Shown: piece after piece, positions 1 to 64,000 of the stretch
How positions within the stretch are numbered: the stretch's first letter is position 1
How the letters are laid out: each line of letters opens with the position of its first letter
DNA from: an uncultured Flavobacteriales bacterium
GTDB taxonomy: Bacteria > Bacteroidota > Bacteroidia > Flavobacteriales > Crocinitomicaceae
Length of the DNA stretch: 64,000 bases
Direction: 5' to 3'
Assembly: GCA_946482515.1 (NCBI GenBank)
Contig: CAMLRS010000003.1
Coordinates: 301,906 to 365,905 of the forward strand
Notes under the pieces: model-generated
Seen by the model: only the letters and a program-made list of their open reading frames with translations
Databases searched by the model: none
What the model was told of the DNA's origin: nothing
Translations under genes and position numbers: made by a program

Positions 1-1169
1 GGAATACCGATTCCCTGATCCTTGATCACAATCAGAATGGATGTATCGGAAGCGCCGATGGAAACCCGCACGTCTTTATTCTCGGAATACTTGCAGCCGT
101 TGCCAATGACGTTCGAGAAGGCAAGATGCAGCAATTGCTCGTTACCGAAAACGCGTAGCTTTTCCGAGTTTTCCGGCAGCATTTCGAGGTCGGTATCGAT
201 GGTGCATTCAGGATAGATTTTTCCCATTGTAGCAATGGCATCCATCAGCACCTGGTCAACACGCAGCTCCGTGAAATTTTTGGCTTTGGAAGTAAATCCC
301 GTCTGCGCCAGGAATAATAATGCCTGGGTTTTGCGATCGAGCTTGTCGGCTTCTTCTACAATCACCTCCAGTGCTTCAATGTAATCGCTTGCCGGACGTT
401 CTTTGGCAAGGGTTACTTCAGCAATTCCAATGATGGAGGTCAGTGGGGTACGCAATTCGTGTGACGCGTTCGAGATGAAATTGTTCTGCGTCTCAAATGA
501 TGTTTCGAGTCGGTCGAGCATGTTGTTGAATGTACCGGTCAGCTCGTCGAGCTCATCCCCACGATCGTTGTATTCGAGTCGGTGGTTAAGCTTTTCCGTG
601 CTGATAAGGTTCACCGTTCGGGTAATGTTGTGGATCGGACGGAAGATATAGCGGGTGATGAGCAGCGAGAACAGGATGGCAAATAACACGACACCGATGA
701 CGGAAGCCCAGATAATGCCGGCAATGTAGTTGAGTTCCTGATTGGCATATGAGTTCGTAGCCGATACCACAACAATGTGATTGTTATAGGTAATGCCGCA
801 GTAAAAAACGTGCTTCCGGCTGTAATTGGCCGAGCCTTTCGTCCGGATATTGTCGATGAAGCTCATCGGAACTTTGATTGCTCTGGCTTTTGATTGCAAC
901 AAGTTCTGGTCGTCCATCGGCAAGATATAATGTTGCTCGTCACCCAGCTGCTCCAGGTACTTTTTACGCAAATCCCGGAACGCATCGGAGTTCTCTTCAC
1001 TCTTATCGAGGTTGATCTTGGCAGTCGTAATGGCACGGATTTCCAGTCGCTTGTAGAAATCTTCGTACGAATAATTGTAAAGCGAATAGTAAATAATGGC
1101 ACTGTAAATACCGATGATCGGAATAAAGAATCCGACAATGAGCAGCAACAATCGCGTTCTAATTTTCAT
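1..1169 (-). CDS. Sensor histidine kinase (partial, C-terminus beyond left edge)
   Basis: This is the membrane sensor kinase of a two-component system. Translating back from the ATG at 1169 gives an N-terminal membrane segment (LLLLIVGFFIPIIGI), a periplasmic sensor region, a second membrane segment around residues 155-175, a HAMP-like stretch, and an H-box NASHELRTPLTS with the phospho-accepting His at about residue 237. The N-box (NVIGNGCKYS) and the start of the G1 box (DQGIGIP) follow, after which the frame leaves the window. The start overlaps the stop of the upstream response regulator by 11 bases, so the two are co-transcribed and probably translationally coupled. The sensed signal cannot be read from the sequence. 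The family assignment is firm; only the ATP-binding lid and C-terminus are missing. Confidence 0.93.
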   Translation of the reverse strand, partial: MKIRTRLLLLIVGFFIPIIGIYSAIIYYSLYNYSYEDFYKRLEIRAITTAKINLDKSEENSDAFRDLRKKYLEQLGDEQHYILPMDDQNLLQSKARAIKVPMSFIDNIRTKGSANYSRKHVFYCGITYNNHIVVVSATNSYANQELNYIAGIIWASVIGVVLFAILFSLLITRYIFRPIHNITRTVNLISTEKLNHRLEYNDRGDELDELTGTFNNMLDRLETSFETQNNFISNASHELRTPLTSIIGIAEVTLAKERPASDYIEALEVIVEEADKLDRKTQALLFLAQTGFTSKAKNFTELRVDQVLMDAIATMGKIYPECTIDTDLEMLPENSEKLRVFGNEQLLHLAFSNVIGNGCKYSENKDVRVSIGASDTSILIVIKDQGIGI

Positions 1170-1872
1170 CGTCCGTTTTTAAAACATAGCCCATTCCGAT
1201 GACTGTATGGATCAGTTTGCGTTTTCCGGACGCATCGAGCTTTTTGCGCAGATAATTGACGTAAACATCTACCACATTGGTTCCCATGTTGTAATTGATG
1301 CCCCAGACTTCTTCGAGGATATCCATCCGGGACAACACGCGTCCGGGGTTTTTCAGAAACAGCAGGAGTAACCGGTATTCCGTCGATGTCAGGTTCAGCA
1401 GCGTTCCGTCACGCTTCACTGTTTTCGTGTAATCATTCAGCTCGATGTCTTCAAACGAAAGCACCTCGGTGTCCTGCTGTTGCTGATTATTGTCGTTAAT
1501 GTCTGCACGCCGCAGCAGCGATTTGACACGGGCGAGCAGCTCGATGAAACGGAATGGCTTCACCAGGTAATCGTCGGCACCTTTATCGAGGCCTACGACC
1601 ACATTTTCGGAAGTACCGAGCGCCGTCAGGAAAAGAATGGGCGTTTTTGGGTCTTTTTCGCGAATACGTCCGCAGACTTCCAGTCCGGAAATACCAGGTA
1701 GCATAATATCGAGCAAAATGACGTCGAATTTACCATTCAGCGCCATTTGTAAGCCTGTAGGTCCGTCCAGTGCCACGCTCACTTCATAGCCTTCCTCGGT
1801 GAGCCCTTTCTGAATGAAGGTAACGACATGGACTTCATCTTCGACCAGGAGTATTTTTCGCTTCAGTCCCAT
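1159..1872 (-). CDS. OmpR/PhoB-family response regulator
   Basis: This 237-aa DNA-binding response regulator is the partner of the overlapping histidine kinase. Residues 5-120 form the receiver domain, with the acidic pair E11/D12, the phospho-acceptor D55 (VILLDIMLPG), the conserved Thr of FLTAL and the Lys of VKPF. A short Gln-rich linker (NNQQQQD) leads to a C-terminal winged helix of about 95 residues (TSTEYRLLLLFL, GTNVVDVYVNYLRKKL). It is transcribed away from the AraC-type gene across a 109-bp gap. The target genes are unknown. Confidence 0.95.
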   Translation of the reverse strand: MGLKRKILLVEDEVHVVTFIQKGLTEEGYEVSVALDGPTGLQMALNGKFDVILLDIMLPGISGLEVCGRIREKDPKTPILFLTALGTSENVVVGLDKGADDYLVKPFRFIELLARVKSLLRRADINDNNQQQQDTEVLSFEDIELNDYTKTVKRDGTLLNLTSTEYRLLLLFLKNPGRVLSRMDILEEVWGINYNMGTNVVDVYVNYLRKKLDASGKRKLIHTVIGMGYVLKTDDEN

Positions 1873-1942
1873 AATGCTGGCTGAAATTACGGTTTTCCGA
1901 CGAAAAACAAGCTTCAGTGACCAACCTGTATGAACGGCTTTT

Positions 1943-1974
1943 TTGTAGTAACTTGTGAAAGAAACGTAACTTCG
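1943..1974 (+). promoter_or_regulatory. Weak candidate promoter of the AraC-type gene
   Basis: TTG at 1943-1945, a 21-bp spacer and TAACTTCG at 1967-1974 (one mismatch to TAnnTTTG) sit just 7 bases before the ATG at 1982. This is a pattern match only. Confidence 0.3.
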
Positions 1975-1981
1975 GTCTGTT

Positions 1982-2758
1982 ATGAATTACCGTTACCAGC
2001 GACCGCATCCGACGTTAGCACCTTATGTCCGCACGATCGTCGTATTGGATGGAACGCCGCCATCGGAAACCCTGTTGCCCTTGTTTACGAATGGCATGCA
2101 GGCGTTGGTTTGCCGAACGGAAAAAGATCCCGAAGGCAAGGAAGTCGTCCGCGAGCTGGCATTGTATGGCAAATCCATCCCGGTGGAACAATGGACGATT
2201 GATGCGAACAGCACGATCATCGTTTACTTTTTTCAACCCTTTGCGCTTGCGCCGATCTTTCACCTGCCCGTAGCTCAGCTGATGGAAGCGCCGGTTGATC
2301 TGTCGCTCTGGAACCCGCAATTGATTACTGCTCTGCGGACACAAATGCTGTACGCTGCTTCGACAAAAGAAAAAACAAACATCCTCGATCATTTTGTGAT
2401 TGGTCAGCTACAGCAGCGTGAACGGGAGTGCGAGATCATCCGTTATGCCACCGATCGGCTCATGCATCGTTCAGGCGCGGAAGCTCTGGCAGATGTACTC
2501 AGCGAATTACAGCTCACCGAACGGACTTTCCAGCGAATTTTCAAGAAATACGTCGGCATCACGCCGGGACAATACCGCCGCATTTGCCAGTTCCAGCTGT
2601 CGTTTACGCAACTGAAATCAGGGAACTACGAAAAGCTCACCGATGTGGCCTTCGACAACGGTTTCGCCGATCAAAGCCATTTCATCCGCGCGTTCAAAGA
2701 ATTCACCCAAACGACTCCGAACAGCTATCTGCGCTCTGGTCTGAAAGAAAAATCCTGA
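1982..2758 (+). CDS. AraC-family transcriptional regulator
   Basis: This is a 258-aa transcription factor. The N-terminal ~150 residues resemble the DUF6597-type sensory half found in many Bacteroidota AraC proteins (HPTLAPYVRTIVVL near the start). The C-terminal ~100 residues carry the double helix-turn-helix, with the family signature LTERTFQRIFKKYVGITPGQ and VAFDNGFADQSHFIRAFKEF. It stands between the divergent two-component system and a VOC protein gene, which may be a target by position, although the VOC gene has its own promoter-like box. The ligand is unknown. Confidence 0.93.
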   Translation: MNYRYQRPHPTLAPYVRTIVVLDGTPPSETLLPLFTNGMQALVCRTEKDPEGKEVVRELALYGKSIPVEQWTIDANSTIIVYFFQPFALAPIFHLPVAQLMEAPVDLSLWNPQLITALRTQMLYAASTKEKTNILDHFVIGQLQQRERECEIIRYATDRLMHRSGAEALADVLSELQLTERTFQRIFKKYVGITPGQYRRICQFQLSFTQLKSGNYEKLTDVAFDNGFADQSHFIRAFKEFTQTTPNSYLRSGLKEKS

Positions 2759-2896
2759 CACCGCGAATGGGCGAATTAACACGAATAGGGTCGTTATTTT
2801 GAGGTGTGCATAACACGTTTACTTCGCGAAAATTTGCTAATTCGCGGGAAAGTGTTGCGTGTCGGTTTTATTCTATTGCGAGCCGCACGACTTTCC

Positions 2897-2904
2897 TACG
2901 TTTG
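2897..2904 (+). promoter_or_regulatory. Promoter -7 box TACGTTTG before the VOC gene
   Basis: This is a perfect match to the Bacteroidota -7 consensus TAnnTTTG, with a TTG at 2876-2878 (18-bp spacer), 16 bases ahead of the ATG at 2921. It supports 2921 as the start over the longer in-frame extension to 2804. Confidence 0.6.
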
Positions 2905-2920
2905 CAGAAACACAAGACAT

Positions 2921-3775
2921 ATGAAAGAACAAATCACACCCTGCCTTTGGTTCGATGGCCAGGCAGCAGAAGCCGCAGCTTTGTACTGCTCCGTTTTCGC
3001 CGATGCCAAGATCGTGGCGCAATCGCCGATCGTAACAGAAATCAGCGTGGCCGGACAGCATATTACCTTACTGGATGGCGGCCCGAAATACCAGCCCAAT
3101 CCTTCCATTTCGTTTTATTACATCTGCGAAACGATGGACGAGCTGAACCGCATCTGGCAGGCTTTCCTTCCCGAAGGAAACGTCATGATGGCACTCGGCA
3201 GCTATCCGTGGGGCGAACAATATGGCTGGATCACTGACAAATATGGCGTTTCGTGGCAAATTGCTTTGGGTAAGATCAGCGACGTAGGGCAGAAGATCAC
3301 ACCTTGTATGCTCTTCACCGGCAAGCAATATGGCAACGCAGAAGCGGCGATAGAACATTACACTTCCGTTTTCAACGATGCGAAGGTCGACGGCATTTTA
3401 CGCTACGGAGCCAACGAGCAGCCAGACCGGGAAGGCTATGTGAAACACGCACAGATCGAGCTCAATGGTCAGAAGCTGATGCTGATGGAAAGCAACGCCA
3501 ATCACCGTTTTGGCTTTACGGAAGGCATTTCCCTGACTATTCATTGTGAAACACAGGAAGAGATCGACTATTACTGGAACCGACTCACCGAAAGTGGTGG
3601 TGAAGAAAGCATGTGCGGCTGGCTGAAAGATCAGTTCGGTGTTTCGTGGCAGATCATCCCGAATGTACTCGGACAGATCATGAGCGATCCTGCCAAAGCC
3701 GGAAAAGCTGCCCAGGCATTCATGTCGATGCGAAAGCTGAATATCGAGCAGATTGTGCAGGCTTCCATTGCCTGA
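2921..3775 (+). CDS. Double-domain VOC-family protein (PhnB / 3-demethylubiquinone methyltransferase-like)
   Basis: This 284-aa protein has two tandem vicinal-oxygen-chelate domains of the PhnB type. Domain 1 (residues 1-125) begins MKEQITPCLWFDGQAAEAA and ends with GWITDKYGVSWQIAL. Domain 2 (130-284) begins KITPCMLFTGKQYGNAEAA and ends with GWLKDQFGVSWQIIP. Each half has the typical VOC closing motif (D.(Y/F)GVSWQI). Members of this family include metal-dependent enzymes and binding proteins, and the substrate here is unknown. The start at 2921 is chosen because family similarity begins there and a promoter box lies immediately upstream. A stem-loop follows the gene at 3825. Confidence 0.9.
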   Translation: MKEQITPCLWFDGQAAEAAALYCSVFADAKIVAQSPIVTEISVAGQHITLLDGGPKYQPNPSISFYYICETMDELNRIWQAFLPEGNVMMALGSYPWGEQYGWITDKYGVSWQIALGKISDVGQKITPCMLFTGKQYGNAEAAIEHYTSVFNDAKVDGILRYGANEQPDREGYVKHAQIELNGQKLMLMESNANHRFGFTEGISLTIHCETQEEIDYYWNRLTESGGEESMCGWLKDQFGVSWQIIPNVLGQIMSDPAKAGKAAQAFMSMRKLNIEQIVQASIA

Positions 3776-3824
3776 ATTATGACAAACGGCTGTTGAAACA
3801 ATTGAAAACGACGTATTTTTAATT

Positions 3825-3853
3825 CGGGTTCCTGGGAAAGAGGAACCCGTTTT
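3825..3853 (+). terminator. Stem-loop with T-run between the VOC and DUF6624 genes
   Basis: CGGGTTCCT (3825-3833) can pair with AGGAACCCG (3841-3849) and is followed by TTTT. It lies 50 bases after the VOC stop and 23 bases before the next ATG, so it is probably an intrinsic terminator. A TATTTTTA box just ahead (3814-3821) leaves open that it is a 5'-leader hairpin of the next gene. Confidence 0.6.
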
Positions 3854-3875
3854 TACGTTGCAATTCACTTACACT

Positions 3876-4868
3876 ATGAAACAGCTTTTCCTGATCGCAC
3901 TGGTATTTCTGAGCACTTCACTGGCTCATGGGCAAGGCGTTACAGTCGAATACACGCAATTGGTCCAAAAAGCGGATTCGTTGTATGCTGCGAAAGAATA
4001 CGCAAAATCAGCAGTGAACTATTCCGCGGCATTCCGCTCAAATGGCTGGAAAGCTTATCCCAATGATCGCTACAATGCAGCCTGTTCTTGGGCGCTTTCG
4101 GGAGTTCCGGATAGTGCATTCGTGCATCTGAACAAGATTGCCACACTGTCGGATTATAGTAATTATGATCACATTACGACCGATCCAGACCTGGTTTCGC
4201 TACACAAAGACGAGCGGTGGAACTCGCTTATCGAGATCGTTAAGCAAAACAAGGAAAAGTTCGAGGCAAACTACAATTGGCCGTTGAAAGCCGAGCTGGA
4301 AGCCATTCGCGTGGAAGATCAGAAATACCGGCAGGAAGCAGTACAGCTCGCTGAAAAACATGGCTGGGATTCACCTGAGATGAAAGCGCTGTGGAAAATC
4401 ATAGGTGAAAAGGACTCGATCAACCTGATTAAAATCACGGCAATTCTCGATAAATACGGCTGGGTAGGCCCGGATATAGTGGGAGTTGAGGGAAATGGCA
4501 CGTTGTTTCTGGTCATTCAGCATTCTGATCAGCTCACACAGGAAAAATACCTGCCGATGATGCGCGAAGCCGTGCAGAAAGGAAATGCATATCCGGCACA
4601 ACTGGCACTGCTGGAAGATCGTGTAGCACTTGGACAAGGCAAACGACAGACGTATGGCAGTCAGATCGGTCGTGATACCGAAACGAATGTGTACTACGTA
4701 CAACCGCTCGAAGATCCCGATAACGTAGATAAAAGAAGGGCAGAAATGGGACTCGGGCCGTTAGCTGAATACGTCAATTACTGGCAAATCGTCTGGGATG
4801 TTGAACAATACAAAAAAGACCTGCCGATGCTGGAGGAACTGGAGAAGCGGCAACGTCAGCATAACTGA
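3876..4868 (+). CDS. Secreted DUF6624-like protein
   Basis: This 330-aa protein is exported by a Sec signal peptide (MKQLFLIALVFLSTSLAHGQ, cleavage after AHG or GQ). Residues 25-130 look TPR-like (ADSLYAAKEYAKSAVNYSAAF, then YNAACSWALSGVPDSAFVHL). The C-terminal half, with HGWDSPEMKALWKIIGEKD, DKYGWVGPDIVG and LALLEDRVALGQGKRQTYG, matches the DUF6624 family, whose function is unknown. The ATG at 3876 is preferred over an upstream TTG at 3858 because the signal peptide starts there. The cobalamin riboswitch of metE follows about 90 bases downstream. Confidence 0.8.
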   Translation: MKQLFLIALVFLSTSLAHGQGVTVEYTQLVQKADSLYAAKEYAKSAVNYSAAFRSNGWKAYPNDRYNAACSWALSGVPDSAFVHLNKIATLSDYSNYDHITTDPDLVSLHKDERWNSLIEIVKQNKEKFEANYNWPLKAELEAIRVEDQKYRQEAVQLAEKHGWDSPEMKALWKIIGEKDSINLIKITAILDKYGWVGPDIVGVEGNGTLFLVIQHSDQLTQEKYLPMMREAVQKGNAYPAQLALLEDRVALGQGKRQTYGSQIGRDTETNVYYVQPLEDPDNVDKRRAEMGLGPLAEYVNYWQIVWDVEQYKKDLPMLEELEKRQRQHN

Positions 4869-4956
4869 TCCGATTGCGCTGCTAAATTGTTTCAGTACTG
4901 GTTTCAAAGATTGTATTACTTTAGTTCCCGAAAAAGTTCTTTACTATCCTCATCAA

Positions 4957-5127
4957 CCGGAAAAGGTTTTACTTAGCTGTGAATTAATAGGGAATCGTGT
5001 GTGAATCACGAACTGTCGCGCAACTGTAAGTAACATACCGGGTTTTTGTCCATGAGTATCCACTGTCCCGACTTGTCGGGATGGGAAGGACGACAAAAAC
5101 TGTTACAAGTCAGGAGACCTGCCTGTT
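4957..5127 (+). ncRNA. Cobalamin (B12) riboswitch upstream of metE
   Basis: Conserved elements occur in the expected order: AATAGGGAAT with GTGAAT (about 4985-5005), ACTGTCGCGCAACTGTAA (5012-5029), then CCACTG (5060-5065) and GGGAAGG (5083-5089) closing an internal arm. GTTTTTGTC (5042-5050) pairs with GACAAAAAC (5092-5100). The B12 box reads AGTCAGGAGACCTGCC (5109-5124). It sits directly ahead of metE, the cobalamin-independent methionine synthase, which such switches turn off when B12 is plentiful. I infer the same here. The expression platform should lie in 5127-5350, but I could not resolve a terminator with confidence. Two palindromic repeats interrupt or abut the element. Confidence 0.92.
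5066..5081. repeat. Palindrome inside the riboswitch (TCCCGACTTGTCGGGA)
   Basis: This is a perfect 7-bp inverted repeat with a TT spacer, located between the conserved CCACTG and GGGAAGG of the cobalamin riboswitch. It extends a variable hairpin of the aptamer rather than breaking a conserved element. Confidence 0.7.
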
Positions 5128-5131
5128 CCGA

Positions 5132-5151
5132 CCTGTCTGCCGTCAGGCAGG
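5132..5151. repeat. Palindromic repeat of the CCTGYCTG...CAGGCAGG family, copy 1
   Basis: CCTGTCTG (5132-5139) and CAGGCAGG (5144-5151) form an 8-bp stem with one G-T pair. The 20-bp unit differs by one base from the copy at 42071-42090. It follows the B12 box by about 8 bases, in the likely expression platform. Confidence 0.75.
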
Positions 5152-5353
5152 ATTGACAATGCTTTCGCGATCTGAAGCGTCGGTCAGGTATGATGTCCAT
5201 TCCCGTTCCGGGATATGCTCCCCGTTGTGAAGCGGCGCCAGGTATATCGCGTTTTTTCGGTTGGTCATAATCCCTTTCATTTCATTCGTTTCGCTGGCAT
5301 TGCGAGTTAGCACAAGGCTTTTAACTGATTTATTCATTTAAAACGCACAACAG
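5152..5353 (+). other. metE leader downstream of the riboswitch
   Basis: This stretch has no convincing gene. It contains the sequence GCTTTCGCGATCTGAAGC (5161-5178), whose ends can pair as a small hairpin. A short minus-strand frame of 64 codons (5143-5337) has no recognisable features and is judged spurious. The region presumably holds the riboswitch expression platform. Confidence 0.5.
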
Positions 5354-7675
5354 ATGCAAACGAACAATCTTGGCTACCCGCGTATTGGTAGCAACAGAGA
5401 GCTCAAAAAAGCCTGCGAGCAGTTTTGGTCCGGTAACTTATCGGCCGAAGAGCTGCTACATGCCGGAAGACAAATCCGTCTTCACAACTGGAAGCTCCAG
5501 CAACAAGCCGGAATCAACCTGATTCCCTCAAACGATTTCTCTTTTTACGATCAGGTGCTTGATATGTCCCTGACCGTAGGAGCAATCCCGAAACGGTACC
5601 ACGATGTGATCCGCAACAATTCGCACGTGGAGCTGGATCTTTATTTCGCGATGGCCCGAGGCTATCAGCAGGAAGGTCTCGACATCACCGCCATGGAAAT
5701 GACCAAGTGGTTCGATACCAACTACCATTACATCGTTCCGGAATTTCAGAAGAACCAGCAATTCCGGCTGTTTTCCCATAAAATCGTCAATGAGTTCGCC
5801 GAAGCGGCCAGTGCCGGCATCCTGACAAAACCAGTCATTTTAGGCCCGGTTTCTTATTTGTTGCTCGGAAAAGAGAAAGAAGAAGGCTTCGATCGCATCG
5901 ACCTGATCAAAAACCTGCTGCCGGTTTACCTCGAAATCCTTTCAGAGCTGAAGCAGCACCAGGTACAATGGGTGCAATTCGACGAGCCTTTCCTGAGCCT
6001 CGATCTTGATGTCAAAACGAAAGCGGCATTCGAGAACGTTTATGCGACCATTCGCAGGGAATTCCCGACGCTGAAAATCCTCGTTGCGACATATTTCGAA
6101 GGATTGAAGGACAACCTTTCGCTGGCAGCTTCTTTGCCGGTGAATGCGATACACGTCGATCTCGTGCGCTGCCCGGAGCAATTGGAAGCAGTATTGAAAG
6201 TATTGCCGAAAAAAATGACCCTTTCACTCGGCGTTGTCGACGGCAGAAATATCTGGAAGAACGATTTTCAACGATCGATTGCTGTCATCCGCACGGCTGT
6301 TGAACAGCTGGGAGAAGAACGTGTATTTGTGGCGCCGTCCTGCTCGTTGTTGCATGTTCCATGCGATCTTGACCTGGAAACGAACGAAGACACGCTGACA
6401 CCGGAAGTGAAGCAATGGATGGCTTTTGCGAAGCAGAAAATCAGCGAAGTCGTGACTTTGTGCGAGCTCGTTTCTGAGAACTCAGGTGAAGCGGCCGTGG
6501 AACAGCTGATGGACAATATGCGCTGCATCGAAGCCCGCAAGACCTCGCGGCTGATTCACGATCACCTGGTCAAGCAGCGTGTGGAAGCGCTTACCGTGGC
6601 CGATGTCAAGCGCCAGAGTACGTTCGATCAGCGAAAAGACAAACAGCACAAGGCACTGAATCTGCCGCTGTTTCCAACAACAACCATTGGCTCGTTTCCA
6701 CAAACAACCGAAGTACGCAGCTGGCGGGCCCGTTTCAAAAAAGGTGAGCTTTCCCCAACACAATACGATGATCTGATCGCTGAAGAAACGGCAGAAACCA
6801 TCCGTTTCCAGGAAGAAACAGGCCTGGATGTGCTCGTTCACGGCGAATTCGAGCGCAACGATATGGTGGAATATTTCGGAGAACAGCTCGACGGATTCGT
6901 GTTCACCAAAAACGGCTGGGTACAAAGCTACGGCAGCCGCTGTGTGAAGCCTCCGGTGATTTTCGGCGATGTAAGTCGTCCGGCACCAATGACCGTTCGC
7001 TGGTCAGCCTACGCGCAATCGCTCACCGAAAAGCCGGTCAAAGGCATGCTCACCGGGCCGGTAACGATTCTGCAATGGTCGTTTGTGCGCGACGATCAAC
7101 CGCGTTCGGAAACCTGTACGCAGATTGCGCTCGCCATCCGCGATGAAGTTGCCGACCTGCAAGCGGCTGGTATCCGCGTGATCCAGATCGACGAGCCGGC
7201 GATCCGTGAAGGACTCCCACTTCGTAAAGCCGATTGGAAAAATTACCTCAACTGGGCCGTTCGGGCATTCCGGATCTCGGCCAGCGTGGCAAAAGACGAG
7301 ACGCAGATTCATACGCATATGTGCTATTCGGAGTTCAACGATATCATTCAGCACATTGCCGATATGGATGCCGATGTGATCACGATCGAATGTTCGCGTT
7401 CCCAGATGGAATTGCTCGATGCGTTTGCCGATTTCAATTATCCAAACGAAATCGGGCCGGGTGTTTATGATATTCACTCACCGCGTGTTCCGTCAAAAGC
7501 CGAAATGGTGGCATTGATGGAAAAAGCAATGGCCGTGATTCCGAAAGAACAGCTGTGGATCAATCCCGATTGCGGATTGAAAACCCGCCATTGGGAGGAA
7601 ACCCGGAAAGCGTTGACCGAGATGGTCGCAGCAGCATCCGGACTGCGGGAATTGATAGCGCACCCCGTAGTTTGA
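5354..7675 (+). CDS. metE: Cobalamin-independent methionine synthase
   Basis: This is 5-methyltetrahydropteroyltriglutamate-homocysteine methyltransferase, 773 aa and full length for the family. It catalyses the last step of methionine synthesis by moving a methyl group from methyl-folate to homocysteine in the cytosol. The N-terminal folate barrel begins [20 protein letters not shown]. The C-terminal catalytic barrel carries the zinc ligands by alignment with E. coli MetE: H655 and C657 (HTHMCYS), E679 (ITIECSRS) and C740 (NPDCGLKTR). A cobalamin riboswitch lies upstream, consistent with repression when B12 allows the alternative enzyme MetH to be used. A hairpin follows the stop. Confidence 0.98.
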
Positions 7676-7681
7676 TGCAGA

Positions 7682-7720
7682 AAGTCGGGCTGGTGCTGTA
7701 TCCGGCCCGACTTCTAACTC
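7682..7720 (+). terminator. Hairpin after metE
   Basis: AAGTCGGGC (7682-7690) pairs over 9 bp with GCCCGACTT (7705-7713), followed only by an interrupted T-rich stretch (CTAACTCCTTTT). It is probably a leaky terminator between metE and the CWC gene. Confidence 0.5.
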
Positions 7721-7736
7721 CTTTTCCGTTTAACGT

Positions 7737-7982
7737 ATGTGTACACACGAACAGGTAAGATGCCCGCGCTGCAATGCCGGATTTGAATGTAAAGTAGGAT
7801 CAATCCTGCTTTGTCAGTGTACTGTCGTTTCTTTGTCGATCGAAGAGCGCAGTTTTATCAGTGATCGTTACGATGATTGCCTGTGTGCCAATTGCATGCG
7901 GGAAATGAAAAAAGCTTATCACCGTTACCTGCTGGAACAAAAGCTCAATCAGATCTCCACATTATTTAAAGACAAACCGTAA
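7737..7982 (+). CDS. Cysteine-rich CWC family small protein
   Basis: This 81-aa protein matches the Cys-rich CWC family: CPRCNAGFECKVGSILLCQC at residues 9-28, then CLCANCMREMKK. Eight cysteines in CxxC-type pairs suggest zinc binding. No signal peptide is present, so it is probably cytosolic. Its role is unknown. It sits between metE and a thioesterase gene that starts 9 bases after its stop, so it is likely co-transcribed with the latter. Confidence 0.85.
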   Translation: MCTHEQVRCPRCNAGFECKVGSILLCQCTVVSLSIEERSFISDRYDDCLCANCMREMKKAYHRYLLEQKLNQISTLFKDKP

Positions 7983-7991
7983 TTCAGATAC

Positions 7992-8378
7992 ATGACAACA
8001 GAAGAACGCATTCAGCAAGCGGAAACGCGCATTTTCAAAGCTGTATTTCCCAGCACAACCAATCATTACGACACCTTATTCGGAGGAACGGCCATGCAGC
8101 TCATGGACGAAGTAGCTTTCATTGCCGCCACACGCTTCAGCCGCCAGCGCATGGTAACCGTGAGCAGCGACCGCATCGATTTCAAGAAGCCCATTCCGGC
8201 CGGAACGATCGTTGAGCTCATCGGAAAAGTGACCTACCTCGGAAAAACCAGTCTCAAGATCCGTGTGGAAATTTATGTCGAGCAAATGTATTCCGACCAG
8301 CGCGAAAAAGCCGTGACAGGTGAATTTACCTTCGTTGCGATTGATGAAGACAAAAAGCCGGTGAAGATCCTTTTATAG
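7992..8378 (+). CDS. Acyl-CoA thioesterase (hotdog fold)
   Basis: This 128-aa single hotdog-domain protein belongs to the YciA/BFIT-type acyl-CoA thioesterase family and hydrolyses acyl-CoA to free acid and CoA. The signature segment NHYDTLFGGTAMQLMDEVA (residues 20-38) carries the conserved Asn and Asp of the active site. RIDFKKPIPAGTIVELIGKV and TYLGKTSLKIRVEIYVE form the following strands. Preferred chain length cannot be told from the sequence. The CWC gene lies 9 bases upstream. Confidence 0.92.
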   Translation: MTTEERIQQAETRIFKAVFPSTTNHYDTLFGGTAMQLMDEVAFIAATRFSRQRMVTVSSDRIDFKKPIPAGTIVELIGKVTYLGKTSLKIRVEIYVEQMYSDQREKAVTGEFTFVAIDEDKKPVKILL

Positions 8379-8455
8379 GTGAATTATCAATTATGAATGA
8401 TCAATTATCAAGGAGCTGTCGTGATAAGAAAATTGAAAATGAGGTAGCCGATTTT
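8379..8455. repeat. AT-rich degenerate intergenic repeat between convergent genes
   Basis: The spacer contains gaattatcaattatgaatga and tcaattatcaagg, a re-used AATTATGA/ATCAATTA word pattern. It resembles the short-word spacers found elsewhere in this window. No clear terminator was seen. Confidence 0.45.
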
Positions 8456-8980
8456 TTATAAAACTTCAGTCTTGCGGGGAAGCAATCCGACAATTCCAAA
8501 GCCATAGAAAAAAATCCAGTGGCCGGAGATCAGGCGTATGTGCTGCGAACGAAGGTCATGGTATTCCCATTCGGTGATAGATGAGATCGAGCCATGATCA
8601 TTTAGCACAAACATGCCGTTCTGGATTTCAGGCGTACCGGACTGGGAAAAGTCGTTGACGAAGAAGAAATTAAGAGCTGTATAGACCATGCAAAGGGCTA
8701 AAAGTACGATCGCGATCACAGGAAGTCCTTTAAAAACGGCTTTGTAGAATTCAAATCCGCTCAACCGGTCCTTCCTCAAAGGTGATTGAAAGCCTTGTTG
8801 CTTGTAGTGAAAAATTACAGGGATGAGCACGGCGAACATGCCAAGTTGTAAGATCATCTTTGCAGCCATACTGAAACCGGGGTCTATGTGAAACCAGCAG
8901 ATCACATGAACGATGATGGAAACCGTGAAGCCGGTAATGGCTAAAATAAAGGCGAACAGACGAAGGGATGGATTCATCAT
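8456..8980 (-). CDS. Hypothetical membrane protein at the end of the secretion operon
   Basis: This 174-aa protein has three or four predicted membrane segments: LFAFILAITGFTVSIIVHVI near residues 8-27, AAKMILQLGMFAVLIPVIF near 40-58, and GLPVIAIVLLALCMVYTAL near 86-104. A possible fourth lies at WIFFYGFGIVGLL. I do not recognise a family. It starts 3 bases after the stop of the C-like gene, so it is the last gene of the T2SS-like operon by position. The link to secretion is inference only. Confidence 0.75.
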   Translation of the reverse strand: MMNPSLRLFAFILAITGFTVSIIVHVICWFHIDPGFSMAAKMILQLGMFAVLIPVIFHYKQQGFQSPLRKDRLSGFEFYKAVFKGLPVIAIVLLALCMVYTALNFFFVNDFSQSGTPEIQNGMFVLNDHGSISSITEWEYHDLRSQHIRLISGHWIFFYGFGIVGLLPRKTEVL

Positions 8981-8983
8981 AGA

Positions 8984-9484
8984 CTATCGATCAATTTTAT
9001 AAAACGTACGGTTCTGCTTTTTGTAATTGATGACAACTGAATCGCGGTAGGTTTTCTTGATGAGCACATTGTCGAGCGCGGCATCGCCTTGCTTGAGCTG
9101 GTAGAAAACGCCGTCGATGGTGAGCAGCGTACGCGGCGTTGAGGATGATGTTTTGCGCACCAGCCCATAATAGCGGATTGCAGGCCATTGTGGTGGCTCC
9201 GGCTTTGGTTTAGGCATAGGCGGCTCAACCGGGATAAGTGGCATTTGAGCTACCGGCTCCGGCTCATTGCTCATGCCCGCCAAACTTCCGGTGAACGGAT
9301 CGCGATAATTCACACGCAGCGGAAACGTTTCACGCTTGCTCAGCCATTTCTTGCCATCCAGTTGTTGTGCAGCTACTGGTAATCCGTCTTCAGCGGTGAT
9401 GTTTGACTTCACGCGGATAAAGACCTGGTACCAGATCACACCAACCACAATCACCAAACCATATGTCAGGCCTTTGTTTTTCAC
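8984..9484 (-). CDS. GspC/PilP-like inner-membrane secretion protein
   Basis: This 166-aa protein has an N-terminal membrane anchor (GLTYGLVIVVGVIWYQVFI), a Pro-rich linker (PPMPKPKPEPPQWP) and a small C-terminal beta domain (IRYYGLVRKTSSSTPRTLL, DGVFYQLKQGDAAL). The architecture of anchor, linker and periplasmic homology-region-like domain is that of GspC or PilP, which connect the inner-membrane platform to the secretin. The assignment rests on architecture and position. Its start overlaps the previous gene's stop by 4 bases (ATGA). Confidence 0.7.
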   Translation of the reverse strand: MKNKGLTYGLVIVVGVIWYQVFIRVKSNITAEDGLPVAAQQLDGKKWLSKRETFPLRVNYRDPFTGSLAGMSNEPEPVAQMPLIPVEPPMPKPKPEPPQWPAIRYYGLVRKTSSSTPRTLLTIDGVFYQLKQGDAALDNVLIKKTYRDSVVINYKKQNRTFYKIDR

Positions 9485-10458
9485 GGAAAGAGCGTAAAGG
9501 TGTAAACAGGCGACGTTGGCCCGGCATTGCCTGCTGCGTCAACGGTTTTGATGCGCCAGAAATACACGTCGTCTGTAAGCGCAACGGAAACGGAAGTACC
9601 GGTTACGGTTTGCGTGTGGGCCATATCCGTAAACTGGTTGTCGCGCGCGACCTCAATGGTCGAGCTGACGGTCGATTGTACAACGCCCGGATTCGTATAA
9701 TTCCACGAGAACGAAACGGTGGTGTTGGGCACGATGGCGTTATTCGTAGGCGAAGTAAGCGTTACAGGTCCTGGATTGGTGGTGTCGATGTAGAATACGC
9801 GTTTGGTAAAGGCTGTTTCGCTGCCGTCGGTCAGGAACGCTTTCACGCCCCAGCTGTATGTTCCTTCAGCCAGATCGGTGAGTCCCAGCTGCACGGAAGC
9901 CAGCTGATCTTCCGAGTAAACGGTCGGCGAGGCGAAGGTTGGGCCGCTGTGCAGCTCGAACGTGTAGCTTTGCAGGTTCGGAACGGAATTCCAGCTGAAG
10001 GTCACATTTTCTGAATTCACATAGGCATTGGAAGCCGGTGCGGTGAGCACAACGCTGGTACTGCCACCTCCCGAATTCGTTCCTACGGTAAACGGAATGA
10101 TCGCCGAAGGCTTCGATGTGTAGCCGGCGTTCAGGGCGGTGATTTTCAGCTCGTAATCATTGGAGTCGAGGCTCACGAAGAAGTTCGTTCCGGTAACGAT
10201 GGAATCGACGCTGTATTCGGAAATACTGGCGAATGACGGACTTACGATTTCGATGTGGTAACGCGTGGCGCCTTTCAGCTCGTTCCATTTGATGTGAACG
10301 GGATTGACGTTAACGGTTGCGCCCGAAACCGGCAGTACCACAACCGGCGTTTCGTCGGAGATGTCTTTGGCGATGACGTCGTCACAGGCCGTGGTTGTTC
10401 CCAACACGAGCAGGCCGAGCAGGAATGCTACGAAGATGCTATTTTTCACTGCGTACAT
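9481..10458 (-). CDS. Lipoprotein with fibronectin-III-like repeats in the secretion operon
   Basis: This 325-aa lipoprotein has a signal peptide ending LGTTTAC with the lipidated Cys at residue 25. Three repeated beta domains of about 95 residues follow: VVVLPVSGATVNVNPVHIKW, VVLTAPASNAYVNSENVTFSW and VTLTSPTNNAIVPNTTVSFSW open each unit, and FYIDTTNPGPV links the last two. The units resemble Fn3/Ig-like surface modules. It overlaps the M-like gene by 20 bases and the C-like gene by 4, so it is built into the operon. It could be an outer-membrane partner of the secretin or a substrate, and nothing in the sequence decides. Confidence 0.8.
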   Translation of the reverse strand: MYAVKNSIFVAFLLGLLVLGTTTACDDVIAKDISDETPVVVLPVSGATVNVNPVHIKWNELKGATRYHIEIVSPSFASISEYSVDSIVTGTNFFVSLDSNDYELKITALNAGYTSKPSAIIPFTVGTNSGGGSTSVVLTAPASNAYVNSENVTFSWNSVPNLQSYTFELHSGPTFASPTVYSEDQLASVQLGLTDLAEGTYSWGVKAFLTDGSETAFTKRVFYIDTTNPGPVTLTSPTNNAIVPNTTVSFSWNYTNPGVVQSTVSSTIEVARDNQFTDMAHTQTVTGTSVSVALTDDVYFWRIKTVDAAGNAGPTSPVYTFTLFP

Positions 10459-10975
10459 AGTTTTGCAATAATAACGTGGATATTAAGTCGGTCTTGCCAC
10501 TGACAAGATCTTTTTTCAATTCGAATCGCGTGTGGATCAGGCGCGCCTCGTCGAAGTGCATTTCCAGCTTGTTGAGGAAACGGACCTGCGCCAGGTAATC
10601 GCCTTTCAGATCGATGCGGAAGGTGTTGATGCTGAAATCGGGGTGATCGAAGGTGTAGACTTCTTCGATCTGCTGCACGGAAAGTCCGGAGCTGTGCTGT
10701 GCGAAGAAGTTCAGGAATCCCTGCTGTACGCGCTCGATGGACACGTTTTCCTTGCCCAGTAATTTATTGACGTTCGCAATTTCCAGCTGCAAACGGCGAA
10801 TGGTCTCGCGGGAAGAAACGGCCGTTGCTTTTTTCTGTTCCAGCTCAACGATGTAATCCTGTGTTTCGAAGGTGGTTTTGAACGAACGCTTGTAAGCCAC
10901 CGCACACAGCAACACGCCGAGCACCAAAAGCGCCAGGTTTTTCTGTTTGTAGCTGTATTTGTCGAAAAACGTCAT
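10439..10975 (-). CDS. GspM/PilO-like secretion protein
   Basis: This 178-aa protein has one N-terminal membrane segment (NLALLVLGVLLCAVAY), a coiled-coil (VELEQKKATAVSSRETIRRL, LEIANVNKLL) and a C-terminal alpha/beta domain (FRIDLKGDYLAQVRFLNKLE). This is the layout of PilO/GspM, which dimerise with PilN/GspL in the periplasm. It lies directly after the L-like gene with a 4-base overlap. Identification is by architecture and gene order. Confidence 0.72.
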   Translation of the reverse strand: MTFFDKYSYKQKNLALLVLGVLLCAVAYKRSFKTTFETQDYIVELEQKKATAVSSRETIRRLQLEIANVNKLLGKENVSIERVQQGFLNFFAQHSSGLSVQQIEEVYTFDHPDFSINTFRIDLKGDYLAQVRFLNKLEMHFDEARLIHTRFELKKDLVSGKTDLISTLLLQNYVRSEK

Positions 10976-12147
10976 GAGCGGATTTTTACAAGCAGGTTAA
11001 ACGTCGCTTTTTTGTCGTTGATGCGCACGTAGTTCATCAGCTCAACGCCGGCCACCCATTTTTTCTGTTCCAGCTGCTCCATCCAGTCATCGAGGACTTT
11101 GCTGTTGCTGCTGTAGCCGATAATGGAAATCTGCTGACGGTTCAGCTCGACTTTTCGTTTCGGCTTGAGCGCTTCGGTGAGCGGGAACGCTTCGAGCATT
11201 TCGAGCTGTATGCTGGCTGGTACGGAAGCGCCGAGCTCGTCGAGGTAGAACGTGAGATAGCGCGAGGATTGAATACCGGAGTTGTCGACCAGCACGACCT
11301 TGCGCGATTTCTCCTGTTCAAGACGGTCGATGAGCGCCAGGTCTTCACCGAATCCGGCGATATCGCTTTCGAGCTGCGCGGCTTTGTTGTTGAGGTGATT
11401 GACGTAAAAATAGTTACCGAGCAGGGCGAAGAAGAAAATGGAAAGCATGCCCACACCCAGTTTGACGAAGCGCATGAATTCCTTGTAATTGCCGCGCGTT
11501 TCGGTGCGGAAACTTTCGGGAAGCCCGTCTTCGTAACCTTCCGTTTCATAAGCCATCAGCTCGCGGAAAGCGTTCACATAGGCTTCGTCGGTTGAAAGGA
11601 AACCAGCAGGAACGGCCAGGCGTTTTTCGTCGCCGGTGTTGCGTTCCAGCTTGCGGATATCGCTGTTGGCGATCTCGATCGTAAAATCGAGCTGCGCGGT
11701 CGTGTCCTGGCGATCGAGGAGGGCCAGCAGCGGAATCGGTCCGGCGTGTAAGCCCCAGATAAACGCTTTTGCAGCGGTGAGCTCATCCATGAAAGCTTGC
11801 ACGAGCGAAACGCGCAGGAAGGAAACGGCGATCGTGCCGCGGAAGGCCATGGAGTTGAAGTAGAAGTCTTCTTCGTGACCATTCACCAGCAGCGTTTCCT
11901 TGAAATTCGGAACGTTTTCCACGATGCGCGTCAGTACCCCGAATCCGCGGAAATGCAACACATATGGCAGATTCTTGCCGGCTTTTTTGAGCAATTCGAC
12001 AGCGCTGTCAACGGTTGTCCATTCCACCTTGTCCGGAAGGTTTTTTGTTGCCACCACGACATAACGGATCTGCCATTCCTGCTGCTCCAATTGCAGCTGA
12101 ACGTAGACAAATTTCCGCGGGGAAGGATATGTGGATTTGAACAGCAT
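10972..12147 (-). CDS. GspL / PilM-PilN-like secretion protein
   Basis: This protein is 391 aa from the ATG at 12147. Residues 1-220 form a cytoplasmic region of the actin-like GspL/PilM type. A single membrane segment follows (KLGVGMLSIFFFALLGNYFY, about residues 230-250), then a coiled-coil (LNNKAAQLESDIAGFGEDLA) and a periplasmic ferredoxin-like domain. The start is fixed by a TAATG junction in which its ATG shares one base with the secretin stop. A longer frame to 12225 would overlap the secretin by 78 bases and is rejected. It should link the GspE ATPase to the membrane platform. Confidence 0.78.
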   Translation of the reverse strand: MLFKSTYPSPRKFVYVQLQLEQQEWQIRYVVVATKNLPDKVEWTTVDSAVELLKKAGKNLPYVLHFRGFGVLTRIVENVPNFKETLLVNGHEEDFYFNSMAFRGTIAVSFLRVSLVQAFMDELTAAKAFIWGLHAGPIPLLALLDRQDTTAQLDFTIEIANSDIRKLERNTGDEKRLAVPAGFLSTDEAYVNAFRELMAYETEGYEDGLPESFRTETRGNYKEFMRFVKLGVGMLSIFFFALLGNYFYVNHLNNKAAQLESDIAGFGEDLALIDRLEQEKSRKVVLVDNSGIQSSRYLTFYLDELGASVPASIQLEMLEAFPLTEALKPKRKVELNRQQISIIGYSSNSKVLDDWMEQLEQKKWVAGVELMNYVRINDKKATFNLLVKIRS

Positions 12148-14042
12148 TAATACGTTACGGTCGGACGGATGAGAATGTGCAGTTTGGATTTTTCGCGCTC
12201 TTTCTGACGGCTGCTGAAGAACCACTTCAATACCGGAATGCGGGAAATGAGCGGAACACCGGAACCGGAGTCGTTGTTTTTCTTTTTGTCGAGGCCACCG
12301 AGCAACACCACTTCGCCGTTTTTCACACGCACCATCGATTCGAAGGTTTGCTTGGAAATGTTTGGCGGAGCGGTAGGATCGATCTTGCCACCGAAGTCGT
12401 CCTGCGTTACCGTAATGGAGAGCGTGACGTTTTCATCGGCGGAAACAAACGGTTTGATTTTCACCGTCAGGTTGGCGTCGACGGATTTCCATGTTTTGGA
12501 CGACAACACACCCTGGTTCACCACCGAGTTCTGCACATCGACCTGCGTTTCCTGGTAATAGGTCGTTTCACCGATGGAAATATTGGCGTTGTGACCATTG
12601 AGCGTCGTGATCTTCGGTGTGCTTTCGATAGCGACCACGTTGTTGCTTTCGAGCAATTGCAGGGAAACGTAGAAGTTTTCGGTGACGTTTCCGAGGTTCA
12701 CGATACCGAAGCCGTTGATGGCATCGAGGATGTTGTTGATCGTTTGCGCGCCGGCCTGTACGTCCATGTCAGGGAAAATGGTTCCGCTGGTGGTGGTCGG
12801 TTTTTCTTTCAGTCCGGCTTTGATCCCGGTTTTCACCTGGCTGCCTTTTTTCGATAAGATGATCATCACGTCGATCTGGATCATGGGCACCACGATATCG
12901 ATGCTCGATAAGAACGCTTTCAGCTCTTCGATCTTGCGTCCCGAACCGGAAACGATCAGGCCGTTCAGCTCGAGGAATTCGCTCACTTCGAGATCCGTCA
13001 GCAGGTCGCGCGGAATGGCCGCTTTCACGTTTTCGATCGTGCGGTTTTCCATGCGAATGAGCTCCGTAGCGCGGATGCCTTCGGTTTTCACTTCACCGAC
13101 CAGGAACACGCGGTTGTCTTCCTTGTAGGAATACTTCGAACCGTTGAACAGCAGGGAAAGCAGATCGGGGAAAGTCGCGTTCTTGATCTCGAAGCTGGCT
13201 TTGCCTTCCGGACGGTTGTAAAAGAAATAGTACGCATCGAGCTGCTTGGCGGCCAAACGAATGATGTCTTCCATTTCGGCGTTGTTGGCAATGATGTCGA
13301 GTGTTCCGAAGGCATTTTTGGTGATTTGAACGCCAGTTTGTTCGAATGGCGATGAGCTCGGCTTGAAAACGTTCGTGTTGCCACTGCCTTTTTCAGAATT
13401 CGGTGTGACAAACAGGTAATAAACGCCGCTTTCGTCTTTGTTCGATTCCAGTCCGTTGGCTTTGGCGATCATTTCGAAAACCTGGTCAAACGGACGGTTC
13501 AGGAAGTAAGCGCTCACTTGCTTGTTGCGCACTTCCGGAGCGAGCACGATGTTCTTTCCGCTCATCTTCGTCATGATTTCCACCACGCGCGAAAGCGTAT
13601 CGTTTTTCAGGTCAACGGAAAGAAATTCGTTTGATGGATTGTAATTCACATCGATCTTGCGTGCCGGCGGAACAAACACGACTTCTTTTACCGGCGCGCG
13701 TTTGCGTACGGCGAGGATGCTGCCGATGAACTGATATTCGATCTCGAAGTTATCGTAAAGGAATACCAGCACGTCTTTCACCTGTGCGTCGAAGAAGTTG
13801 TAGGAAATAGCCTGGTTGAACGATGGATCGATGCTGATGTTGAGGTTGTTTTCCAGCGCGATGGAATTCAGCAGCTCGGCCAGTGGTAATCCCGCCACAT
13901 TGAGCTGAACGGCGTTGTTGTAGCCCGGGTATTTCAGGCTCACGCTGTCGAGCTTGGTGCGCAGGGTTTCCTCCGTGTATTGCTGCGAATACGCGGTTAC
14001 CGAGGCGGTCATGGTCATTAAGATGATCAGGAACTTTTTCAT
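12147..14042 (-). CDS. gspD: Secretin (GspD/PilQ-like)
   Basis: This 631-aa outer-membrane secretin forms the exit channel of the T2SS-like machine. It has a signal peptide (LIILMTMTASVTAYSQ) and an N-terminal STN/N0-like domain (NVAGLPLAELLNSIALENNL). N1-N3-like modules (LSRVVEIMTKMSGKNIVL) and the C-terminal secretin domain follow (VVAIESTPKITTLNGHNANI, GETTYYQETQVDV, VRVKNGEVVLLGGL). It ends with HILIRPTVTY. The gene abuts gspE upstream and shares a TAATG with the L-like gene. No pilotin is evident unless the operon's lipoprotein serves. Confidence 0.93.
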   Translation of the reverse strand: MKKFLIILMTMTASVTAYSQQYTEETLRTKLDSVSLKYPGYNNAVQLNVAGLPLAELLNSIALENNLNISIDPSFNQAISYNFFDAQVKDVLVFLYDNFEIEYQFIGSILAVRKRAPVKEVVFVPPARKIDVNYNPSNEFLSVDLKNDTLSRVVEIMTKMSGKNIVLAPEVRNKQVSAYFLNRPFDQVFEMIAKANGLESNKDESGVYYLFVTPNSEKGSGNTNVFKPSSSPFEQTGVQITKNAFGTLDIIANNAEMEDIIRLAAKQLDAYYFFYNRPEGKASFEIKNATFPDLLSLLFNGSKYSYKEDNRVFLVGEVKTEGIRATELIRMENRTIENVKAAIPRDLLTDLEVSEFLELNGLIVSGSGRKIEELKAFLSSIDIVVPMIQIDVMIILSKKGSQVKTGIKAGLKEKPTTTSGTIFPDMDVQAGAQTINNILDAINGFGIVNLGNVTENFYVSLQLLESNNVVAIESTPKITTLNGHNANISIGETTYYQETQVDVQNSVVNQGVLSSKTWKSVDANLTVKIKPFVSADENVTLSITVTQDDFGGKIDPTAPPNISKQTFESMVRVKNGEVVLLGGLDKKKNNDSGSGVPLISRIPVLKWFFSSRQKEREKSKLHILIRPTVTY

Positions 14043-15455
14043 TCAGAGTTCGGTTAATAAAGGATAGGCTTCTTCGAGAGAAGTTACGCCTTCGTGAATT
14101 AATTGCAGGGCCTGTTGCGCCAGGCTGACGATTCCGCGCTGCTGAAGCAGTTCTTCTACGCGCAGTTCGCCTTTTTTAATGGATTCGGCCAGCTCGAAAT
14201 CGATCGGAATGACTTCGTAAACCGCTGTTCGTCCTTTGTAGCCGGTGTAATGACAGGCATCGCAGCCTACGGCAACGTATTGGGTAGCCGACGCGTGTGA
14301 CGTGTCGATGGTACGCGGCCAGTCTTTCAGATCGGTTGGTTGTTCCGCTTTGCAGGACGTACAGAGCTTGCGCACGAGTCGCTGCGCCACGGAGGTATTC
14401 ATGGTTCCGGCCAATAGGAATGGTGGAACGCCCATATCGATGAGTCGGGAAATGGTTCCCCATGCCGAGTTGGTATGGATGGTCGACAACACAAGGTGGC
14501 CCGTCAGTGCCGCACGAATGGCCATTTGCGCCGTTTCGCCGTCGCGGATCTCACCGAGCATGATCACATCCGGATCCTGGCGCAGGAACGAACGCAAGGC
14601 GCTGGCAAATGTCAAACCGATGGCTTCTTTCAGCTGAACCTGGTTGATGCCTTCGAGCGTGTATTCAATAGGATCTTCGACCGTCAGAATGTTGCGTTTC
14701 TCGTCGTTGAGCAGCTTCAGTGTGGCGTACAGCGTGGTCGTTTTTCCGGAACCTGTCGGACCGCTGATGAGCACAATCCCGTTCGGACGCTTGATCCCTT
14801 CCATGTAGCTTTCGATGTCGCGCTCGGTCAGTCCGAGCTGGTCCATACGAATGAACGAAGCGTCTTTCCCGAGGATACGCAACACGATCTTTTCACCGTG
14901 AAGCGTTGGCAGAATCGAGACGCGGATATCGAAATCCTCGTACTGGATACGGCCGTCCTGCGGCAGGCGTTTCTCCGAAATATCGAGGTTAGAGCGAATT
15001 TTGATCTTGTTCACCAGCTCCGCATAATCGGCTTTGTCGATGGCAAAACGCTCGATGAGGTGACCGTCGATGCGGATGCGCACGCGCGCACGCTCTTCAT
15101 ACGTTTCGATATGAATATCACTGCTTCCCAAATGGTTCGCGTCGCGGATAATGCGGTCCACGAAATCGGTTTTGGCATCGAATACGAGCTGCTGCTGTTC
15201 GTGTCCGGCCTTGCGGAAGTGTTTTCCAAGGTTGCGTTGAATGGCAATGCTGTCGATGGCCTCCAATTCAACGTTACAGCCAAACAAGGCCGACAGCTCT
15301 TCTTTGACCAATTGCAGGTTCTGCGTTTCGTCGATGTAGAACTGCGCTTCCGTGTCGGAGATCGCTTTCGGGATCACGCGGTAGTGCCACGCGAGATCGG
15401 ATCGCACGGCCTGCTGCAATTCGGCGGTTACCGGTATGTTATCCCACTTGCTCAT
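14043..15455 (-). CDS. gspE: Type II secretion / pilus assembly ATPase (GspE/PilB-like)
   Basis: This 470-aa cytoplasmic hexameric ATPase drives pseudopilus assembly. A short N-terminal GspE-N-like domain precedes the core. The Walker A motif GPTGSGKTTT is at residues 232-241, the Asp box is DPVEY-like (TVEDPIEYTLEGINQVQ), and the Walker B region is DPDVIMLGEIRDGETAQMAI, with the His box following (TGHLVLSTIHTNSA). The C-terminal tetracysteine zinc motif is present (CTSCKAE ... CDACHYTGYKGR), typical of GspE/PilB and absent from PilT retraction ATPases. It overlaps the peptidase gene by 4 bases. Confidence 0.95.
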   Translation of the reverse strand: MSKWDNIPVTAELQQAVRSDLAWHYRVIPKAISDTEAQFYIDETQNLQLVKEELSALFGCNVELEAIDSIAIQRNLGKHFRKAGHEQQQLVFDAKTDFVDRIIRDANHLGSSDIHIETYEERARVRIRIDGHLIERFAIDKADYAELVNKIKIRSNLDISEKRLPQDGRIQYEDFDIRVSILPTLHGEKIVLRILGKDASFIRMDQLGLTERDIESYMEGIKRPNGIVLISGPTGSGKTTTLYATLKLLNDEKRNILTVEDPIEYTLEGINQVQLKEAIGLTFASALRSFLRQDPDVIMLGEIRDGETAQMAIRAALTGHLVLSTIHTNSAWGTISRLIDMGVPPFLLAGTMNTSVAQRLVRKLCTSCKAEQPTDLKDWPRTIDTSHASATQYVAVGCDACHYTGYKGRTAVYEVIPIDFELAESIKKGELRVEELLQQRGIVSLAQQALQLIHEGVTSLEEAYPLLTEL

Positions 15456-15937
15456 GACGGATGGTTAAAAGAGTAAAACAAGAGGGGACAGGCCGCATTG
15501 ATCATAAGGTATGAAGCCGTGAAGAGCGAAAAATAGCCCGCATAAGGAATGGTTGAGCTGCGACGAAACAGCATCACTACGAGGTGAACGATCAGTACGC
15601 AGATCGTTCCGGCGGTAAAGAACCACACAAATTCCGGAAGTTGAAACAGTGGTGTCAACGCCAGCAGGAACAGGAAATCGCCCAACCCGAAGTAATTCTT
15701 GAACGGATTTTCCAGCTTCCCGAAACGCAGGCGGATGTAAAGTGTCAGCAAGCCGATCAATACAATCACAAAAGCGGCGTTGATTACAATGTTCAAAAAC
15801 GCCATGGCTTCCCAGCGGAACAGGAGCAATACGACGAACAGCACCGGCGGTAAAAACCACCAGATGGCGCGCGTACGGATGTCCTGCCAGAAAATGACAG
15901 CCAGTACCGGCAATGCTATGTAGGCAAACACAGGCAT
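15452..15937 (-). CDS. Minimal prepilin peptidase-like aspartic protease (A24-type)
   Basis: This is a 161-aa polytopic membrane protein. It keeps the two aspartates of type IV prepilin peptidases: FWQDIRTRAIWW near residue 20 and FGLGDFLFLLAL (GxGD motif) near residue 87. It has about five or six membrane segments but lacks the N-terminal cytoplasmic methyltransferase/zinc part of full-length PilD/GspO. It should cleave the three pseudopilin-like proteins encoded in the same operon. It abuts the major pseudopilin gene (1 bp apart) and overlaps gspE by 4 bases. Confidence 0.8.
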   Translation of the reverse strand: MPVFAYIALPVLAVIFWQDIRTRAIWWFLPPVLFVVLLLFRWEAMAFLNIVINAAFVIVLIGLLTLYIRLRFGKLENPFKNYFGLGDFLFLLALTPLFQLPEFVWFFTAGTICVLIVHLVVMLFRRSSTIPYAGYFSLFTASYLMINAACPLLFYSFNHPS

Positions 15938-16408
15938 TTAGTCGGGCTGTACTTCTTTTGGTTGTCCTTCCTGGTCGATTTCCCAGACATTCATTTTGCC
16001 ATCGCCGTTGAAATCCACGACAGCTTCAGCGCGACCTTTGAAAGACGTCGGGCTGGCTTCGGTAATGGAAATGCGGTAATTGGCTGTTCCGCCTTCTGTC
16101 GTAAGCTTGTGCGGCAGGTAATTGATCTCGCGCAAATCCATGGAATACTTGGAAAACTGCAAAAAGTAAGCGTATTCCAGGTTGTGGATCATGCGCAATT
16201 CCTGCTGGGCTTCCATGCTTTTGGTGCGCGTAGCAATTCCCGTCTGGTTGGGCACCACGAGCATGATCAGGATTCCCATAATCGCCAGTACGATCAGAAT
16301 TTCCGCCAGGGAGAAGGCTTTGAGACGTCGGATTTGCTCCCCCTTCGGAGGGGGATTGAGGGGGAGGATTTGATTGATCCGGTTCATATATTCTCTATAG
16401 TTTTTCAT
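15938..16408 (-). CDS. gspG: Major pseudopilin (GspG-like)
   Basis: This 156-aa prepilin-like protein carries the type IV pilin motif KAFSLAEILIVLAIMGILIM: cleavage after Ala, Phe+1 and Glu+5, then the hydrophobic helix. The C-terminal domain contains FNGDGKMNVWEIDQEG, a calcium-loop-like DxDGDG pattern common in GspG. The leader is unusually long (about 31 residues from the ATG at 16408, or 24 from 16387) because residues NPPPKGEQ are encoded by a repeat inserted in frame. A second, inverted copy lies in the 93-bp gap to gspF, which is by far the widest gap in this otherwise overlapping operon. Confidence 0.9.
   Translation of the reverse strand: MKNYREYMNRINQILPLNPPPKGEQIRRLKAFSLAEILIVLAIMGILIMLVVPNQTGIATRTKSMEAQQELRMIHNLEYAYFLQFSKYSMDLREINYLPHKLTTEGGTANYRISITEASPTSFKGRAEAVVDFNGDGKMNVWEIDQEGQPKEVQPD
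16335..16370. repeat. CTCCCCCTTCGG-type repeat inside the pseudopilin gene
   Basis: On the plus strand CTCCCCCTTCGGAGGGGG (16337-16354) runs into ATTGAGGGGGAGGATT. On the minus strand it is read in frame as ILPLNPPPKGE within the prepilin leader. It is inverted relative to the copy at 16456-16490. The core itself is a hairpin (CCCCCTTCGGAGGGGG). Confidence 0.8.
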
Positions 16409-16501
16409 AACTACGCATTATCATTCATTCGTCAAATCAGAAACTTTTTACGGGGATTTCCTCCCCCTTAGTCCCCCTCCGAAGGGGGAAACAGGTTTTC
16501 A
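16409..16501 (-). promoter_or_regulatory. gspF-gspG intercistronic region with an inverted repeat copy (possible mRNA hairpin)
   Basis: CCTCCCCCTTAGTCCCCCTC and CGAAGGGGGAAA (16460-16490) are inverted relative to the copy at 16335-16370. In the operon mRNA the two could pair over about 35 nt, with a loop of about 85 nt holding both candidate gspG start codons (16408 and 16387). This is a predicted structure only. Confidence 0.5.
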
Positions 16502-17596
16502 TCATTTGATCACATTACTCAAATTAAACATCGGCAGGTACATCGCTACCATGATGAGTCCAACCACAAGCCCGATGATCACAATGATCGCCGGTTCGAT
16601 GATGGTTCCCATCAGTTTGGTTCTGTACTCGATTTCGTCGTTGTATTGCTTGGTCAGTCGCACAAATGTTTTGTCGAGCTGATTGATTTCTTCGGCGATG
16701 CGGATCAGCGAGATCAGGCGTTTGTCCATAATGGAAAAATGACTGAGCCCGGTATGCAGCTGATTTCCAGCCAGGATTTCTTTTTTGGCGCGTTGCAAAG
16801 CAACTTCCAGCGGATAGAAACGGATCATTTCTTCCACCAGGTCGAGCGCTTTGATGAGCGGCGTGCGCGATTCCATCAACAGGCCCATGCTCTGGCAGAA
16901 ACGGGCGAGGTAGATCTTGCGGATAAGTGGCCCGAATACCGGTAAGCGCAAAACGATGGCGCTGCTGCGCTGACGAAACCAGGCTTCTTTGCGCTGTGTA
17001 TAAAAATAAACGGTGAGGCCGATGGTAATGATCAGGAACCACATCATGAACGAACCGAAGTGCTCGGAAAGCCAGACAATGCGCTGCGTAAGCCACGGCA
17101 ATTCCTGGTTGAACTGCTTGAACACGTCTTCGAACATCGGCACCACGGAATTGAGCATGAAGTACAACACGCCGATGGTGATCAGCAAAACGAAAACAGG
17201 ATAGGTGAATACGCTCACGAGCTGACGTTTCAAACGCACTTTGTCGCCGAAATAAACGGCCATGGAAAGCAACACGCTGCGCAGTCGGCCGGTTTCTTCA
17301 CCGATGCGGATGCTCTGGAATTCGTAAGGGGAGAAGTGCCCCGAAATTTCCATGGCTTCGGAAAGCGATGCCCCGGCAACGATGCGTTCCTGCAGCTGTT
17401 CGAGAATAGCCCGAACGCGTTTCTTTTCCTGTTCGTCGATGATCAGCTGGATGGCACGGCGCATATCGATCCCGCTTTCGATCAGCGAAGCGAATTCATT
17501 GTAGAATTGCTCCTTGATCTTGTCGCCAAAAGGATTCCCCAGCTCAATCTCCCGTTGAAAGAAGGCCTTTTTTTCCACCTGCTGTGTTACTGCCAT
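16502..17596 (-). CDS. gspF: Inner-membrane platform protein (GspF/PilC-like)
   Basis: This 364-aa polytopic protein is built of two T2SSF domains. The first spans about residues 30-155 (FYNEFASLIESGIDMRRAIQ, RIGEETGRLRSVLLSMAVYF). The second spans about residues 230-355 (LARFCQSMGLLMESRTPLIK, LIRIAEEINQLDKTFVRLTK). Membrane segments lie near 130-155, 180-205 and at the C-terminus (IIEPAIIVIIGLVVGLIMVA). GspF converts ATPase motion into pseudopilus extension. It overlaps the preceding pseudopilin gene by 10 bases. Confidence 0.94.
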   Translation of the reverse strand: MAVTQQVEKKAFFQREIELGNPFGDKIKEQFYNEFASLIESGIDMRRAIQLIIDEQEKKRVRAILEQLQERIVAGASLSEAMEISGHFSPYEFQSIRIGEETGRLRSVLLSMAVYFGDKVRLKRQLVSVFTYPVFVLLITIGVLYFMLNSVVPMFEDVFKQFNQELPWLTQRIVWLSEHFGSFMMWFLIITIGLTVYFYTQRKEAWFRQRSSAIVLRLPVFGPLIRKIYLARFCQSMGLLMESRTPLIKALDLVEEMIRFYPLEVALQRAKKEILAGNQLHTGLSHFSIMDKRLISLIRIAEEINQLDKTFVRLTKQYNDEIEYRTKLMGTIIEPAIIVIIGLVVGLIMVAMYLPMFNLSNVIK

Positions 17597-18075
17597 TGCT
17601 TTTCCAGGAAATAAGTGTTCATGCGGTCCGCGAGATCGGATTTCAGCGGATAGCTTAAAAGCATTTCTTCATTCTTCCACAGCACACGGAAATCGACACA
17701 TTCGCTTTTCCCATGTTTTTCCTGTCGGATGGCTGCCATTTCGATATCGAACGGCGTAACGGTTTCACCGACCGTTCGGACGAGCTTGTCGTTGCTGATG
17801 CTGTATTCGGTGGGCTTACCGGCAATGTAGATGAGCGCTTTGTCTTTTTCTACATGAATGGAATCGGATTCGTCGAGCTCGCGCCAGAGGTTCGACCGAA
17901 CGGCAAACCAGTTGTTGAGCTCATTTTTAATCGTCGTTTCATTGCGGACCTGCTCGTTGAAGCGGTTCAATGCGGCAAAAAACAGCCCTGACAACAATGC
18001 CATGAGTGCAATTACGACCGTTACTTCCAGAATGGAAAACGCAGCTAAACGATATGTGGATAGCTTATTTTTCAT
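17587..18075 (-). CDS. Minor pseudopilin (GspJ/H-like)
   Basis: This 162-aa protein has a prepilin leader MKNKLSTYRLAA, then FSILEVTVVIALMALLSGLF: Ala at -1, Phe+1 and Glu+5. A soluble domain without clear family identity follows (NWFAVRSNLWREL, VDFRVLWKNEEMLLSYPL). Position in the operon and pilin-type N-terminus support a minor pseudopilin; whether it is the J or H equivalent is unclear. It overlaps the neighbours on both sides by 10-11 bases. Confidence 0.8.
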   Translation of the reverse strand: MKNKLSTYRLAAFSILEVTVVIALMALLSGLFFAALNRFNEQVRNETTIKNELNNWFAVRSNLWRELDESDSIHVEKDKALIYIAGKPTEYSISNDKLVRTVGETVTPFDIEMAAIRQEKHGKSECVDFRVLWKNEEMLLSYPLKSDLADRMNTYFLEKQWQ

Positions 18076-18397
18076 AGAAGAAATCCTGTTCCCAAATCAT
18101 TTTTTCGTTGTCGGAAAGCACCAGGCGATGATGAACGGAAGAATCCAGCAGAGTGGTTTCGTCTTCGATTGTGCTGAGCTCGCCTTTCCAGTCGCGGACA
18201 GACGGCATGGTGTCGTTCACAAACGCGTTCAGCATGTAGGACTGGAATTCGGTTTGTTCCTTCACTTCCTTGAACTGAACGGTGGAGCGGTTGGACTGCA
18301 AAAAGACCTGAGAGGCCACAGCAAAGCACACAGCAATGATCGTGAGCGCGATCACCACTTCTGCGATAGTCGATGCCGGGATCCGTTTTACAGCCAT
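18065..18397 (-). CDS. Minor pseudopilin (GspI-like)
   Basis: This 110-aa protein has a short leader MAVKRIPA followed by STIAEVVIALTIIAVCFAVA. The Glu+5 is kept, with Ala at -1 and Ser instead of Phe at +1. The size and early position in the operon suit GspI, the smallest minor pseudopilin. The C-terminal domain is short and acidic. It overlaps the following gene by 11 bases. Confidence 0.75.
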   Translation of the reverse strand: MAVKRIPASTIAEVVIALTIIAVCFAVASQVFLQSNRSTVQFKEVKEQTEFQSYMLNAFVNDTMPSVRDWKGELSTIEDETTLLDSSVHHRLVLSDNEKMIWEQDFFYEK

Positions 18398-19614
18398 GCG
18401 AGTACTTTTGATTGCACTTTGCTTTGTTCTTCGAGCCAGAGCGGCATAAGAAAATCTGCCGGCAGATCATTCTGCGAGATCAGCGCATCTACGAGGTGAT
18501 TGCCATAGCTGCCACCGCCTACGCGAGCGATCAGCTGATTCGTATACAAGCTTCCGACTATGCTACCGAACAATTCTGTTTCGCCGCCATTGTAGACCAG
18601 CCCGGCAATGAGCGCATCTTTCCGGACTTCCAGGAACGGTGGTTTGCGGTAATCGTATTGTTGTGTCGTCAGGAGCACACCGCCGAGCACCATTGCGCCT
18701 TCTTCGAGCAGAATGTGGCGTTTGGAAAGCGGGTGTTTCAGCAATAATTCGTTCAACAGCAACACGCTCGGATAGCATAGCTGTACGTTTTTTTCGCAGT
18801 GAATGCGTTCGTGTGCAATGGCCTGAACCGATCCGGTAAATCCTTCCCGGAATTGAATAACCGGCGCGATGAGGATCACGTTTTCAAGCCTCGCTTCGGG
18901 CATCACGACAATGGAATCGAAGGAATGAATGATCACATTGCCGGAAATATGCTGGGCAATCGCCAGCGGCTCCATCGTTTCGTAGCAAGTCGTTGGCTGG
19001 TGAAAGGAATACGCGCTGTCTTTCGCCAGGTAGGGCAGACGCTGTAGGTTCTTTGTAAAGTCCTGGGCATCGATGTCGAGCCATTCTTCGCGCAAAGCCG
19101 GAAGCGAGGTTTCAGCCGTTTTGATCTCACCGAAAACCAGCTCGTCGTAGGCGTAATTTTTTCCGGCGATGTACGCACGTTCAACTCGTGAGTTGGGAAT
19201 GAAAGCGACACCTTCAACGCGTGTTTCACCGGTAATTTTCAAACCCGAAGCGTTGCCCGGAAGGTACAGCGCGGCCAGTTGCGGCACTTGTTTCGCTCCG
19301 ATGAGCGCCGAGCGCTTTTTATGCTGATTGCCTTTGAATGTTTGGGTGGCGATGAGATCGAAAGCGCCCCAACGAATCCGGCGGATCTTGCTGGTATCGC
19401 CATTGGCGTGAATGAACTGCGCCGAATCGTCGACCGAAAGGTGTTGCATGCCGTATTGAACAGCGGCATAACTGTCGAACAAAACGCGTTCCTTGTTGTT
19501 GTGCAGCACTTCGATGCGTTTTTGCGTAGAGGCAATAAACAGCACGCCCGAGCAGATCAGACCGACCAGCAGGGAAAACACGATGGCATAGGAAAGTGCT
19601 GCAGCGCGGATCAT
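18388..19614 (-). CDS. Large PilX/GspK-position protein with beta-helix-like body
   Basis: This 408-aa protein has an N-terminal hydrophobic helix (AALSYAIVFSLLVGLICSGV) like that of PilX/GspK proteins but without a recognisable prepilin cleavage site. The remainder contains parallel-beta-like repeats (LKITGETRVEGVAFIPNSRV, ISGNVIIHSFDSIVVMPEAR, LENVILIAPVIQFREGFTG). It occupies the GspK place, next to the minor pseudopilins, and may cap the pseudopilus. It overlaps the first operon gene by 4 bases and the I-like gene by 10. A homology search would be needed to confirm the K role. Confidence 0.65.
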   Translation of the reverse strand: MIRAAALSYAIVFSLLVGLICSGVLFIASTQKRIEVLHNNKERVLFDSYAAVQYGMQHLSVDDSAQFIHANGDTSKIRRIRWGAFDLIATQTFKGNQHKKRSALIGAKQVPQLAALYLPGNASGLKITGETRVEGVAFIPNSRVERAYIAGKNYAYDELVFGEIKTAETSLPALREEWLDIDAQDFTKNLQRLPYLAKDSAYSFHQPTTCYETMEPLAIAQHISGNVIIHSFDSIVVMPEARLENVILIAPVIQFREGFTGSVQAIAHERIHCEKNVQLCYPSVLLLNELLLKHPLSKRHILLEEGAMVLGGVLLTTQQYDYRKPPFLEVRKDALIAGLVYNGGETELFGSIVGSLYTNQLIARVGGGSYGNHLVDALISQNDLPADFLMPLWLEEQSKVQSKVLAWL

Positions 19615-20540
19615 GTGGATTTGCGTTTGAACAACGGTTTTTTTCCTGCCTTGCCGGCAGGCAGGATCTTCTTCTCTGAAGAATTTTCAGGTTGATCCGT
19701 GGTTTCTTTTTTGCGTTTTTTTCCAGGCTTGTCGGTCGGCGGATCTTTCGATCCTGCCTGTCCGGCAGGCAGGTCGGATTCGGGTTGCCCGGCTTTGTCT
19801 TTTTTCGAAAAACGTTTTTTTAAGCGAGTGAAAAAGCCTTCTTTTTGACCCTCAGTTCCGCTCTCATTCACATTCTGCTCTTGTTTCTGTTTTTTCTCTT
19901 TAGCCGGAACGAGCTCGCCCTCTTTGTAAACCGTTACGGTTTTTTCGTCGCCGTTGAAGGTTTCCTGTTTGCCGTGCAGCAGCTCTTTTTTGTAGCGCGC
20001 CACCGACAGCTTTCTGCCCAATGAATCGAACACCGTTACCTGGTGGTTGTTGCCTGAAATTTCGATGAGGCTGTCACCGGAATTTGTAGTGGCTTTTTTA
20101 CCGCGGATGATAGTGGTTTTATAGATTTCGCCTTGTTCGTCGTAATAGAGCTGCGTGCCGTGCTGACGGCCGTTCGACCAGTGTTCTTTGGAGATCAATG
20201 TGCCGTCTGTGCGCCAGTGGTTCCATTCACCGTCTTTCAGTCCTTTGCAGTAAGTGCCTTTCTCGCACAACTGTTTGTTGCCGTAGAATGATTCGAACAA
20301 ACCGTGGAGCAGCTGTCCGGAGCTTCCGCCCTGTGTTCCGAGAACGCGTTGGGCTTTGTACCAGTAATAGATCTTATCGGGCTGGTGGTGCTTGATGCCT
20401 TTTTTGTCGGAATCGAGTACGGTAAACAGCATCGAAAGTCCGTCCTGTTTCATGCTATGGCGCAGCGACAGGTCGATCGGATCCTGGGCAATAGCAATAC
20501 ATGACAGGAAGAGAAAGCAAAAGATGGTGAGGCTTTTCAT
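19611..20540 (-). CDS. Secreted MORN/YwqK-like repeat protein, first gene of the secretion operon
   Basis: This 309-aa protein has a Sec signal peptide (SLTIFCFLFLSCIAIAQ). Residues 90-160 hold MORN-type/YwqK repeats (KGLKDGEWNHWRTDGTLISK, WSNGRQHGTQLYYDEQGEIY), and a further repeat lies at LLHGKQETFNGDEKTVTVY. The last ~100 residues are low-complexity, Lys/Pro-rich and carry two in-frame palindromic repeats read as LPAGQAG and LPAGKAG. It is co-transcribed with the T2SS-like genes (ATGA overlap). Whether it takes part in secretion is unknown. Confidence 0.8.
   Translation of the reverse strand: MKSLTIFCFLFLSCIAIAQDPIDLSLRHSMKQDGLSMLFTVLDSDKKGIKHHQPDKIYYWYKAQRVLGTQGGSSGQLLHGLFESFYGNKQLCEKGTYCKGLKDGEWNHWRTDGTLISKEHWSNGRQHGTQLYYDEQGEIYKTTIIRGKKATTNSGDSLIEISGNNHQVTVFDSLGRKLSVARYKKELLHGKQETFNGDEKTVTVYKEGELVPAKEKKQKQEQNVNESGTEGQKEGFFTRLKKRFSKKDKAGQPESDLPAGQAGSKDPPTDKPGKKRKKETTDQPENSSEKKILPAGKAGKKPLFKRKST
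19645..19665. repeat. Palindromic repeat copy 2, in frame in the MORN gene
   Basis: CCTGCC (19645-19650) and GGCAGGCAGG (19656-19665) are read on the minus strand as LPAGKAGK near the C-terminus of the MORN-like protein. Confidence 0.75.
19753..19773. repeat. Palindromic repeat copy 3, in frame in the MORN gene
   Basis: CCTGCCTG (19753-19760) and CAGGCAGG (19766-19773) form an 8-bp perfect stem, read on the minus strand as LPAGQAG. Confidence 0.8.
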
Positions 20541-20559
20541 ATTTTAACAAAACGGCTGA

Positions 20560-20567
20560 CAAAGATA
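20560..20567 (-). promoter_or_regulatory. Promoter -7 box TATCTTTG of the secretion operon
   Basis: This is a perfect TAnnTTTG box read on the minus strand, 19 bases upstream of the ATG at 20540. No clear -33 TTG was found. It is the best candidate for the single promoter of the 14-gene operon. Confidence 0.55.
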
Positions 20568-21163
20568 CGTATTTGTTTGGGAGTTTTTGGGGACGAAATG
20601 GCCTAAAGTAGCCGGGAAGCAGATAGAAGTTATACACAATAAATACGGCAGAAATTTCAGGATGTTGATAACGTGTTTATAACGGATTTTGTTTTCTGAT
20701 ATACAGATAATTGGGGTCAATGTTCGGTTAATTTTTTTGAATTTGGATAATCAGTTGTCAAGGTTGCTGATATTCTGCAAATTGACTTTTAAATGGTCTG
20801 ATAAAAGTCTTTCGGACATCGTAAATAGCTTACGGACTTCACCAGCTAGCTTTGCGGCACTGAAAGTTGAAAACCACTTAATTGTTGAAAAAGCATGGAT
20901 CACCCTATTTATAAACTGCCTAACATTGTATCGTGATACCACCTAAGCAGGTTTACCACCGACTCCCTGGTTTCACACCGATTATTAAACTCAGATTCCG
21001 TTTTAATGCGGGATTGTACTGCTATACCTATGAAAACAAATTTAGTGTACCAGTCGGTGTTTCCGGCTGTAAAGCCACCGATCATCCTTTACCACGGCAT
21101 GCATATGCCTGTCTGTCTTTCGACAAAGATTTTCAATCAATTTCTGACTAAATCCAGTTTTTT
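20568..21163 (+). other. Long intergenic region upstream of the RHS cassette
   Basis: About 600 bases are without a credible gene. The region is AT-richer than its surroundings. A perfect TAGCTTTG box (20847-20854) lies 310 bases before the next ATG. If it is used, the RHS cassette mRNA has a long leader. Short frames here lack family features. Confidence 0.5.
20847..20854 (+). promoter_or_regulatory. Candidate distal promoter box TAGCTTTG of the RHS cassette
   Basis: This matches TAnnTTTG exactly but is 309 bases from the start codon and has no TTG at the right spacing. It is tentative. Confidence 0.3.
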
Positions 21164-22870
21164 ATGATACGAATCCTCGGTTTCAGCTTGCTATCATTTT
21201 TGCTTGTCAGCAAAACGTATGCACAGACCACCTCAACCATTCTGAATCCTTCGCAGGATTGTTCTGCGACTTATTCGGGCTCGAATGTAGCCGTGGTGAA
21301 CAATAATGACCTGGTCACTTCTTACGGTCTATTGAGTACACGAATCTTTATCCAGTTCGATCTCAGCAGTATCCCGGCAGACGCCATTATTACAGGTGCG
21401 ACGCTGAAGCTGCCCATCGTTTCTGAAGCTTTTAGCGATCTTACCGTACAACGGATTGTATCAGCCTGGTCGGAAACAGCGATGTCATCTTTTACCGCAC
21501 CAACTCTGACAACCACGAACCAACAGTCGACCAGCACTACGACCGGTGTTATTTACCGGAATTTCGATGTGCTCTTGATGGTCAAAGACATGCGCACGAC
21601 ATTGGTCAATCACGGGTTTGTGGTCAGAAAAACCACCGAAACGGGTACGATTACCAATCAATACAGCAGCAGTAACACAGCTACCAAACCGCGGTTGGAT
21701 ATTAGCTGGTATCAGCCCATCAAAATCACGGCTGCTGTCGTAACGGCTGCGAGCTCTACAACGGCAACTGACGGAGCCATTACACCGACTGTATCAGGTG
21801 GCCCGGGCGGTACTTATACTTATACCTGGTGGAAAGACAACACTGTCAGCAGCTTTTCCTCAACGCTGAATCAATCCAATCTGGGCTATGGCTGCTATTA
21901 TCTCAGAATTACGCCACCGAGCGGCGATCCTGGCTACATGGCATTCTTAGTTGGTGTAAAGTGTGAAGTCGTTACGATCCCTTTTTCAAGGACCAGCGAC
22001 ATGCATTTGTTCATAGATGATGCGCTCTATAAATCGAACGTTTTCCCCCAAACTGCGAACAGTGGAAATGCGGTTAATATCTTTTCGAAACGATCCAACG
22101 CGGGTAGTGAGTTCACCTGGATGCGTTTTCGATTGTGGATGGATAACAACATCGACCCTATCAATGCCAAGCTGTATATGTACAATGACGGCCACGGAAC
22201 GGCAATTGACAACAGTTCGAAGATCATTTCCATTACATCGGATTGGCAGGAAATGACCGTATCGCCTGCAACAGCTCCAACGACCTCTTCGGCAATTACC
22301 ATCAACGTTCCTGCAACATTGACCACAACCGAAGACAAAGAGATTGAGATCTCCGATTTCTGGAATCAGTGGAAGGCCAACAATGCTACTAATTACGGGA
22401 TGTATTTTCTGCTACAGAACGCCACCGGCACAACCTATCGCGGACAGGAATACCATTCATCCGATGCGACGGATGTTTCGAAACGACCAACGATCAGCTT
22501 CGTAGTGGACGACGCTACCTGCGACCGAACGAATTATACCTTGTTCAAACCGGAAACGGATGCCGGTTATGCGCCGACTTTCCAGGGCAAGTTGAAATTC
22601 TATTTCGTAGAAGAATACCAGATCGATCCGGGGAAAAAGATCCCGCTTTCGCTCTACGATGAAAACAACGTGCTCGTTGCTGCGATCGATGTCAATGGAG
22701 CAGCTATTTCAGGTAAACCATTGTTGCCTGCGTTCAATTACACCTTCGACGACAACCGCCAGGTACTGAACCTCACCAGCTATGGGCTTACAGCAGGTAA
22801 ATTCTACATCCTGCAGCTCACGCACGATAACGGAACCAAGGAATACATCAAATTTATCTATACCAACTAA
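21164..22870 (+). CDS. Secreted DNRLRE-domain protein of the RHS cassette
   Basis: This 568-aa protein is exported by a signal peptide (LGFSLLSFLLVSKTYAQ). Residues 25-185 resemble a DNRLRE domain (IFIQFDLSSIPADAIITGAT, LKLPIV, IVSAWSE). A second DNRLRE-like unit spans about 265-445 (DMHLFIDDALYKSN, WMRFRLWMDNNID, AKLYMYNDGHG). The C-terminal ~110 residues form a beta domain ending in THDNGTKEYIKFIYTN. DNRLRE modules are common on bacterial secreted proteins next to RHS genes, and their ligand is unclear. The next giant gene begins 11 bases downstream, so the three large genes form an operon. Confidence 0.8.
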   Translation: MIRILGFSLLSFLLVSKTYAQTTSTILNPSQDCSATYSGSNVAVVNNNDLVTSYGLLSTRIFIQFDLSSIPADAIITGATLKLPIVSEAFSDLTVQRIVSAWSETAMSSFTAPTLTTTNQQSTSTTTGVIYRNFDVLLMVKDMRTTLVNHGFVVRKTTETGTITNQYSSSNTATKPRLDISWYQPIKITAAVVTAASSTTATDGAITPTVSGGPGGTYTYTWWKDNTVSSFSSTLNQSNLGYGCYYLRITPPSGDPGYMAFLVGVKCEVVTIPFSRTSDMHLFIDDALYKSNVFPQTANSGNAVNIFSKRSNAGSEFTWMRFRLWMDNNIDPINAKLYMYNDGHGTAIDNSSKIISITSDWQEMTVSPATAPTTSSAITINVPATLTTTEDKEIEISDFWNQWKANNATNYGMYFLLQNATGTTYRGQEYHSSDATDVSKRPTISFVVDDATCDRTNYTLFKPETDAGYAPTFQGKLKFYFVEEYQIDPGKKIPLSLYDENNVLVAAIDVNGAAISGKPLLPAFNYTFDDNRQVLNLTSYGLTAGKFYILQLTHDNGTKEYIKFIYTN

Positions 22871-22881
22871 GCGCAACCACC

Positions 22882-25800
22882 ATGAGATTAATGATGCACA
22901 CAGATAAACCGCTGTTCAAAGCATTGAACGTGACGTTGCTTTACGCCATGTTGCTGAACAGCTTCGCACCGGTAGCTTATGCTGCGGCCACGAACTCCCC
23001 CTTTGGAGGGGGACACAGGGGGAGGATTCTGCCTGGTATTTCCAATTCTGTTATGGCTGAACAAGCTGTTTCTGCAACCAGACAGCCTGAAGAATTGAAC
23101 CTCGAAACCGAAAAATCGAAGGACCTTTCAACAGTACATATTCCGGAAGCCAATACTCTTTCGGTCGCTGCAACAGGTGGCCCCGGACAGGGTGAAAGCT
23201 CCGGTTTTTCACTTGGATCGACAGACGAGCTGGTCAATAAATTCACGGGTGATTTTAATTACAACATTACGCTCGCTAATATAGAAGGCTATCCGATTGT
23301 ACTCAATTACAATTCCAATGTAGGCATGAACTCCGAAGCCTCCTGGGTTGGCTTGGGCTGGGATTTGAATGTGGGAGCCGTTTCACGCGAAATGCGCGGT
23401 TTGCCGGATGAATTCAATGGTGAACAAACCATCAACCGTACGTTTAATCAGGAAAGTGATATGACTTCCGGGTTCAAGATGGGACCTTTTGCCGGCGGTG
23501 GTGTCGAGCTGTTTGGTTTTTTCACCCCAAGTATTCAGTTAACGGCACTTTGGGGAAAATACGAGAACACGTATATCGGAATCGGAAAAACATTTGATTT
23601 CAGCCTGGGTGCTGCTGTATCCCTTTCAGGTGAGAGCGAGCTCTTTATCGCTCCATCTTTTGGTTTTGGCTATTCTTCCGACACTAAAAGAGGGATTGGA
23701 AAAGGACATGCTTTTGGAATTTCAGCCGGAATGGAATCGGAAACGAATAATAATTTCGCTGTAGGACTGACATTTGGAAAAAGCTCTAATTCCCGTATGG
23801 GATTAACCGAGCGAACAGTCGGTTTTGAGATTTCCAAAGAGTTTAAAAATAAAAGCTTCGGGGCGAAGTACGGAAGCTCAGCTTCGGTTACTTATGGAAC
23901 GGCTACATCTATTCCCAGCACGCGCTTCAATGCTTATTCAGAAACATCTTCGAACGGTATTGAACTGTACGTTGGACAAGGAACCACCTGGTGGAATTAT
24001 CGCGTCGGATTGAAAACGCAATGGAACAACACAGAAGTAAACCGATTGACTTTAGGAGCGGGGCAGGTATTGAAACAGCCTGCGATCGGTTATTTTCACA
24101 ATGGTAAGCGTGCGGCCTATGAACCAGCGCATTCTGTATACAGCACAGCGCTGCCGTTAATGGATTTCAACCGCAGCAGCGATTATGAGTTCTCTGAAAC
24201 GATGGTCAACCTGCCGTTTTCCATCCAGACCTATGATATTTTCAGGGCAAGCGCAATGGGATTGGGTTCTACGTTCCGTGCGAGAAGACACGATGTCGGG
24301 ACTTACTACGATCCAACAACTACCAGCGATAATTATGTAGACGGTGTGAATGGAAAGCTGGGAGCGATGTTTCCGTTACCACCTGCACCACCGCTCATCG
24401 TAAAGCTCGAGATCGGCATATCCAATCCGTCTGCCACAGGTGACGTTACTTCCGGAAATCTGGGCACAAATGGCGGATCAACCAACGCGCTGGAGTTTGC
24501 AACCGAAGCGAAAGGAACGAGCTTCGATTCCCGGATCTACTTCAAGGAAGTCGGCGAGCTGACTCCTGAAGATATGGACGATTTCAACGCTCTTGGCGAT
24601 ACCGAGCCGGTGCGCTTTCAGATGAATGAAGTATCCAACGAGGAAATTCAGCTCTCGACCACCATGACCGGTCAGCAGGGATTTTCCGGTACGGCCAACA
24701 GCGGCTCCCTGAATCAGAAGGATGACATTCAGCAAGCGGTTTGGTATGAGCCATTTACAGCGGAACAATACAGTGCCGAGCAAACGACGATTGATTTTTT
24801 CCTCCCCAATGCTTTTCCCGGAACAGCTGCGAACAAGAAATCGCTTGCACGCAATGGTAATACAGTAGATAACAATGCCCGCTCAAAAAATCACCTTTCA
24901 GCTGTCGAAGTGACCAATACAACCGGTATGCGGTATGTATTCAGTATTCCGGCCTATGATCTGCTTACATCGCAGGTGAGCTTTTGTGCAACAGGTATCT
25001 CTCCCTTAACTGCGGGAAGTGGAGTCTGTGCTTATGATGCCGGCGACAACACGATTAATAACACACGTGGAGTTTCTCACTATTATGACAAGACAGATGT
25101 ACCGGCTTATGCCCATTCCTTCCTGTTGACAGAAATGCTCAGTGCCGATTACATCGATATCCAGAACAATGGACCTTCACTTGACGATGTTGGCAGCTAC
25201 TTTAAATTCAACTATACACGCTTGTATGGAGACGGAGAAGGTCAGCAGCGCTATAAATGGAAGTTTCCGATGGGAACCTCTTCAGGAAAAGGACTGGCGA
25301 TGATGAACAGCGGTTTGCAGGGAACCAGCCTCGACGATGCAGCCAACTACAGTTATGGGGAGAAAGAAGTCTGGTATGTTCACTCTGTAGAGTCCAAGAA
25401 CATGGTAGCAGAGTTTCACCTGACCGACCGGAAAGATGCTTATGGCGTAAACGGCGAAGCCGGGGCATTGAACAGCCAGCTGCCATTGAAAAAACTGGAA
25501 AGAATAGAGATCTACAATCTCTCCGAGCGCATGGGACCAAACGGAGATGCCGCTGTTCCGCTTCAGATCATCGAATTTGAATACACCTATGAATTGTGTA
25601 AAAACTTTCCCGGGAACATTAACGGAACAGGTGACGAATCAGGAAAGCTGACTCTGACGAAAATTCGTGCTTACACAGGTGCTTCTACTGAAATGGGACT
25701 TTATACCTACGAGTTCAAGTATGACGCCATGAATAATCCGGATTACAGCTATGACAATATCGATGCCTGGGGGAACTACAAGCTTTCAACGGCTGCTAAA

Positions 25801-28800
25801 CCGAATAACCTGCTGCCGTATCCGGTACAAACAGAAGTCGAAGCCCATGCTTCAGCCAAAGCCTGGAAATTATCTGAAATTCAGACACCGGCACACGGAT
25901 CATTGGAGGTGACTTACGAAGCTGACAATTATGCTACTGTACAAGATCACCGCGCAATGCGTCATTTGGATATCAAAGGAATGACCAATATCCTCGACTT
26001 TAATGATGTTCAGGCGCAGTCGACTTGGGATGGAAGCACGAAAGTGTACAAAACATTCTCGAAGAATATGAATGGTTACATGGGGTCAATTACTTCGATG
26101 CAGGACTATTTCGAACAATTCGGGGGATTTGATATCCGCTACCTGCCGAACAATGTGATCGTCTTCAAACTGGACGAGGTACTATCCGGAGGTTTAACCA
26201 AAGCAGCTGCGGGTGAAGAGCTCAAAAAGAAATGCTTTACCGACGCGAATAACAGTGTCCTGAAAGAACTTTATATCAAACTGCATGTCAAAGTCAAAGA
26301 CGCGGTAGAAGAATTCCTGCCGACTTTCTGCCGGATTTCCAATCAGTGGTCTACAACACCAGTCATCGGTGTTATGCCGAAACTGAATGCCGGAGCTGAT
26401 TACGAATATGGTTATATCATTATCGATCCTGCACTGGTGGAAGAAGAATCCGATCAGCCGGTTGTCATTAACAGCCTGCAGCGTTCGGCACTCGAATTTA
26501 TACGTCGTAATTTGCCGGACCGTTTATACGGAGCCTGCCCGACATGTGTTCCGAATAACTGGCTCGACAAAGCCGTTGCTAGAAAAGGAGAAGATGTAAA
26601 CAGAGCGATGGCCGAACGAGGCTGGGCTGCTGAAATCCTGACCGATTATACCTCGGTGCGACTCTTTACAGTAGCAGATAAGAAATACGGTGGTGGTTCA
26701 CGTGTGAAATCGCTCACGTATAAAGACAACTGGCAAGCCATTTCTGGAGAGTACGATGGTGTATACACCTGGAATTACGAATATGCCATGCGTTCCAAAA
26801 CCTATGGGAACAGCTCTTATGAGCCGCAGGCCATGATCGACGAATGTGCTTTGTATCAATGGGAAACGTATGTGAATGTAGCAGAGAAATTCCCGGATGA
26901 AACCCGATTTACACCGACGCCTGTTGCGAATCTTTTGTTCCCGACACCTGTTGTGGGCTATGAAAAAGTGAAAGTAGGAATAGCCGGAACATCCAACCTG
27001 GGGTATTCCCTGAGTGAATTCCACACGTCGTTTACACACCCTGTAATTGAACGTGAAACGGCGCTCGACCACAGTGCTGAAACGCATAAGCCACACAACG
27101 TTCTGACCGGAAAAACCACAGACCGATACGGCTTGTCGCAAGGTTTCTATATCCATACGAACGATTTTCATGGAAAGCCGCTGCAAACAATGATCTACGA
27201 CATCGATGAAGATGAAAACGCTCAGCCCGTATTGCAGTCGCGATCTACGTATCATTATGTCGGTACGGAAGAGAGCGTCAGCATGAGCAACCGCGTTGGA
27301 TTGATCAAGCCTGAACGTGTTTCGCTGGAATACGATATGCATGCAGACAGTCGATATATCGAGAACAGCTGTATGTATGAAGAAATAGGTTTGAGTCTGA
27401 AAGTGCGTATTCTGGCGGTTATTCCGTTCATTATTCCGATTCCTGTTCCGACGTTCTATAAAACTTCCAGAACACAAGGATTCTATGCTCATGCATTTGT
27501 CAAACACCTCAATACTTCAGCCGTAGTAAAAAGTATTGAAATTGAAAACTTCGGATCCATCAACTCCATGGATAACCTCGTGTACGACCGTTATTCCGGC
27601 GGCGTGATCCTGAGCAGCCTGAAAGATGAATACGATGATCCGCTTTATTCACTTTCCTATCCGTCGCATTGGGCTTATCATGAGCTGATGGATATTTCAT
27701 CTGCGAAAAACAACCCAGTTGTAACGGCAACATTAACAGCCGATGGTGGTATCACGACAGATGTCTACAACAAACTTTCGCCGGGCGATTATGTGAAAAT
27801 CACCAGCATAGCTGGAAATCCGGAAGTGTGGATTGCGAAACGTAATGCATGGATGAGTAATCAGAAAATGTACCTGATGAAATCAGATGGTACGGCTTAT
27901 CTGCCATCAGCAGGAACTCATACATTGCAGATCATCAAGACAAACCGCGATAACCGCCTGGGTGAATCCATGCAATCGATTCAGTCGAAAAAACGCCCGA
28001 CCTACTTTCAGTCAACCCAGGAATACATCCAGCTTGCTCCTACGGAAGTGATTTCGGCCAGTGTGGTGAGCTACAGAGACCGTAACAATTTTAAATGTGA
28101 CGAATCCGGTACTGGTAAATATAAAAATAAAGAAGTACAAGTCAATAAAACGGTGAATCCTTATCTGTATGGTGTTAGAGGAGATCTGGTTATGGATGCG
28201 GAATACTTGTGGCAATCTGAACGCGTCAGCGCCACGCATCCTTACAGAACACGTTTTGACGGGGCTTATTCTACGTATTTCAACTTCTATCGTCTGGACG
28301 GTTCGTCTGTCTGGAGACAGATTACCCAGACGCAGCATCCCGATTATACAGCCTATAATGCAGGCATTCCAAAATGGCGAAAATTAGGCCAGACATTAGT
28401 CTATGATGACTTCGGAAAAACCATTGAATCCAAAGATGAGATCCAGGTACGATCAGCGGTATTATATGGCTACGACAGAGCTTTGAATCTGGTACCGGTT
28501 GCACAGGCTTCAAATGCCCGTCAACAGGAAATTGCCTTCGATGGGTTTGAAGACTATAACTACCAGCAACATTTTACGGGCACATACGGAACAAGCAGCC
28601 CGCATTTTGACTTCAAAGGCGTTACAGGAACTGCTGTCGATAGCCTTGAGCGTCATAGTGGAACCTATTCCTTAAAAGTGAACCCAGGAGTAACTGCCAG
28701 CGTTGTAAAAGCCTCGGCAGCAGCATGCGACATCGTGAACGTTTCGGATTCACTGGTAAATCGTTTCCGGGTTCTTAACTGCAACTGTATCAAGGATTTC

Positions 28801-29256
28801 GAGCCAACTCCCGGCACTTACGTTATCAGCGCATGGGTTAGAAACACCAATCCGGCAGCAGCTTCCAATGGCGAAGTTATCGTTGCCGTAACAGGTCTGT
28901 CTCCATTGACATTCTATCCCGACGGCCCTGTGCTGGATGGCTGGCAAAGAGTAGAAGGAACCTTCGTTGTACCTTCAGGAAGCAATATTAATGTGACCGT
29001 TTCTCTGAAAAATACGGATAATGTGGTTGCCGCAAATTTCGATGACCTGCGTATCCACCCGGTATTGGCCGCAATGGAGACAACAGTTTACGATCCTAAA
29101 ACGCTCTTGCCGGTTGCAACCCATGATGGTTATAACTTTACAACTTTCTATAACTACGATGATAACCTGAGACAGGTACGAATTCGTATGGAAACTTTAG
29201 AAGGAATCAAAACCATTTCAGAAACCGAAATGGGTGGAAATAAGCAACCTCAATAA
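22882..29256 (+). CDS. Giant secreted SpvB/RHS-like protein (2124 aa)
   Basis: A hydrophobic export segment (ALNVTLLYAMLLNSFAPVAY) is followed at once by SPFGGGHRGRILP, encoded by an inserted repeat. Residues ~115-175 have the opening typical of Bacteroidota RHS-partner/SpvB-like proteins (FTGDFNYNITLANIEGYPI, ASWVGLGWDLNVGAVSREMR, GLPDEFN). The long middle is beta-rich. Residues ~1885-2060 look like a carbohydrate-binding-type jelly roll (SLERHSGTYSLKVNPG, GWQRVEGTFVVPSGSNINVT). The end has YD-like RHS strands (ATHDGYNFTTFYNYDDNLRQ). It probably forms the shell partner of the next RHS protein. No T9SS sorting domain is evident. Confidence 0.8.
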   Translation: MRLMMHTDKPLFKALNVTLLYAMLLNSFAPVAYAAATNSPFGGGHRGRILPGISNSVMAEQAVSATRQPEELNLETEKSKDLSTVHIPEANTLSVAATGGPGQGESSGFSLGSTDELVNKFTGDFNYNITLANIEGYPIVLNYNSNVGMNSEASWVGLGWDLNVGAVSREMRGLPDEFNGEQTINRTFNQESDMTSGFKMGPFAGGGVELFGFFTPSIQLTALWGKYENTYIGIGKTFDFSLGAAVSLSGESELFIAPSFGFGYSSDTKRGIGKGHAFGISAGMESETNNNFAVGLTFGKSSNSRMGLTERTVGFEISKEFKNKSFGAKYGSSASVTYGTATSIPSTRFNAYSETSSNGIELYVGQGTTWWNYRVGLKTQWNNTEVNRLTLGAGQVLKQPAIGYFHNGKRAAYEPAHSVYSTALPLMDFNRSSDYEFSETMVNLPFSIQTYDIFRASAMGLGSTFRARRHDVGTYYDPTTTSDNYVDGVNGKLGAMFPLPPAPPLIVKLEIGISNPSATGDVTSGNLGTNGGSTNALEFATEAKGTSFDSRIYFKEVGELTPEDMDDFNALGDTEPVRFQMNEVSNEEIQLSTTMTGQQGFSGTANSGSLNQKDDIQQAVWYEPFTAEQYSAEQTTIDFFLPNAFPGTAANKKSLARNGNTVDNNARSKNHLSAVEVTNTTGMRYVFSIPAYDLLTSQVSFCATGISPLTAGSGVCAYDAGDNTINNTRGVSHYYDKTDVPAYAHSFLLTEMLSADYIDIQNNGPSLDDVGSYFKFNYTRLYGDGEGQQRYKWKFPMGTSSGKGLAMMNSGLQGTSLDDAANYSYGEKEVWYVHSVESKNMVAEFHLTDRKDAYGVNGEAGALNSQLPLKKLERIEIYNLSERMGPNGDAAVPLQIIEFEYTYELCKNFPGNINGTGDESGKLTLTKIRAYTGASTEMGLYTYEFKYDAMNNPDYSYDNIDAWGNYKLSTAAKPNNLLPYPVQTEVEAHASAKAWKLSEIQTPAHGSLEVTYEADNYATVQDHRAMRHLDIKGMTNILDFNDVQAQSTWDGSTKVYKTFSKNMNGYMGSITSMQDYFEQFGGFDIRYLPNNVIVFKLDEVLSGGLTKAAAGEELKKKCFTDANNSVLKELYIKLHVKVKDAVEEFLPTFCRISNQWSTTPVIGVMPKLNAGADYEYGYIIIDPALVEEESDQPVVINSLQRSALEFIRRNLPDRLYGACPTCVPNNWLDKAVARKGEDVNRAMAERGWAAEILTDYTSVRLFTVADKKYGGGSRVKSLTYKDNWQAISGEYDGVYTWNYEYAMRSKTYGNSSYEPQAMIDECALYQWETYVNVAEKFPDETRFTPTPVANLLFPTPVVGYEKVKVGIAGTSNLGYSLSEFHTSFTHPVIERETALDHSAETHKPHNVLTGKTTDRYGLSQGFYIHTNDFHGKPLQTMIYDIDEDENAQPVLQSRSTYHYVGTEESVSMSNRVGLIKPERVSLEYDMHADSRYIENSCMYEEIGLSLKVRILAVIPFIIPIPVPTFYKTSRTQGFYAHAFVKHLNTSAVVKSIEIENFGSINSMDNLVYDRYSGGVILSSLKDEYDDPLYSLSYPSHWAYHELMDISSAKNNPVVTATLTADGGITTDVYNKLSPGDYVKITSIAGNPEVWIAKRNAWMSNQKMYLMKSDGTAYLPSAGTHTLQIIKTNRDNRLGESMQSIQSKKRPTYFQSTQEYIQLAPTEVISASVVSYRDRNNFKCDESGTGKYKNKEVQVNKTVNPYLYGVRGDLVMDAEYLWQSERVSATHPYRTRFDGAYSTYFNFYRLDGSSVWRQITQTQHPDYTAYNAGIPKWRKLGQTLVYDDFGKTIESKDEIQVRSAVLYGYDRALNLVPVAQASNARQQEIAFDGFEDYNYQQHFTGTYGTSSPHFDFKGVTGTAVDSLERHSGTYSLKVNPGVTASVVKASAAACDIVNVSDSLVNRFRVLNCNCIKDFEPTPGTYVISAWVRNTNPAAASNGEVIVAVTGLSPLTFYPDGPVLDGWQRVEGTFVVPSGSNINVTVSLKNTDNVVAANFDDLRIHPVLAAMETTVYDPKTLLPVATHDGYNFTTFYNYDDNLRQVRIRMETLEGIKTISETEMGGNKQPQ
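22995..23028. repeat. CTCCCCCT...GAGGGGG repeat inserted after the signal peptide
   Basis: CTCCCCCTTTGGAGGGGG (22995-23012) followed by ACACAGGGGGAGGATT is read in frame as NSPFGGGHRGRI. It belongs to the same family as 16335-16370 and 16456-16490. Confidence 0.78.
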
Positions 29257-29276
29257 CCTTAACCTGATCAGAAATT

Positions 29277-32200
29277 ATGAAAAAGTTAATCTTATTTCTT
29301 ACGGTTTTACTGGCCACAGTGCAAATGGCACATGCCGGTACAGAAACATATAGTGAACGACGTGAAGGAACAGCGCTGGTAGCTTCTTCAACAGTTCCGT
29401 TGTTTACATTGTACGATCAGCAATACATCACAATGGCGACAACCAGTTGGAGCAATTCCTTTCTGAATATCAGTGTGAAAAACCTTCTGCGTATAGGAAT
29501 CAATCCGGATGTCGTACAGACGGATTACCTGGAAGGTACGATGACCTTTACCATCAAGATGTGGAAATGGACAGGCAGCAGCTTTACCGTTACGACGGAA
29601 AGTAACAGGGTGCTGTCGCTTAAACACGATCATCTGAATCCTATAACTGTTCTCACGGATGAGATCTCCAGTTATGATTTCCTGGGAGCACACCGTATCG
29701 AAGTGTACTTGACAGCCATCAATAATATCTCCGGTTTCAATACCCGGGAATTATTCGTGCAGTCTGAGATTCAGGTTGAACGATATTATTGGCTGGATGG
29801 CAGCGCAGTGACGGGAACAGACATCGAGCCTGTTTCGGGATCGCCTTACTATGAATTCCAATGGAACCCGAAAGCCGGAGCCGAATGGTACGAACTCGAA
29901 TGGGTACACATTCCGAACACGAAGATCGATGGAACGGAAGAAACGAACCTCTCCAACCTCAAATACAACTATTACCGTAATTCCACCCGTATAACTGTAA
30001 AAGGGAACGCTTACCGTATACCGGCCATATTTGACCCCGGACACATCATCTTCCGGGTGCGTCCGATTGGCTATGTTGGATTTGGTATCCGCAAGGAGGG
30101 AACCTGGAGTGTAACCGCCGAATCAGGTACGGTAAATAGTCATCCAGCCACAGCTGCGCTTGAAGTAACAACGGAATACGATGCCGGAATGAACTGGTCG
30201 CATCGGGTTGTTTACAGCGATAACGGCGAACGTTTTGAGCAGGTCGATTTTATCGATGGTTTAGGGCGTCCGCGTCAGACAGTTGGCCATAATACCGAAA
30301 CACAGCAGGCTGTGGTTTCCAACGTGTATTACGATGAGCTGGGAAGACCGGTGATTTCCGACCTTCCAACACCTGTGAACGGCGAAGAGCTGGAACATTA
30401 TCCGGCGTTCAACAAAGCCGACGGAACCGCCACGGCTTACCAGGCATCCACTTTTGATGAATCCGGTTCCAACGCTTGTAGTCCAAGTGGAAAAGGTTTT
30501 TCAACCTCTTCAGGAGCAGGACGTTATTACTCACCGTCCAATCCAAGTCAGGACGGAGCCAATGAGCGCATTCCGGATGCGGAGAAATACCCGTATAACC
30601 GCATCGTCTATGAAAACGATTTTTCCGGACGCATGCAAAAAATAAGCAGTTACGGCGATGATCTGAGAACCGGTAGCGGAAAAGAGCTTTTTTACAGCTA
30701 TCCGACAGCCAATCAGGATGAGCTGAACCATTTGTTCGGTGCCGAATCGGGCAATGCTTCCCATTATGAAAAAATGGTTATCGTTGATCCGAATGGCCAG
30801 ATCTATGTTCAATATTCAGATATGGCCGGAAGAGTTATTGCGACTTACCAGGCGGGACAAAACCCTGCGGCACTGGATCCTATCGAAGGCAACGGCGGTA
30901 CGAACTATACAGTTTCATTACTTCCCGAGAACGATCAGCATGTGGATCTGAGTGTGCCATCATCCACATTGACCTATTCAGAGTTTATCTACGAGGATGC
31001 ATCGTATATCTTCAATTATGCGATGACACCTCAGCAATTCCATAATGCCTGTATGGTGGAAGGAATTTGCCTCGACTGTGTTTACGATCTCGATTTCCGT
31101 ATCCTCGATGCCTGCGATGATACCGTTTACACACATACCGAAACACTGCTTGGAGCAGATCTCGATAAGCTGTGTACAACGAAATCGGAAGAAACCTATA
31201 TTTCTGCACCGATCACGCTCGAAAAAGGAGCTTATACATTTATCAAAACGCTGCGCATTAATCAGGACAAGTTGCAGGAAAACTGGTGTTATTACATTGA
31301 AAACAGTACCTGTGTAGAGCCGATTTCCGATATTTTCAACGAGCTTTACGAGCAGGAAGAATTTGATCTCTGCGAAGAAATTCCAAGCGAAGACGTTAAT
31401 CTCTCCGGTTGTGAAGGCTACCGTCAGATCATGTTGCAGGATATGATGCCGGGTGGTCAGTACGCACAATTTGTGACGAACAACGGAACATACCAGGCTA
31501 TTCCCGGTGCAGCGAATGTTCACTCTGTTTTCACCATCAATAGTCTCGGAACAGGAAACAACTGGAACAACCAGTCATTGGATTACCGCAACGCCGACGG
31601 TTCACAGGCATTTGTAAATGGTATCGAGCCGGAAGATCTGGCATCCGTCCATGACTTCATTACCAACTTCCAGCCAAGCTGGGCGGAAGCATTACTGCCA
31701 TTCCACCCGGAATATTGCTTCCTGCTGGAATGCGAAGAAAATGCGGCGTCTAATACCTATGATTCACTCATGGCCGTAACCCATTCCTATCAGGCGGCTT
31801 GTTCGCTGGGCTTGTTGAACCCAATTACAGGCTATACGCTCGTTTCCGGATGTAGTACAAGCTACCCAGATCCATTCTTTTCACCAGGTGGAAATGGCGA
31901 AGACCTAGATGACGAGATGCAAGCCGAATTAACCAATTACAACGGTACGGGAGCTTCTATCTGGGAAAATGCCATCTACCAGGTGTATTGCAATGAGACC
32001 GGAGGTGATATTCGCAGCTGCGCCAAAATGTTCGATCGTGCTGAAGACGCCTCTTGCTACATGGACCTGATTTGGGTGACTTACCGTCGTATGTACCAGG
32101 AGCTAAAACAGCAATTTGTTTACCAGAGCATGCATACAGCTTGTGATAACTCGCTGATAGGTGTTCATGCCAATTGGATTGACAAAGTTGCACGTTGGGG

Positions 32201-35200
32201 GAACCTGGAGGAATTTGCAACCCTCGATACCGATGGAGCCGGGCCGGATACGGGAATCACACCTGATCTGGCTTATTTCGAAAGCGTTATTGAAGAAAAC
32301 TGCGAGACAGCTTGTGATGCCTTTGCCGACGACTGGATATCACAGCTGGCTGGTTGTGACTTTGTTGGGCAGAGTGTTGATACAGCTGCCCTGAAGGATT
32401 CGCTCGTGGCGCTTTGCATGAGAGGTTGTGATATGGAACATCCTACAGGGGCAACAACTGCTCCTCCGGGATCGGCTGGAAATACATCCATTCACGAAGT
32501 GTTGCTGGACTTCCTGCCTTCAGGTTATGAGAACAACCTGTGCACGGAATTGCTTATTTCCAATCCTGGTCCTTACCAAAGCACGGAAGAACTGCAGCAA
32601 TTGTTCGAAAAACCGCTGGATACCTGTGCATGTAATGAAATCCTTACAGCACAATGGACGGTTGAAAACAACAATCCGAATAACTATTCAATCGAAGAAA
32701 TCCTGGCAATGAACACCGGTGTAACGCTGGAAGATGCGAACTACCTCGTGTGTGCCTGTGAGAAAATCCATAGTGGAGCCTTTAATCCGGAGAATCCAAA
32801 CTGGCTGGCACCGACTTATCCGGGCATAACCATTCCATCAACATTATCCTGCTCGGAAGGCAACGGTTGCGTAGGTTGTACGGAAGTAAATGCAGCACTG
32901 GGAGACCTCTATGACCGCTTCTCCGAAGTACCGGATTTCGAAACAGCTGAAAACTACGGAACCATCCTTACGAACTATCTGAACAATACGCTGAATTTCC
33001 ATCTGGGGTATATAGACTACAAAGACTTCATAGGCCGTTGCAACGCTACAGGAGACAACCCATATTGCACGCTTACACCGGAAGCCAAAGAATGGGCTGA
33101 AGTGATGAAGCTTATCGCTTTCCGTGGGCAGTTGCTCAAAGGCGAAGGCAGTCCAGTAGACCTGCTGGCAGATAACATCGTCTACGAAAATGGCCAGCTG
33201 CAAAATTCCTTCAACGGAAATCAATACTGGTCATCCCTTGAAGGATCAACATTAACACTCCACTTCGGAACTGGTGGCAGCAATTGTACGATTGATCTGA
33301 CTCTTCCGGAAGGAGCCGGTTTTGATTTCTCTGATATCGTCTCTTTCGGAACAATGGCAGCGCTTACCGATAATTGTCCGGGGGAGAACAACACTTTTGC
33401 GATCAACGTTTCTTACCTCGATTGTGGTCAGTTGGCATCAGGAAAGCTCACCGGAACAAGCAACTGCTTTGAGATCAATGATTGTGTCTGTGATACAACC
33501 GGACTCCGTTTGTGTGACAGAATTACGCCGGAGGACCTCACGGCCTGCTACCAGCCTCGACTGAATGAGCTCTATTACACGGCAGAAAATCAATACCTGG
33601 ATGCCATTGAGGCGATGTACCAACCGTTTGTTGACGAATTCAATACGGCATGTGCCACAGCGTTCGATACGGAAAAGTTTAGCTATACAGGACCGCGTAA
33701 TACCTACCAATATACGCTGTTCTTCTATGATCAGGCAGGAAACCTGGTGAAAACCATTTCCCCGGCCGGAGTGAATGAAAGCTTTAATCCTGTAAATGTG
33801 AATCAGGCCCGCGATGAAGTACAAAGCTCCACCATTTACAACCTGCCAACATCTTATGGAACCAATCCGATCCCGGTTCATGGTTATCAGATCACTTATA
33901 CGTATAATTCCTATGATCAGGTGGTCAAAACATCCAATCCAGATCAACTCGGCGAGACAAAATACTGGTATGATGCTTACGGGCGGGTAGTGGCGTCGCA
34001 GAACCCTGTTCAGGCAGCGCAAAACCGCTATACATACATATTGTATGACAAGCTGGGAAGGCCTTACGAAACAGGACAGGTAGTGAAAACTGGCAGCTTT
34101 CCTGAAGCGACTGTTAAGCAGGACGACCTTGGAGCCGGTTTCCAGACCTGGGTCATGTCTACCAGCGGTCTTCCGATCGATCGAACCGAAGTGGTGTATA
34201 CAGTCTATGATGCCGAATACCAGGATTACACATCACTCTTCTCGACAGGTCGCCAACAGAACCTGCGCTTGCATGTGGCTTCCGTTCTGCAACTGGATAT
34301 TGTATCTGAAAATTACTACGCTAACTACGTTAGTGCAGTGCATTATTCGTATGATTTGCACGGCAATGTCATTGAAACAGTTCAGGATATCCCTGCTCTG
34401 GCACCGGTTTTCCAGCGAGGAAAATCGACACAATACGAGTTCGAGCTGATCAGTGGAAATGTCAAAAAGATCGAATACCAGAAAAACAAGAACGATCAGA
34501 CCACACACCGCTACACGTATGATAAACTGAACCGTCTGAAGGAAGTTCACCTTTCGACAGATGGTGGAGTACATGAGAACCGCGAAGCGCATTATTACTA
34601 CTTCGATTACGGTCCGCTTGCACGTGTGGAAATCGGTCAGCAAAAAGTGCAGGCCAACGATTACAGCTACACAATCAACGGCTGGATAAAAGGGATGAAC
34701 AGCAATACCTTGAAAACCAACCGTGATGCCGGTTACGATGGCGGATTCGGCTATGAGACCGTGTATTGGCAGAACCGGAAATATGCCCACCAAATGATTG
34801 CCGCGGATGTCACGGGTTATACCAACGGCTACTTCCAGGGTGATTATAAAAGCATAGGAACCACCGCATTCGAAGCCACTGTCGGAAGTGGAAACAACAT
34901 GGCCAATGCGATCCGGAATCTTTACAACGGCAATATTTCACATACCGTCACAGCCATTACAGGCTATGATATCCAGGCAGGAGTATACAGTTACGACCAG
35001 CTGCAACGCCTGAAAAAGATGCGTATATTCCGTAATCAAAGCACGCTCCTGGTATCCAATAGCTGGACAGGAAGCGCAGAAACGCAGGAATTTTATTCGG
35101 ATTATACCTATGATAAAAACGGTAATCTACAGCTCCTGAACAGAAATGGTAACAGTACCATTGGTCTGGATATGGATGAATTCGATTACGAATACACCAC

Positions 35201-37229
35201 AGGTACCAACCGCCTGAGACACGTGGCAGACAATGGCACAGATTATGCCGGCTATGCTGATATCAAGTCGGGACAATCGGGAGACTATTATCTGTACGAT
35301 GCCCTTGGTCAGCTTACCACGGATGTACAGGAAGGAATGGCACTGACGTGGAGGTACAGCGACCGAAAACTGGCTGCACAACAGGATGCGGCCAAGCGGA
35401 TGGAATATGTTTACAACCCGCTTGGACAGCGTATCATGAAGATTGAAAAGCAGGTCGTAAGTGGGGTTGTACAGCCAAACAGCGGTGCGACTACGTGGAA
35501 ATATACGCTTTACGGCTACGGGACGGGCGGAAAGGTGATGGCTACCTATCTCTTGGCCTTGCCGACTTCCGGTACCAAAACAGCCACGTTGGACGAACAA
35601 ATGATCTACAGTACACAGCGCCTGGGCGTGAAAGACGACCAGCGATTGTTGTACAGTACGGCTTCCGGACAGGTTGTTGTTCCTGCCGTTAAAGTCAACA
35701 AACTGGGCCAAAAACGCTACGAGCTGAGCAATTACCTCGGAAATATCAACGCAGTGATCAGCGATAAAAAGAAAGTAACGCAGACCAGTCACCTGGATGA
35801 GCTCAATACGTTCGGAACAGTATCCAACACGGAGGGCTGGGCGGCAAACTCGCCGGCTACTGCTACTGTTCCTGTCGCCGGGCAATTAAGAGTGGTTACA
35901 AGTACTTCTCAGAATTATGCATTCAAGAGCTTCACGACCGTTGTCAATGAAGAATACACCATTGAAGTGAATGCTCTTCATGGCACAGCGCCTGGCGTTC
36001 AGATAGAAGTGGGAGCTTCGAGCTATGTTGTAGCAAATGGCGTAACCAAGTATATTACGTACCGCGCAACGTCGACAAGCACGCTGATCCGGATCCGTTC
36101 CACCTCATCTGTAGGTAGTCAGACGTTCTATGTAAATGATTTCAGTATTAAAACAAATGCACGTTACAATGCCGTTGTGCTCTCGAAAACGGATTACTAT
36201 CCGTTCGGTATGCCAATGACAGGACGAAGTGAGGTAGCAGCCGGAGCCGAGTCTCATCGTTACGGTTACAATGGTATGGAAGGTGATCCTGAAATGAAAG
36301 GCCAGGGCAACTCGATGAATTACAAATACCGGGCATACGATCCAAGGCTGGGCAGATTTTTCCAGCAGGATCCGCTACGAGCGAAATACCCGGAGTTGAC
36401 ACCGTATCAGTTTGCAAGCAACAGCCCGATTTACATGATCGAGTTCGAAGGATTGGAAGGCGTTCAACACGTCGATCATCAGGCTAATACTACGACCATT
36501 GTAGTCGACTTCTATTTCGTGCCTAAATCCAAAAAAGGATTTACCGAGGAAGAGAATGGATTGAAAAATACGCGCTTTACGGAACGACAGGTGCAACGAA
36601 TAATCAAAGGAATCTACAAAGAGTTTGCCGTGCAGGAGTTTGTAGATGAAAATAATATTGATGAGAAAGGGAATAAGTATAAAGTGCATCTTCAGATTAA
36701 TGCCGTACCTTTTGACAGTAAAGATGAAATGGAAGCGGCGTATAAAAATGCGGCTTATGATATGACTCCTCGTTCCTCTACATATGGAAATAGAAGAAAG
36801 GATAATAAAGCTATGATCCTTCAAAAAATGGATGTGGAAATAAAAACGGATGCCGCTGGCAATCAAATAGGCGAAACTGTAGGAAGATCACATTATGGAT
36901 CCTTGGAAACCAGTGGCGTGGGAATTTCACACACCAATACCCATGAAATGTGGCACAACCTCACGCATAGTCATATTAATGCTTCCACGAGAATCCGGAC
37001 GATGATCGACCATTCAAAGCAGGAGCCGGGACATTTTACGGCAGGTGGTATCTTTGTGTATGCGAATGAGAGTTTGGGAAGAAGTCTGCAGAAATTGAGT
37101 GAGACAAATGTGAAAGACGCATTGGAAACGCTACCAACCATTGATACAACACCTTGTATTGATTCAGAAATTCCGAAATTTGATCCGTATATGCTGGAAG
37201 GAGAGAATAACGCAGAAGGCAAAGCTTAA
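29277..37229 (+). CDS. RHS-repeat protein with HExxH metallopeptidase-like C-terminal tip (2650 aa)
   Basis: The signal peptide is KKLILFLTVLLATVQMAHAG. Around residue 320-375 lies a DUF6443-type start of the RHS shell (EQVDFIDGLGRPRQTVGHNT, VYYDELGRPVISDLPTP). A long cysteine-rich segment spans about 590-1440. YD repeats follow (YSYDLHGNVIETVQ, TYDKLNRLKEVHLS, DYTYDKNGNLQLLNRNGN). The RHS core is near 2328-2390 (YGYNGMEGDPEMKGQGNSMN, YRAYDPRLGRFFQQDPL). After it comes a variable ~255-residue tip holding HEMWHNLTHSH at 2556-2566, a zinc-peptidase HExxH with a third His at the metzincin-like position. The layout is that of a polymorphic toxin; toxicity is inferred. Confidence 0.88.
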   Translation: MKKLILFLTVLLATVQMAHAGTETYSERREGTALVASSTVPLFTLYDQQYITMATTSWSNSFLNISVKNLLRIGINPDVVQTDYLEGTMTFTIKMWKWTGSSFTVTTESNRVLSLKHDHLNPITVLTDEISSYDFLGAHRIEVYLTAINNISGFNTRELFVQSEIQVERYYWLDGSAVTGTDIEPVSGSPYYEFQWNPKAGAEWYELEWVHIPNTKIDGTEETNLSNLKYNYYRNSTRITVKGNAYRIPAIFDPGHIIFRVRPIGYVGFGIRKEGTWSVTAESGTVNSHPATAALEVTTEYDAGMNWSHRVVYSDNGERFEQVDFIDGLGRPRQTVGHNTETQQAVVSNVYYDELGRPVISDLPTPVNGEELEHYPAFNKADGTATAYQASTFDESGSNACSPSGKGFSTSSGAGRYYSPSNPSQDGANERIPDAEKYPYNRIVYENDFSGRMQKISSYGDDLRTGSGKELFYSYPTANQDELNHLFGAESGNASHYEKMVIVDPNGQIYVQYSDMAGRVIATYQAGQNPAALDPIEGNGGTNYTVSLLPENDQHVDLSVPSSTLTYSEFIYEDASYIFNYAMTPQQFHNACMVEGICLDCVYDLDFRILDACDDTVYTHTETLLGADLDKLCTTKSEETYISAPITLEKGAYTFIKTLRINQDKLQENWCYYIENSTCVEPISDIFNELYEQEEFDLCEEIPSEDVNLSGCEGYRQIMLQDMMPGGQYAQFVTNNGTYQAIPGAANVHSVFTINSLGTGNNWNNQSLDYRNADGSQAFVNGIEPEDLASVHDFITNFQPSWAEALLPFHPEYCFLLECEENAASNTYDSLMAVTHSYQAACSLGLLNPITGYTLVSGCSTSYPDPFFSPGGNGEDLDDEMQAELTNYNGTGASIWENAIYQVYCNETGGDIRSCAKMFDRAEDASCYMDLIWVTYRRMYQELKQQFVYQSMHTACDNSLIGVHANWIDKVARWGNLEEFATLDTDGAGPDTGITPDLAYFESVIEENCETACDAFADDWISQLAGCDFVGQSVDTAALKDSLVALCMRGCDMEHPTGATTAPPGSAGNTSIHEVLLDFLPSGYENNLCTELLISNPGPYQSTEELQQLFEKPLDTCACNEILTAQWTVENNNPNNYSIEEILAMNTGVTLEDANYLVCACEKIHSGAFNPENPNWLAPTYPGITIPSTLSCSEGNGCVGCTEVNAALGDLYDRFSEVPDFETAENYGTILTNYLNNTLNFHLGYIDYKDFIGRCNATGDNPYCTLTPEAKEWAEVMKLIAFRGQLLKGEGSPVDLLADNIVYENGQLQNSFNGNQYWSSLEGSTLTLHFGTGGSNCTIDLTLPEGAGFDFSDIVSFGTMAALTDNCPGENNTFAINVSYLDCGQLASGKLTGTSNCFEINDCVCDTTGLRLCDRITPEDLTACYQPRLNELYYTAENQYLDAIEAMYQPFVDEFNTACATAFDTEKFSYTGPRNTYQYTLFFYDQAGNLVKTISPAGVNESFNPVNVNQARDEVQSSTIYNLPTSYGTNPIPVHGYQITYTYNSYDQVVKTSNPDQLGETKYWYDAYGRVVASQNPVQAAQNRYTYILYDKLGRPYETGQVVKTGSFPEATVKQDDLGAGFQTWVMSTSGLPIDRTEVVYTVYDAEYQDYTSLFSTGRQQNLRLHVASVLQLDIVSENYYANYVSAVHYSYDLHGNVIETVQDIPALAPVFQRGKSTQYEFELISGNVKKIEYQKNKNDQTTHRYTYDKLNRLKEVHLSTDGGVHENREAHYYYFDYGPLARVEIGQQKVQANDYSYTINGWIKGMNSNTLKTNRDAGYDGGFGYETVYWQNRKYAHQMIAADVTGYTNGYFQGDYKSIGTTAFEATVGSGNNMANAIRNLYNGNISHTVTAITGYDIQAGVYSYDQLQRLKKMRIFRNQSTLLVSNSWTGSAETQEFYSDYTYDKNGNLQLLNRNGNSTIGLDMDEFDYEYTTGTNRLRHVADNGTDYAGYADIKSGQSGDYYLYDALGQLTTDVQEGMALTWRYSDRKLAAQQDAAKRMEYVYNPLGQRIMKIEKQVVSGVVQPNSGATTWKYTLYGYGTGGKVMATYLLALPTSGTKTATLDEQMIYSTQRLGVKDDQRLLYSTASGQVVVPAVKVNKLGQKRYELSNYLGNINAVISDKKKVTQTSHLDELNTFGTVSNTEGWAANSPATATVPVAGQLRVVTSTSQNYAFKSFTTVVNEEYTIEVNALHGTAPGVQIEVGASSYVVANGVTKYITYRATSTSTLIRIRSTSSVGSQTFYVNDFSIKTNARYNAVVLSKTDYYPFGMPMTGRSEVAAGAESHRYGYNGMEGDPEMKGQGNSMNYKYRAYDPRLGRFFQQDPLRAKYPELTPYQFASNSPIYMIEFEGLEGVQHVDHQANTTTIVVDFYFVPKSKKGFTEEENGLKNTRFTERQVQRIIKGIYKEFAVQEFVDENNIDEKGNKYKVHLQINAVPFDSKDEMEAAYKNAAYDMTPRSSTYGNRRKDNKAMILQKMDVEIKTDAAGNQIGETVGRSHYGSLETSGVGISHTNTHEMWHNLTHSHINASTRIRTMIDHSKQEPGHFTAGGIFVYANESLGRSLQKLSETNVKDALETLPTIDTTPCIDSEIPKFDPYMLEGENNAEGKA

Positions 37230-37239
37230 AAAGACCGGG

Positions 37240-37713
37240 ATGAAAAAACTAATAATCCTGCTGGGATTTCTCCAGCTTCAATTGATAGGGTACGGCCAGA
37301 CCGATACGATCGTCATCGCCAAAGTACAGCACTTCGAAAAGAGTATTCCCACAGGGTGGAATATGTACATGGTCGATACCGGCGATTCGCTGGTCTGGTA
37401 TCCGGAGATCGCATACGATACGGTAAACCTGTTAAGGGATGCGATAGTTCTGGACATCCGGTCAAAGCTTGATCGTGAGCTGTCAAAACAGCTGGCCTTC
37501 TCGTACAATAAGGAAAAGTCGATGCATATCGATACAGGGAACGGATTTTTGTCGTTGACCTTTCGGGAAGTCGTCTGTAAGCACGAGCTGGTGTCGCCTT
37601 TTAACCATGCATCGTTCATTCAGAACATTGTATCGGTGAAAGAAATTTCCCCAACGATCCCGCAGCTACAGCGTATCCTTTCGGATTTCGAACTTCGAAA
37701 GATCCCTCTGTAG
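37240..37713 (+). CDS. Small secreted protein, candidate immunity partner of the RHS tip
   Basis: This 157-aa protein has a signal peptide (MKKLIILLGFLQLQLIGYGQ) and a mature part of unknown family (LLRDAIVLDIRSKLDREL, FLSLTFREVVCKHELVSPF). The ATG is 11 bases after the RHS stop, and a strong terminator follows, so it closes the cassette. Polymorphic toxins usually carry their immunity gene exactly here, and an exported partner would suit a toxin acting outside the cytoplasm. No direct evidence of immunity is visible. A longer frame from 37141 overlaps the RHS gene and is not preferred. Confidence 0.65.
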   Translation: MKKLIILLGFLQLQLIGYGQTDTIVIAKVQHFEKSIPTGWNMYMVDTGDSLVWYPEIAYDTVNLLRDAIVLDIRSKLDRELSKQLAFSYNKEKSMHIDTGNGFLSLTFREVVCKHELVSPFNHASFIQNIVSVKEISPTIPQLQRILSDFELRKIPL

Positions 37714-37740
37714 TCAAACAACGAAATAGAATGTTCTAAG

Positions 37741-37781
37741 AACAGCCCGGCCCGCCTTTGGTAGATCGGGCTGTTTTTTTT
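37741..37781 (+). terminator. Terminator of the RHS cassette
   Basis: AACAGCCCG (37741-37749) pairs over 9 bp with CGGGCTGTT (37767-37775), followed by a run of T residues. Confidence 0.88.
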
Positions 37782-37824
37782 CAGTTGGTCCCATAGACCT
37801 GTATACTTCCTCCGAAAATTATCG

Positions 37825-37854
37825 TTGATCAAAACCGACTTTCCCTTATTTTTG
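37825..37854 (+). promoter_or_regulatory. Promoter of the T9SS-sorted beta-propeller gene
   Basis: TTG (37825-37827), a 19-bp spacer and TATTTTTG (37847-37854) make an excellent match to the Bacteroidota promoter. It lies 15 bases ahead of the ATG at 37870 and rules out the longer frame starting at 37825. Confidence 0.75.
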
Positions 37855-37869
37855 CCCAAAACACATCCT

Positions 37870-39345
37870 ATGAACCGTTATTTATTGAGTATTGCCGGCT
37901 TGTTCTGCGTCGTGCAGGGATTCACACAGCAAGGCATCGAATGGGGACCTGAGATCACCGTGGCCGATGGCGTTACGTATGGCAACATGCGCCCGCGTAT
38001 GGTTGTTACGCCCGACAACGAGCCTGTAATCGTTTTCGGGAAAACCGGAGGCGCGCTCCACATTGCCAAAGGAAACGGAACCGGTTTCAATGCACCCGTT
38101 CCCATTTTACCGGCTGGTGTAAGCAGTTATATCGCTTATTGGACAGGGCCGGACATCGCTTCTCATGGCGACACCGTAATTGCTGTTTTCAAAGCGTTGC
38201 CGTTCGAGACCGGTAAGATTTATGCCGTTCGCTCTACAGATGGCGGTGCCACATTCTCCGATACCATCCGCGTGGATTCACACGTTGGCGGTCGGGTCTT
38301 CCTGCCGGCGCTCGATATGGACCCGCAGGGAAATCCCGTTGTTACATATATGGTCTTTTCAGGAAGCAACAGCAACCCGCGTTACGTCACGGCGCATTCT
38401 GATGATGCCGGCCAGACATTCTCGCCACAGATCGTCATGACATCCGGCATCGCAGAAGAAGCCTGCGATTGCTGTCCTTCCGAAATGGTCGTCGACGGCA
38501 CGCGTGAAGTCCTGCTATTCCGCAATAACGATAACAACATCCGCGATATTTACGCTGTGCTTACCAACGATGGCGGAACAACGATCGCAGCCGCGGAAAA
38601 TATCAACAACATCGAATGGAGCGTCAATTCATGTCCTTCAACCGGACCGGCGGGCATCATCATTGATGATCACCTGTTATCCGTTTCAGCCAATAAGAAA
38701 ACGGGCGAGTACCGCGTGTACATCAGCTCTGCAACAGTTACCGATACGGATATTTCATACCAGGGAAATGTGCAGCCGGTAGAGCCGACCGATCCGGAAG
38801 GTTCCCAGAATTACCCGCGGATCAGTGGCGAAAACGACACGATCGTGCTGGTCTGGGAAGAAAAAGATCCGAGCAACGCCGATATTTTCTGCGCCGTTAC
38901 GGTCGATGGAACACCGGAAGGACTTACCGTTTACAAAGAGCGCGCAAATGAAACCACCACCGGCGGACAAACCAACCCGGAAGTGATCTACAGGAACGGA
39001 ATCGTTCACCTCGCTTACCAGGACCAGGGCGGCTCAAGACTCGTATACCGGAGAGGTGTGATCCAGTCGGTAGCCGGCTTGAACGAACAGCAGCTGGTGC
39101 CGTTCACTGTTGGCCCGAATCCTTCCACAGACGGCATTTTCCTCTTGAGCGATGTGCCATTCAACACCATTCAGTCCATCCAGGTAACAGATCTTTCAGG
39201 CAAAGTCGTCGAGCACACTTTCAACCAAACAGCAGCCGGAACAGAGCTCCGTCTCAACGAAACAGCCAGCAACGGTTCCTACCTCCTGGTGATCCGTTAC
39301 AACAACGGCGGCGTTAGCTCCGGCAAGCTTTTATTACAGAAATAG
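37870..39345 (+). CDS. Secreted sialidase-like beta-propeller protein with T9SS type A sorting domain
   Basis: This 491-aa protein has a signal peptide (LLSIAGLFCVVQGFTQQ). Residues ~45-400 contain Asp-box-like beta-propeller repeats of the exo-sialidase/BNR type (YAVRSTDGGATFSDTIRV, YVTAHSDDAGQTFSPQIVM, IYAVLTNDGGTTI). A CDCC cluster occurs near 200. The last ~80 residues are a Por-type T9SS sorting domain (TVGPNPSTDGIFLLSDVP, IQVTDLSGKVVEH, NGSYLLVIRYNNGGVSSGKL, ending LLLQK), so the protein should cross the outer membrane by type IX secretion and be attached or released. Enzyme activity is not proven; the propeller may only bind. Confidence 0.88.
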   Translation: MNRYLLSIAGLFCVVQGFTQQGIEWGPEITVADGVTYGNMRPRMVVTPDNEPVIVFGKTGGALHIAKGNGTGFNAPVPILPAGVSSYIAYWTGPDIASHGDTVIAVFKALPFETGKIYAVRSTDGGATFSDTIRVDSHVGGRVFLPALDMDPQGNPVVTYMVFSGSNSNPRYVTAHSDDAGQTFSPQIVMTSGIAEEACDCCPSEMVVDGTREVLLFRNNDNNIRDIYAVLTNDGGTTIAAAENINNIEWSVNSCPSTGPAGIIIDDHLLSVSANKKTGEYRVYISSATVTDTDISYQGNVQPVEPTDPEGSQNYPRISGENDTIVLVWEEKDPSNADIFCAVTVDGTPEGLTVYKERANETTTGGQTNPEVIYRNGIVHLAYQDQGGSRLVYRRGVIQSVAGLNEQQLVPFTVGPNPSTDGIFLLSDVPFNTIQSIQVTDLSGKVVEHTFNQTAAGTELRLNETASNGSYLLVIRYNNGGVSSGKLLLQK

Positions 39346-39428
39346 CCAGTTTATAGTTCTCCGCTGTGACGGAGGGCATTTTGAATCAAACCAATACTTA
39401 GCGATAATTCGCCAGTTAGCGGGAAACA

Positions 39429-39458
39429 TAAACGGGAGCGCTTGCGTTCCCGTTTTCT
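39429..39458. terminator. Bidirectional terminator between convergent genes
   Basis: AAACGGGAGCG (39430-39440) pairs with CGTTCCCGTTT (39445-39455) around a CTTG tetraloop. It has T-rich flanks on the plus strand and an A-run that serves the opposite strand. Confidence 0.8.
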
Positions 39459-39462
39459 CATT

Positions 39463-40314
39463 CTATGGCCGATTTTCCTGCAACAAACTGTCAATCTCCT
39501 GCAATTCCTCTTCCATCAGCTCCAGCGCTTTTGGATTTTCCGGCAACGATCGCCACACCGGTGGCTGTTCGAAATCGTACCTCCCGAAAATCAACACCGG
39601 CGTACCATTCCGCACAACGCTCGTCCCATTCTCTGATAATTCCCATGGATCGGCCCAGTCGTAGATCCAGCGCGCATCAGCTTCATTGAGCCGGATACAG
39701 CTGTGACTGGCCGGATAGCCCGGTAGCTCGTATTCGTGGAATGCAATACCGCCTTTGTTGTGAATGTTGTAATACCAGGGCATAATCCATTCCGGATTCA
39801 CGGTACTGATCTTTCGTTTGGCCCGCCAGTTCGTATGATGAAGTCCCGGTGGAGTAGGATAGCGGTGACTTCCCGAGCTGATCGGTCCGCAACGCACCAG
39901 TTTTCCCGATTCATAAGCCGCAAACGACTGGATCCGCAATCCCACGAGCAGTAATTTGGAAAGCGTATCGGCGCCGGGAACTGTTTCCGGAAAAGTAGTG
40001 TAATCCCGGAAGGAAGGAAGTAATGTGTCCGGGAAAATAAGAACGGAGCCTTTCCGCAGCTTGTGCCGGTTCAGGCGATTGAGCTCCAGCAGGACTTGTA
40101 CTTGTTCGGGGGTATAATGTGCCAGCAGTGAATCCCGTTCAGCTTTCGATTGCAGTGTATCCAGCCGGAAATGAACGATCGGGCGCTCAGGCTGAGGTTC
40201 GGATGCGATGATCCTATCGTCGGGGAGCAACCGTTTTTGCTGCTCCGGCGATGATTGATCGGATTGACAGCCAATGAACACTGCTCCCAGCAGCAAGTAT
40301 ATGCTGTTTCGCAT
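39463..40314 (-). CDS. L,D-transpeptidase (YkuD) lipoprotein
   Basis: This 283-aa lipoprotein has a lipobox ending FIGC at Cys16. Residues ~60-100 resemble a LysM-like stretch (YTPEQVQVLLELNRLNRHKL, KGSVLIFPDT). The YkuD catalytic domain spans about 115-235, with GIAFHEYELPGYPASHSCIR holding the active-site His and the nucleophile Cys206. Such enzymes make 3-3 crosslinks in peptidoglycan or attach proteins to it, and act in the periplasm. It converges on the propeller gene through a shared terminator. Confidence 0.92.
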   Translation of the reverse strand: MRNSIYLLLGAVFIGCQSDQSSPEQQKRLLPDDRIIASEPQPERPIVHFRLDTLQSKAERDSLLAHYTPEQVQVLLELNRLNRHKLRKGSVLIFPDTLLPSFRDYTTFPETVPGADTLSKLLLVGLRIQSFAAYESGKLVRCGPISSGSHRYPTPPGLHHTNWRAKRKISTVNPEWIMPWYYNIHNKGGIAFHEYELPGYPASHSCIRLNEADARWIYDWADPWELSENGTSVVRNGTPVLIFGRYDFEQPPVWRSLPENPKALELMEEELQEIDSLLQENRP

Positions 40315-40404
40315 AATCTATTACAAACCGATTAGTTCATCAGCTTACCAAGCGCCATCAGCAGGATGCGTCGGCATGCTTTCCCCATTCCACGGCCAAT
40401 GGCA

Positions 40405-40815
40405 TTAGCTAAGCTTCGTAACATTGGATTCGTACGTTAAATGACTTTGACTGAAACGCAGCGCTGCTTCTTCGTTCATGCTATCGGTGGTTACCAGGTG
40501 CTCGCGTTCTTCCAGCACAACATTCCCGGTGGAACGAAGGGTATCACGCAGCTCGTATTTCGCTTCCGACGGACCAAAGATCAGCAGTCGGTGTGCGTTC
40601 ACCAGGCGAACGATAACCTGATTGCAAAGCTCACGTATGCGTTCCCGCTGCTGGAATCCCAGTGGTCTGTCGTGCTCTTCGTGTTCATCAGCTGCCGGGT
40701 GTATGAGCTGTTCAACGGAAGGAGAATCCGGTTGGTTGTGATCAACGGTAATAATGAACGAGCGCTGATCGTCGATGTAAATGGCATAGTCAATCGGATG
40801 TTGTTCTGTTTTCAT
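40405..40815 (-). CDS. Small hypothetical protein coupled to the AI-2E-family permease
   Basis: This 136-aa soluble acidic protein begins MKTEQHPIDYAIYIDDQRSF. LICNQVIVR-like and RLLIFGPSEAKYELRDTL segments recall bacterial eRF1-like / host-attachment proteins, in which a GPxxAK motif is common, but the likeness is weak. It overlaps the permease stop by 4 bases (ATGA) and is therefore its operon partner. Its function is unknown. Confidence 0.7.
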   Translation of the reverse strand: MKTEQHPIDYAIYIDDQRSFIITVDHNQPDSPSVEQLIHPAADEHEEHDRPLGFQQRERIRELCNQVIVRLVNAHRLLIFGPSEAKYELRDTLRSTGNVVLEEREHLVTTDSMNEEAALRFSQSHLTYESNVTKLS

Positions 40816-41879
40816 GGTTTCGAGGGTTTGTGCATCACTTTGATCGGGTGTTCTTGTGGGTCTAGTGTACCGAATTCATTGTTGTAAATTTTGAGGAGAA
40901 GGATCAGGTAGCTGATCAGTAACGGACCGAAAATGAATCCCCAGAAACCGAACAGCTTCAATCCCAGGATCACACCGATAATGGTGATCACCGGGTGTAC
41001 CTGGCCAATGCGCTTGAGAATGCTCATACGCGCGAAATAATCCACGTTTCCGATCACAACGGCGCTGTAGATAAGCAGCCATGTTGCATTCGCGGTTTCA
41101 CCTGCAGCGTATTGACTGGCCACCAGCGGGATCCAGATCATGGCCGTTCCGATGATCGGGAAAAAGGCAAAAATGCCCGTAATGAATCCCCAGACCACAA
41201 AATCCTGTATGCCGAATAGCCAGTAACCGGCTGTCGCAAATCCAGCCTGGATGAGCGAAATGAGGGGGATTCCGATGGCGTTCGCACGTACCATGTGTTT
41301 TGTTTCCTGGCCGAGCAATTCCACGTTGCGGTCTTTCAGCGGAATAAAGTTGGAAATGGCTTTTTCCATCTTATCCTGGTTCAGCAACATGAAATAAGCG
41401 AGAAAGATAATGAGCGCAAAATTCCCGACAACAAGCGCCGTTCCGTTCAGGATTTCGGGGATCATATTGCTGAATTTGGTCAGCATGTCCTTCGAGCTTT
41501 GTGCGCTGAGCACATCAAAACCGATCGTTTTCTCCAGGCCCTGTGAGAAAATCTTGGCTTTTTCCATTAACTGTTCCGGATTACCCACAAAAGCGCGAAC
41601 GCGTGGTGCCAGCAATGCTATAACACCGTATACAGGTAAACCGACAACGATGGTGAATAGGGTAATGAACAAAATAGCGGTAGCGTGCTTGTTCCATTTT
41701 TTCTGTCGGGTAAGACGCGTATAATAATCCTGGCTGAGAATATACAGGGTTACAGCGCCCAGAAATCCTGGTGCAAGAAAGTACAATTGATTGACAAAAA
41801 GTACAAATAAGGCCAGCAATAACAGCAGTAATAATACTTGTCGAACGCGGTTGTTAAAGACAATGTCAGAACGAGCCAT
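40812..41879 (-). CDS. AI-2E-family (PerM/UPF0118) membrane transporter
   Basis: This 355-aa permease-like protein has about eight membrane segments (VLLLLLLLALFVLFVNQLYF, FLGAVTLYILSQ, ILFITLFTIVVGLPVYGVIA near the start). The family's C-terminal signature is GFITGIFAFFPIIGTAMIW, ITIIGVILGLKLFGFWGFIF and GPLLISYLI. Family members export the autoinducer AI-2 or act as ion antiporters, and the substrate here is unknown. The ATG at 41879 is preferred over an 18-codon extension because the hydrophobic topology begins there. The next gene is translationally coupled. Confidence 0.88.
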   Translation of the reverse strand: MARSDIVFNNRVRQVLLLLLLLALFVLFVNQLYFLAPGFLGAVTLYILSQDYYTRLTRQKKWNKHATAILFITLFTIVVGLPVYGVIALLAPRVRAFVGNPEQLMEKAKIFSQGLEKTIGFDVLSAQSSKDMLTKFSNMIPEILNGTALVVGNFALIIFLAYFMLLNQDKMEKAISNFIPLKDRNVELLGQETKHMVRANAIGIPLISLIQAGFATAGYWLFGIQDFVVWGFITGIFAFFPIIGTAMIWIPLVASQYAAGETANATWLLIYSAVVIGNVDYFARMSILKRIGQVHPVITIIGVILGLKLFGFWGFIFGPLLISYLILLLKIYNNEFGTLDPQEHPIKVMHKPSKP

Positions 41880-41940
41880 AGGGAATATCTTGTTTCCAAC
41901 CCAAGTTAGTGCAACTGCACATCCCTTTTGCAATCAGACT

Positions 41941-42109
41941 GTTAATCTTCCCTAATCACTAGTAAGTCTTCCAGTCCCCGGTCGTTCAGTCTCCAGTCGT
42001 TTTACCCAACTTCCAACTTCCAACTAGTAACTTCAAACTTCCAACTAAACCCCTATGTGATCTATGTGTCCCTGTCTGCCGACAGGCAGGTATGTGGTGG
42101 TCTGGTCCC
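41941..42109. repeat. Degenerate intergenic repeats with palindrome copy 4
   Basis: Short words recur: cttccagtccccggtcgttc and agtctccagtcgt (41969-42000), then ccaacttccaact and aacttccaac, then ctatgtgatctatgtg (about 42053-42068). The first block is the complement of the gactgaggaccg words at 44220-44320 and 54545-54570. At 42071-42090 lies the palindrome CCTGTCTG...CAGGCAGG, one base different from 5132-5151. Confidence 0.65.
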
Positions 42110-43915
42110 TTAGGCGATCCTTATACCTAAAACCGTAATATCATCAATCTGCTCATACGTCACCTCGTCCGTATTCTTCCATTCCTCCATCGTCGAATGC
42201 AGCACCTGGTTTTGTTCTTCCATCGTTCGGTGGGCATTTTCAGCTATGAGGCTTTTGAAATTCTTCGACATGAATTTCTTTCCTTTTGCTCCGCCAAACT
42301 GGTCGGGATAACCATCGGTGAACAGGTACAGCATGTCGCCTTTTTTGACCTTGATATCGTGGTTGGTGAATTCCTGCATGTCCGGATAGATCGAAATCGG
42401 ACGTTTATCCGGTTTGAACTCCTTGAGCTTGTTCGATGAAACAAGGTAAAGCGGATTATTGGCGCCCGACCACTGGCATTGCAGCGTTTTGGCATTGATC
42501 AGCAGCAGGGAAATATCCATACCGTCCATCTGTTCGCCCTGTATGCCTCGCTGTTGCAGGGAATTGATTACTTTTTCGCGCAATTCGTTCAGGATAATGC
42601 TGGCTTTCAACACTTCTTGCTGACGCACGATCTCGTTCAATAAGCTGATACAGAGCATACTCACGAAAGCGCCGGGAACGCCATGCCCCGTACAATCGGC
42701 TACGGCAACGAGCGTCCAGTCGTTGCGCTGATCTACAAAGAAGAAGTCGCCGCTTACGATGTCTTTGGGCTGGTAGAGCACGAAATAATCGCCCGGTATG
42801 TGTTTACGAATGGATTGTTCCTTCGGCAAAACGGCGTTCTGGATGCGGTAGGCATAGCGGATACTGGCCGTGAGCTCGAAAAGGATTTTTTCGATCTGCT
42901 CCTTTTGCGCCGAAACGATCAGGTTTTGCTCGGAAAGCTGTTTCACCGAGTTTTTTTTCTGATAATAGCTGCGATACAATACATAGGCAATGATCACAAT
43001 CAGGGCTATCACGATCATAAACAGGGTCAGGATCACGCGCTGCATGCCGATTTCCTTTAGCTGCCGAATGAGAATGCCTTCCTGCTCACGGATTTTGGAA
43101 CGCTGTCCTTTTAATACGTCTTTTTGCTCAGCGATCGTATTGTCCTGCGCTTCGAGCTGTTTCGCCTGATTTTCCAGCAAACCGCTTTGTTCGTCCAGCA
43201 TTTTCACCTTTTCTTCCAGCGTCATTTGCTGGTAGTTGATCTTCGCTTTCTGGGCGGAAATGGTTTTTTCCTTCAAGGCCACTTTGGCTTGTTCCTGGGT
43301 CAGCTTTTTTGATGATTCGTCCAGCAATTCCTGCCAGTTTCCGTTATCGCCGGTTGTAACATATTCCTCGAACTCCTGCGTGAGCTTCAGACCGGCTTTT
43401 GCCATATTCTCCTGGTTCACGTCGAAATCTTCTTTCTGCAGGCGGCCGTTGAAATCCACCATCGTGTACTTTTCCTTGCCGCAATTGTCGGTGATCAGTA
43501 ATGTACCTTTTGCCGGAACGGCAGCTGCGACTTTGTCGATCTTCTTATTGAATTTGCGGTCCACGCACAACACTTCCGGTGAGCCCCAAATCGCTTCGAT
43601 GGCTTTGAAATGGTAGATTTTAACGGGTTTCCCTTTGATTTTTACACCGTTGTATTTCCGGCGAAGCGCATTGCAAAGCGTCGTGTCGTTGTCCAATACG
43701 CCAATCTCAAATTCCTGGAAGCCGGCCTGGTTTTCCCACTTGGTATTGATCAGGATCGTGTAAATACTGGCTGCCTTGGATTCCTCCGAACGGGAAAATT
43801 GTGCAGATGTCAGCAAAGGCAGGAGCAGGCAAAAAACCGGCAACAATACTTTTGTTGAAACGTGCGTTCGGACAATAGCAGCTATAGTAAATGCGGTAGC
43901 GTTAATAAAGTGCAT
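42110..43915 (-). CDS. YfiR-domain / coiled-coil / SpoIIE-type PP2C phosphatase
   Basis: This 601-aa signalling protein has an exported N-terminus (LLPVFCLLLPLLTSAQF), a periplasmic YfiR/DUF4154-like domain (residues ~45-165), and a long coiled-coil (ALKEKTISAQKAKINYQQM to KEIGMQ). One membrane segment follows (VILTLFMIVIALIVIIAYVL, about 295-315), then a cytoplasmic SpoIIE PP2C domain. Its metal-binding motifs are SGDFFFVDQ, VADCTGHGVPGAFVSML, LFTDGYPDQFGG and QIDDITVLGIRI. It should dephosphorylate an anti-sigma-antagonist-type protein in a partner switch. A SiaB-like protein encoded at 60989 is a possible partner. Confidence 0.9.
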   Translation of the reverse strand: MHFINATAFTIAAIVRTHVSTKVLLPVFCLLLPLLTSAQFSRSEESKAASIYTILINTKWENQAGFQEFEIGVLDNDTTLCNALRRKYNGVKIKGKPVKIYHFKAIEAIWGSPEVLCVDRKFNKKIDKVAAAVPAKGTLLITDNCGKEKYTMVDFNGRLQKEDFDVNQENMAKAGLKLTQEFEEYVTTGDNGNWQELLDESSKKLTQEQAKVALKEKTISAQKAKINYQQMTLEEKVKMLDEQSGLLENQAKQLEAQDNTIAEQKDVLKGQRSKIREQEGILIRQLKEIGMQRVILTLFMIVIALIVIIAYVLYRSYYQKKNSVKQLSEQNLIVSAQKEQIEKILFELTASIRYAYRIQNAVLPKEQSIRKHIPGDYFVLYQPKDIVSGDFFFVDQRNDWTLVAVADCTGHGVPGAFVSMLCISLLNEIVRQQEVLKASIILNELREKVINSLQQRGIQGEQMDGMDISLLLINAKTLQCQWSGANNPLYLVSSNKLKEFKPDKRPISIYPDMQEFTNHDIKVKKGDMLYLFTDGYPDQFGGAKGKKFMSKNFKSLIAENAHRTMEEQNQVLHSTMEEWKNTDEVTYEQIDDITVLGIRIA

Positions 43916-43947
43916 TTATCAAAAATAATCGGGTCTGTAACGTGCGC

Positions 43948-43955
43948 CAAAGATA
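43948..43955 (-). promoter_or_regulatory. Promoter -7 box TATCTTTG of the phosphatase gene
   Basis: This is a perfect TAnnTTTG on the minus strand, 32 bases upstream of the ATG at 43915. No convincing -33 element was found. Confidence 0.5.
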
Positions 43956-44328
43956 GGGAAAACGCAGCGGATTTTGCTACGATATTTTCCGTTGAGACTA
44001 CTTCGCTAGTTGTTGAAAATCAAACCGCTGAAAATGAAAATAATGCTTGTCAGCCCTTGTGGAATAAGGATTGGAGCAGTTCGAAAATCATTAAGCGCGA
44101 GCCAATAAAACAATCTTTTGGAAAACAACAAGTTGACCTTTTGTGAGATTCGCCACACAAAGAAAAACGGTCGTTAAAATAGCGTTAGTTCCTGATATTA
44201 GGATTTTACGACATCAGGACCGAACGACTGAAGACTGAGAACCGCGCTACTATGTGCTCTATGTATCTATGTGGTCCAGATTAGGACAAGACCGAACGAC
44301 CGGAGACTGAGGACCGGACTACTATTGT
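43956..44328. repeat. Intergenic region with degenerate word repeats
   Basis: No gene is supported here. From about 44190 the spacer reads ctgatattaggattttacga, then gaccgaacgactgaagactg, gctctatgtatctatgtgg and cgaccggagactgaggaccg. The block ctgatattaggat...gacat recurs at 51926-51950. The 43956-44185 part shows nothing recognisable. Confidence 0.6.
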
Positions 44329-45081
44329 CTACTGAGGAGCAGCCCCACTGGCATCACCATCCGCTTCTTTTTCCTCCTTGATAATAGCCACTTCGCCCGT
44401 ACCTTTGCGTACCTGCATAAACAGCCAGTCGTACATTTCATCCGTACGGAAAATACGTTCCAGATCGCCGTGATCGGCACCGCGAATTTCGGTGTAAATA
44501 AGGTTTTTGCCACCGTTACATTTCTTGATCGCCGCTACGATATCACGTGACTGCGATACCGGAACTGCTTCGTCACGGTTGCCGTGCTGGATCCACATCG
44601 GGATAGAAGCAAGGTTGCACGCGTCTTTTGAATTACCGCCGCCGCACAAAGCTACTGCCGCTGTGATCTTATCTGCATGTTTTCCGGCGAAATGCAGCGT
44701 TCCATAACCTCCGAGGCTCATACCACAAACATAAATGCGCGTAGAATCGGTATTATACGTTTTCTGAACGTATTGCAGCACTTCGAGCACTTTGTCCGCA
44801 TCCCACGAGCCTTTTGCTACCTGTGGCGCAACCACGATAGCGGGCACCTGGCGGCCTTTTTCGATCTCGTGGATCACGCCGTAGCGCTTCACACGGTTCA
44901 GATCCGTTCCAGAAAGACTTTTTCCGTGCAGGAAAATGAGCACAGGTGGCTTGTTATTCAGGATGCTGTCGGCCGGAAGATTGATCCAGAAAGGGTAGAA
45001 GGTCTTTCCTCTGACGGCGCTCAGTTGCGCATTAGCTGTAAACGTAAACAAGAGCAGGCAGACAAAGAATAACTGTTTCAT
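44329..45081 (-). CDS. Secreted alpha/beta hydrolase (esterase-like)
   Basis: This protein is 250 aa from the ATG at 45081, with a signal peptide (QLFFVCLLLFTFTANAQL). The alpha/beta-hydrolase fold shows an oxyanion segment VLIFLHGKSLSG, the nucleophile elbow CGMSLGGYG, the acid at QHGNRDEAVP and the His at ADHGDL, a complete catalytic triad. It resembles polyhydroxybutyrate-depolymerase/phospholipase-carboxylesterase types; the substrate is unknown. The C-terminal tail is charged (EEKEADGDASG). The longer frame to 45120 is rejected because a near-promoter box (TATCTTCG at 45114-45107) would lie inside it and the signal peptide starts at 45081. Confidence 0.88.
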   Translation of the reverse strand: MKQLFFVCLLLFTFTANAQLSAVRGKTFYPFWINLPADSILNNKPPVLIFLHGKSLSGTDLNRVKRYGVIHEIEKGRQVPAIVVAPQVAKGSWDADKVLEVLQYVQKTYNTDSTRIYVCGMSLGGYGTLHFAGKHADKITAAVALCGGGNSKDACNLASIPMWIQHGNRDEAVPVSQSRDIVAAIKKCNGGKNLIYTEIRGADHGDLERIFRTDEMYDWLFMQVRKGTGEVAIIKEEKEADGDASGAAPQ

Positions 45082-45120
45082 TCCGGATTTTTTTGCGAAC
45101 AAGCGGCGAAGATAAGCCAT

Positions 45121-45326
45121 CTATCCCGGAAAGCAGGTCAGGAGTTTGTTAAAAAGTCTTTTCTTATTTGGAAACCAGGATAGAAACCCCGATTGGAAAA
45201 GGTGATTCTGCTTCCTCCCTTAAGAAGAGTCCGCCGCTGTGGACGAAGACCAAGCGTTAGTGCCGGGATATTGAGGAGGGTGGCAAGCTGGTGAGATTAT
45301 CCTCCCCCTTAATCCTAAAGGGGGAA
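45121..45326. other. Spacer with a CTCCCCCTTAATCC-type repeat
   Basis: No gene is seen. At 45301-45325 the sequence TCCTCCCCCTTAATCC leads to TAAAGGGGGAAA, the fourth member of the CTCCCCCT/AGGGGG repeat family. Confidence 0.55.
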
Positions 45327-45364
45327 AAACAAAAAATCCCCTCCGCAGTACGGAAGGGATTCTC
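45327..45364 (-). terminator. Terminator of the TPR gene
   Basis: AATCCCCTCCG (45336-45346) pairs with CGGAAGGGATT (45352-45362). On the minus strand the hairpin is followed by a T-run (the complement of aaaaacaaaaaa). Confidence 0.85.
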
Positions 45365-45382
45365 AAAAAGGAACTGACAGGA

Positions 45383-46495
45383 TTATCTGATCTCGTCAGC
45401 GCGTTTCTTGTATTCCAATGCTTTTTCAGTATTCTTCAAAGCTTTGTGGATCTGGTAAAGCGAGATCAATACAGCTTTTTCGTTCGGTACGGCAGCAACA
45501 TACGCTTCGAGCGGACCCGCTGCTTTTTTGTAGTACTCGATACTTTGTGCGATCATCGCGTCGTATTTTTTCTGCTCTTTCACATCCAGCTGTGATGCTT
45601 CGTCACGAAGACGGGAAGCGATATCCAGGTAGTGTTTACCGAGCTGGTACTGCGCTTCGTTGAACTTAGGATTCAGCTGAACTGCTTTCTCCAGGTTCTC
45701 CGTTGCTTTCGCTTCGTCTTTCAGGTCGATGTACATCGTTCCGATATAGAAGTACAGGTACTCGTCGTTCGGAAACTTCTCAACCGCTTTCTGAAGGAAC
45801 ACTGTCGCTTCTTCGTTCTTGCCTGCATTGATGAGCGTGATAGCGATCTTTTTGTAGATCTCCGGAACGCGGTAGTTCAGGTCTGCGCAACGCTTGTAGT
45901 AATCGGCTGCTTTGTCCCACTGCTGGGCGTTTTCAGCACAGATACCGGCGTTGAAGATGGAAGCCGTATCGATTTCGTTGATGGCAGAAGAGAATTTCAC
46001 CTGCATGTCATACAGTTCGATGGCTTCAGCATACAGCTTGTTGGTAAACAAAACCTCTGTAAACTGGAAGAGGAACATTTTCTTCTCGCCAACTCCCTGC
46101 TTGATATCGTCGTCGAATTTATCCGATACTTCGTAACCGCGCTTGTAAGATGCGACAGCCTGGTCGAAACCATCATCACCGATTTGCTTGATGAAGGTCG
46201 TATCCATTGCCTGCATTCCGAAGATGAAGTAGTTGGAATAGATCTCACCTTTGTAATAAAGCGTTTTCGGGCTGTCTTTCGTATCAGCGTGAGCCGCAGC
46301 AGCATCGATGAACCCTTTTGCCTTTTCAAGCGATTTCTTCGCACCTTCCATATCCTGGCGCATCAGCTTGTCCTTGTAGTTACGGAATTCCAGCGCAGCG
46401 GATGTTTCGGTTGCTTTCTGAGCAGAAGCAGTACCGGCGATCAGCATAAAGCCTGCCGCGATCAGCCAATTGGTTTTATTTTTCATGTGTTTCAT
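45383..46495 (-). CDS. Exported TPR-repeat protein downstream of gyrA
   Basis: This 370-aa protein has a signal peptide (NWLIAAGFMLIAGTASAQ). Several TPR units follow, clearest at residues ~195-300 (AQQWDKAADYYKRCADLN, KNEEATVFLQKAVEKFPND, KDEAKATENLEKAVQLNPKF) and at the C-terminus (ALKNTEKALEYKKRADEI). It is probably a periplasmic scaffold. An ATG at 46486 is an equally possible start. It lies 82 bases after gyrA on the same strand. A CATCTTTG box (46555-46548) is one base from the promoter consensus, so it may have its own promoter. Confidence 0.85.
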   Translation of the reverse strand: MKHMKNKTNWLIAAGFMLIAGTASAQKATETSAALEFRNYKDKLMRQDMEGAKKSLEKAKGFIDAAAAHADTKDSPKTLYYKGEIYSNYFIFGMQAMDTTFIKQIGDDGFDQAVASYKRGYEVSDKFDDDIKQGVGEKKMFLFQFTEVLFTNKLYAEAIELYDMQVKFSSAINEIDTASIFNAGICAENAQQWDKAADYYKRCADLNYRVPEIYKKIAITLINAGKNEEATVFLQKAVEKFPNDEYLYFYIGTMYIDLKDEAKATENLEKAVQLNPKFNEAQYQLGKHYLDIASRLRDEASQLDVKEQKKYDAMIAQSIEYYKKAAGPLEAYVAAVPNEKAVLISLYQIHKALKNTEKALEYKKRADEIR

Positions 46496-46577
46496 TTACT
46501 AATTCATTTTTGTCGGAATGGCTATTCAACTACTGTGCCATCCTGTTCAAAGATGCAATTTCGGAAGAAATTCCATA

Positions 46578-49130
46578 TTATGCTTCCGAATTTTCTTCTC
46601 CTTCCTCATCAGATAAGTCAGGTGTATTATCCATTGATTCTCCACCTTCCATTTCTTCCTCATCTTCCTCGTCGCTACGTGGAACGCGAGCTACAGCTGC
46701 GATTTCTGCATTGCCTTTGAGGTTGATCAGACGAACACCCTGCGCCGCACGGCCCATCACACGGATCACATCCATGTGCATACGGATCGTTACACCGGAT
46801 TTGGTGATGATCATCAGATCGTCTTCGTCGCTAACGGTTTTGATCGCGAGCAAAGGACCGGTCTTATCGGTAATGGTGATGGTTTTCACACCTTTTCCTC
46901 CACGGTTGGTGATGCGGTAAACAGGTTCCCCGTCTTCCGGATCGTTCAGGTACGAACGTTTTCCGTAGCCTTTCTCGGAAACCACGAGTACGGTTTCGCT
47001 GTTGTCTTTCACGCAGATCATACCCACCACTTCGTCAGAAGCGCTTTGCAGCGTCACGGCACGTACACCGGAAGCGTTACGGCCCATCGGACGTACTTTC
47101 GATTCGTTGAAGCGGATTGCACGACCGGCTTTGGTAGCGAGTACCATTTCGTTCGTCCCGTCGGTCAGACGTGCTTCAAGCAGCTCGTCGTTCTCGCGGA
47201 TCGTGATCGCGTTGATACCGTTTGTACGCGGACGGGAATAAGCTTCGAGCGATGTTTTCTTGATGATACCTTCTTTGGTACACATCACGATGTAGTTGTT
47301 CTCGACGTATTCCTTGTCGGTCAGGTCCTGAACTTTTACATACGCTTTCACCTTGTCGTCCTGCTCGATGTTCAGGAGGTTCTGGATCGCACGGCCTTTG
47401 GAAAGCTTGTTGCCTTCCGGAATTTCGAATACGCGCATCCAGAAGCAGCGTCCTTTTTCGGTAAAGATGAGCAGGTAGTTGTGGTTCGTTGCCACAAACA
47501 GGTGCTCCAGGAAGTCTTTGTCGCGGGTAGTGGTTCCTTTGGAGCCCATTCCACCGCGGTTCTGAACTTTGTATTCGGAAAGAGATGTACGCTTGATGTA
47601 ACCGGCGTGGGAAATAGTAACCACTACTTCTTCGTCGGCGATCAGATCTTCCATACGCATTTCGGAAGCCGAATATTCGATGTTCGAACGGCGCTCATCA
47701 CCGTATTTCTCTTTTACGTAGAGCAATTCGTCCTTGATGATCTGCATACGGCGCTCTTCGTGTGCCAGGATGTCTTTCAGATCGGCGATCAGCGCCATCA
47801 GGTCGGCGTACTCGGCGCGGAGCTTGTCCTGCTCAAGTCCGGTCAGCTGACGCAGACGCATTTCAACGATCGCACGCGACTGGATGTCACTCAGCTCGAA
47901 GCGCGTCATGAGGTTGTCGCGGGCTTCTTCCGGGCTTTTCGATGCGCGGATGATCTTGATCACTTCGTCGATGTTGTCGGAAGCGATAATGAGTCCTTCG
48001 AGGATGTGTGCACGTTCTTCGGCCTTGCGCAGGTCGAATTTCGTACGGCGAACGATCACGTCGTGACGGAAGTCGATGAAGTTTGAGATCAGCTGTTTGA
48101 TGTTCAGCTGTTCCGGGCGACCGTCTACGAGGCAGATGTTGTTCACGGAGAACGATGTCTGCAGCGACGTGTATTTGTAAAGCTTGTTCAGTACAACGTT
48201 GGCGATTGCTTCGCGCTTCAGCTCAAATACGATACGCATACCGTTACGGTCGGATTCGTCTCGGATATCGGAAATACCTTCGATCTTTTTGTCGTTAACG
48301 AGGTCAGCCGTCTTTTTGATCAGCTCGGCTTTGTTGACCTGGTATGGAATTTCCGTTACGATGATCTGCTCGCGGCCGTTGGATTCTTCAATTTCTGCCT
48401 TTGCACGGATCACCACGCGGCCTCTACCTGTCAGCAACGCCTCGCGCGCGCCTTCGTAACCGTAGATGGTACCTCCGGTAGGGAAGTCCGGTGCTTTGAT
48501 GTAATGCAGGAGCTCTTCGGCTTCGATATCTTTATTGTCAACGTAAGCGATGCAGCCGTCAACAACTTCCGACAGGTTGTGCGGAGCCATGTTGGTGGCC
48601 ATACCTACGGCAATACCGCTGGCACCGTTTACGAGCAGGTTCGGGATTTTGGAAGGAAGAACAGTTGGTTCCTGGAGCGAGTCGTCGAAGTTCGGCTGGA
48701 AATCAACCGTTTCTTTTTCGAGGTCTTCGAGCATGTCTTCCGCGATCTTGCGCAGACGTGCCTCGGTATAACGCATTGCTGCCGGACTGTCACCATCGAC
48801 CGATCCGAAGTTACCCTGTCCGTCTACCAGCGGGTAGCGCAGTGACCAGGGCTGTGCCATACGCACCATCGTGTCATACACGGAGCTGTCACCATGCGGG
48901 TGATACTTACCGAGCACCTCACCAACGATACGGGCGGATTTCTTGTGCGGACGGTTGGAGTAAACCCCGAGGTCCTGCATACCATATAATACACGGCGGT
49001 GAACCGGCTTGAATCCGTCTCTCACATCCGGAAGCGCACGTGACACAATAACCGACATCGAATAATCGATGTACGCCGATTTCATTTCATCTTCGATGTT
49101 AATCTGGATTATCTTTTCTCCATCTGCCAT
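46578..49130 (-). CDS. gyrA: DNA gyrase subunit A
   Basis: This 850-aa topoisomerase subunit introduces negative supercoils together with GyrB. The N-terminal breakage-reunion domain starts [20 protein letters not shown]. The DNA-linking Tyr121 lies in [10 protein letters not shown]. The C-terminal beta-pinwheel has repeated blades and a GyrA-box-like stretch ([15 protein letters not shown]). A very acidic tail closes the protein ([11 protein letters not shown] ... EEGEENSEA). It is transcribed divergently from clpC. Several long frames on the opposite strand are shadows of this gene. Confidence 0.98.
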
Positions 49131-49293
49131 CTTGTCATTGTTTTAAATTAAGCACGAAAATTGTGTGCAAAAAAAGCAAGGTTCGAAATTAGCAATTATC
49201 CTCCTGTAGTAAAGAGCGTGAATTGGGTTTTTACTAACAAAAAATGGTGAAAAAATGCTGTTTGGAATCACTTATTAACATTTTATCCGTTTA

Positions 49294-49301
49294 TATATTT
49301 G
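49294..49301 (+). promoter_or_regulatory. Promoter -7 box TATATTTG of clpC
   Basis: This is a perfect TAnnTTTG, 60 bases ahead of the ATG at 49362. No -33 TTG at the usual spacing was found. Confidence 0.5.
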
Positions 49302-49361
49302 TGTGATGCGAAAACCGTCCTGAAAGGCGCCGAACGCAAGCACTTAAAACAGAAAGTAATT

Positions 49362-51881
49362 ATGGAAGCAAAATTTTCTCCTCGTGTCAAAGACGTTCTG
49401 AGCTTCAGTAGAGAGGAGGCTTTGCGTTTGGGAAATGATTTCATCGGTGTCGAGCATTTCTTCCTGGGAATACTGCGGGAAGGAGAGGGAAACGCCGTTA
49501 AAATACTGTCGGGCTTCAACCTCGATCTCGGACAAATCAAGAACGAGCTGGAAAAACAGCTCATCGAAACCGCCAAGTCCGGAACCGCGCCCGGAGCAAA
49601 CATTCCACTGGTAAAACAGGCCGAACGTTTGTTAAAAATAACCTACCTCGAAGCCAAATTGTTCAAGAGTCCTGTGATAGGAACCGAACATTTGCTACTT
49701 TCGATGTTAAAGGACGAGGATTCGGTCGTGTGCCGTACCCTCAGTCGTTATGGAGTGAATTACAATACCGTTAAAGACGAATTAGACGATATGCTGGACG
49801 AAAACAACATCCCGCGTGCAGAGCTTCCGGGTTCTGCCGACGATGAAGATCAAACATTCGGTTCCGGGCAGCGCAAATCAGCCGACCCGAAATCCAAAAC
49901 ACCTGTGCTCGATAATTTCGGGCGCGACCTGACAAAAATGGCAGAAGCCGGCAAGCTCGACCCGATCGTGGGTCGTGAGCGCGAAATTGAGCGCGTAAGC
50001 CAGATCCTTTCCCGCCGTAAGAAAAACAACCCTATCCTGATTGGTGAGCCGGGCGTTGGTAAAAGCGCCATCGCCGAAGGATTGGCACTGCGTATTGTAC
50101 AGCGCAAAGTTTCCCGCGTGCTGTTCAACAAGCGTATCGTTTCCCTCGACCTTGCTTCCCTGGTTGCAGGTACCAAATACCGCGGTCAGTTCGAAGAGCG
50201 TATGAAAGCGGTCATGGCAGAGATCGAAAAGAACCCCGACATCATCCTGTTCATCGACGAGATCCACACGATCATCGGTGCTGGTGGCGCCAGCGGTTCG
50301 CTCGATGCATCCAATATGTTCAAGCCGGCACTCGCCCGCGGTGAAATGCAGGCCATCGGTGCTACAACACTCGACGAATACCGCCAGTACATTGAGAAAG
50401 ATGGCGCATTAGAGCGTCGTTTCCAGAAAGTATTGGTAGAGCCGACAACCATGGAGGAAACCGTACAAATCCTGAACAACATCAAGGAGCGCTACGAAGA
50501 GCACCACATGGTAACGTACACCGACGAGGCAATTGTTGCGTGTGTGAAGCTGACAGAGCGTTACATCACCGATCGTCACCTGCCGGATAAGGCCATCGAT
50601 GCATTGGATGAAGTTGGATCACGTGTCCACCTGACAAATATTCATGTGCCGAAAGAGATCATCGACATCGAAACCGAGATCGAAGCGCTGAAAGAACAGA
50701 AAAACGAAGTGATCAAGACCCAGCAATACGAAAAAGCGGCCGAGCTGCGTGATTCCGAGCGCAAGCTCCAGGAACGCCTCGAGGAAGCGAAAAAACGCTG
50801 GGAAGACGATTCCAAAGCCAAGCGCGTAACCGTTACCGAAGAGCATGTAGCCGAAGTGGTTTCCATGATGTGCGGTATCCCGGTAACCCGTGTGGCACAA
50901 AACGAAATGGGCAAGCTCGCCACGATGGGCGACGACCTGAAAGGCAAAGTGATCGGCCAGGACGAAGCCGTTGAGAAAGTGGTGAGAGCCATTCAGCGAA
51001 ACCGCGCCGGACTGAAAGATCCGAACAAGCCGATCGGTTCCTTCTTTTTCCTCGGACCAACAGGTGTGGGTAAAACCCAACTGGCGAAAGTACTCGCTCG
51101 TTACCTCTTCGACACCGAAGACGCACTCATCCGTATCGATATGTCGGAATACATGGAGAAATTCTCCATCTCCCGACTCGTTGGAGCGCCTCCGGGATAC
51201 GTTGGTTACGAAGAAGGTGGTCAGCTGACCGAAAAAGTGCGTCGCAAGCCGTACTCCATCGTATTGCTCGATGAGGTCGAAAAAGCACACCCGGATGTAT
51301 TCAACCTGTTGTTGCAGGCCCTCGACGACGGACACATGACCGACGGACTCGGCCGTAAGATCGACTTCAAAAACACGATCCTGATCATGACTTCCAACAT
51401 CGGTGCGCGTCAGCTGGCTGATTTTGGAGCCGGAGTAGGATTTGGAACCAAAGCACGTGAGGAATCGCGCGAGGAAAACGCGAAAAGTGTTATCCAGAAC
51501 GCCCTCCGCAAAGCGTTTGCACCGGAGTTCCTGAACCGTATCGATGATATGATCATTTTCCACTCCCTGTCACGTGAGAGCATCCACAAGATCATCGATT
51601 TGGAGCTCGTGAAACTGTTCAATCGTATCAAAGACCTCGGTTACACAGCCAATATGACAGAGAAAGCGAAAGATTTCATTGTCGACAAAGGTTACGACGA
51701 GAAATTCGGTGCGCGTCCATTGAAGCGTGCGATCCAGAAATACATCGAAGATCCGCTCGCAGAAGAGATCATCAAAGCGAACCTGCAAATGGGTGATACT
51801 ATCTTGCTGGACATCGACGAAAAAGAACCGCAGCTGCGCATTTCCATCGAAAAAGGATCTGCCAAGCCAGCGAAAAAATAA
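49362..51881 (+). CDS. clpC: ATP-dependent Clp protease ATP-binding subunit ClpC
   Basis: This 839-aa AAA+ unfoldase feeds proteins to ClpP. Two Clp_N repeats occupy residues 1-150 ([32 protein letters not shown]). AAA-1 has Walker A GEPGVGKS at 228-235. A UVR-type coiled-coil follows near 450-485 ([19 protein letters not shown]), which separates ClpC from ClpB. AAA-2 has Walker A GPTGVGKT at 565-572, and the ClpP-contact loop is GVGFG. The start at 49362 is chosen because Clp_N similarity begins there and the upstream 21 codons are unrelated. A terminator follows directly. Confidence 0.97.
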
Positions 51882-51901
51882 CAACAGCATGCTGTGATGA
51901 G

Positions 51902-51926
51902 AAAGGCTCCTTCGGGGGCCTTTTTT
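51902..51926 (+). terminator. Terminator of clpC
   Basis: AAAGGCTCC, loop TTCG, GGGGCCTTTTTT: a tight TTCG-loop hairpin followed by a T-run. Confidence 0.88.
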
Positions 51927-52221
51927 GATATTAGGATCTCAGGACATTAAGAGATGGTTGATGCTGGATGCTGGATGCTGGATGCTTGATTTTTGATGCA
52001 TAGTGATGGAGATTGAATTCCTAACTCTATGAATATCAAACTCATAACTCAACAACTATTCCTATATGCCCTATGTTTCTATGTGGTAGAATGAAAAGGA
52101 TTATGCGGTTAAAAAGCAAAAACGCGGATCAGGATAGACGTTCTGGGGAATCGTTCCTGTCTCCGCGCTCTGTTTATGATCCGCCACCACAGCGGACCGA
52201 TTTATAAGGTAGCTTCGATTA
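51927..52221. repeat. Intergenic region with heptamer tandem and word repeats
   Basis: The block gatattaggatctcaggaca (51926 on) matches one at about 44190. At 51957-52005 a tandem of a 7-bp unit (gatgctg, about three clean copies, then decayed) occurs. About 52055-52090 reads ctatatgccctatgtttcta and tgtggta, like 42053 and 44251. The last ~130 bases show nothing recognisable and no gene. Confidence 0.6.
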
Positions 52222-52611
52222 TCAGTTATTGTCGGTATGGATCCAGTTGTGCACAAGCTGATCGTGCTCGTCATAAAAACGCTGCATCGCTTCATCAGCT
52301 TTAGAAGGCTGTCCCGGGATCCGTTGCTCGATCTCTTCGAAAGCGTTCTGAATGCTGTCCAGTATGGAAGAATTCATGAGGATCAGGGACGTAGATGTAT
52401 CGAACTTATAGCCGTGAAAGACATCGATGATCTTTTGCCTGTCCTGTACTTCCCGAGGCAGCAGTTTTTCCTTTTTGGAAAGCTCATTGAAGAAAGGGAG
52501 CAGCTTGGCACTGAGCTCAATGAAGTGGCGCAGAACAATGGTAGCATCATTGACCTGCTGTATAGCTCTGCTGCTCATAACCCGTTTTTTGATCAGCTTC
52601 TTTTCCATCAC
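52222..52611 (-). CDS. Hypothetical small helical protein
   Basis: This 129-aa protein is mostly charged and helical: LRHFIELSAKLLPFFNELSK, REVQDRQKIIDVFHGYKFD, LDSIQNAFEEIEQR. It has no signal peptide. I do not recognise a family. It is chosen over the overlapping plus-strand frame (52237-52707) because its composition is that of a soluble protein and the plus-strand product looks like a shadow. It stands alone between repeat-rich spacers. Confidence 0.6.
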   Translation of the reverse strand: MMEKKLIKKRVMSSRAIQQVNDATIVLRHFIELSAKLLPFFNELSKKEKLLPREVQDRQKIIDVFHGYKFDTSTSLILMNSSILDSIQNAFEEIEQRIPGQPSKADEAMQRFYDEHDQLVHNWIHTDNN

Positions 52612-52734
52612 AAATGTGTTTTTGAACCTATTAATAAGACGCCTGAATCGCCTCGCTGGTTGGAATACTTACGTTTGGTTTACCAAAATGGGTTTTTTAC
52701 TGATTAAACAGCTTCTTTGCGCTAGTATCCGGAA

Positions 52735-52800
52735 TCGTTTTAGTATCCGGTAGACAATTGACAGTTTACAATGGACAATTAGGTAGCACTCAACTGCCAA
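52735..52800. repeat. Short degenerate repeat spacer before folD
   Basis: Words such as tagtatccggaatcg/tagtatccggtag and gacaattgacagtttacaat are repeated with changes. No gene is present. Confidence 0.4.
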
Positions 52801-52806
52801 TTGTAG

Positions 52807-52814
52807 TACATTTG
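52807..52814 (+). promoter_or_regulatory. Promoter -7 box TACATTTG of folD
   Basis: This is a perfect TAnnTTTG, 14 bases ahead of the folD ATG at 52829. Confidence 0.6.
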
Positions 52815-52828
52815 CAAAAAAAATAACA

Positions 52829-53707
52829 ATGAAGATCCTCAACGGTAAAGAAACAGCGGAAACGATCAAGAAAGAACTGCGTGAGCTGGTAAAACAGCGC
52901 AAGGCGGAAGGACGTAAAATCCCGCACCTGGCTGCGATCCTGGTCGGTAACGACGGCGGTTCTATTACGTACGTCAATTCCAAAGTGAAAGCCTGCGAGG
53001 AAATTGGTTTTGAAAGCACGCTCATTCGTTACGATGATTCGGTCTCCGAAGAAGTGCTTTTGAATAAAGTGCACGCGCTCAACGAAGACAAAAGCATCGA
53101 CGGTTTTATCGTTCAGCTGCCGTTGCCGGAACACATCGACGAAATGAAAGTGACACTGGCCATCGATCCGAAAAAAGACGTCGACGGTTTCCATCCGATC
53201 AATGTCGGAAATATGATGCTGAACATCCCGGGATTTGTTCCTGCAACTCCGGCAGGAATAGTTGAGCTGATGCGTCGTTACAATATTGAAACAGCTGGAA
53301 AGAATTGTGTAGTAGTCGGTCGAAGCAATATTGTAGGAACACCGTTGAGCCTGCTGCTTGGAAAGAACACCGATCCAGGAAATTGCACAGTGACACTCGT
53401 GCACTCGAAATCAGAAAACATCGCGGAAATTTGCCGAAATGCAGACATCCTGATTGCTGCTGTTGGTATTCCGGGATTCATTACCGCCGATATGGTCAAG
53501 GAAGACGCTGTGGTGATCGATGTGGGAACAACCCGCGTTGACGATGCAACCCGCGAGCGCGGCTGGCGACTGGCCGGTGATGTGAAATTCGACGAAGTAG
53601 CGCCGAAGTGTTCCTATATCTCTCCAGTGCCCGGTGGAGTAGGGCCAATGACCATTGCTTCGTTGATGATCAACACCCTGAAGGCAATGGAATTGAAAGG
53701 GAAATAA
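52829..53707 (+). CDS. folD: Methylenetetrahydrofolate dehydrogenase / cyclohydrolase
   Basis: This 292-aa bifunctional enzyme interconverts 5,10-methylene-, methenyl- and 10-formyl-tetrahydrofolate with NADP. The catalytic Tyr48 and Lys52 are in [13 protein letters not shown]. The conserved [14 protein letters not shown] and [11 protein letters not shown] segments are present. The nucleotide-binding turn is [11 protein letters not shown], and the closing signature is [16 protein letters not shown]. It is full length, with its own promoter box. It supplies one-carbon units to the pathway that metE in this window also uses. Confidence 0.98.
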
Positions 53708-53709
53708 AG

Positions 53710-53717
53710 TATATTTG
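53710..53717 (+). promoter_or_regulatory. Promoter -7 box TATATTTG of the Pmp3-domain lipoprotein gene
   Basis: This is a perfect TAnnTTTG, 21 bases ahead of the ATG at 53739. It shows that the start is 53739 rather than 53715. Confidence 0.6.
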
Positions 53718-53738
53718 TTTAAAATTAAACAAACCCCT

Positions 53739-54374
53739 ATGAAAAAAATCTTACCAATTGTTGCAATCGCTGCCATGGCGGCTATCGTAACCAGCTGTTC
53801 TACAAGCAATGACGTTGTTGGAGGTGTTTTCCAGAAGCGTAAATACAACAAAGGATTCTACTGGAACCGCTCCGGAAAAATGGGCGCTGCCGAGGAAAAC
53901 AACCTGGCACAGCAAAAGAAGGAAGAAACGATCAGAACGGCCAACGAAGAAACCGTTGCGGCTTTGGATAAAAAAGAGATCGCTACAACTGAATCTTCTT
54001 TGCAACCAGCTACTTACGGTTATCAGTCAACGACTGTTACTCCTGAGACAGAAACAACAAATGTGGTAAACGAGCACCGTCAGGCACCTGCACAGCCGCA
54101 ATCAGCACCTGAGCAGTCGAATAAAGAAACTGTGTTAAAAAAGAATAAATCTGTCAAAGACGTACTGCGTAAAAAACAGTCACACGACAGCAACAGTCAG
54201 GACGATGCGATGTTCATCCTCGCTGTGATCTTTGCGATCCTCATTCCACCACTCGGCGTGGCAATTTACACGAGCATCGACTGGATGAAAGTATTGATCT
54301 GCTTCCTCCTGTGCCTCCTGTTCTTCCTTCCGGGAATGATTTACGCACTGTTGGTCGTATTCGATGTGATCTAA
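53739..54374 (+). CDS. Lipoprotein with C-terminal YqaE/Pmp3 domain
   Basis: This 211-aa protein has a lipoprotein signal peptide with the lipobox VTSC at about Cys20. A polar Gln/Thr-rich middle follows (residues 40-140). The C-terminal Pmp3/YqaE module of two membrane helices is FILAVIFAILIPPLGVAIYT and VLICFLLCLLFFLPGMIYAL, ending VVFDVI. Pmp3 proteins are small stress-related membrane proteins. Fusion to a lipidated N-terminus is described in Bacteroidota, but the role is unknown. It has its own promoter and terminator. Confidence 0.85.
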   Translation: MKKILPIVAIAAMAAIVTSCSTSNDVVGGVFQKRKYNKGFYWNRSGKMGAAEENNLAQQKKEETIRTANEETVAALDKKEIATTESSLQPATYGYQSTTVTPETETTNVVNEHRQAPAQPQSAPEQSNKETVLKKNKSVKDVLRKKQSHDSNSQDDAMFILAVIFAILIPPLGVAIYTSIDWMKVLICFLLCLLFFLPGMIYALLVVFDVI

Positions 54375-54395
54375 CAGCAACAAACATATCAAGAC

Positions 54396-54417
54396 GAGGG
54401 GCGCAAGCCCCTTTTCT
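54396..54417 (+). terminator. Terminator after the Pmp3-domain gene
   Basis: AGGGGC (54397-54402), loop GCAA, GCCCCT (54407-54412), then TTTTCTGTTTT. Confidence 0.75.
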
Positions 54418-54574
54418 GTTTTATAGACTTTAAGACTTCAGGACATCAAGACATCAAGATATGATGTTGATACTGGATTAGACTTCATCAAAAATCAAAA
54501 ATTAACCATCCAACATCCGCCTTAGCGATCTCTGCGGTAAAAAGACTGGAGACTGAGGACCGAATGACCAGAGA
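54418..54574. repeat. Degenerate intergenic word repeats
   Basis: gactttaagacttcaggaca, tcaagacatcaagatatga and later actggagactgaggaccgaa repeat short units of the same families seen at 44190-44320 and 51926-51950. No gene is present. Confidence 0.6.
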
Positions 54575-56071
54575 CTAAAGTCGCTCAAGAGGCGTCTTCA
54601 CGCCATCCACCAGCGAGTAGCAAGCCAGCTTATCCCGGAAAACAGAAGATTTGAACAGCGAACGGTTCAGCAGCATGCGCACACATTCCTGGATCCCTTC
54701 CACAATAGAAGGATGCGGGTGAATAAGCTCGGAGATCACATGGATCGGCATATCGAGCTTGATCAGTAATCCGATAGCCTGTATGGCGCTGGAAGCGTGT
54801 TCTCCTACGGCACGCATGCCCAGGATCTTCATTTCTGCGTCGTTGGTAACGATGATCTTGAAAAAGCCCTGTGTTTTACGCATCGCAATTGCGCGTGCAA
54901 TCACGGAGTAATCGAGCTTTACGATCTTCACCGGGATGTTTTTCTCCACGCAGGTCTGTTCGTTGAGGCCAACTGCCGCTACTTCCGGCTGAAGGAACAT
55001 GATCGTACAGACATTGTCGTAATTCTGGCGTTCCTTGGTTTGTCCGAAAGCCAGCTCTACGGCATGACGGGCTTCGATTTCGCCCATGTTTACCAGCGCA
55101 ATACGTCCGGAAACATCACCTACAGCATAAATATGCGGAACATTCGTCACCGTATCATCGTCGCCGATGTGGAAGCCACGTTTCGACATTTTCACGCCTG
55201 CGGCCGGCAGATCAAGCTGCTCCACGTTCGGTACGCGACCAATCGACAACAGGGCCTTTTCTGCCTGGATGACTTCCTTGCGGCCATCCGGGTAAGTGAT
55301 TTCATATTCGACGCTGTCGCCCAGGTTCTCCAGGCGCTCGAGCTGTGCGTTATGGTGAATGGTGACACCTTTTTGCTCAAGGTTGTCACTCACAATCTTC
55401 GAAATATCTTCGTCTTCGAATGGAAGAATGCGGTCCTGACGATCGATCAGATACACCTTGGTTTTCCCGAAATTCGAAAAGATCGTAGCGTATTCACAAC
55501 CAATGACCCCGGCACCGACAATCACGAGGCTTTTTGGGTAAGCATCGAGGTTTTCGATACCATCGCTGGTCAGAACGGTGCGCTCGTCTACAACAATATT
55601 GTGTTCTTTCCGCGGACGGCTTCCCGTGGCAATAACGATCTTATCGCCGTAAACGACCTTTCTGTAGCCGTCGTGCGAAATCTCTACTTCGTGGTCGTTG
55701 AGGAATTTTCCGACACCACGCTCATAAGTGAGCAGTCGTTGCATCGTTTCCGTCTGCAAGAGCTTCAGGTGACAGGAATACTGGAATTTGCGTTCGAAAA
55801 CAGCTTCGTCGACTGTCTTGGCGATGTCTTCCCAGGGAAGGTAGAACTTTTCCCGGCCTTTCTCCAGGATCATATCGTTTACGCTGGCTACCTTCTGGGA
55901 CATTTCCCAAAGGGTTTTCGAAGACAAAGCGCCGTTGTAGACACCGGCACCGCCCACACGTTCCCGTTCGATCAGGCAAACCCGCTTACCGAAATCAATG
56001 CCACGCATCGCAGCAGCATAGCCGGCTGGCCCGCCACCGATTACAATCAGGTCAAACTTTTCCGATTCCAT
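54575..56071 (-). CDS. FAD-dependent pyridine-nucleotide oxidoreductase lacking the redox cysteine pair
   Basis: This 498-aa flavoprotein has the fold of lipoamide dehydrogenase / soluble transhydrogenase. FAD binding is at residues 7-25 (LIVIGGGPAGYAAAMRG), NAD(P) binding near 180-200 (LVIVGAGVIGCEYATIF), and the second FAD motif is HIYAVGDVSGRIALVNM. The C-terminal dimer domain has HPHPSIVEG, with the His-Glu pair. In place of the disulphide motif GGTCLNVGCIPSK it reads GGAGVYNGALSSK, so both cysteines are missing. It therefore cannot use dithiol chemistry. A transhydrogenase- or quinone-reductase-like reaction is possible, but the substrate is unknown. Confidence 0.88.
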   Translation of the reverse strand: MESEKFDLIVIGGGPAGYAAAMRGIDFGKRVCLIERERVGGAGVYNGALSSKTLWEMSQKVASVNDMILEKGREKFYLPWEDIAKTVDEAVFERKFQYSCHLKLLQTETMQRLLTYERGVGKFLNDHEVEISHDGYRKVVYGDKIVIATGSRPRKEHNIVVDERTVLTSDGIENLDAYPKSLVIVGAGVIGCEYATIFSNFGKTKVYLIDRQDRILPFEDEDISKIVSDNLEQKGVTIHHNAQLERLENLGDSVEYEITYPDGRKEVIQAEKALLSIGRVPNVEQLDLPAAGVKMSKRGFHIGDDDTVTNVPHIYAVGDVSGRIALVNMGEIEARHAVELAFGQTKERQNYDNVCTIMFLQPEVAAVGLNEQTCVEKNIPVKIVKLDYSVIARAIAMRKTQGFFKIIVTNDAEMKILGMRAVGEHASSAIQAIGLLIKLDMPIHVISELIHPHPSIVEGIQECVRMLLNRSLFKSSVFRDKLACYSLVDGVKTPLERL

Positions 56072-56118
56072 TCGGGAACGAATATAACAAATAGCAGCTT
56101 ACATGCGGAAACATGAAC

Positions 56119-56126
56119 TAATTTTG
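56119..56126 (+). promoter_or_regulatory. Promoter -7 box TAATTTTG abutting the YkgJ start
   Basis: This is a perfect TAnnTTTG whose last base is 5 bases before the ATG at 56132. If used, transcription would start at or next to the start codon. Confidence 0.5.
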
Positions 56127-56131
56127 GCAGT

Positions 56132-56614
56132 ATGAAATACCAGTCGTTGTTGCAGCACGCCGTTGCAGAAAAAGAAGTGTACCAGAAGCTGGCAACCCGC
56201 CTTAAAAAGGCCAATCCACGCAACCTGGACAAGGCCTTCCACCAGGCACACGACCGCGTATTCAAAAAAGTGGATTGCCTGCAATGCGCCAATTGCTGTA
56301 AAACCACCAGCCCGATCTTCCGCGATGTGGATATCCGCAGGATTTCCCGGAAATTGCGCCTGTCGGAAACGGCCTTTATCAAACAATACCTCCAGCTCGA
56401 CAACGAGGGCGATTACGTACTCACAACAGCGCCTTGTCCGTTCCTCGGATCCGATAATTATTGCTCGATCTATGAAGACCGTCCGCTGGCTTGTCGCGAG
56501 TATCCGCATACCGATCGCAAGAATATGTTCCAGATCCTCAACCTGACCCGTAAAAACATGGAGGTTTGTCCCGCCGTTACTCACATCATGCAGGAAATTC
56601 TACGGGATTTTTAA
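56132..56614 (+). CDS. YkgJ-family Cys-cluster protein
   Basis: This 160-aa protein of the YkgJ zinc/iron-chelating family has its cysteines in CLQCANCCKT (residues 49-58), then CPFLGSDNYCSIYEDRPLAC and a late VCP. The motif CxxCxxCC...C...C...RPxxCR is the family hallmark. It is cytosolic. The biochemical role is not established. It is divergent from the FAD oxidoreductase with a 60-bp gap. Confidence 0.92.
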   Translation: MKYQSLLQHAVAEKEVYQKLATRLKKANPRNLDKAFHQAHDRVFKKVDCLQCANCCKTTSPIFRDVDIRRISRKLRLSETAFIKQYLQLDNEGDYVLTTAPCPFLGSDNYCSIYEDRPLACREYPHTDRKNMFQILNLTRKNMEVCPAVTHIMQEILRDF

Positions 56615-56675
56615 CAAAACTTTACAACCATTCGGTATATTTAGCGTCTAGTAGACAGTCTGATACCCAAAATAC

Positions 56676-59600
56676 ATGCTAAAAACACCTCTCCTTCTAG
56701 TATTTACATTGTTTTTTACGGGTTATGTAGTTGCCCAGCGCGGCAAGGACAATAACTTTACGGCTAATGGAACTGGAAATCAGTTAAATGTATATACTTC
56801 CCTGACGTTGAACGCCAGCGCGAATGCAACCAGCATCGCAGTCGGCAATAACACACTCACGAACGGCTTTTTGACCAATGCGCTTGCTCCCGGCGACCTC
56901 ATCCTGATTATCCAGATGCAAGGAGCAACAATCGACGTCGATTACACGTATGCAACGGCTTCCAGCGGTTTCACATCGGCTATCGGGCACTCGTTCGACT
57001 GGTGGGATTACAAGCATTTGTGGGGACAAGTCCTGCAATACAACAACTGCGGAAAATACGAGTTTGCTGAAGTACGGGCGATTGGTGCAGGGACAATTGA
57101 GCTGCAATGCGGTTTGAAAAATTCCTACACAGCTGCCGGAAAAGTACAGGTCGTGCGCGTTCCGCGTTTGCAAAACCTGATCATGAACGCCAATGCGACC
57201 ATTGTTCCCCAGGCCTGGAATGGTACGACCGGTGGAGTTGTGGCATTGGAAGTAAATGGAAACGTAACATTCAACAACAATTCGAAAATCAATGTAACCG
57301 GGTTCGGCTTCCGCGGAGGTGCTTTATCTGCCGGTGGAAGCTCTATTGCTTCAGGACCGACATCCGATAACTTTACAGGCTCACAGGTTGCTACAAACGG
57401 TGCCGAAAGAGGCGAAGGTATCGGCGGTTTTACAGCAGAATACTCAGCCATGTTCTCGCGCTATGGAAATGGCGCGGCGGCCAACGGTGGCGGTGGTGGA
57501 AACAACCAGAACGCCGGCGGTGGCGGTGGTGCTAATATCTCGAATTCAGCCACTCCTTATACAGGTAAAGGTGTTCCGGCAGCAGGCTATGCAGCAGCAT
57601 GGAACCTCGAAGCACCCGGTATGGCTACATCCAGCAGCCCGGGCGGAGGTCGCGGAGGCTATTCGTATTCTCAAAGCGATCAGAACGCACTCACAACCGG
57701 ACCGAACAACTCACTTTGGAATGTCGACTACCGTCGTGAGGAAGGTGGTTATGGCGGTCACCCGCTGGCTTATGATGCAACCCGTGTATTCATGGGAGGC
57801 GGAGGAGGTGCCGGTCACCAGAACCAGAACGAAGGCGGTGCCGGTGGAATTGGTGGTGGAATTGCTTTCCTGACGGTTTACGGCAGCGTAACCGGAGCAA
57901 CCAATGCCGGAATTGAAGCCAATGGTGCAAATGGAATAGGTGCCAATCAAGCCAATACAGCCGCGGGAGTTGGTCAGAAAAAAGGAAACGACGGTGCCGG
58001 AGGAGCTGGCGGTGGTGGTGCGATCATCATCAGCTGTGCAAGCGGATTACCGGCCAACGTGACGCTTTCAGCTAATGGCGGAAACGGTGGAAATCAAAAC
58101 CTGTCGCTCGGACAATTTGTGACAGCAAACGAAGCTGATGGTCCTGGTGGCGGCGGTGCAGGCGGTATGATCGCTTTCACATCCGGGACACCTGTACAGG
58201 CTGTCAACGGAGGTGCGAATGGCGTTACCAATTCTTCCCATCTTTCTGAATTCCCGCCAAATGGTGCTACAGCAGGCTCACCGGGTGTTTCCGGATTGCC
58301 ACAAAATTTCTTCGACCTGAACGTTTCGAATGCAACGATCTGTACCGGAGGAACAGCAACACTTACAGCTACAGTTGTGGGAACACTGCCGGTCGGAACT
58401 GGAATTGCCTGGTACACACAGCAATTCGGTGGATCAGCGATCGATAACGATGCTTCTTTTACCACACCGGTATTGACCACTACCACAACCTATTGGGTAG
58501 GAACCTGTCCCGGAACATTCCGTAAACCGGTTGTTGTGACAGTAGGTGGCCCTTCGATCACCGGGACGGCTTCGATTACACACGTAACTTGCACGACTTC
58601 CGGCTCCATTACAGGGCTTTCTACCAGCGGTGGCGTAGCTCCCGTTACCATCGAATGGAACGGTGTTGTAACACCAACGATGAACCTGACGAATGCATCG
58701 GCCGGAACGTATAACGTGGTGGTAACGGATGACGCAGGCTGTACGGCCACAGCGGGTCCGTTTACGATCAATTCAACCGGCGGACCGACCATCAATACAA
58801 CCAACATGGTCGTAACGAATGCCAACTGTCTGGGCAATAACGGCTCGATCACAGGTATTACGACCACTGGTACGATTGTTTCGGTTTCCTGGAACAGCGG
58901 AGCTTACAATACACTTAATATCAATAACCTGCCGGCCGGAAATTATTCCCTGCTGGTAACCGATAACCTGGGCTGTACGGCAAGCGCCGGCCCGATTGTC
59001 GTGACACAAACCGCCGGACCTTCGATTTCGACTACCGGCATGGTGATCAGCGATGAAACCTGCGGCGATGACAATGGTTCGATAACCGGTATCGTTGCAA
59101 CAGGGAACAGCCTGACCTATGAATGGAACGGTACTACCACGACCGACGAAGATCTGACAGGAGTTCCGGCAGGAAACTATACGCTGACCGTAGAAGACAA
59201 TCTGGGTTGTACGGCAACGGCTGGTCCGTTTACTATTGTGAACGAAGCGGGCCCAACAATCTCAACTACCGGAATGGTGATCACCGATGAGCATTGTGCT
59301 CAGGCAGATGGCTCAATCACCGGTATTACGATCAATGGAGGAACAACACCGTATACGATTTCCTGGAACGCAGGAGCTTACAATACACTCGATATCGCCA
59401 ATCTGGCGGCGGGCAACTACAACCTGCTGGTAACAGATGACAACGGCTGCCAGGCGACTTCCGGTCCGCATGCGGTAGTCAACGTAGCTGGTCCTACGAT
59501 CAACACAACCAATATGGTCATTACGGGCGAATCCTGCTCAGGAAACGATGGTTCGATTACAGGCATTACAGCCAGCGGAACCGGGTTGACTTATGAATGG

Positions 59601-60941
59601 AACCTCGTTACTACGGCGTCGGCCGATCTGACAAACAAACCTGCCGGAACTTACGGACTGCTGGTAACCGATGCATTCGGTTGTACGGCGATTTCCGGTC
59701 CGCATGTCATTCCGGGAGCAGTACCGATGAGCCTCGATGTCGCTAACGTGGTGATTACAGACGCGAGCTGCCCTGCGAACAGCGGTTCCATTACAGGACT
59801 TCAGGTAGTTGGAGGTGTAAACCCTGAAATTGAGTGGTCGAACATGGAAACCACAGCTGATATTACCGATCTGACTGCCGGAACCTATACCGTAACGGTA
59901 ACCGACGATCAGGGCTGTACCTTGACAGACGATTTCACGGTAGGAGCTATTCCACCGCCTGTACTCGTACTTTCTACATCTACCATTACGGGCGAGCATT
60001 GCGGCCAGGGCGATGGTTCTGTTACCGGGATCACTGCCAATGGTGGTGAAGCGCCTTACTCTTACCAATGGGAAAGCAACCCGGCATCGGCCAACCCGGA
60101 TCTGTTGAACGCTGCTGCCGGCGATTACGATATTACGCTGACGGATGCCAACGGTTGTACCTATTCTGAAACGGTCACAGTTCCTTCCATCGGCGGACCG
60201 ACAATCGACGAGTCGCAGCTGGTTGTAAGTCCTGAGAATTGCGGACAGGGCGATGGCGCTATCGATGGATTGATCATCAATGGAAGCGGTCCTTTTACCA
60301 TTACCTGGACCAATACTTCTGCTACAACGGCTGACATCATCAATATGACAGCGGGAACCTACACGATGACCGCAGAAGATAATTTCGGCTGTACAACGAC
60401 TTCATCTGCGATTGTTGTTCCAGCAGCAGGAGGTCCGGTTGCCAACTTCAATTTCTCACCAGCTATGCCTGGTCCGGGAGAAGTAGTCACCTTCACCGAT
60501 GCTTCTACCGGCCCGACAGTTGTTACCTGGAGCTGGGATGTGGACGGAGCCAACGATGTAAGCGACGATCCGTCGATGACACAGGCATTTGTTGTGGAAG
60601 GAGATCATACCGTAACGCTGACCGTTACTTCGGCCGCCGGATGTGTGAGCTCTGTGACGCAAATCGTTCCTGTACTGGGCACGATCGTTATCCCGAACGT
60701 AATCACCAGAAATGGCGATGGTGTGAACGATGTATTCGAGATCAAGAACCTCAAACCGGGTTCCGAGCTCGTAATTCAGAACCGTTGGGGTAATGTGGTT
60801 TTCCAGGTTGATGACTATCTAAATGATTGGAAAGGAATCGATTCTGCAGGTGAAGAGCTCGTCGAAGGAGTTTATACTTACCAATTGATCAATGCAGAAG
60901 GTAAAGTATGGCAAGGATTCGTGCATTTGCTCAATCGCTAG
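56676..60941 (+). CDS. Giant T9SS-secreted adhesin with eight SprB-like repeats
   Basis: This 1421-aa cell-surface protein has a signal peptide (LLLVFTLFFTGYVVAQ). Residues ~25-245 form a beta-rich head. Residues ~265-510 form a glycine/asparagine-rich region (AANGGGGGNNQNAGGGGGAN, VFMGGGGGAGHQNQNEGG). An Ig-like domain spans ~545-625. Eight SprB-type repeats follow to about 1245, each with a (V/I)-C-x(4)-GSITG start and an AGxYxxxVxDxxGC end. A PKD domain comes next (VTFTDASTGPTVVTWSWDVD). The gliding-motility-associated type B sorting domain ends it (VIPNVITRNGDGVNDVFEIK, LVIQNRWGNVVFQVDD). It is likely an adhesin. Confidence 0.92.
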   Translation: MLKTPLLLVFTLFFTGYVVAQRGKDNNFTANGTGNQLNVYTSLTLNASANATSIAVGNNTLTNGFLTNALAPGDLILIIQMQGATIDVDYTYATASSGFTSAIGHSFDWWDYKHLWGQVLQYNNCGKYEFAEVRAIGAGTIELQCGLKNSYTAAGKVQVVRVPRLQNLIMNANATIVPQAWNGTTGGVVALEVNGNVTFNNNSKINVTGFGFRGGALSAGGSSIASGPTSDNFTGSQVATNGAERGEGIGGFTAEYSAMFSRYGNGAAANGGGGGNNQNAGGGGGANISNSATPYTGKGVPAAGYAAAWNLEAPGMATSSSPGGGRGGYSYSQSDQNALTTGPNNSLWNVDYRREEGGYGGHPLAYDATRVFMGGGGGAGHQNQNEGGAGGIGGGIAFLTVYGSVTGATNAGIEANGANGIGANQANTAAGVGQKKGNDGAGGAGGGGAIIISCASGLPANVTLSANGGNGGNQNLSLGQFVTANEADGPGGGGAGGMIAFTSGTPVQAVNGGANGVTNSSHLSEFPPNGATAGSPGVSGLPQNFFDLNVSNATICTGGTATLTATVVGTLPVGTGIAWYTQQFGGSAIDNDASFTTPVLTTTTTYWVGTCPGTFRKPVVVTVGGPSITGTASITHVTCTTSGSITGLSTSGGVAPVTIEWNGVVTPTMNLTNASAGTYNVVVTDDAGCTATAGPFTINSTGGPTINTTNMVVTNANCLGNNGSITGITTTGTIVSVSWNSGAYNTLNINNLPAGNYSLLVTDNLGCTASAGPIVVTQTAGPSISTTGMVISDETCGDDNGSITGIVATGNSLTYEWNGTTTTDEDLTGVPAGNYTLTVEDNLGCTATAGPFTIVNEAGPTISTTGMVITDEHCAQADGSITGITINGGTTPYTISWNAGAYNTLDIANLAAGNYNLLVTDDNGCQATSGPHAVVNVAGPTINTTNMVITGESCSGNDGSITGITASGTGLTYEWNLVTTASADLTNKPAGTYGLLVTDAFGCTAISGPHVIPGAVPMSLDVANVVITDASCPANSGSITGLQVVGGVNPEIEWSNMETTADITDLTAGTYTVTVTDDQGCTLTDDFTVGAIPPPVLVLSTSTITGEHCGQGDGSVTGITANGGEAPYSYQWESNPASANPDLLNAAAGDYDITLTDANGCTYSETVTVPSIGGPTIDESQLVVSPENCGQGDGAIDGLIINGSGPFTITWTNTSATTADIINMTAGTYTMTAEDNFGCTTTSSAIVVPAAGGPVANFNFSPAMPGPGEVVTFTDASTGPTVVTWSWDVDGANDVSDDPSMTQAFVVEGDHTVTLTVTSAAGCVSSVTQIVPVLGTIVIPNVITRNGDGVNDVFEIKNLKPGSELVIQNRWGNVVFQVDDYLNDWKGIDSAGEELVEGVYTYQLINAEGKVWQGFVHLLNR

Positions 60942-60963
60942 GACCGAATTAAAAATCTTGTCG

Positions 60964-60971
60964 TACATTTA
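60964..60971 (+). promoter_or_regulatory. Weak -7 box TACATTTA before the SiaB-like gene
   Basis: It has one mismatch to TAnnTTTG, 17 bases ahead of the ATG at 60989. Confidence 0.3.
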
Positions 60972-60988
60972 TCGGGTCACCTGTAACC

Positions 60989-61564
60989 ATGCAGACCGGT
61001 ATTGCTCATAACGAAACCAAACAATTGCTCAACAACCGATTACAAGAGTTGAATGACGACGGATTCAAATCCGTTCTGCTCGCTCATTTTGGTGAGATCA
61101 ACCAGGATTTGATCAATAGTTTTACGGTAAGCGTTGAAGAGATGATGGTTTCGGCAGGTGACCGAAAGCCGCTGATCAAGCGCGTTTTTTCTATTCTTAT
61201 CGAAGGTTTGCAGAACATCCTGATTCATGGCGAACGCAAGGACGACGAACAGCTCGCGCTTGTGATCGTTGCTTCGAATGAGAATCATTACCGCATCATC
61301 CTGGGGAATATCGCTTTAGTTGCCGATAAAGAAAAGCTGGTCAATTACCTCGATAAGCTCAATAACATGGAAGAGGAGGATGTGAAAGCGTATTACCTCG
61401 AAATCCTCAACAATGGTCTGATTTCCTCGAAAGGCGGTGCCGGCCTTGGGTTCATCACCATGCGGATGAAATCCAAATCGCAGCTGCGCTATACGTTCGG
61501 CGAGGTCAACGATACGCTGATGTTCTTTACCATTGGCACAGATCTTGACAGGAAAGCTTTATGA
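60989..61564 (+). CDS. SiaB-family / DUF6272 kinase-like regulator
   Basis: This 191-aa cytosolic protein resembles the SiaB family (DUF6272), GHKL-fold kinases that oppose SpoIIE-type phosphatases in partner-switch signalling. Recognisable segments are IEGLQNILIHGE (N-box-like, residues ~70-80) and SSKGGAGLGFITMRMKSKS (G-box-like glycines ~150-165), with FFTIGTDLDRKAL at the end. It overlaps the next gene by 4 bases. A SpoIIE phosphatase is encoded at 42110-43915. Pairing of the two is inference. Confidence 0.8.
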   Translation: MQTGIAHNETKQLLNNRLQELNDDGFKSVLLAHFGEINQDLINSFTVSVEEMMVSAGDRKPLIKRVFSILIEGLQNILIHGERKDDEQLALVIVASNENHYRIILGNIALVADKEKLVNYLDKLNNMEEEDVKAYYLEILNNGLISSKGGAGLGFITMRMKSKSQLRYTFGEVNDTLMFFTIGTDLDRKAL

Positions 61565-62037
61565 AACAGGTAGTAGTGCTCTTCTTGCTGGTCATTGCGA
61601 CGACCGGTTATTCGCAGGTGAAATGTTATAAAGGAAACGTCCGGATGATGTCGGACCTTTGTTACCGTATAGATGCGAACGGCCAGCTGTTCCGTCAAAC
61701 CGATACATTTCGTGAAATAGAATACCTGTTCGTGAGTGGTACAGTCGTTTACTTCGGCCGAAAAGGCGACCAGATGAATCCTTTGTACACCATTAAGGAC
61801 AACAAGATCTACAAAGGAAATTCCACGATGTCCACCGATTTGCTCTACACTATCTACGAGAACGGTATTTACGTCGGGACTTCCACCATGTCTTCGGATT
61901 GCCTGTATACCATCAAAGAGGGCGTGATCTACAAAGGACAATCCGATTCAGTGTTCGATATTCTTCTTTCCTGCGACAAAAAAGAGCTCACCACTACAGA
62001 GCTCATGCTGCTGATGGTGGTCATCCTTCCATATTGA
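61561..62037 (+). CDS. Secreted protein with ~20-residue beta repeats
   Basis: This 158-aa protein has a signal peptide (QVVVLFLLVIATTGYSQ). The body is made of about four imperfect units of 19-20 residues: YKGNVRMMSDLCYRID, IYKGNSTMSTDLLYTIYENG, IYVGTSTMSSDCLYTIKEG, IYKGQSDSVFDILLS. Their pattern (I-Y-x-G-x-S-T-M-S-x-D-x-L-Y-T-I) suggests a small beta-solenoid or propeller-like fold. The family is not recognised. It is translationally coupled (ATGA) to the SiaB-like gene. Confidence 0.8.
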   Translation: MKQVVVLFLLVIATTGYSQVKCYKGNVRMMSDLCYRIDANGQLFRQTDTFREIEYLFVSGTVVYFGRKGDQMNPLYTIKDNKIYKGNSTMSTDLLYTIYENGIYVGTSTMSSDCLYTIKEGVIYKGQSDSVFDILLSCDKKELTTTELMLLMVVILPY

Positions 62038-62059
62038 TACGGTATTGAACGGAAGAATG

Positions 62060-62067
62060 TACCTTTG
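62060..62067 (+). promoter_or_regulatory. Promoter -7 box TACCTTTG abutting the deacetylase start
   Basis: This is a perfect TAnnTTTG with a TTG 23 bp upstream (62034-62036). The ATG at 62073 begins 6 bases after the box, implying a leaderless or nearly leaderless mRNA. Confidence 0.55.
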
Positions 62068-62072
62068 CCGGT

Positions 62073-62978
62073 ATGCCTGTCCGCGTTGCTTATGCTCCCG
62101 TGTATGTTCATCCGGTGCCGGAAAATCACCGGTTCCCGATGGAGAAATACTACCTGCTGCAACGACAGCTCCTGTTTGAAGGAACGATTGCTCCATCCGA
62201 ATTTTTCGAACCTCAGCCCATTCAACTCGAACACGCATTGGCTGTTCACACACCCGAATACCTGGATAAGCTGCTGCGATTGCAATGTACGCCTCGTGAA
62301 CAACGGGTTTCCGGTTTTGTGCATTCCGAAGAGCTGATCCGGCGCGAGCTGACCATCATGGAAGGCACCCGTCAATGTGCGGAATGTGCTTTGGCTGGCG
62401 GAATAGCGCTGAACATTGCCGGTGGCACGCACCACGCTTATACTAACAGGGGAGAAGGCTTCTGTTTGCTCAACGATCAGGCGATCGCGGCTCAATGGCT
62501 CCTCGATAACCAGCTGGCGAACACTATCCTGATCATCGACCTCGATGTACACCAGGGTAACGGGACGGCTGAAATTTTCAGCAACAATTCGCAGGTGTTT
62601 ACCTTCAGCATGCATGGCGCTTCGAATTACCCGCTGAAAAAAGAATTGTCCGATTGCGATATTTCCGTTCCCGATGGCACAGGCGACGTTGCTTATCTGA
62701 ACTTATTAAGAGAACAGCTCACCCTGTTGCTCGAAACCGTAAAGCCGGATTTCCTCTTTTACCAATGCGGTGTAGACGTTCTGGCAACCGATGCATTGGG
62801 TAAGCTGAGTCTCACACTGGAAGGCTGCAAGGAACGCGATCGCATTGTGCTGGAAGCTGCCAAAAATCGCAACCTTCCAATCGTTTGCAGCATGGGCGGC
62901 GGTTACAGCAAAGACATTCGGATCATCCTCGAAGCGCATGCGAATACCTTTCGCCTGGCGCATTATTTCTTTGGTTGA
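62073..62978 (+). CDS. Histone-deacetylase-family amidohydrolase (AcuC-like)
   Basis: This 301-aa zinc amidohydrolase has the HDAC fold. The catalytic His pair is H120-H121 in GGTHHA. The zinc ligands are D158 and H160 in DLDVHQGNG. The later Asp lies in YQCGVDVLATDALGKL, and GGGYS is near the C-terminus. Family members remove acetyl groups from lysines or polyamines, and some act on acetyl-CoA synthetase. The substrate here is unknown. It is cytosolic and stands alone with its own promoter. Confidence 0.93.
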   Translation: MPVRVAYAPVYVHPVPENHRFPMEKYYLLQRQLLFEGTIAPSEFFEPQPIQLEHALAVHTPEYLDKLLRLQCTPREQRVSGFVHSEELIRRELTIMEGTRQCAECALAGGIALNIAGGTHHAYTNRGEGFCLLNDQAIAAQWLLDNQLANTILIIDLDVHQGNGTAEIFSNNSQVFTFSMHGASNYPLKKELSDCDISVPDGTGDVAYLNLLREQLTLLLETVKPDFLFYQCGVDVLATDALGKLSLTLEGCKERDRIVLEAAKNRNLPIVCSMGGGYSKDIRIILEAHANTFRLAHYFFG

Positions 62979-63119
62979 ATCACCCCGAAATTTGGTAGGC
63001 ACAATTTCCTCCCTGATTTCAGGGATACGGAAATGCCCGGATTAAGTGAAAGACAACCAGTTATCAATTCGGAGATTTGTAAAAGGTACTGAACTGCATC
63101 AGGCCATAAGTCTTATGCT

Positions 63120-63713
63120 ATGAAAACTATTTTATTTTGCGTGTTCGTTCTGGGGAGCCATTTGGTTTATGGTCAAGATCCATTAAAGAAATTTACAATT
63201 GGTCTGGGAACGGGCTATAACTACTTATTTCAAACGGTCGATGACTACTCGCTGACAACGGATACCGTTGGTCGATTAGAATTTCAGCCGCTATCCCGGC
63301 ACAATTTTGTGGTTTCTTCAATAATCGTTTTCAGATTGGGCGCTCGTTCGGTGCAAAGTGGAACCAATTCTTTTGTAGCTGCTAGTTCTAGTACCTGGGA
63401 TCGGTTTGCCATCTGTGCATCGGTTAATTTGTTTGATTTTAGTAGCAATGACGTTTCATTTAATAAATCGATTGACGGAGGTATTGGTTTCGGTTATTTC
63501 ATAAATCCTTCCCTGCAGATAGCCGCTTTCTATGAGCTGGCAAGGATTCGACAGTTGCGTCAGTATATAAAAAACGACTATATGAACGCTGGCATTCCGG
63601 ATGGGGAAGAATTTTTTAATGCGTTGGACGAAAAAGATAGCAGACTGTTCTATACGAAAACATTTTCCAGCGTTTCAGTCAAACTGATTTTTGCGTTGCC
63701 TAATAAGGAATGA
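63120..63713 (+). CDS. Outer-membrane beta-barrel-like hypothetical protein
   Basis: This 197-aa protein has a signal peptide (TILFCVFVLGSHLVYGQ) followed by alternating strands typical of small outer-membrane barrels (FTIGLGTGYNYLFQTV, HNFVVSSIIVFRLGAR, DGGIGFGYFINPSLQIAAFY). It ends with SVSVKLIFALPNKE. The family is not identified. It is AT-richer than most neighbours. A strong terminator follows. Confidence 0.75.
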   Translation: MKTILFCVFVLGSHLVYGQDPLKKFTIGLGTGYNYLFQTVDDYSLTTDTVGRLEFQPLSRHNFVVSSIIVFRLGARSVQSGTNSFVAASSSTWDRFAICASVNLFDFSSNDVSFNKSIDGGIGFGYFINPSLQIAAFYELARIRQLRQYIKNDYMNAGIPDGEEFFNALDEKDSRLFYTKTFSSVSVKLIFALPNKE

Positions 63714-63729
63714 AACGCATCAGCAATCT

Positions 63730-63758
63730 AAATCCCGGTCCAGCCGGGATTTCTTTTT
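63730..63758 (+). terminator. Terminator after the barrel-like gene
   Basis: AAATCCCGG (63730-63738) pairs with CCGGGATTT (63744-63752), followed by CTTTTT. Confidence 0.87.
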
Positions 63759-63829
63759 CCCAAACTGTTGATTGACTGGCCGCTCAACTGATTTTTTCCG
63801 GTTTTAACAACCCATGTCTGACAAAGTAC

Positions 63830-63837
63830 TATCTTTG
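63830..63837 (+). promoter_or_regulatory. Promoter -7 box TATCTTTG of the right-edge gene
   Basis: This is a perfect TAnnTTTG, 23 bases ahead of the ATG at 63861. Confidence 0.55.
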
Positions 63838-63860
63838 CGTAGAATTAGTCTAAATAAAGA

Positions 63861-64000
63861 ATGAAACAGGAAACCGTTCCCCCAACGCAACTCCCGGCCG
63901 TTTTTTTTTATTGTATGAACTGTTACAGCGAAAAAAATAAGGAATGCTGCAAGAAATACAAGAAAAAAGGGCATAATTGTAAGAAATGCCCGAAGCTTTA
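63861..64000 (+). CDS. Small Cys/Lys-rich protein (partial, runs off right edge)
   Basis: The frame from the ATG at 63861 stays open to the end of the window (46 codons). After an N-terminal MKQETVPPTQLPAVFFY it contains CMNCYSEKNKECCKKYKKKG and HNCKKCPKL: six Cys in CxxC and CC pairs with many Lys, like a small zinc- or nucleic-acid-binding protein. A perfect promoter box precedes it. The family is not recognised. Confidence 0.6.
   Translation, partial: MKQETVPPTQLPAVFFYCMNCYSEKNKECCKKYKKKGHNCKKCPKL

Follow-up and report, generated by a model that had tools for sequence, protein, structure and literature searches.

The window, that is, the whole stretch of 64,000 nucleotides analysed here, carries on its minus strand a compact operon coding for a secretin, one assembly ATPase, a platform protein, pseudopilins, a prepilin peptidase and, by a weak match (E 0.017), a GspC-like HR domain. 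Its genes are as follows.

8456..8980, minus strand: small membrane protein, 174 aa; weak similarity to HemJ (20.3 bits against a cut-off of 138)
8984..9484, minus strand: GspC/PilP-like protein; profile matches to GspC HR 2lnv (E 0.017) and PilP 4av2 (E 0.062)
9481..10458, minus strand: lipoprotein with three Ig/Fn3-like domains; AF2 pLDDT 93.6, FnIII matches
10439..10975, minus strand: PilO/GspM-like inner-membrane protein; profile match to PilO 3jc8 (E 2.4e-5)
10972..12225, minus strand: GspL/PilM-PilN-like inner-membrane protein; PilN (PF05137) at residues 328-413, 27.7 bits, above the cut-off of 22.8
12147..14042, minus strand: secretin (GspD/PilQ); PF00263 133 bits; NCBIfam PilQ 146 bits (cut-off 284) and GspD 123 bits (cut-off 351)
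14043..15455, minus strand: assembly ATPase (GspE/PilB); PF00437 420 bits; NCBIfam PilB 485 bits (cut-off 676) and GspE 479 bits (cut-off 630)
15452..15937, minus strand: single-domain A24 prepilin peptidase, 161 aa, motif GLGDFLF; Peptidase_A24 (PF01478) alone, 25.4 bits, just below the Pfam cut-off of 26.5
15938..16408, minus strand: major pseudopilin (GspG/PilA-like), predicted site KA/FSLAE (A31/F); TIGR01710 39.5 bits (cut-off 88.85); its leader is long and contains a palindromic repeat
16502..17596, minus strand: inner-membrane platform protein (GspF/PilC); PF00482 151 bits, TIGR02120 233 bits (cut-off 424)
17587..18075, minus strand: minor pseudopilin, 162 aa, predicted site AA/FSILE (A12/F); type IV pilin profile matches, best E 7e-6
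18065..18397, minus strand: minor pseudopilin, 110 aa, predicted site PA/STIAE (A8/S); geopilin profile match at the helix, E 0.003
18388..19614, minus strand: K408, fourth pilin-like protein, probably the tip pseudopilin; predicted site MIRA/AALSYAIV, Glu5 lacking
19611..20540, minus strand: MORN-repeat protein at the operon head, N-terminal signal sequence (by eye); MORN_2 24.9 bits (cut-off 29.6)

Operon content and the loci compared

The operon features lie where the original prediction had placed them. The predicted 14-gene operon is real in that 13 of its genes were found again in relatives, and it does not represent a chance arrangement, since gene order and the residue at position -1 of the pilins recur there. 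The remaining gene, coding for the 174-aa protein, was refound only in locus L001, and its product is probably outside the system. The operon proteins score below cut-off with the NCBIfam models GspD, GspE, GspF and GspG of the type II secretion system (T2SS) and PilB and PilQ of type IV pili. PilT was absent from all seven related genomes searched: the sole match to a PilT-family model was the operon ATPase, and none exceeded the TIGR01420 cut-off. The 417-aa PilN-like frame has a GTG start inside the secretin gene (79-nt overlap); because most homologues are shorter, the true start is probably internal and the annotated one too early. D-P-F is invariant among 30 GspC/PilP-like sequences.

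The 'window-type' set comprises the window and loci L001-L080, L111-L122 and L131-L186. It contains the same genome twice in two cases (L045/L118 and L034/L122, with matching gene maps), and such pairs are dropped from the thinned set. The 'distant' set comprises L123-L130 and L187-L207, whose ATPases match that of the window at about E 1e-110 or weaker; L195 and L196 belong to the same genome, and a system is not recognisable in every member. Short stretches (L081-L110) were excluded from the synteny, -1, pilin-agreement, tree and neighbour counts. The 62 class genomes termed system-bearing include G430, whose ATPase differs (617 aa).

Pseudopilins, their -1 residue and the prepilin peptidase

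Ala occupies the predicted -1 position in all four pilins of the window, and the canonical Gly is absent there. Three Ala(-1) pilins had been predicted, correctly for each of them, but K408 had been overlooked. By the alignments, Ala(-1) is a trait of a wider group and no peculiarity of this operon. Among the 120 major-pilin matches listed, 117 have Ala by pattern and two have Ser, one (TACSLAE) being unmatched by the pattern. In the readable window-type major pilins (n = 137) the predicted -1 residue is Ala in 90, Ser in 38 and Gly in only nine, that is, Ala or Ser in 128, and the thinned set (n = 98) gives 75, 15 and 8, respectively, whereas Gly was read in 6/6 distant loci. Gly is the exception in relatives, and the predominance of predicted Ala/Ser sites in window-type major pilins, against Gly in distant loci, is new here. 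The TIGR02532 model of GFxxxE prepilins (cut-off 16.3), which the major pilin passes at 19.3, scores the two minor pilins at 9.8 and 10.0 and so overlooks part of the Ala/Ser(-1) pilins.

The peptidase does consist of a single A24 domain, as predicted, but the view that it keeps the GxGD half only was wrong. Both catalytic aspartates are retained, D19 in 141 of the 143 aligned homologues (the two exceptions are gaps) and D87 in all 143. A search for A24_N_bact (PF06750) gave no match in the window peptidase, which matches PF01478 only, and found this domain in four of the seven distant-locus peptidases tested. When seven genomes were searched for A24 domains, four gave a match, each a single one corresponding to the operonic peptidase. 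Also new here is that the peptidase consists of one A24 domain and keeps the two catalytic aspartates. TadV/CpaA and the archaeal PibD/FlaK likewise have an A24 domain without the N-terminal domain, and PibD tolerates -1 residues other than Gly; the window peptidase shares their architecture and differs in lineage and substrate set.

The proposal that this enzyme is co-adapted to its sites was not upheld, and the association can be called suggestive. Ala or Ser at -1 could also reflect mere relaxed selection among small residues, unrelated to the missing domain of the peptidase, a reading to which we give a serious chance, if somewhat less than an even one. Short peptidases occur alongside Gly(-1) pilins in L136, L180, L181 and L200 (by Pfam) and in L185 (by length), the major-pilin -1 state changes only nine times on the ATPase tree, and its supported branches provide two to three independent contrasts between peptidase and -1 residue, too few for a test; moreover, the thinned minor and tip pilins keep Gly in 17-20% of cases. 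What speaks against relaxed selection is the agreement among pilins of the same operon: all read pilins have an identical -1 residue in 53 of 77 operons, against a mean of 12.9 in shuffles, and in 24 of 37 operons after thinning to <70% ATPase identity (5.5 in shuffles). Furthermore, Gly is in the minority simultaneously in the four pilin families, and the distant loci, several of them with two-domain peptidases, have Gly. Such a widespread natural deviation from Gly(-1), found together with a peptidase that lacks the N-terminal domain, offers material for studies of site choice by prepilin peptidases.

The AF2 model of K408 (pLDDT 94.9) comprises a full pilin helix (residues 4-58), an antiparallel sheet and a beta-solenoid head; the protein is a probable tip pseudopilin. 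Its closest PDB match is the tip pilin ComZ of Thermus thermophilus (6QVI, E 1.5e-4), which also combines a pilin fold with a beta-solenoid domain; identity is about 10% over the Foldseek alignment, and K408 is shorter and is not known to bind DNA. GspK itself is absent among the fold matches listed, and the resemblance runs via ComZ, whose pilin domain was matched to GspK by its authors in the available text of PMC6561018; by this route, K408 fits a large, Glu5-less tip pseudopilin of the GspK type. A bactofilin Pfam match is present in 26 of the 64 members of the K408 alignment but not in the window's own protein. The solenoid region has a net charge of -11 in the window and a mean of -0.5 over the 64 sequences, that is, no net positive charge.

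Accessory genes and neighbouring giant proteins

Both predicted accessory genes are present and conserved in synteny. The gene of the Fn3-like lipoprotein, which has a conserved stretch after its Cys (e.g. C-K-D-F-I-E-K-D-I), separates the M (PilO-like) gene from the C (PilP-like) gene in 81 of the 84 window-type pairs and in none of 10 distant pairs; judged by gene order, it encodes a part specific to window-type loci. The MORN gene, which has a single weak MORN_2 match and, as predicted, shares some sequence (4 nt) with its neighbour, is the direct upstream neighbour of the K408 gene in 57 of the 77 window-type cases and in none of seven distant ones, and by the same measure is a conserved accessory gene. 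On this comparison, the extra parts were not observed in the few distant relatives compared.

Next to the operon, on the opposite strand, lie three genes. The first two are candidate cargo modules and the third codes for candidate cargo; their signal sequences were recognised by eye.

21164..22870, plus strand: DNRLRE/CBM96 protein, divergently oriented, with signal sequence; NF033679 86 bits; relatives at 9 of 129 system loci
22882..29256, plus strand: 2124-aa protein with signal sequence; no Pfam/NCBIfam match; relatives at 24 of 129 system loci
29277..37229, plus strand: 2650-aa RHS/DUF6443 protein with signal sequence; DUF6443 39.7 and Rhs_assc_core 44.4 bits, both above cut-off; relatives at 20 of 129 system loci

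Profile search found no T9SS sorting domain in the giants; Por_Secre_tail is present in the next gene after them. Relatives of the cargo modules occur at 47 of 129 system loci and at 3 of 28 control loci, which is weak evidence because the controls come from the distant set. The positional test is stronger: of the 79 DUF6443 places listed, 16 are no more than 20 kb away from the ATPase gene, against 0.72 expected. DUF6443 was found in 46 of the 62 system-bearing genomes and in 50 of the 333 other genomes of the class, raw counts that ignore kinship, genome size and MAG completeness. At least 16 of these 46 genomes show linkage within 30 kb (many contigs are short), and most show none here. RHS-module genes near the system are found in varied arrangements, on the same or the opposite strand and up- or downstream. 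We consider the RHS giants next door the best candidates for cargo.

A pseudopilus system of Bacteroidia and its possible function

The operon is a member of the 'Bacteroidetes T2SS' known from Cytophaga hutchinsonii. The idea of a distinct Bacteroidota T2SS-like system with new parts agrees with the scores below cut-offs and the conserved extra parts, but this distinct system has been published before: the available text of Wang 2017 (PMC5553014) describes it in C. hutchinsonii and terms its gene organisation distinct, and Denise 2019 (PMC6668835) found that the family branches with type IVa pili, apart from T2SS, and considered it a possible novel secretion system derived from them. Compared by published gene order in that part of PMC5553014, CHU_3191-3202 (C. 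hutchinsonii) and Fjoh_0611-0622 (Flavobacterium johnsoniae) match the window in the order minor pilins-F-G-O-E-D-(L/M/C-like). Secretins of Flavobacterium-titled loci are 31-49% identical to that of the window in their best segments and share its neighbours. CHU_3192 and Fjoh_0621, to which the same text assigns no role, likely occupy, from gene order alone, the position of the Fn3 lipoprotein; what it says of these clusters mentions neither a solenoid pilin, a MORN gene nor the -1 residue. The fourth pilin, the place of the lipoprotein gene, the lack of PilT in the seven genomes and the RHS linkage are likewise new here.

With type IVa pili (PilMNOPQ-BCD) the window shares an ATPase and a secretin for which the PilB and PilQ models give somewhat better scores than GspE and GspD, a PilO-like M protein and a C protein that is both PilP- and GspC-like, but it differs in the absence of PilT, the GspK/ComZ-like tip pilin, the single-domain peptidase and the non-Gly(-1) residue. 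The pseudopilus, the secretin, the one assembly ATPase and the GspC-like HR domain are common to proteobacterial T2SS, whereas the accessory parts differ and the GspD, GspE, GspF and GspG scores listed above all fall below cut-off.

The best explanation, which we hold with a little more belief than doubt, is that the Bacteroidota 'T2SS' is a pseudopilus machine derived from type IVa pili that exports folded proteins. Most likely it would transport these proteins, after their export by Sec, across the outer membrane, and would do so without a retraction ATPase. The ATPase and the platform protein would drive a pseudopilus of major pilin through the secretin, with the solenoid pilin and the two minor pilins as its tip complex, and the PilMN-, PilO- and PilP/GspC-like proteins would link the two membranes. 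The group-specific Ig/Fn3 lipoprotein may act at the outer-membrane end as a pilotin-like, secretin-stabilising or surface-exposed component. The peptidase of the operon would accept Ala, Ser or Gly, all of them small, ahead of its cut and not strictly Gly; as the enzyme has no N-terminal domain, N-methylation may be lacking. The giant RHS-type proteins nearby would be candidates for export. What counts against secretion is that, in the available text of Wang 2017 (PMC5553014), no substrate was identified and extracellular proteins hardly changed; colony spreading of the D mutant was somewhat reduced, and the status of T2SS counterpart was called unproven. The best match of the tip pilin, a DNA-uptake pilin, also speaks against this reading.

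Wang 2017 also reports altered outer-membrane proteins and cellulose adhesion, as would suit a short surface pilus or an outer-membrane display of adhesins without cargo release, the RHS linkage then marking a shared surface-protein region. The lipoprotein and the solenoid tip do resemble surface parts, but the absence of PilT in 7/7 genomes and the varied arrangements of nearby RHS-module genes, which suggest a functional tie, make this alternative unlikely. A DNA-uptake pseudopilus, with K408 as a ComZ-like DNA receptor at the tip of a machine feeding ComEC, would fit the shared solenoid-on-pilin-sheet layout and the fact that, to our knowledge, Gram-positive Com pili also lack PilT. Although ComZ binds DNA (available text of PMC6561018), we place this reading last: the mutant phenotype of C. 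hutchinsonii concerns the cell surface and cellulose (PMC5553014, in part), ComEC gives no support, since 375 of the 395 class genomes have it whether or not the system is there (58 of the 62 system-bearing ones), the solenoid has no net positive charge (although ComZ too lacks positive patches; PMC6561018, in part), and a competence screen in Riemerella names other genes in the part of PMC8459023 available, a result that counts only if the species screened carries the system. Apart from weak ComG matches below cut-off, the operon shows no gene recognisable as specific to competence.

Extending the export machine to all its parts, we tentatively propose, as a possibility well short of an even chance, a Bacteroidia system dedicated to giant RHS-type proteins, derived from type IVa pili independently of T2SS, solenoid-tipped, with a lineage-specific Ig lipoprotein in the outer membrane, an Ala/Ser processing code and a peptidase minus its methyltransferase half. 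The cargo, tip and extra parts of the 'Bacteroidetes T2SS' had been open after Denise 2019 (PMC6668835). Gene removal can now put the system to the test, by way of the RHS giants linked to it, its solenoid-headed tip pilin and its conserved lipoprotein.

Layout, gene order and distribution of the operon

The operon comprises 14 ORFs on the minus strand (20540–8456), which overlap or abut except for a 93-nt gap between the platform (F) and major pilin (G) genes and a 3-nt gap before the last gene. Pfam and NCBIfam models recognised the platform protein, the ATPase (E), the secretin (D), the A24 peptidase (O), the major pilin and a PilN-like protein (L). Profile comparison with solved structures matched the PilO-like protein (M) to 3jc8 (E 2.4e-5) and the GspC/PilP-like protein (C) to 2lnv (E 0.017) and 4av2 (E 0.062). 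The NCBIfam models for GspD, E, F, G, PilB and PilQ all scored below cut-off on the operon proteins, which agrees with the original prediction of a distinct T2SS-like system. A PilT-family search of seven genomes returned the operonic ATPase as the sole match in each, below cut-off.

Three further components recur below:
9481–10458, minus strand: Ig/Fn3 lipoprotein (FN3)
18388–19614, minus strand: K408, a 408-aa pilin-like protein, so called from a prepilin-like site in homologues and its predicted fold
19611–20540, minus strand: MORN-repeat protein

Fluviicola and Crocinitomicaceae are the named organisms among the database relatives listed. A genome scan with a secretin alignment kept 80 loci of 145, mostly titled Flavobacteriales or its families. 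In the genome search, a set of 395 phylum genomes yielded 13 window-type ATPase matches (E ≤ 2e-158); at 1e-40 there were matches in 147 of the 395, mostly to other ATPases, and at 1e-85 in 62 of 395 class genomes, although the ATPase matched in one of these (G430) is of another kind. The class sampled, which we take to be Bacteroidia, is the one to which the Flavobacteriales MAG G001 belongs. We retrieved 97 regions of at most 20 kb each and, by a split of our own, divided the loci into a window-type set (the window, L001–L080, L111–L122 and L131–L186) and a distant set (L123–L130 and L187–L207; ATPase match around 1e-110 or weaker). A different PilB (approximately 590–600 aa, roughly 40% identity) is common among the phylum genomes, being present in L129 and in many of those that match at 1e-40; its neighbours in L129 are a gene resembling PilC and another ATPase.

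Two gene orders, K408-p1-p2-F (p1 and p2 being minor pilins) and G-O-E-D-L-M-FN3-C, recur among the loci. The Fn3 lipoprotein gene lies between M and C in 81/84 window-type pairs versus 0/10 distant ones, and the MORN gene directly upstream of K408 in 57/77 window-type cases versus 0/7, so both genes proposed as accessory parts are indeed syntenic in window-type relatives. The lipoprotein holds three Ig/Fn3 domains, and the stretch right after its Cys is conserved (e.g. C-K-D-F-I-E-K-D-I; 94 sequences); a Cys falls within the searched range in 92 of the 94, some of these not being true lipoboxes. In the tail of the MORN protein a GC-rich repeat, CCTGCCGG...AGGCAGG, occurs twice in frame (at 19664 and 19772, minus strand), translating to LPAGQAG and LPAGKAG.

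Two genome titles call for caution. L006 comes from a complete genome (CP034120.1) whose title, Glaciecola amylolytica, names a gammaproteobacterium; its operon is Fluviicola-like, with a secretin 65% identical to that of the window, and the title may not match the sequence. A MAG titled Chryseobacterium gleum, which may also be wrongly named, carries two operon copies on two contigs (L015, L017); MORN and K408 genes were not seen upstream in L015.

The fourth pilin-like protein

K408 alone gave no match in Pfam or NCBIfam. Its distant-locus homologues start DG/YALASMLL or SG/YALPYLLV, a prepilin-like site without Glu5. The AlphaFold2 model (64 sequences; pLDDT 94.9, pTM 0.90) predicts a single helix (4–58), strands (64–109), a solenoid region and a final strand (400–407), and Foldseek ranks ComZ, a competence pilin, first among its matches (6qvi; E 1.5e-4, probability 0.97, TM-score 0.26). 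The pilin domain of ComZ is described as similar to GspK, its sheet being interrupted by an inserted solenoid, and the authors argue for a position at the pilus tip (PMC6561018). The original prediction listed three pilins with Ala at −1, the residue just before the predicted cleavage site; all three have it, and K408 raises the number of pilin-like proteins to four. With K408 as a fourth pilin bearing a prepilin-like site, Ala therefore occupies the predicted −1 position in 4/4 window pilins.

Predicted prepilin cleavage sites and the peptidase

The 139 window-type major pilins have Ala (90), Ser (38) or Gly (9) at −1, two being unreadable; Gly is thus a minority in relatives (9 of 137 readable). 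Thinning to <85% ATPase identity left 75 Ala, 15 Ser and 8 Gly (n = 98). Most Flavobacterium have Ser and Crocinitomicaceae have Ala. Gly is commoner in thinned minor pilins than in major ones: p1 has 36 Ala, 8 Ser and 11 Gly (n = 55), and p2 has 38, 9 and 10 (n = 57); thinned K408 has 26, 15 and 9, plus two misread (n = 52). Six distant loci have a major pilin next to O or E whose site can be read, and in each of them the residue is Gly (derived as 15 Gly in 145 pilins minus the nine window-type Gly); further distant pilins away from these genes have Gly as well.

All read pilins share a single −1 residue in 53/77 operons (1000 shuffles: mean 12.9, maximum 25) and, after thinning to <70% identity, in 24/37 (shuffle mean 5.5), an agreement due in part to shared ancestry. 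The ATPase tree offers just two to three independent contrasts on supported branches; consequently, no test of the −1 residue against the peptidase can reach significance. Position 5 is Asp, Gln or Ser, not Glu, in some major or minor pilins of L138, L143, L146, L147, L148 and L161. The window's major pilin has a predicted leader of 31 residues with an in-frame palindrome, CCCCCTCCGAAGGGGG (NPPPKGE; ~16354, minus strand); leaders are of ~9–20 residues in many relatives among the matches listed.

The peptidase is short (161 aa), but its description as reduced to the GxGD half went too far, as both catalytic aspartates are kept: Asp87 in 143/143 aligned homologues and Asp19 in 141/143, the other two being gaps. 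At the second position past GxGD, 143/143 have a hydrophobic residue or Cys and none has Lys, which is usual there in PilD and is found in the long peptidases of L123, L125, L126, L130 and L195. PF06750 was detected in four of seven distant peptidases scanned (L123, L125, L126, L130); that of L195 is long, yet without a PF06750 match, that of L200 is short, and the short one of L128 gave no match at all in the scan. PF01478 is the sole match in four of five short peptidases scanned (L200, L180, L136, L181), all paired with Gly pilins; the missing domain thus does not force Ala(−1). From a tree rooted, by our choice, on L123, we infer that the domain may have been lost first, the shift to Ala/Ser following later in most of the group. 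Other phylum genomes (L128, L194, L199) pair a ~395-aa PilB-like ATPase with an A24-like protein of 145–153 aa that has GSAD in place of GxGD; no pilins were recognised near this pair.

Candidate cargo and type of machine

The products of three genes divergent from the operon are a DNRLRE protein, a protein of 2124 aa and one of 2650 aa, the last being an RHS/DUF6443 protein that contains an RHS core. Signal sequences were recognised by eye on all three products, and the libraries scanned gave no T9SS sorting domain in them; the next gene (37825–39345) has one (PF18962, 28.1 bits, cut-off 27). Relatives of at least one of these cargo candidates lie within the retrieved stretch at 47/129 window-type and 3/28 distant loci. 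DUF6443 occurs in 46/62 system-bearing versus 50/333 other class genomes (Fisher p 4e-20, ignoring kinship and genome size). Among 79 DUF6443 places listed in system-bearing genomes, 4 lie within 10 kb of the ATPase gene (expected 0.36), 16 within 20 kb (0.72) and 17 within 30 kb (1.08). These 17 are spread over 16 genomes, so that, among the matches listed, linkage is absent from most system-bearing genomes. No paper on an RHS/DUF6443 link to the system was found by title or abstract start in the open-access literature searched. The 257 C-terminal residues of the RHS protein (36456–37229), after the core domain, have no Pfam match and contain THEMWHNLTHSH, an HExxH-like zinc-protease motif.

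In the open-access literature we found no mention of CHU_3192 or Fjoh_0621, and no earlier account of the processing code, solenoid tip, Fn3 lipoprotein or RHS linkage, of which reports may exist elsewhere. In two earlier studies, C. hutchinsonii mutants have cellulose, adhesion and outer-membrane phenotypes with extracellular proteins nearly unaltered (Wang 2017, PMC5553014), and the Bacteroidetes T2SS groups with T4aP in every case and may be a secretion system that arose independently from T4aP (Denise 2019, PMC6668835). The operon belongs to an already known, poorly understood system.
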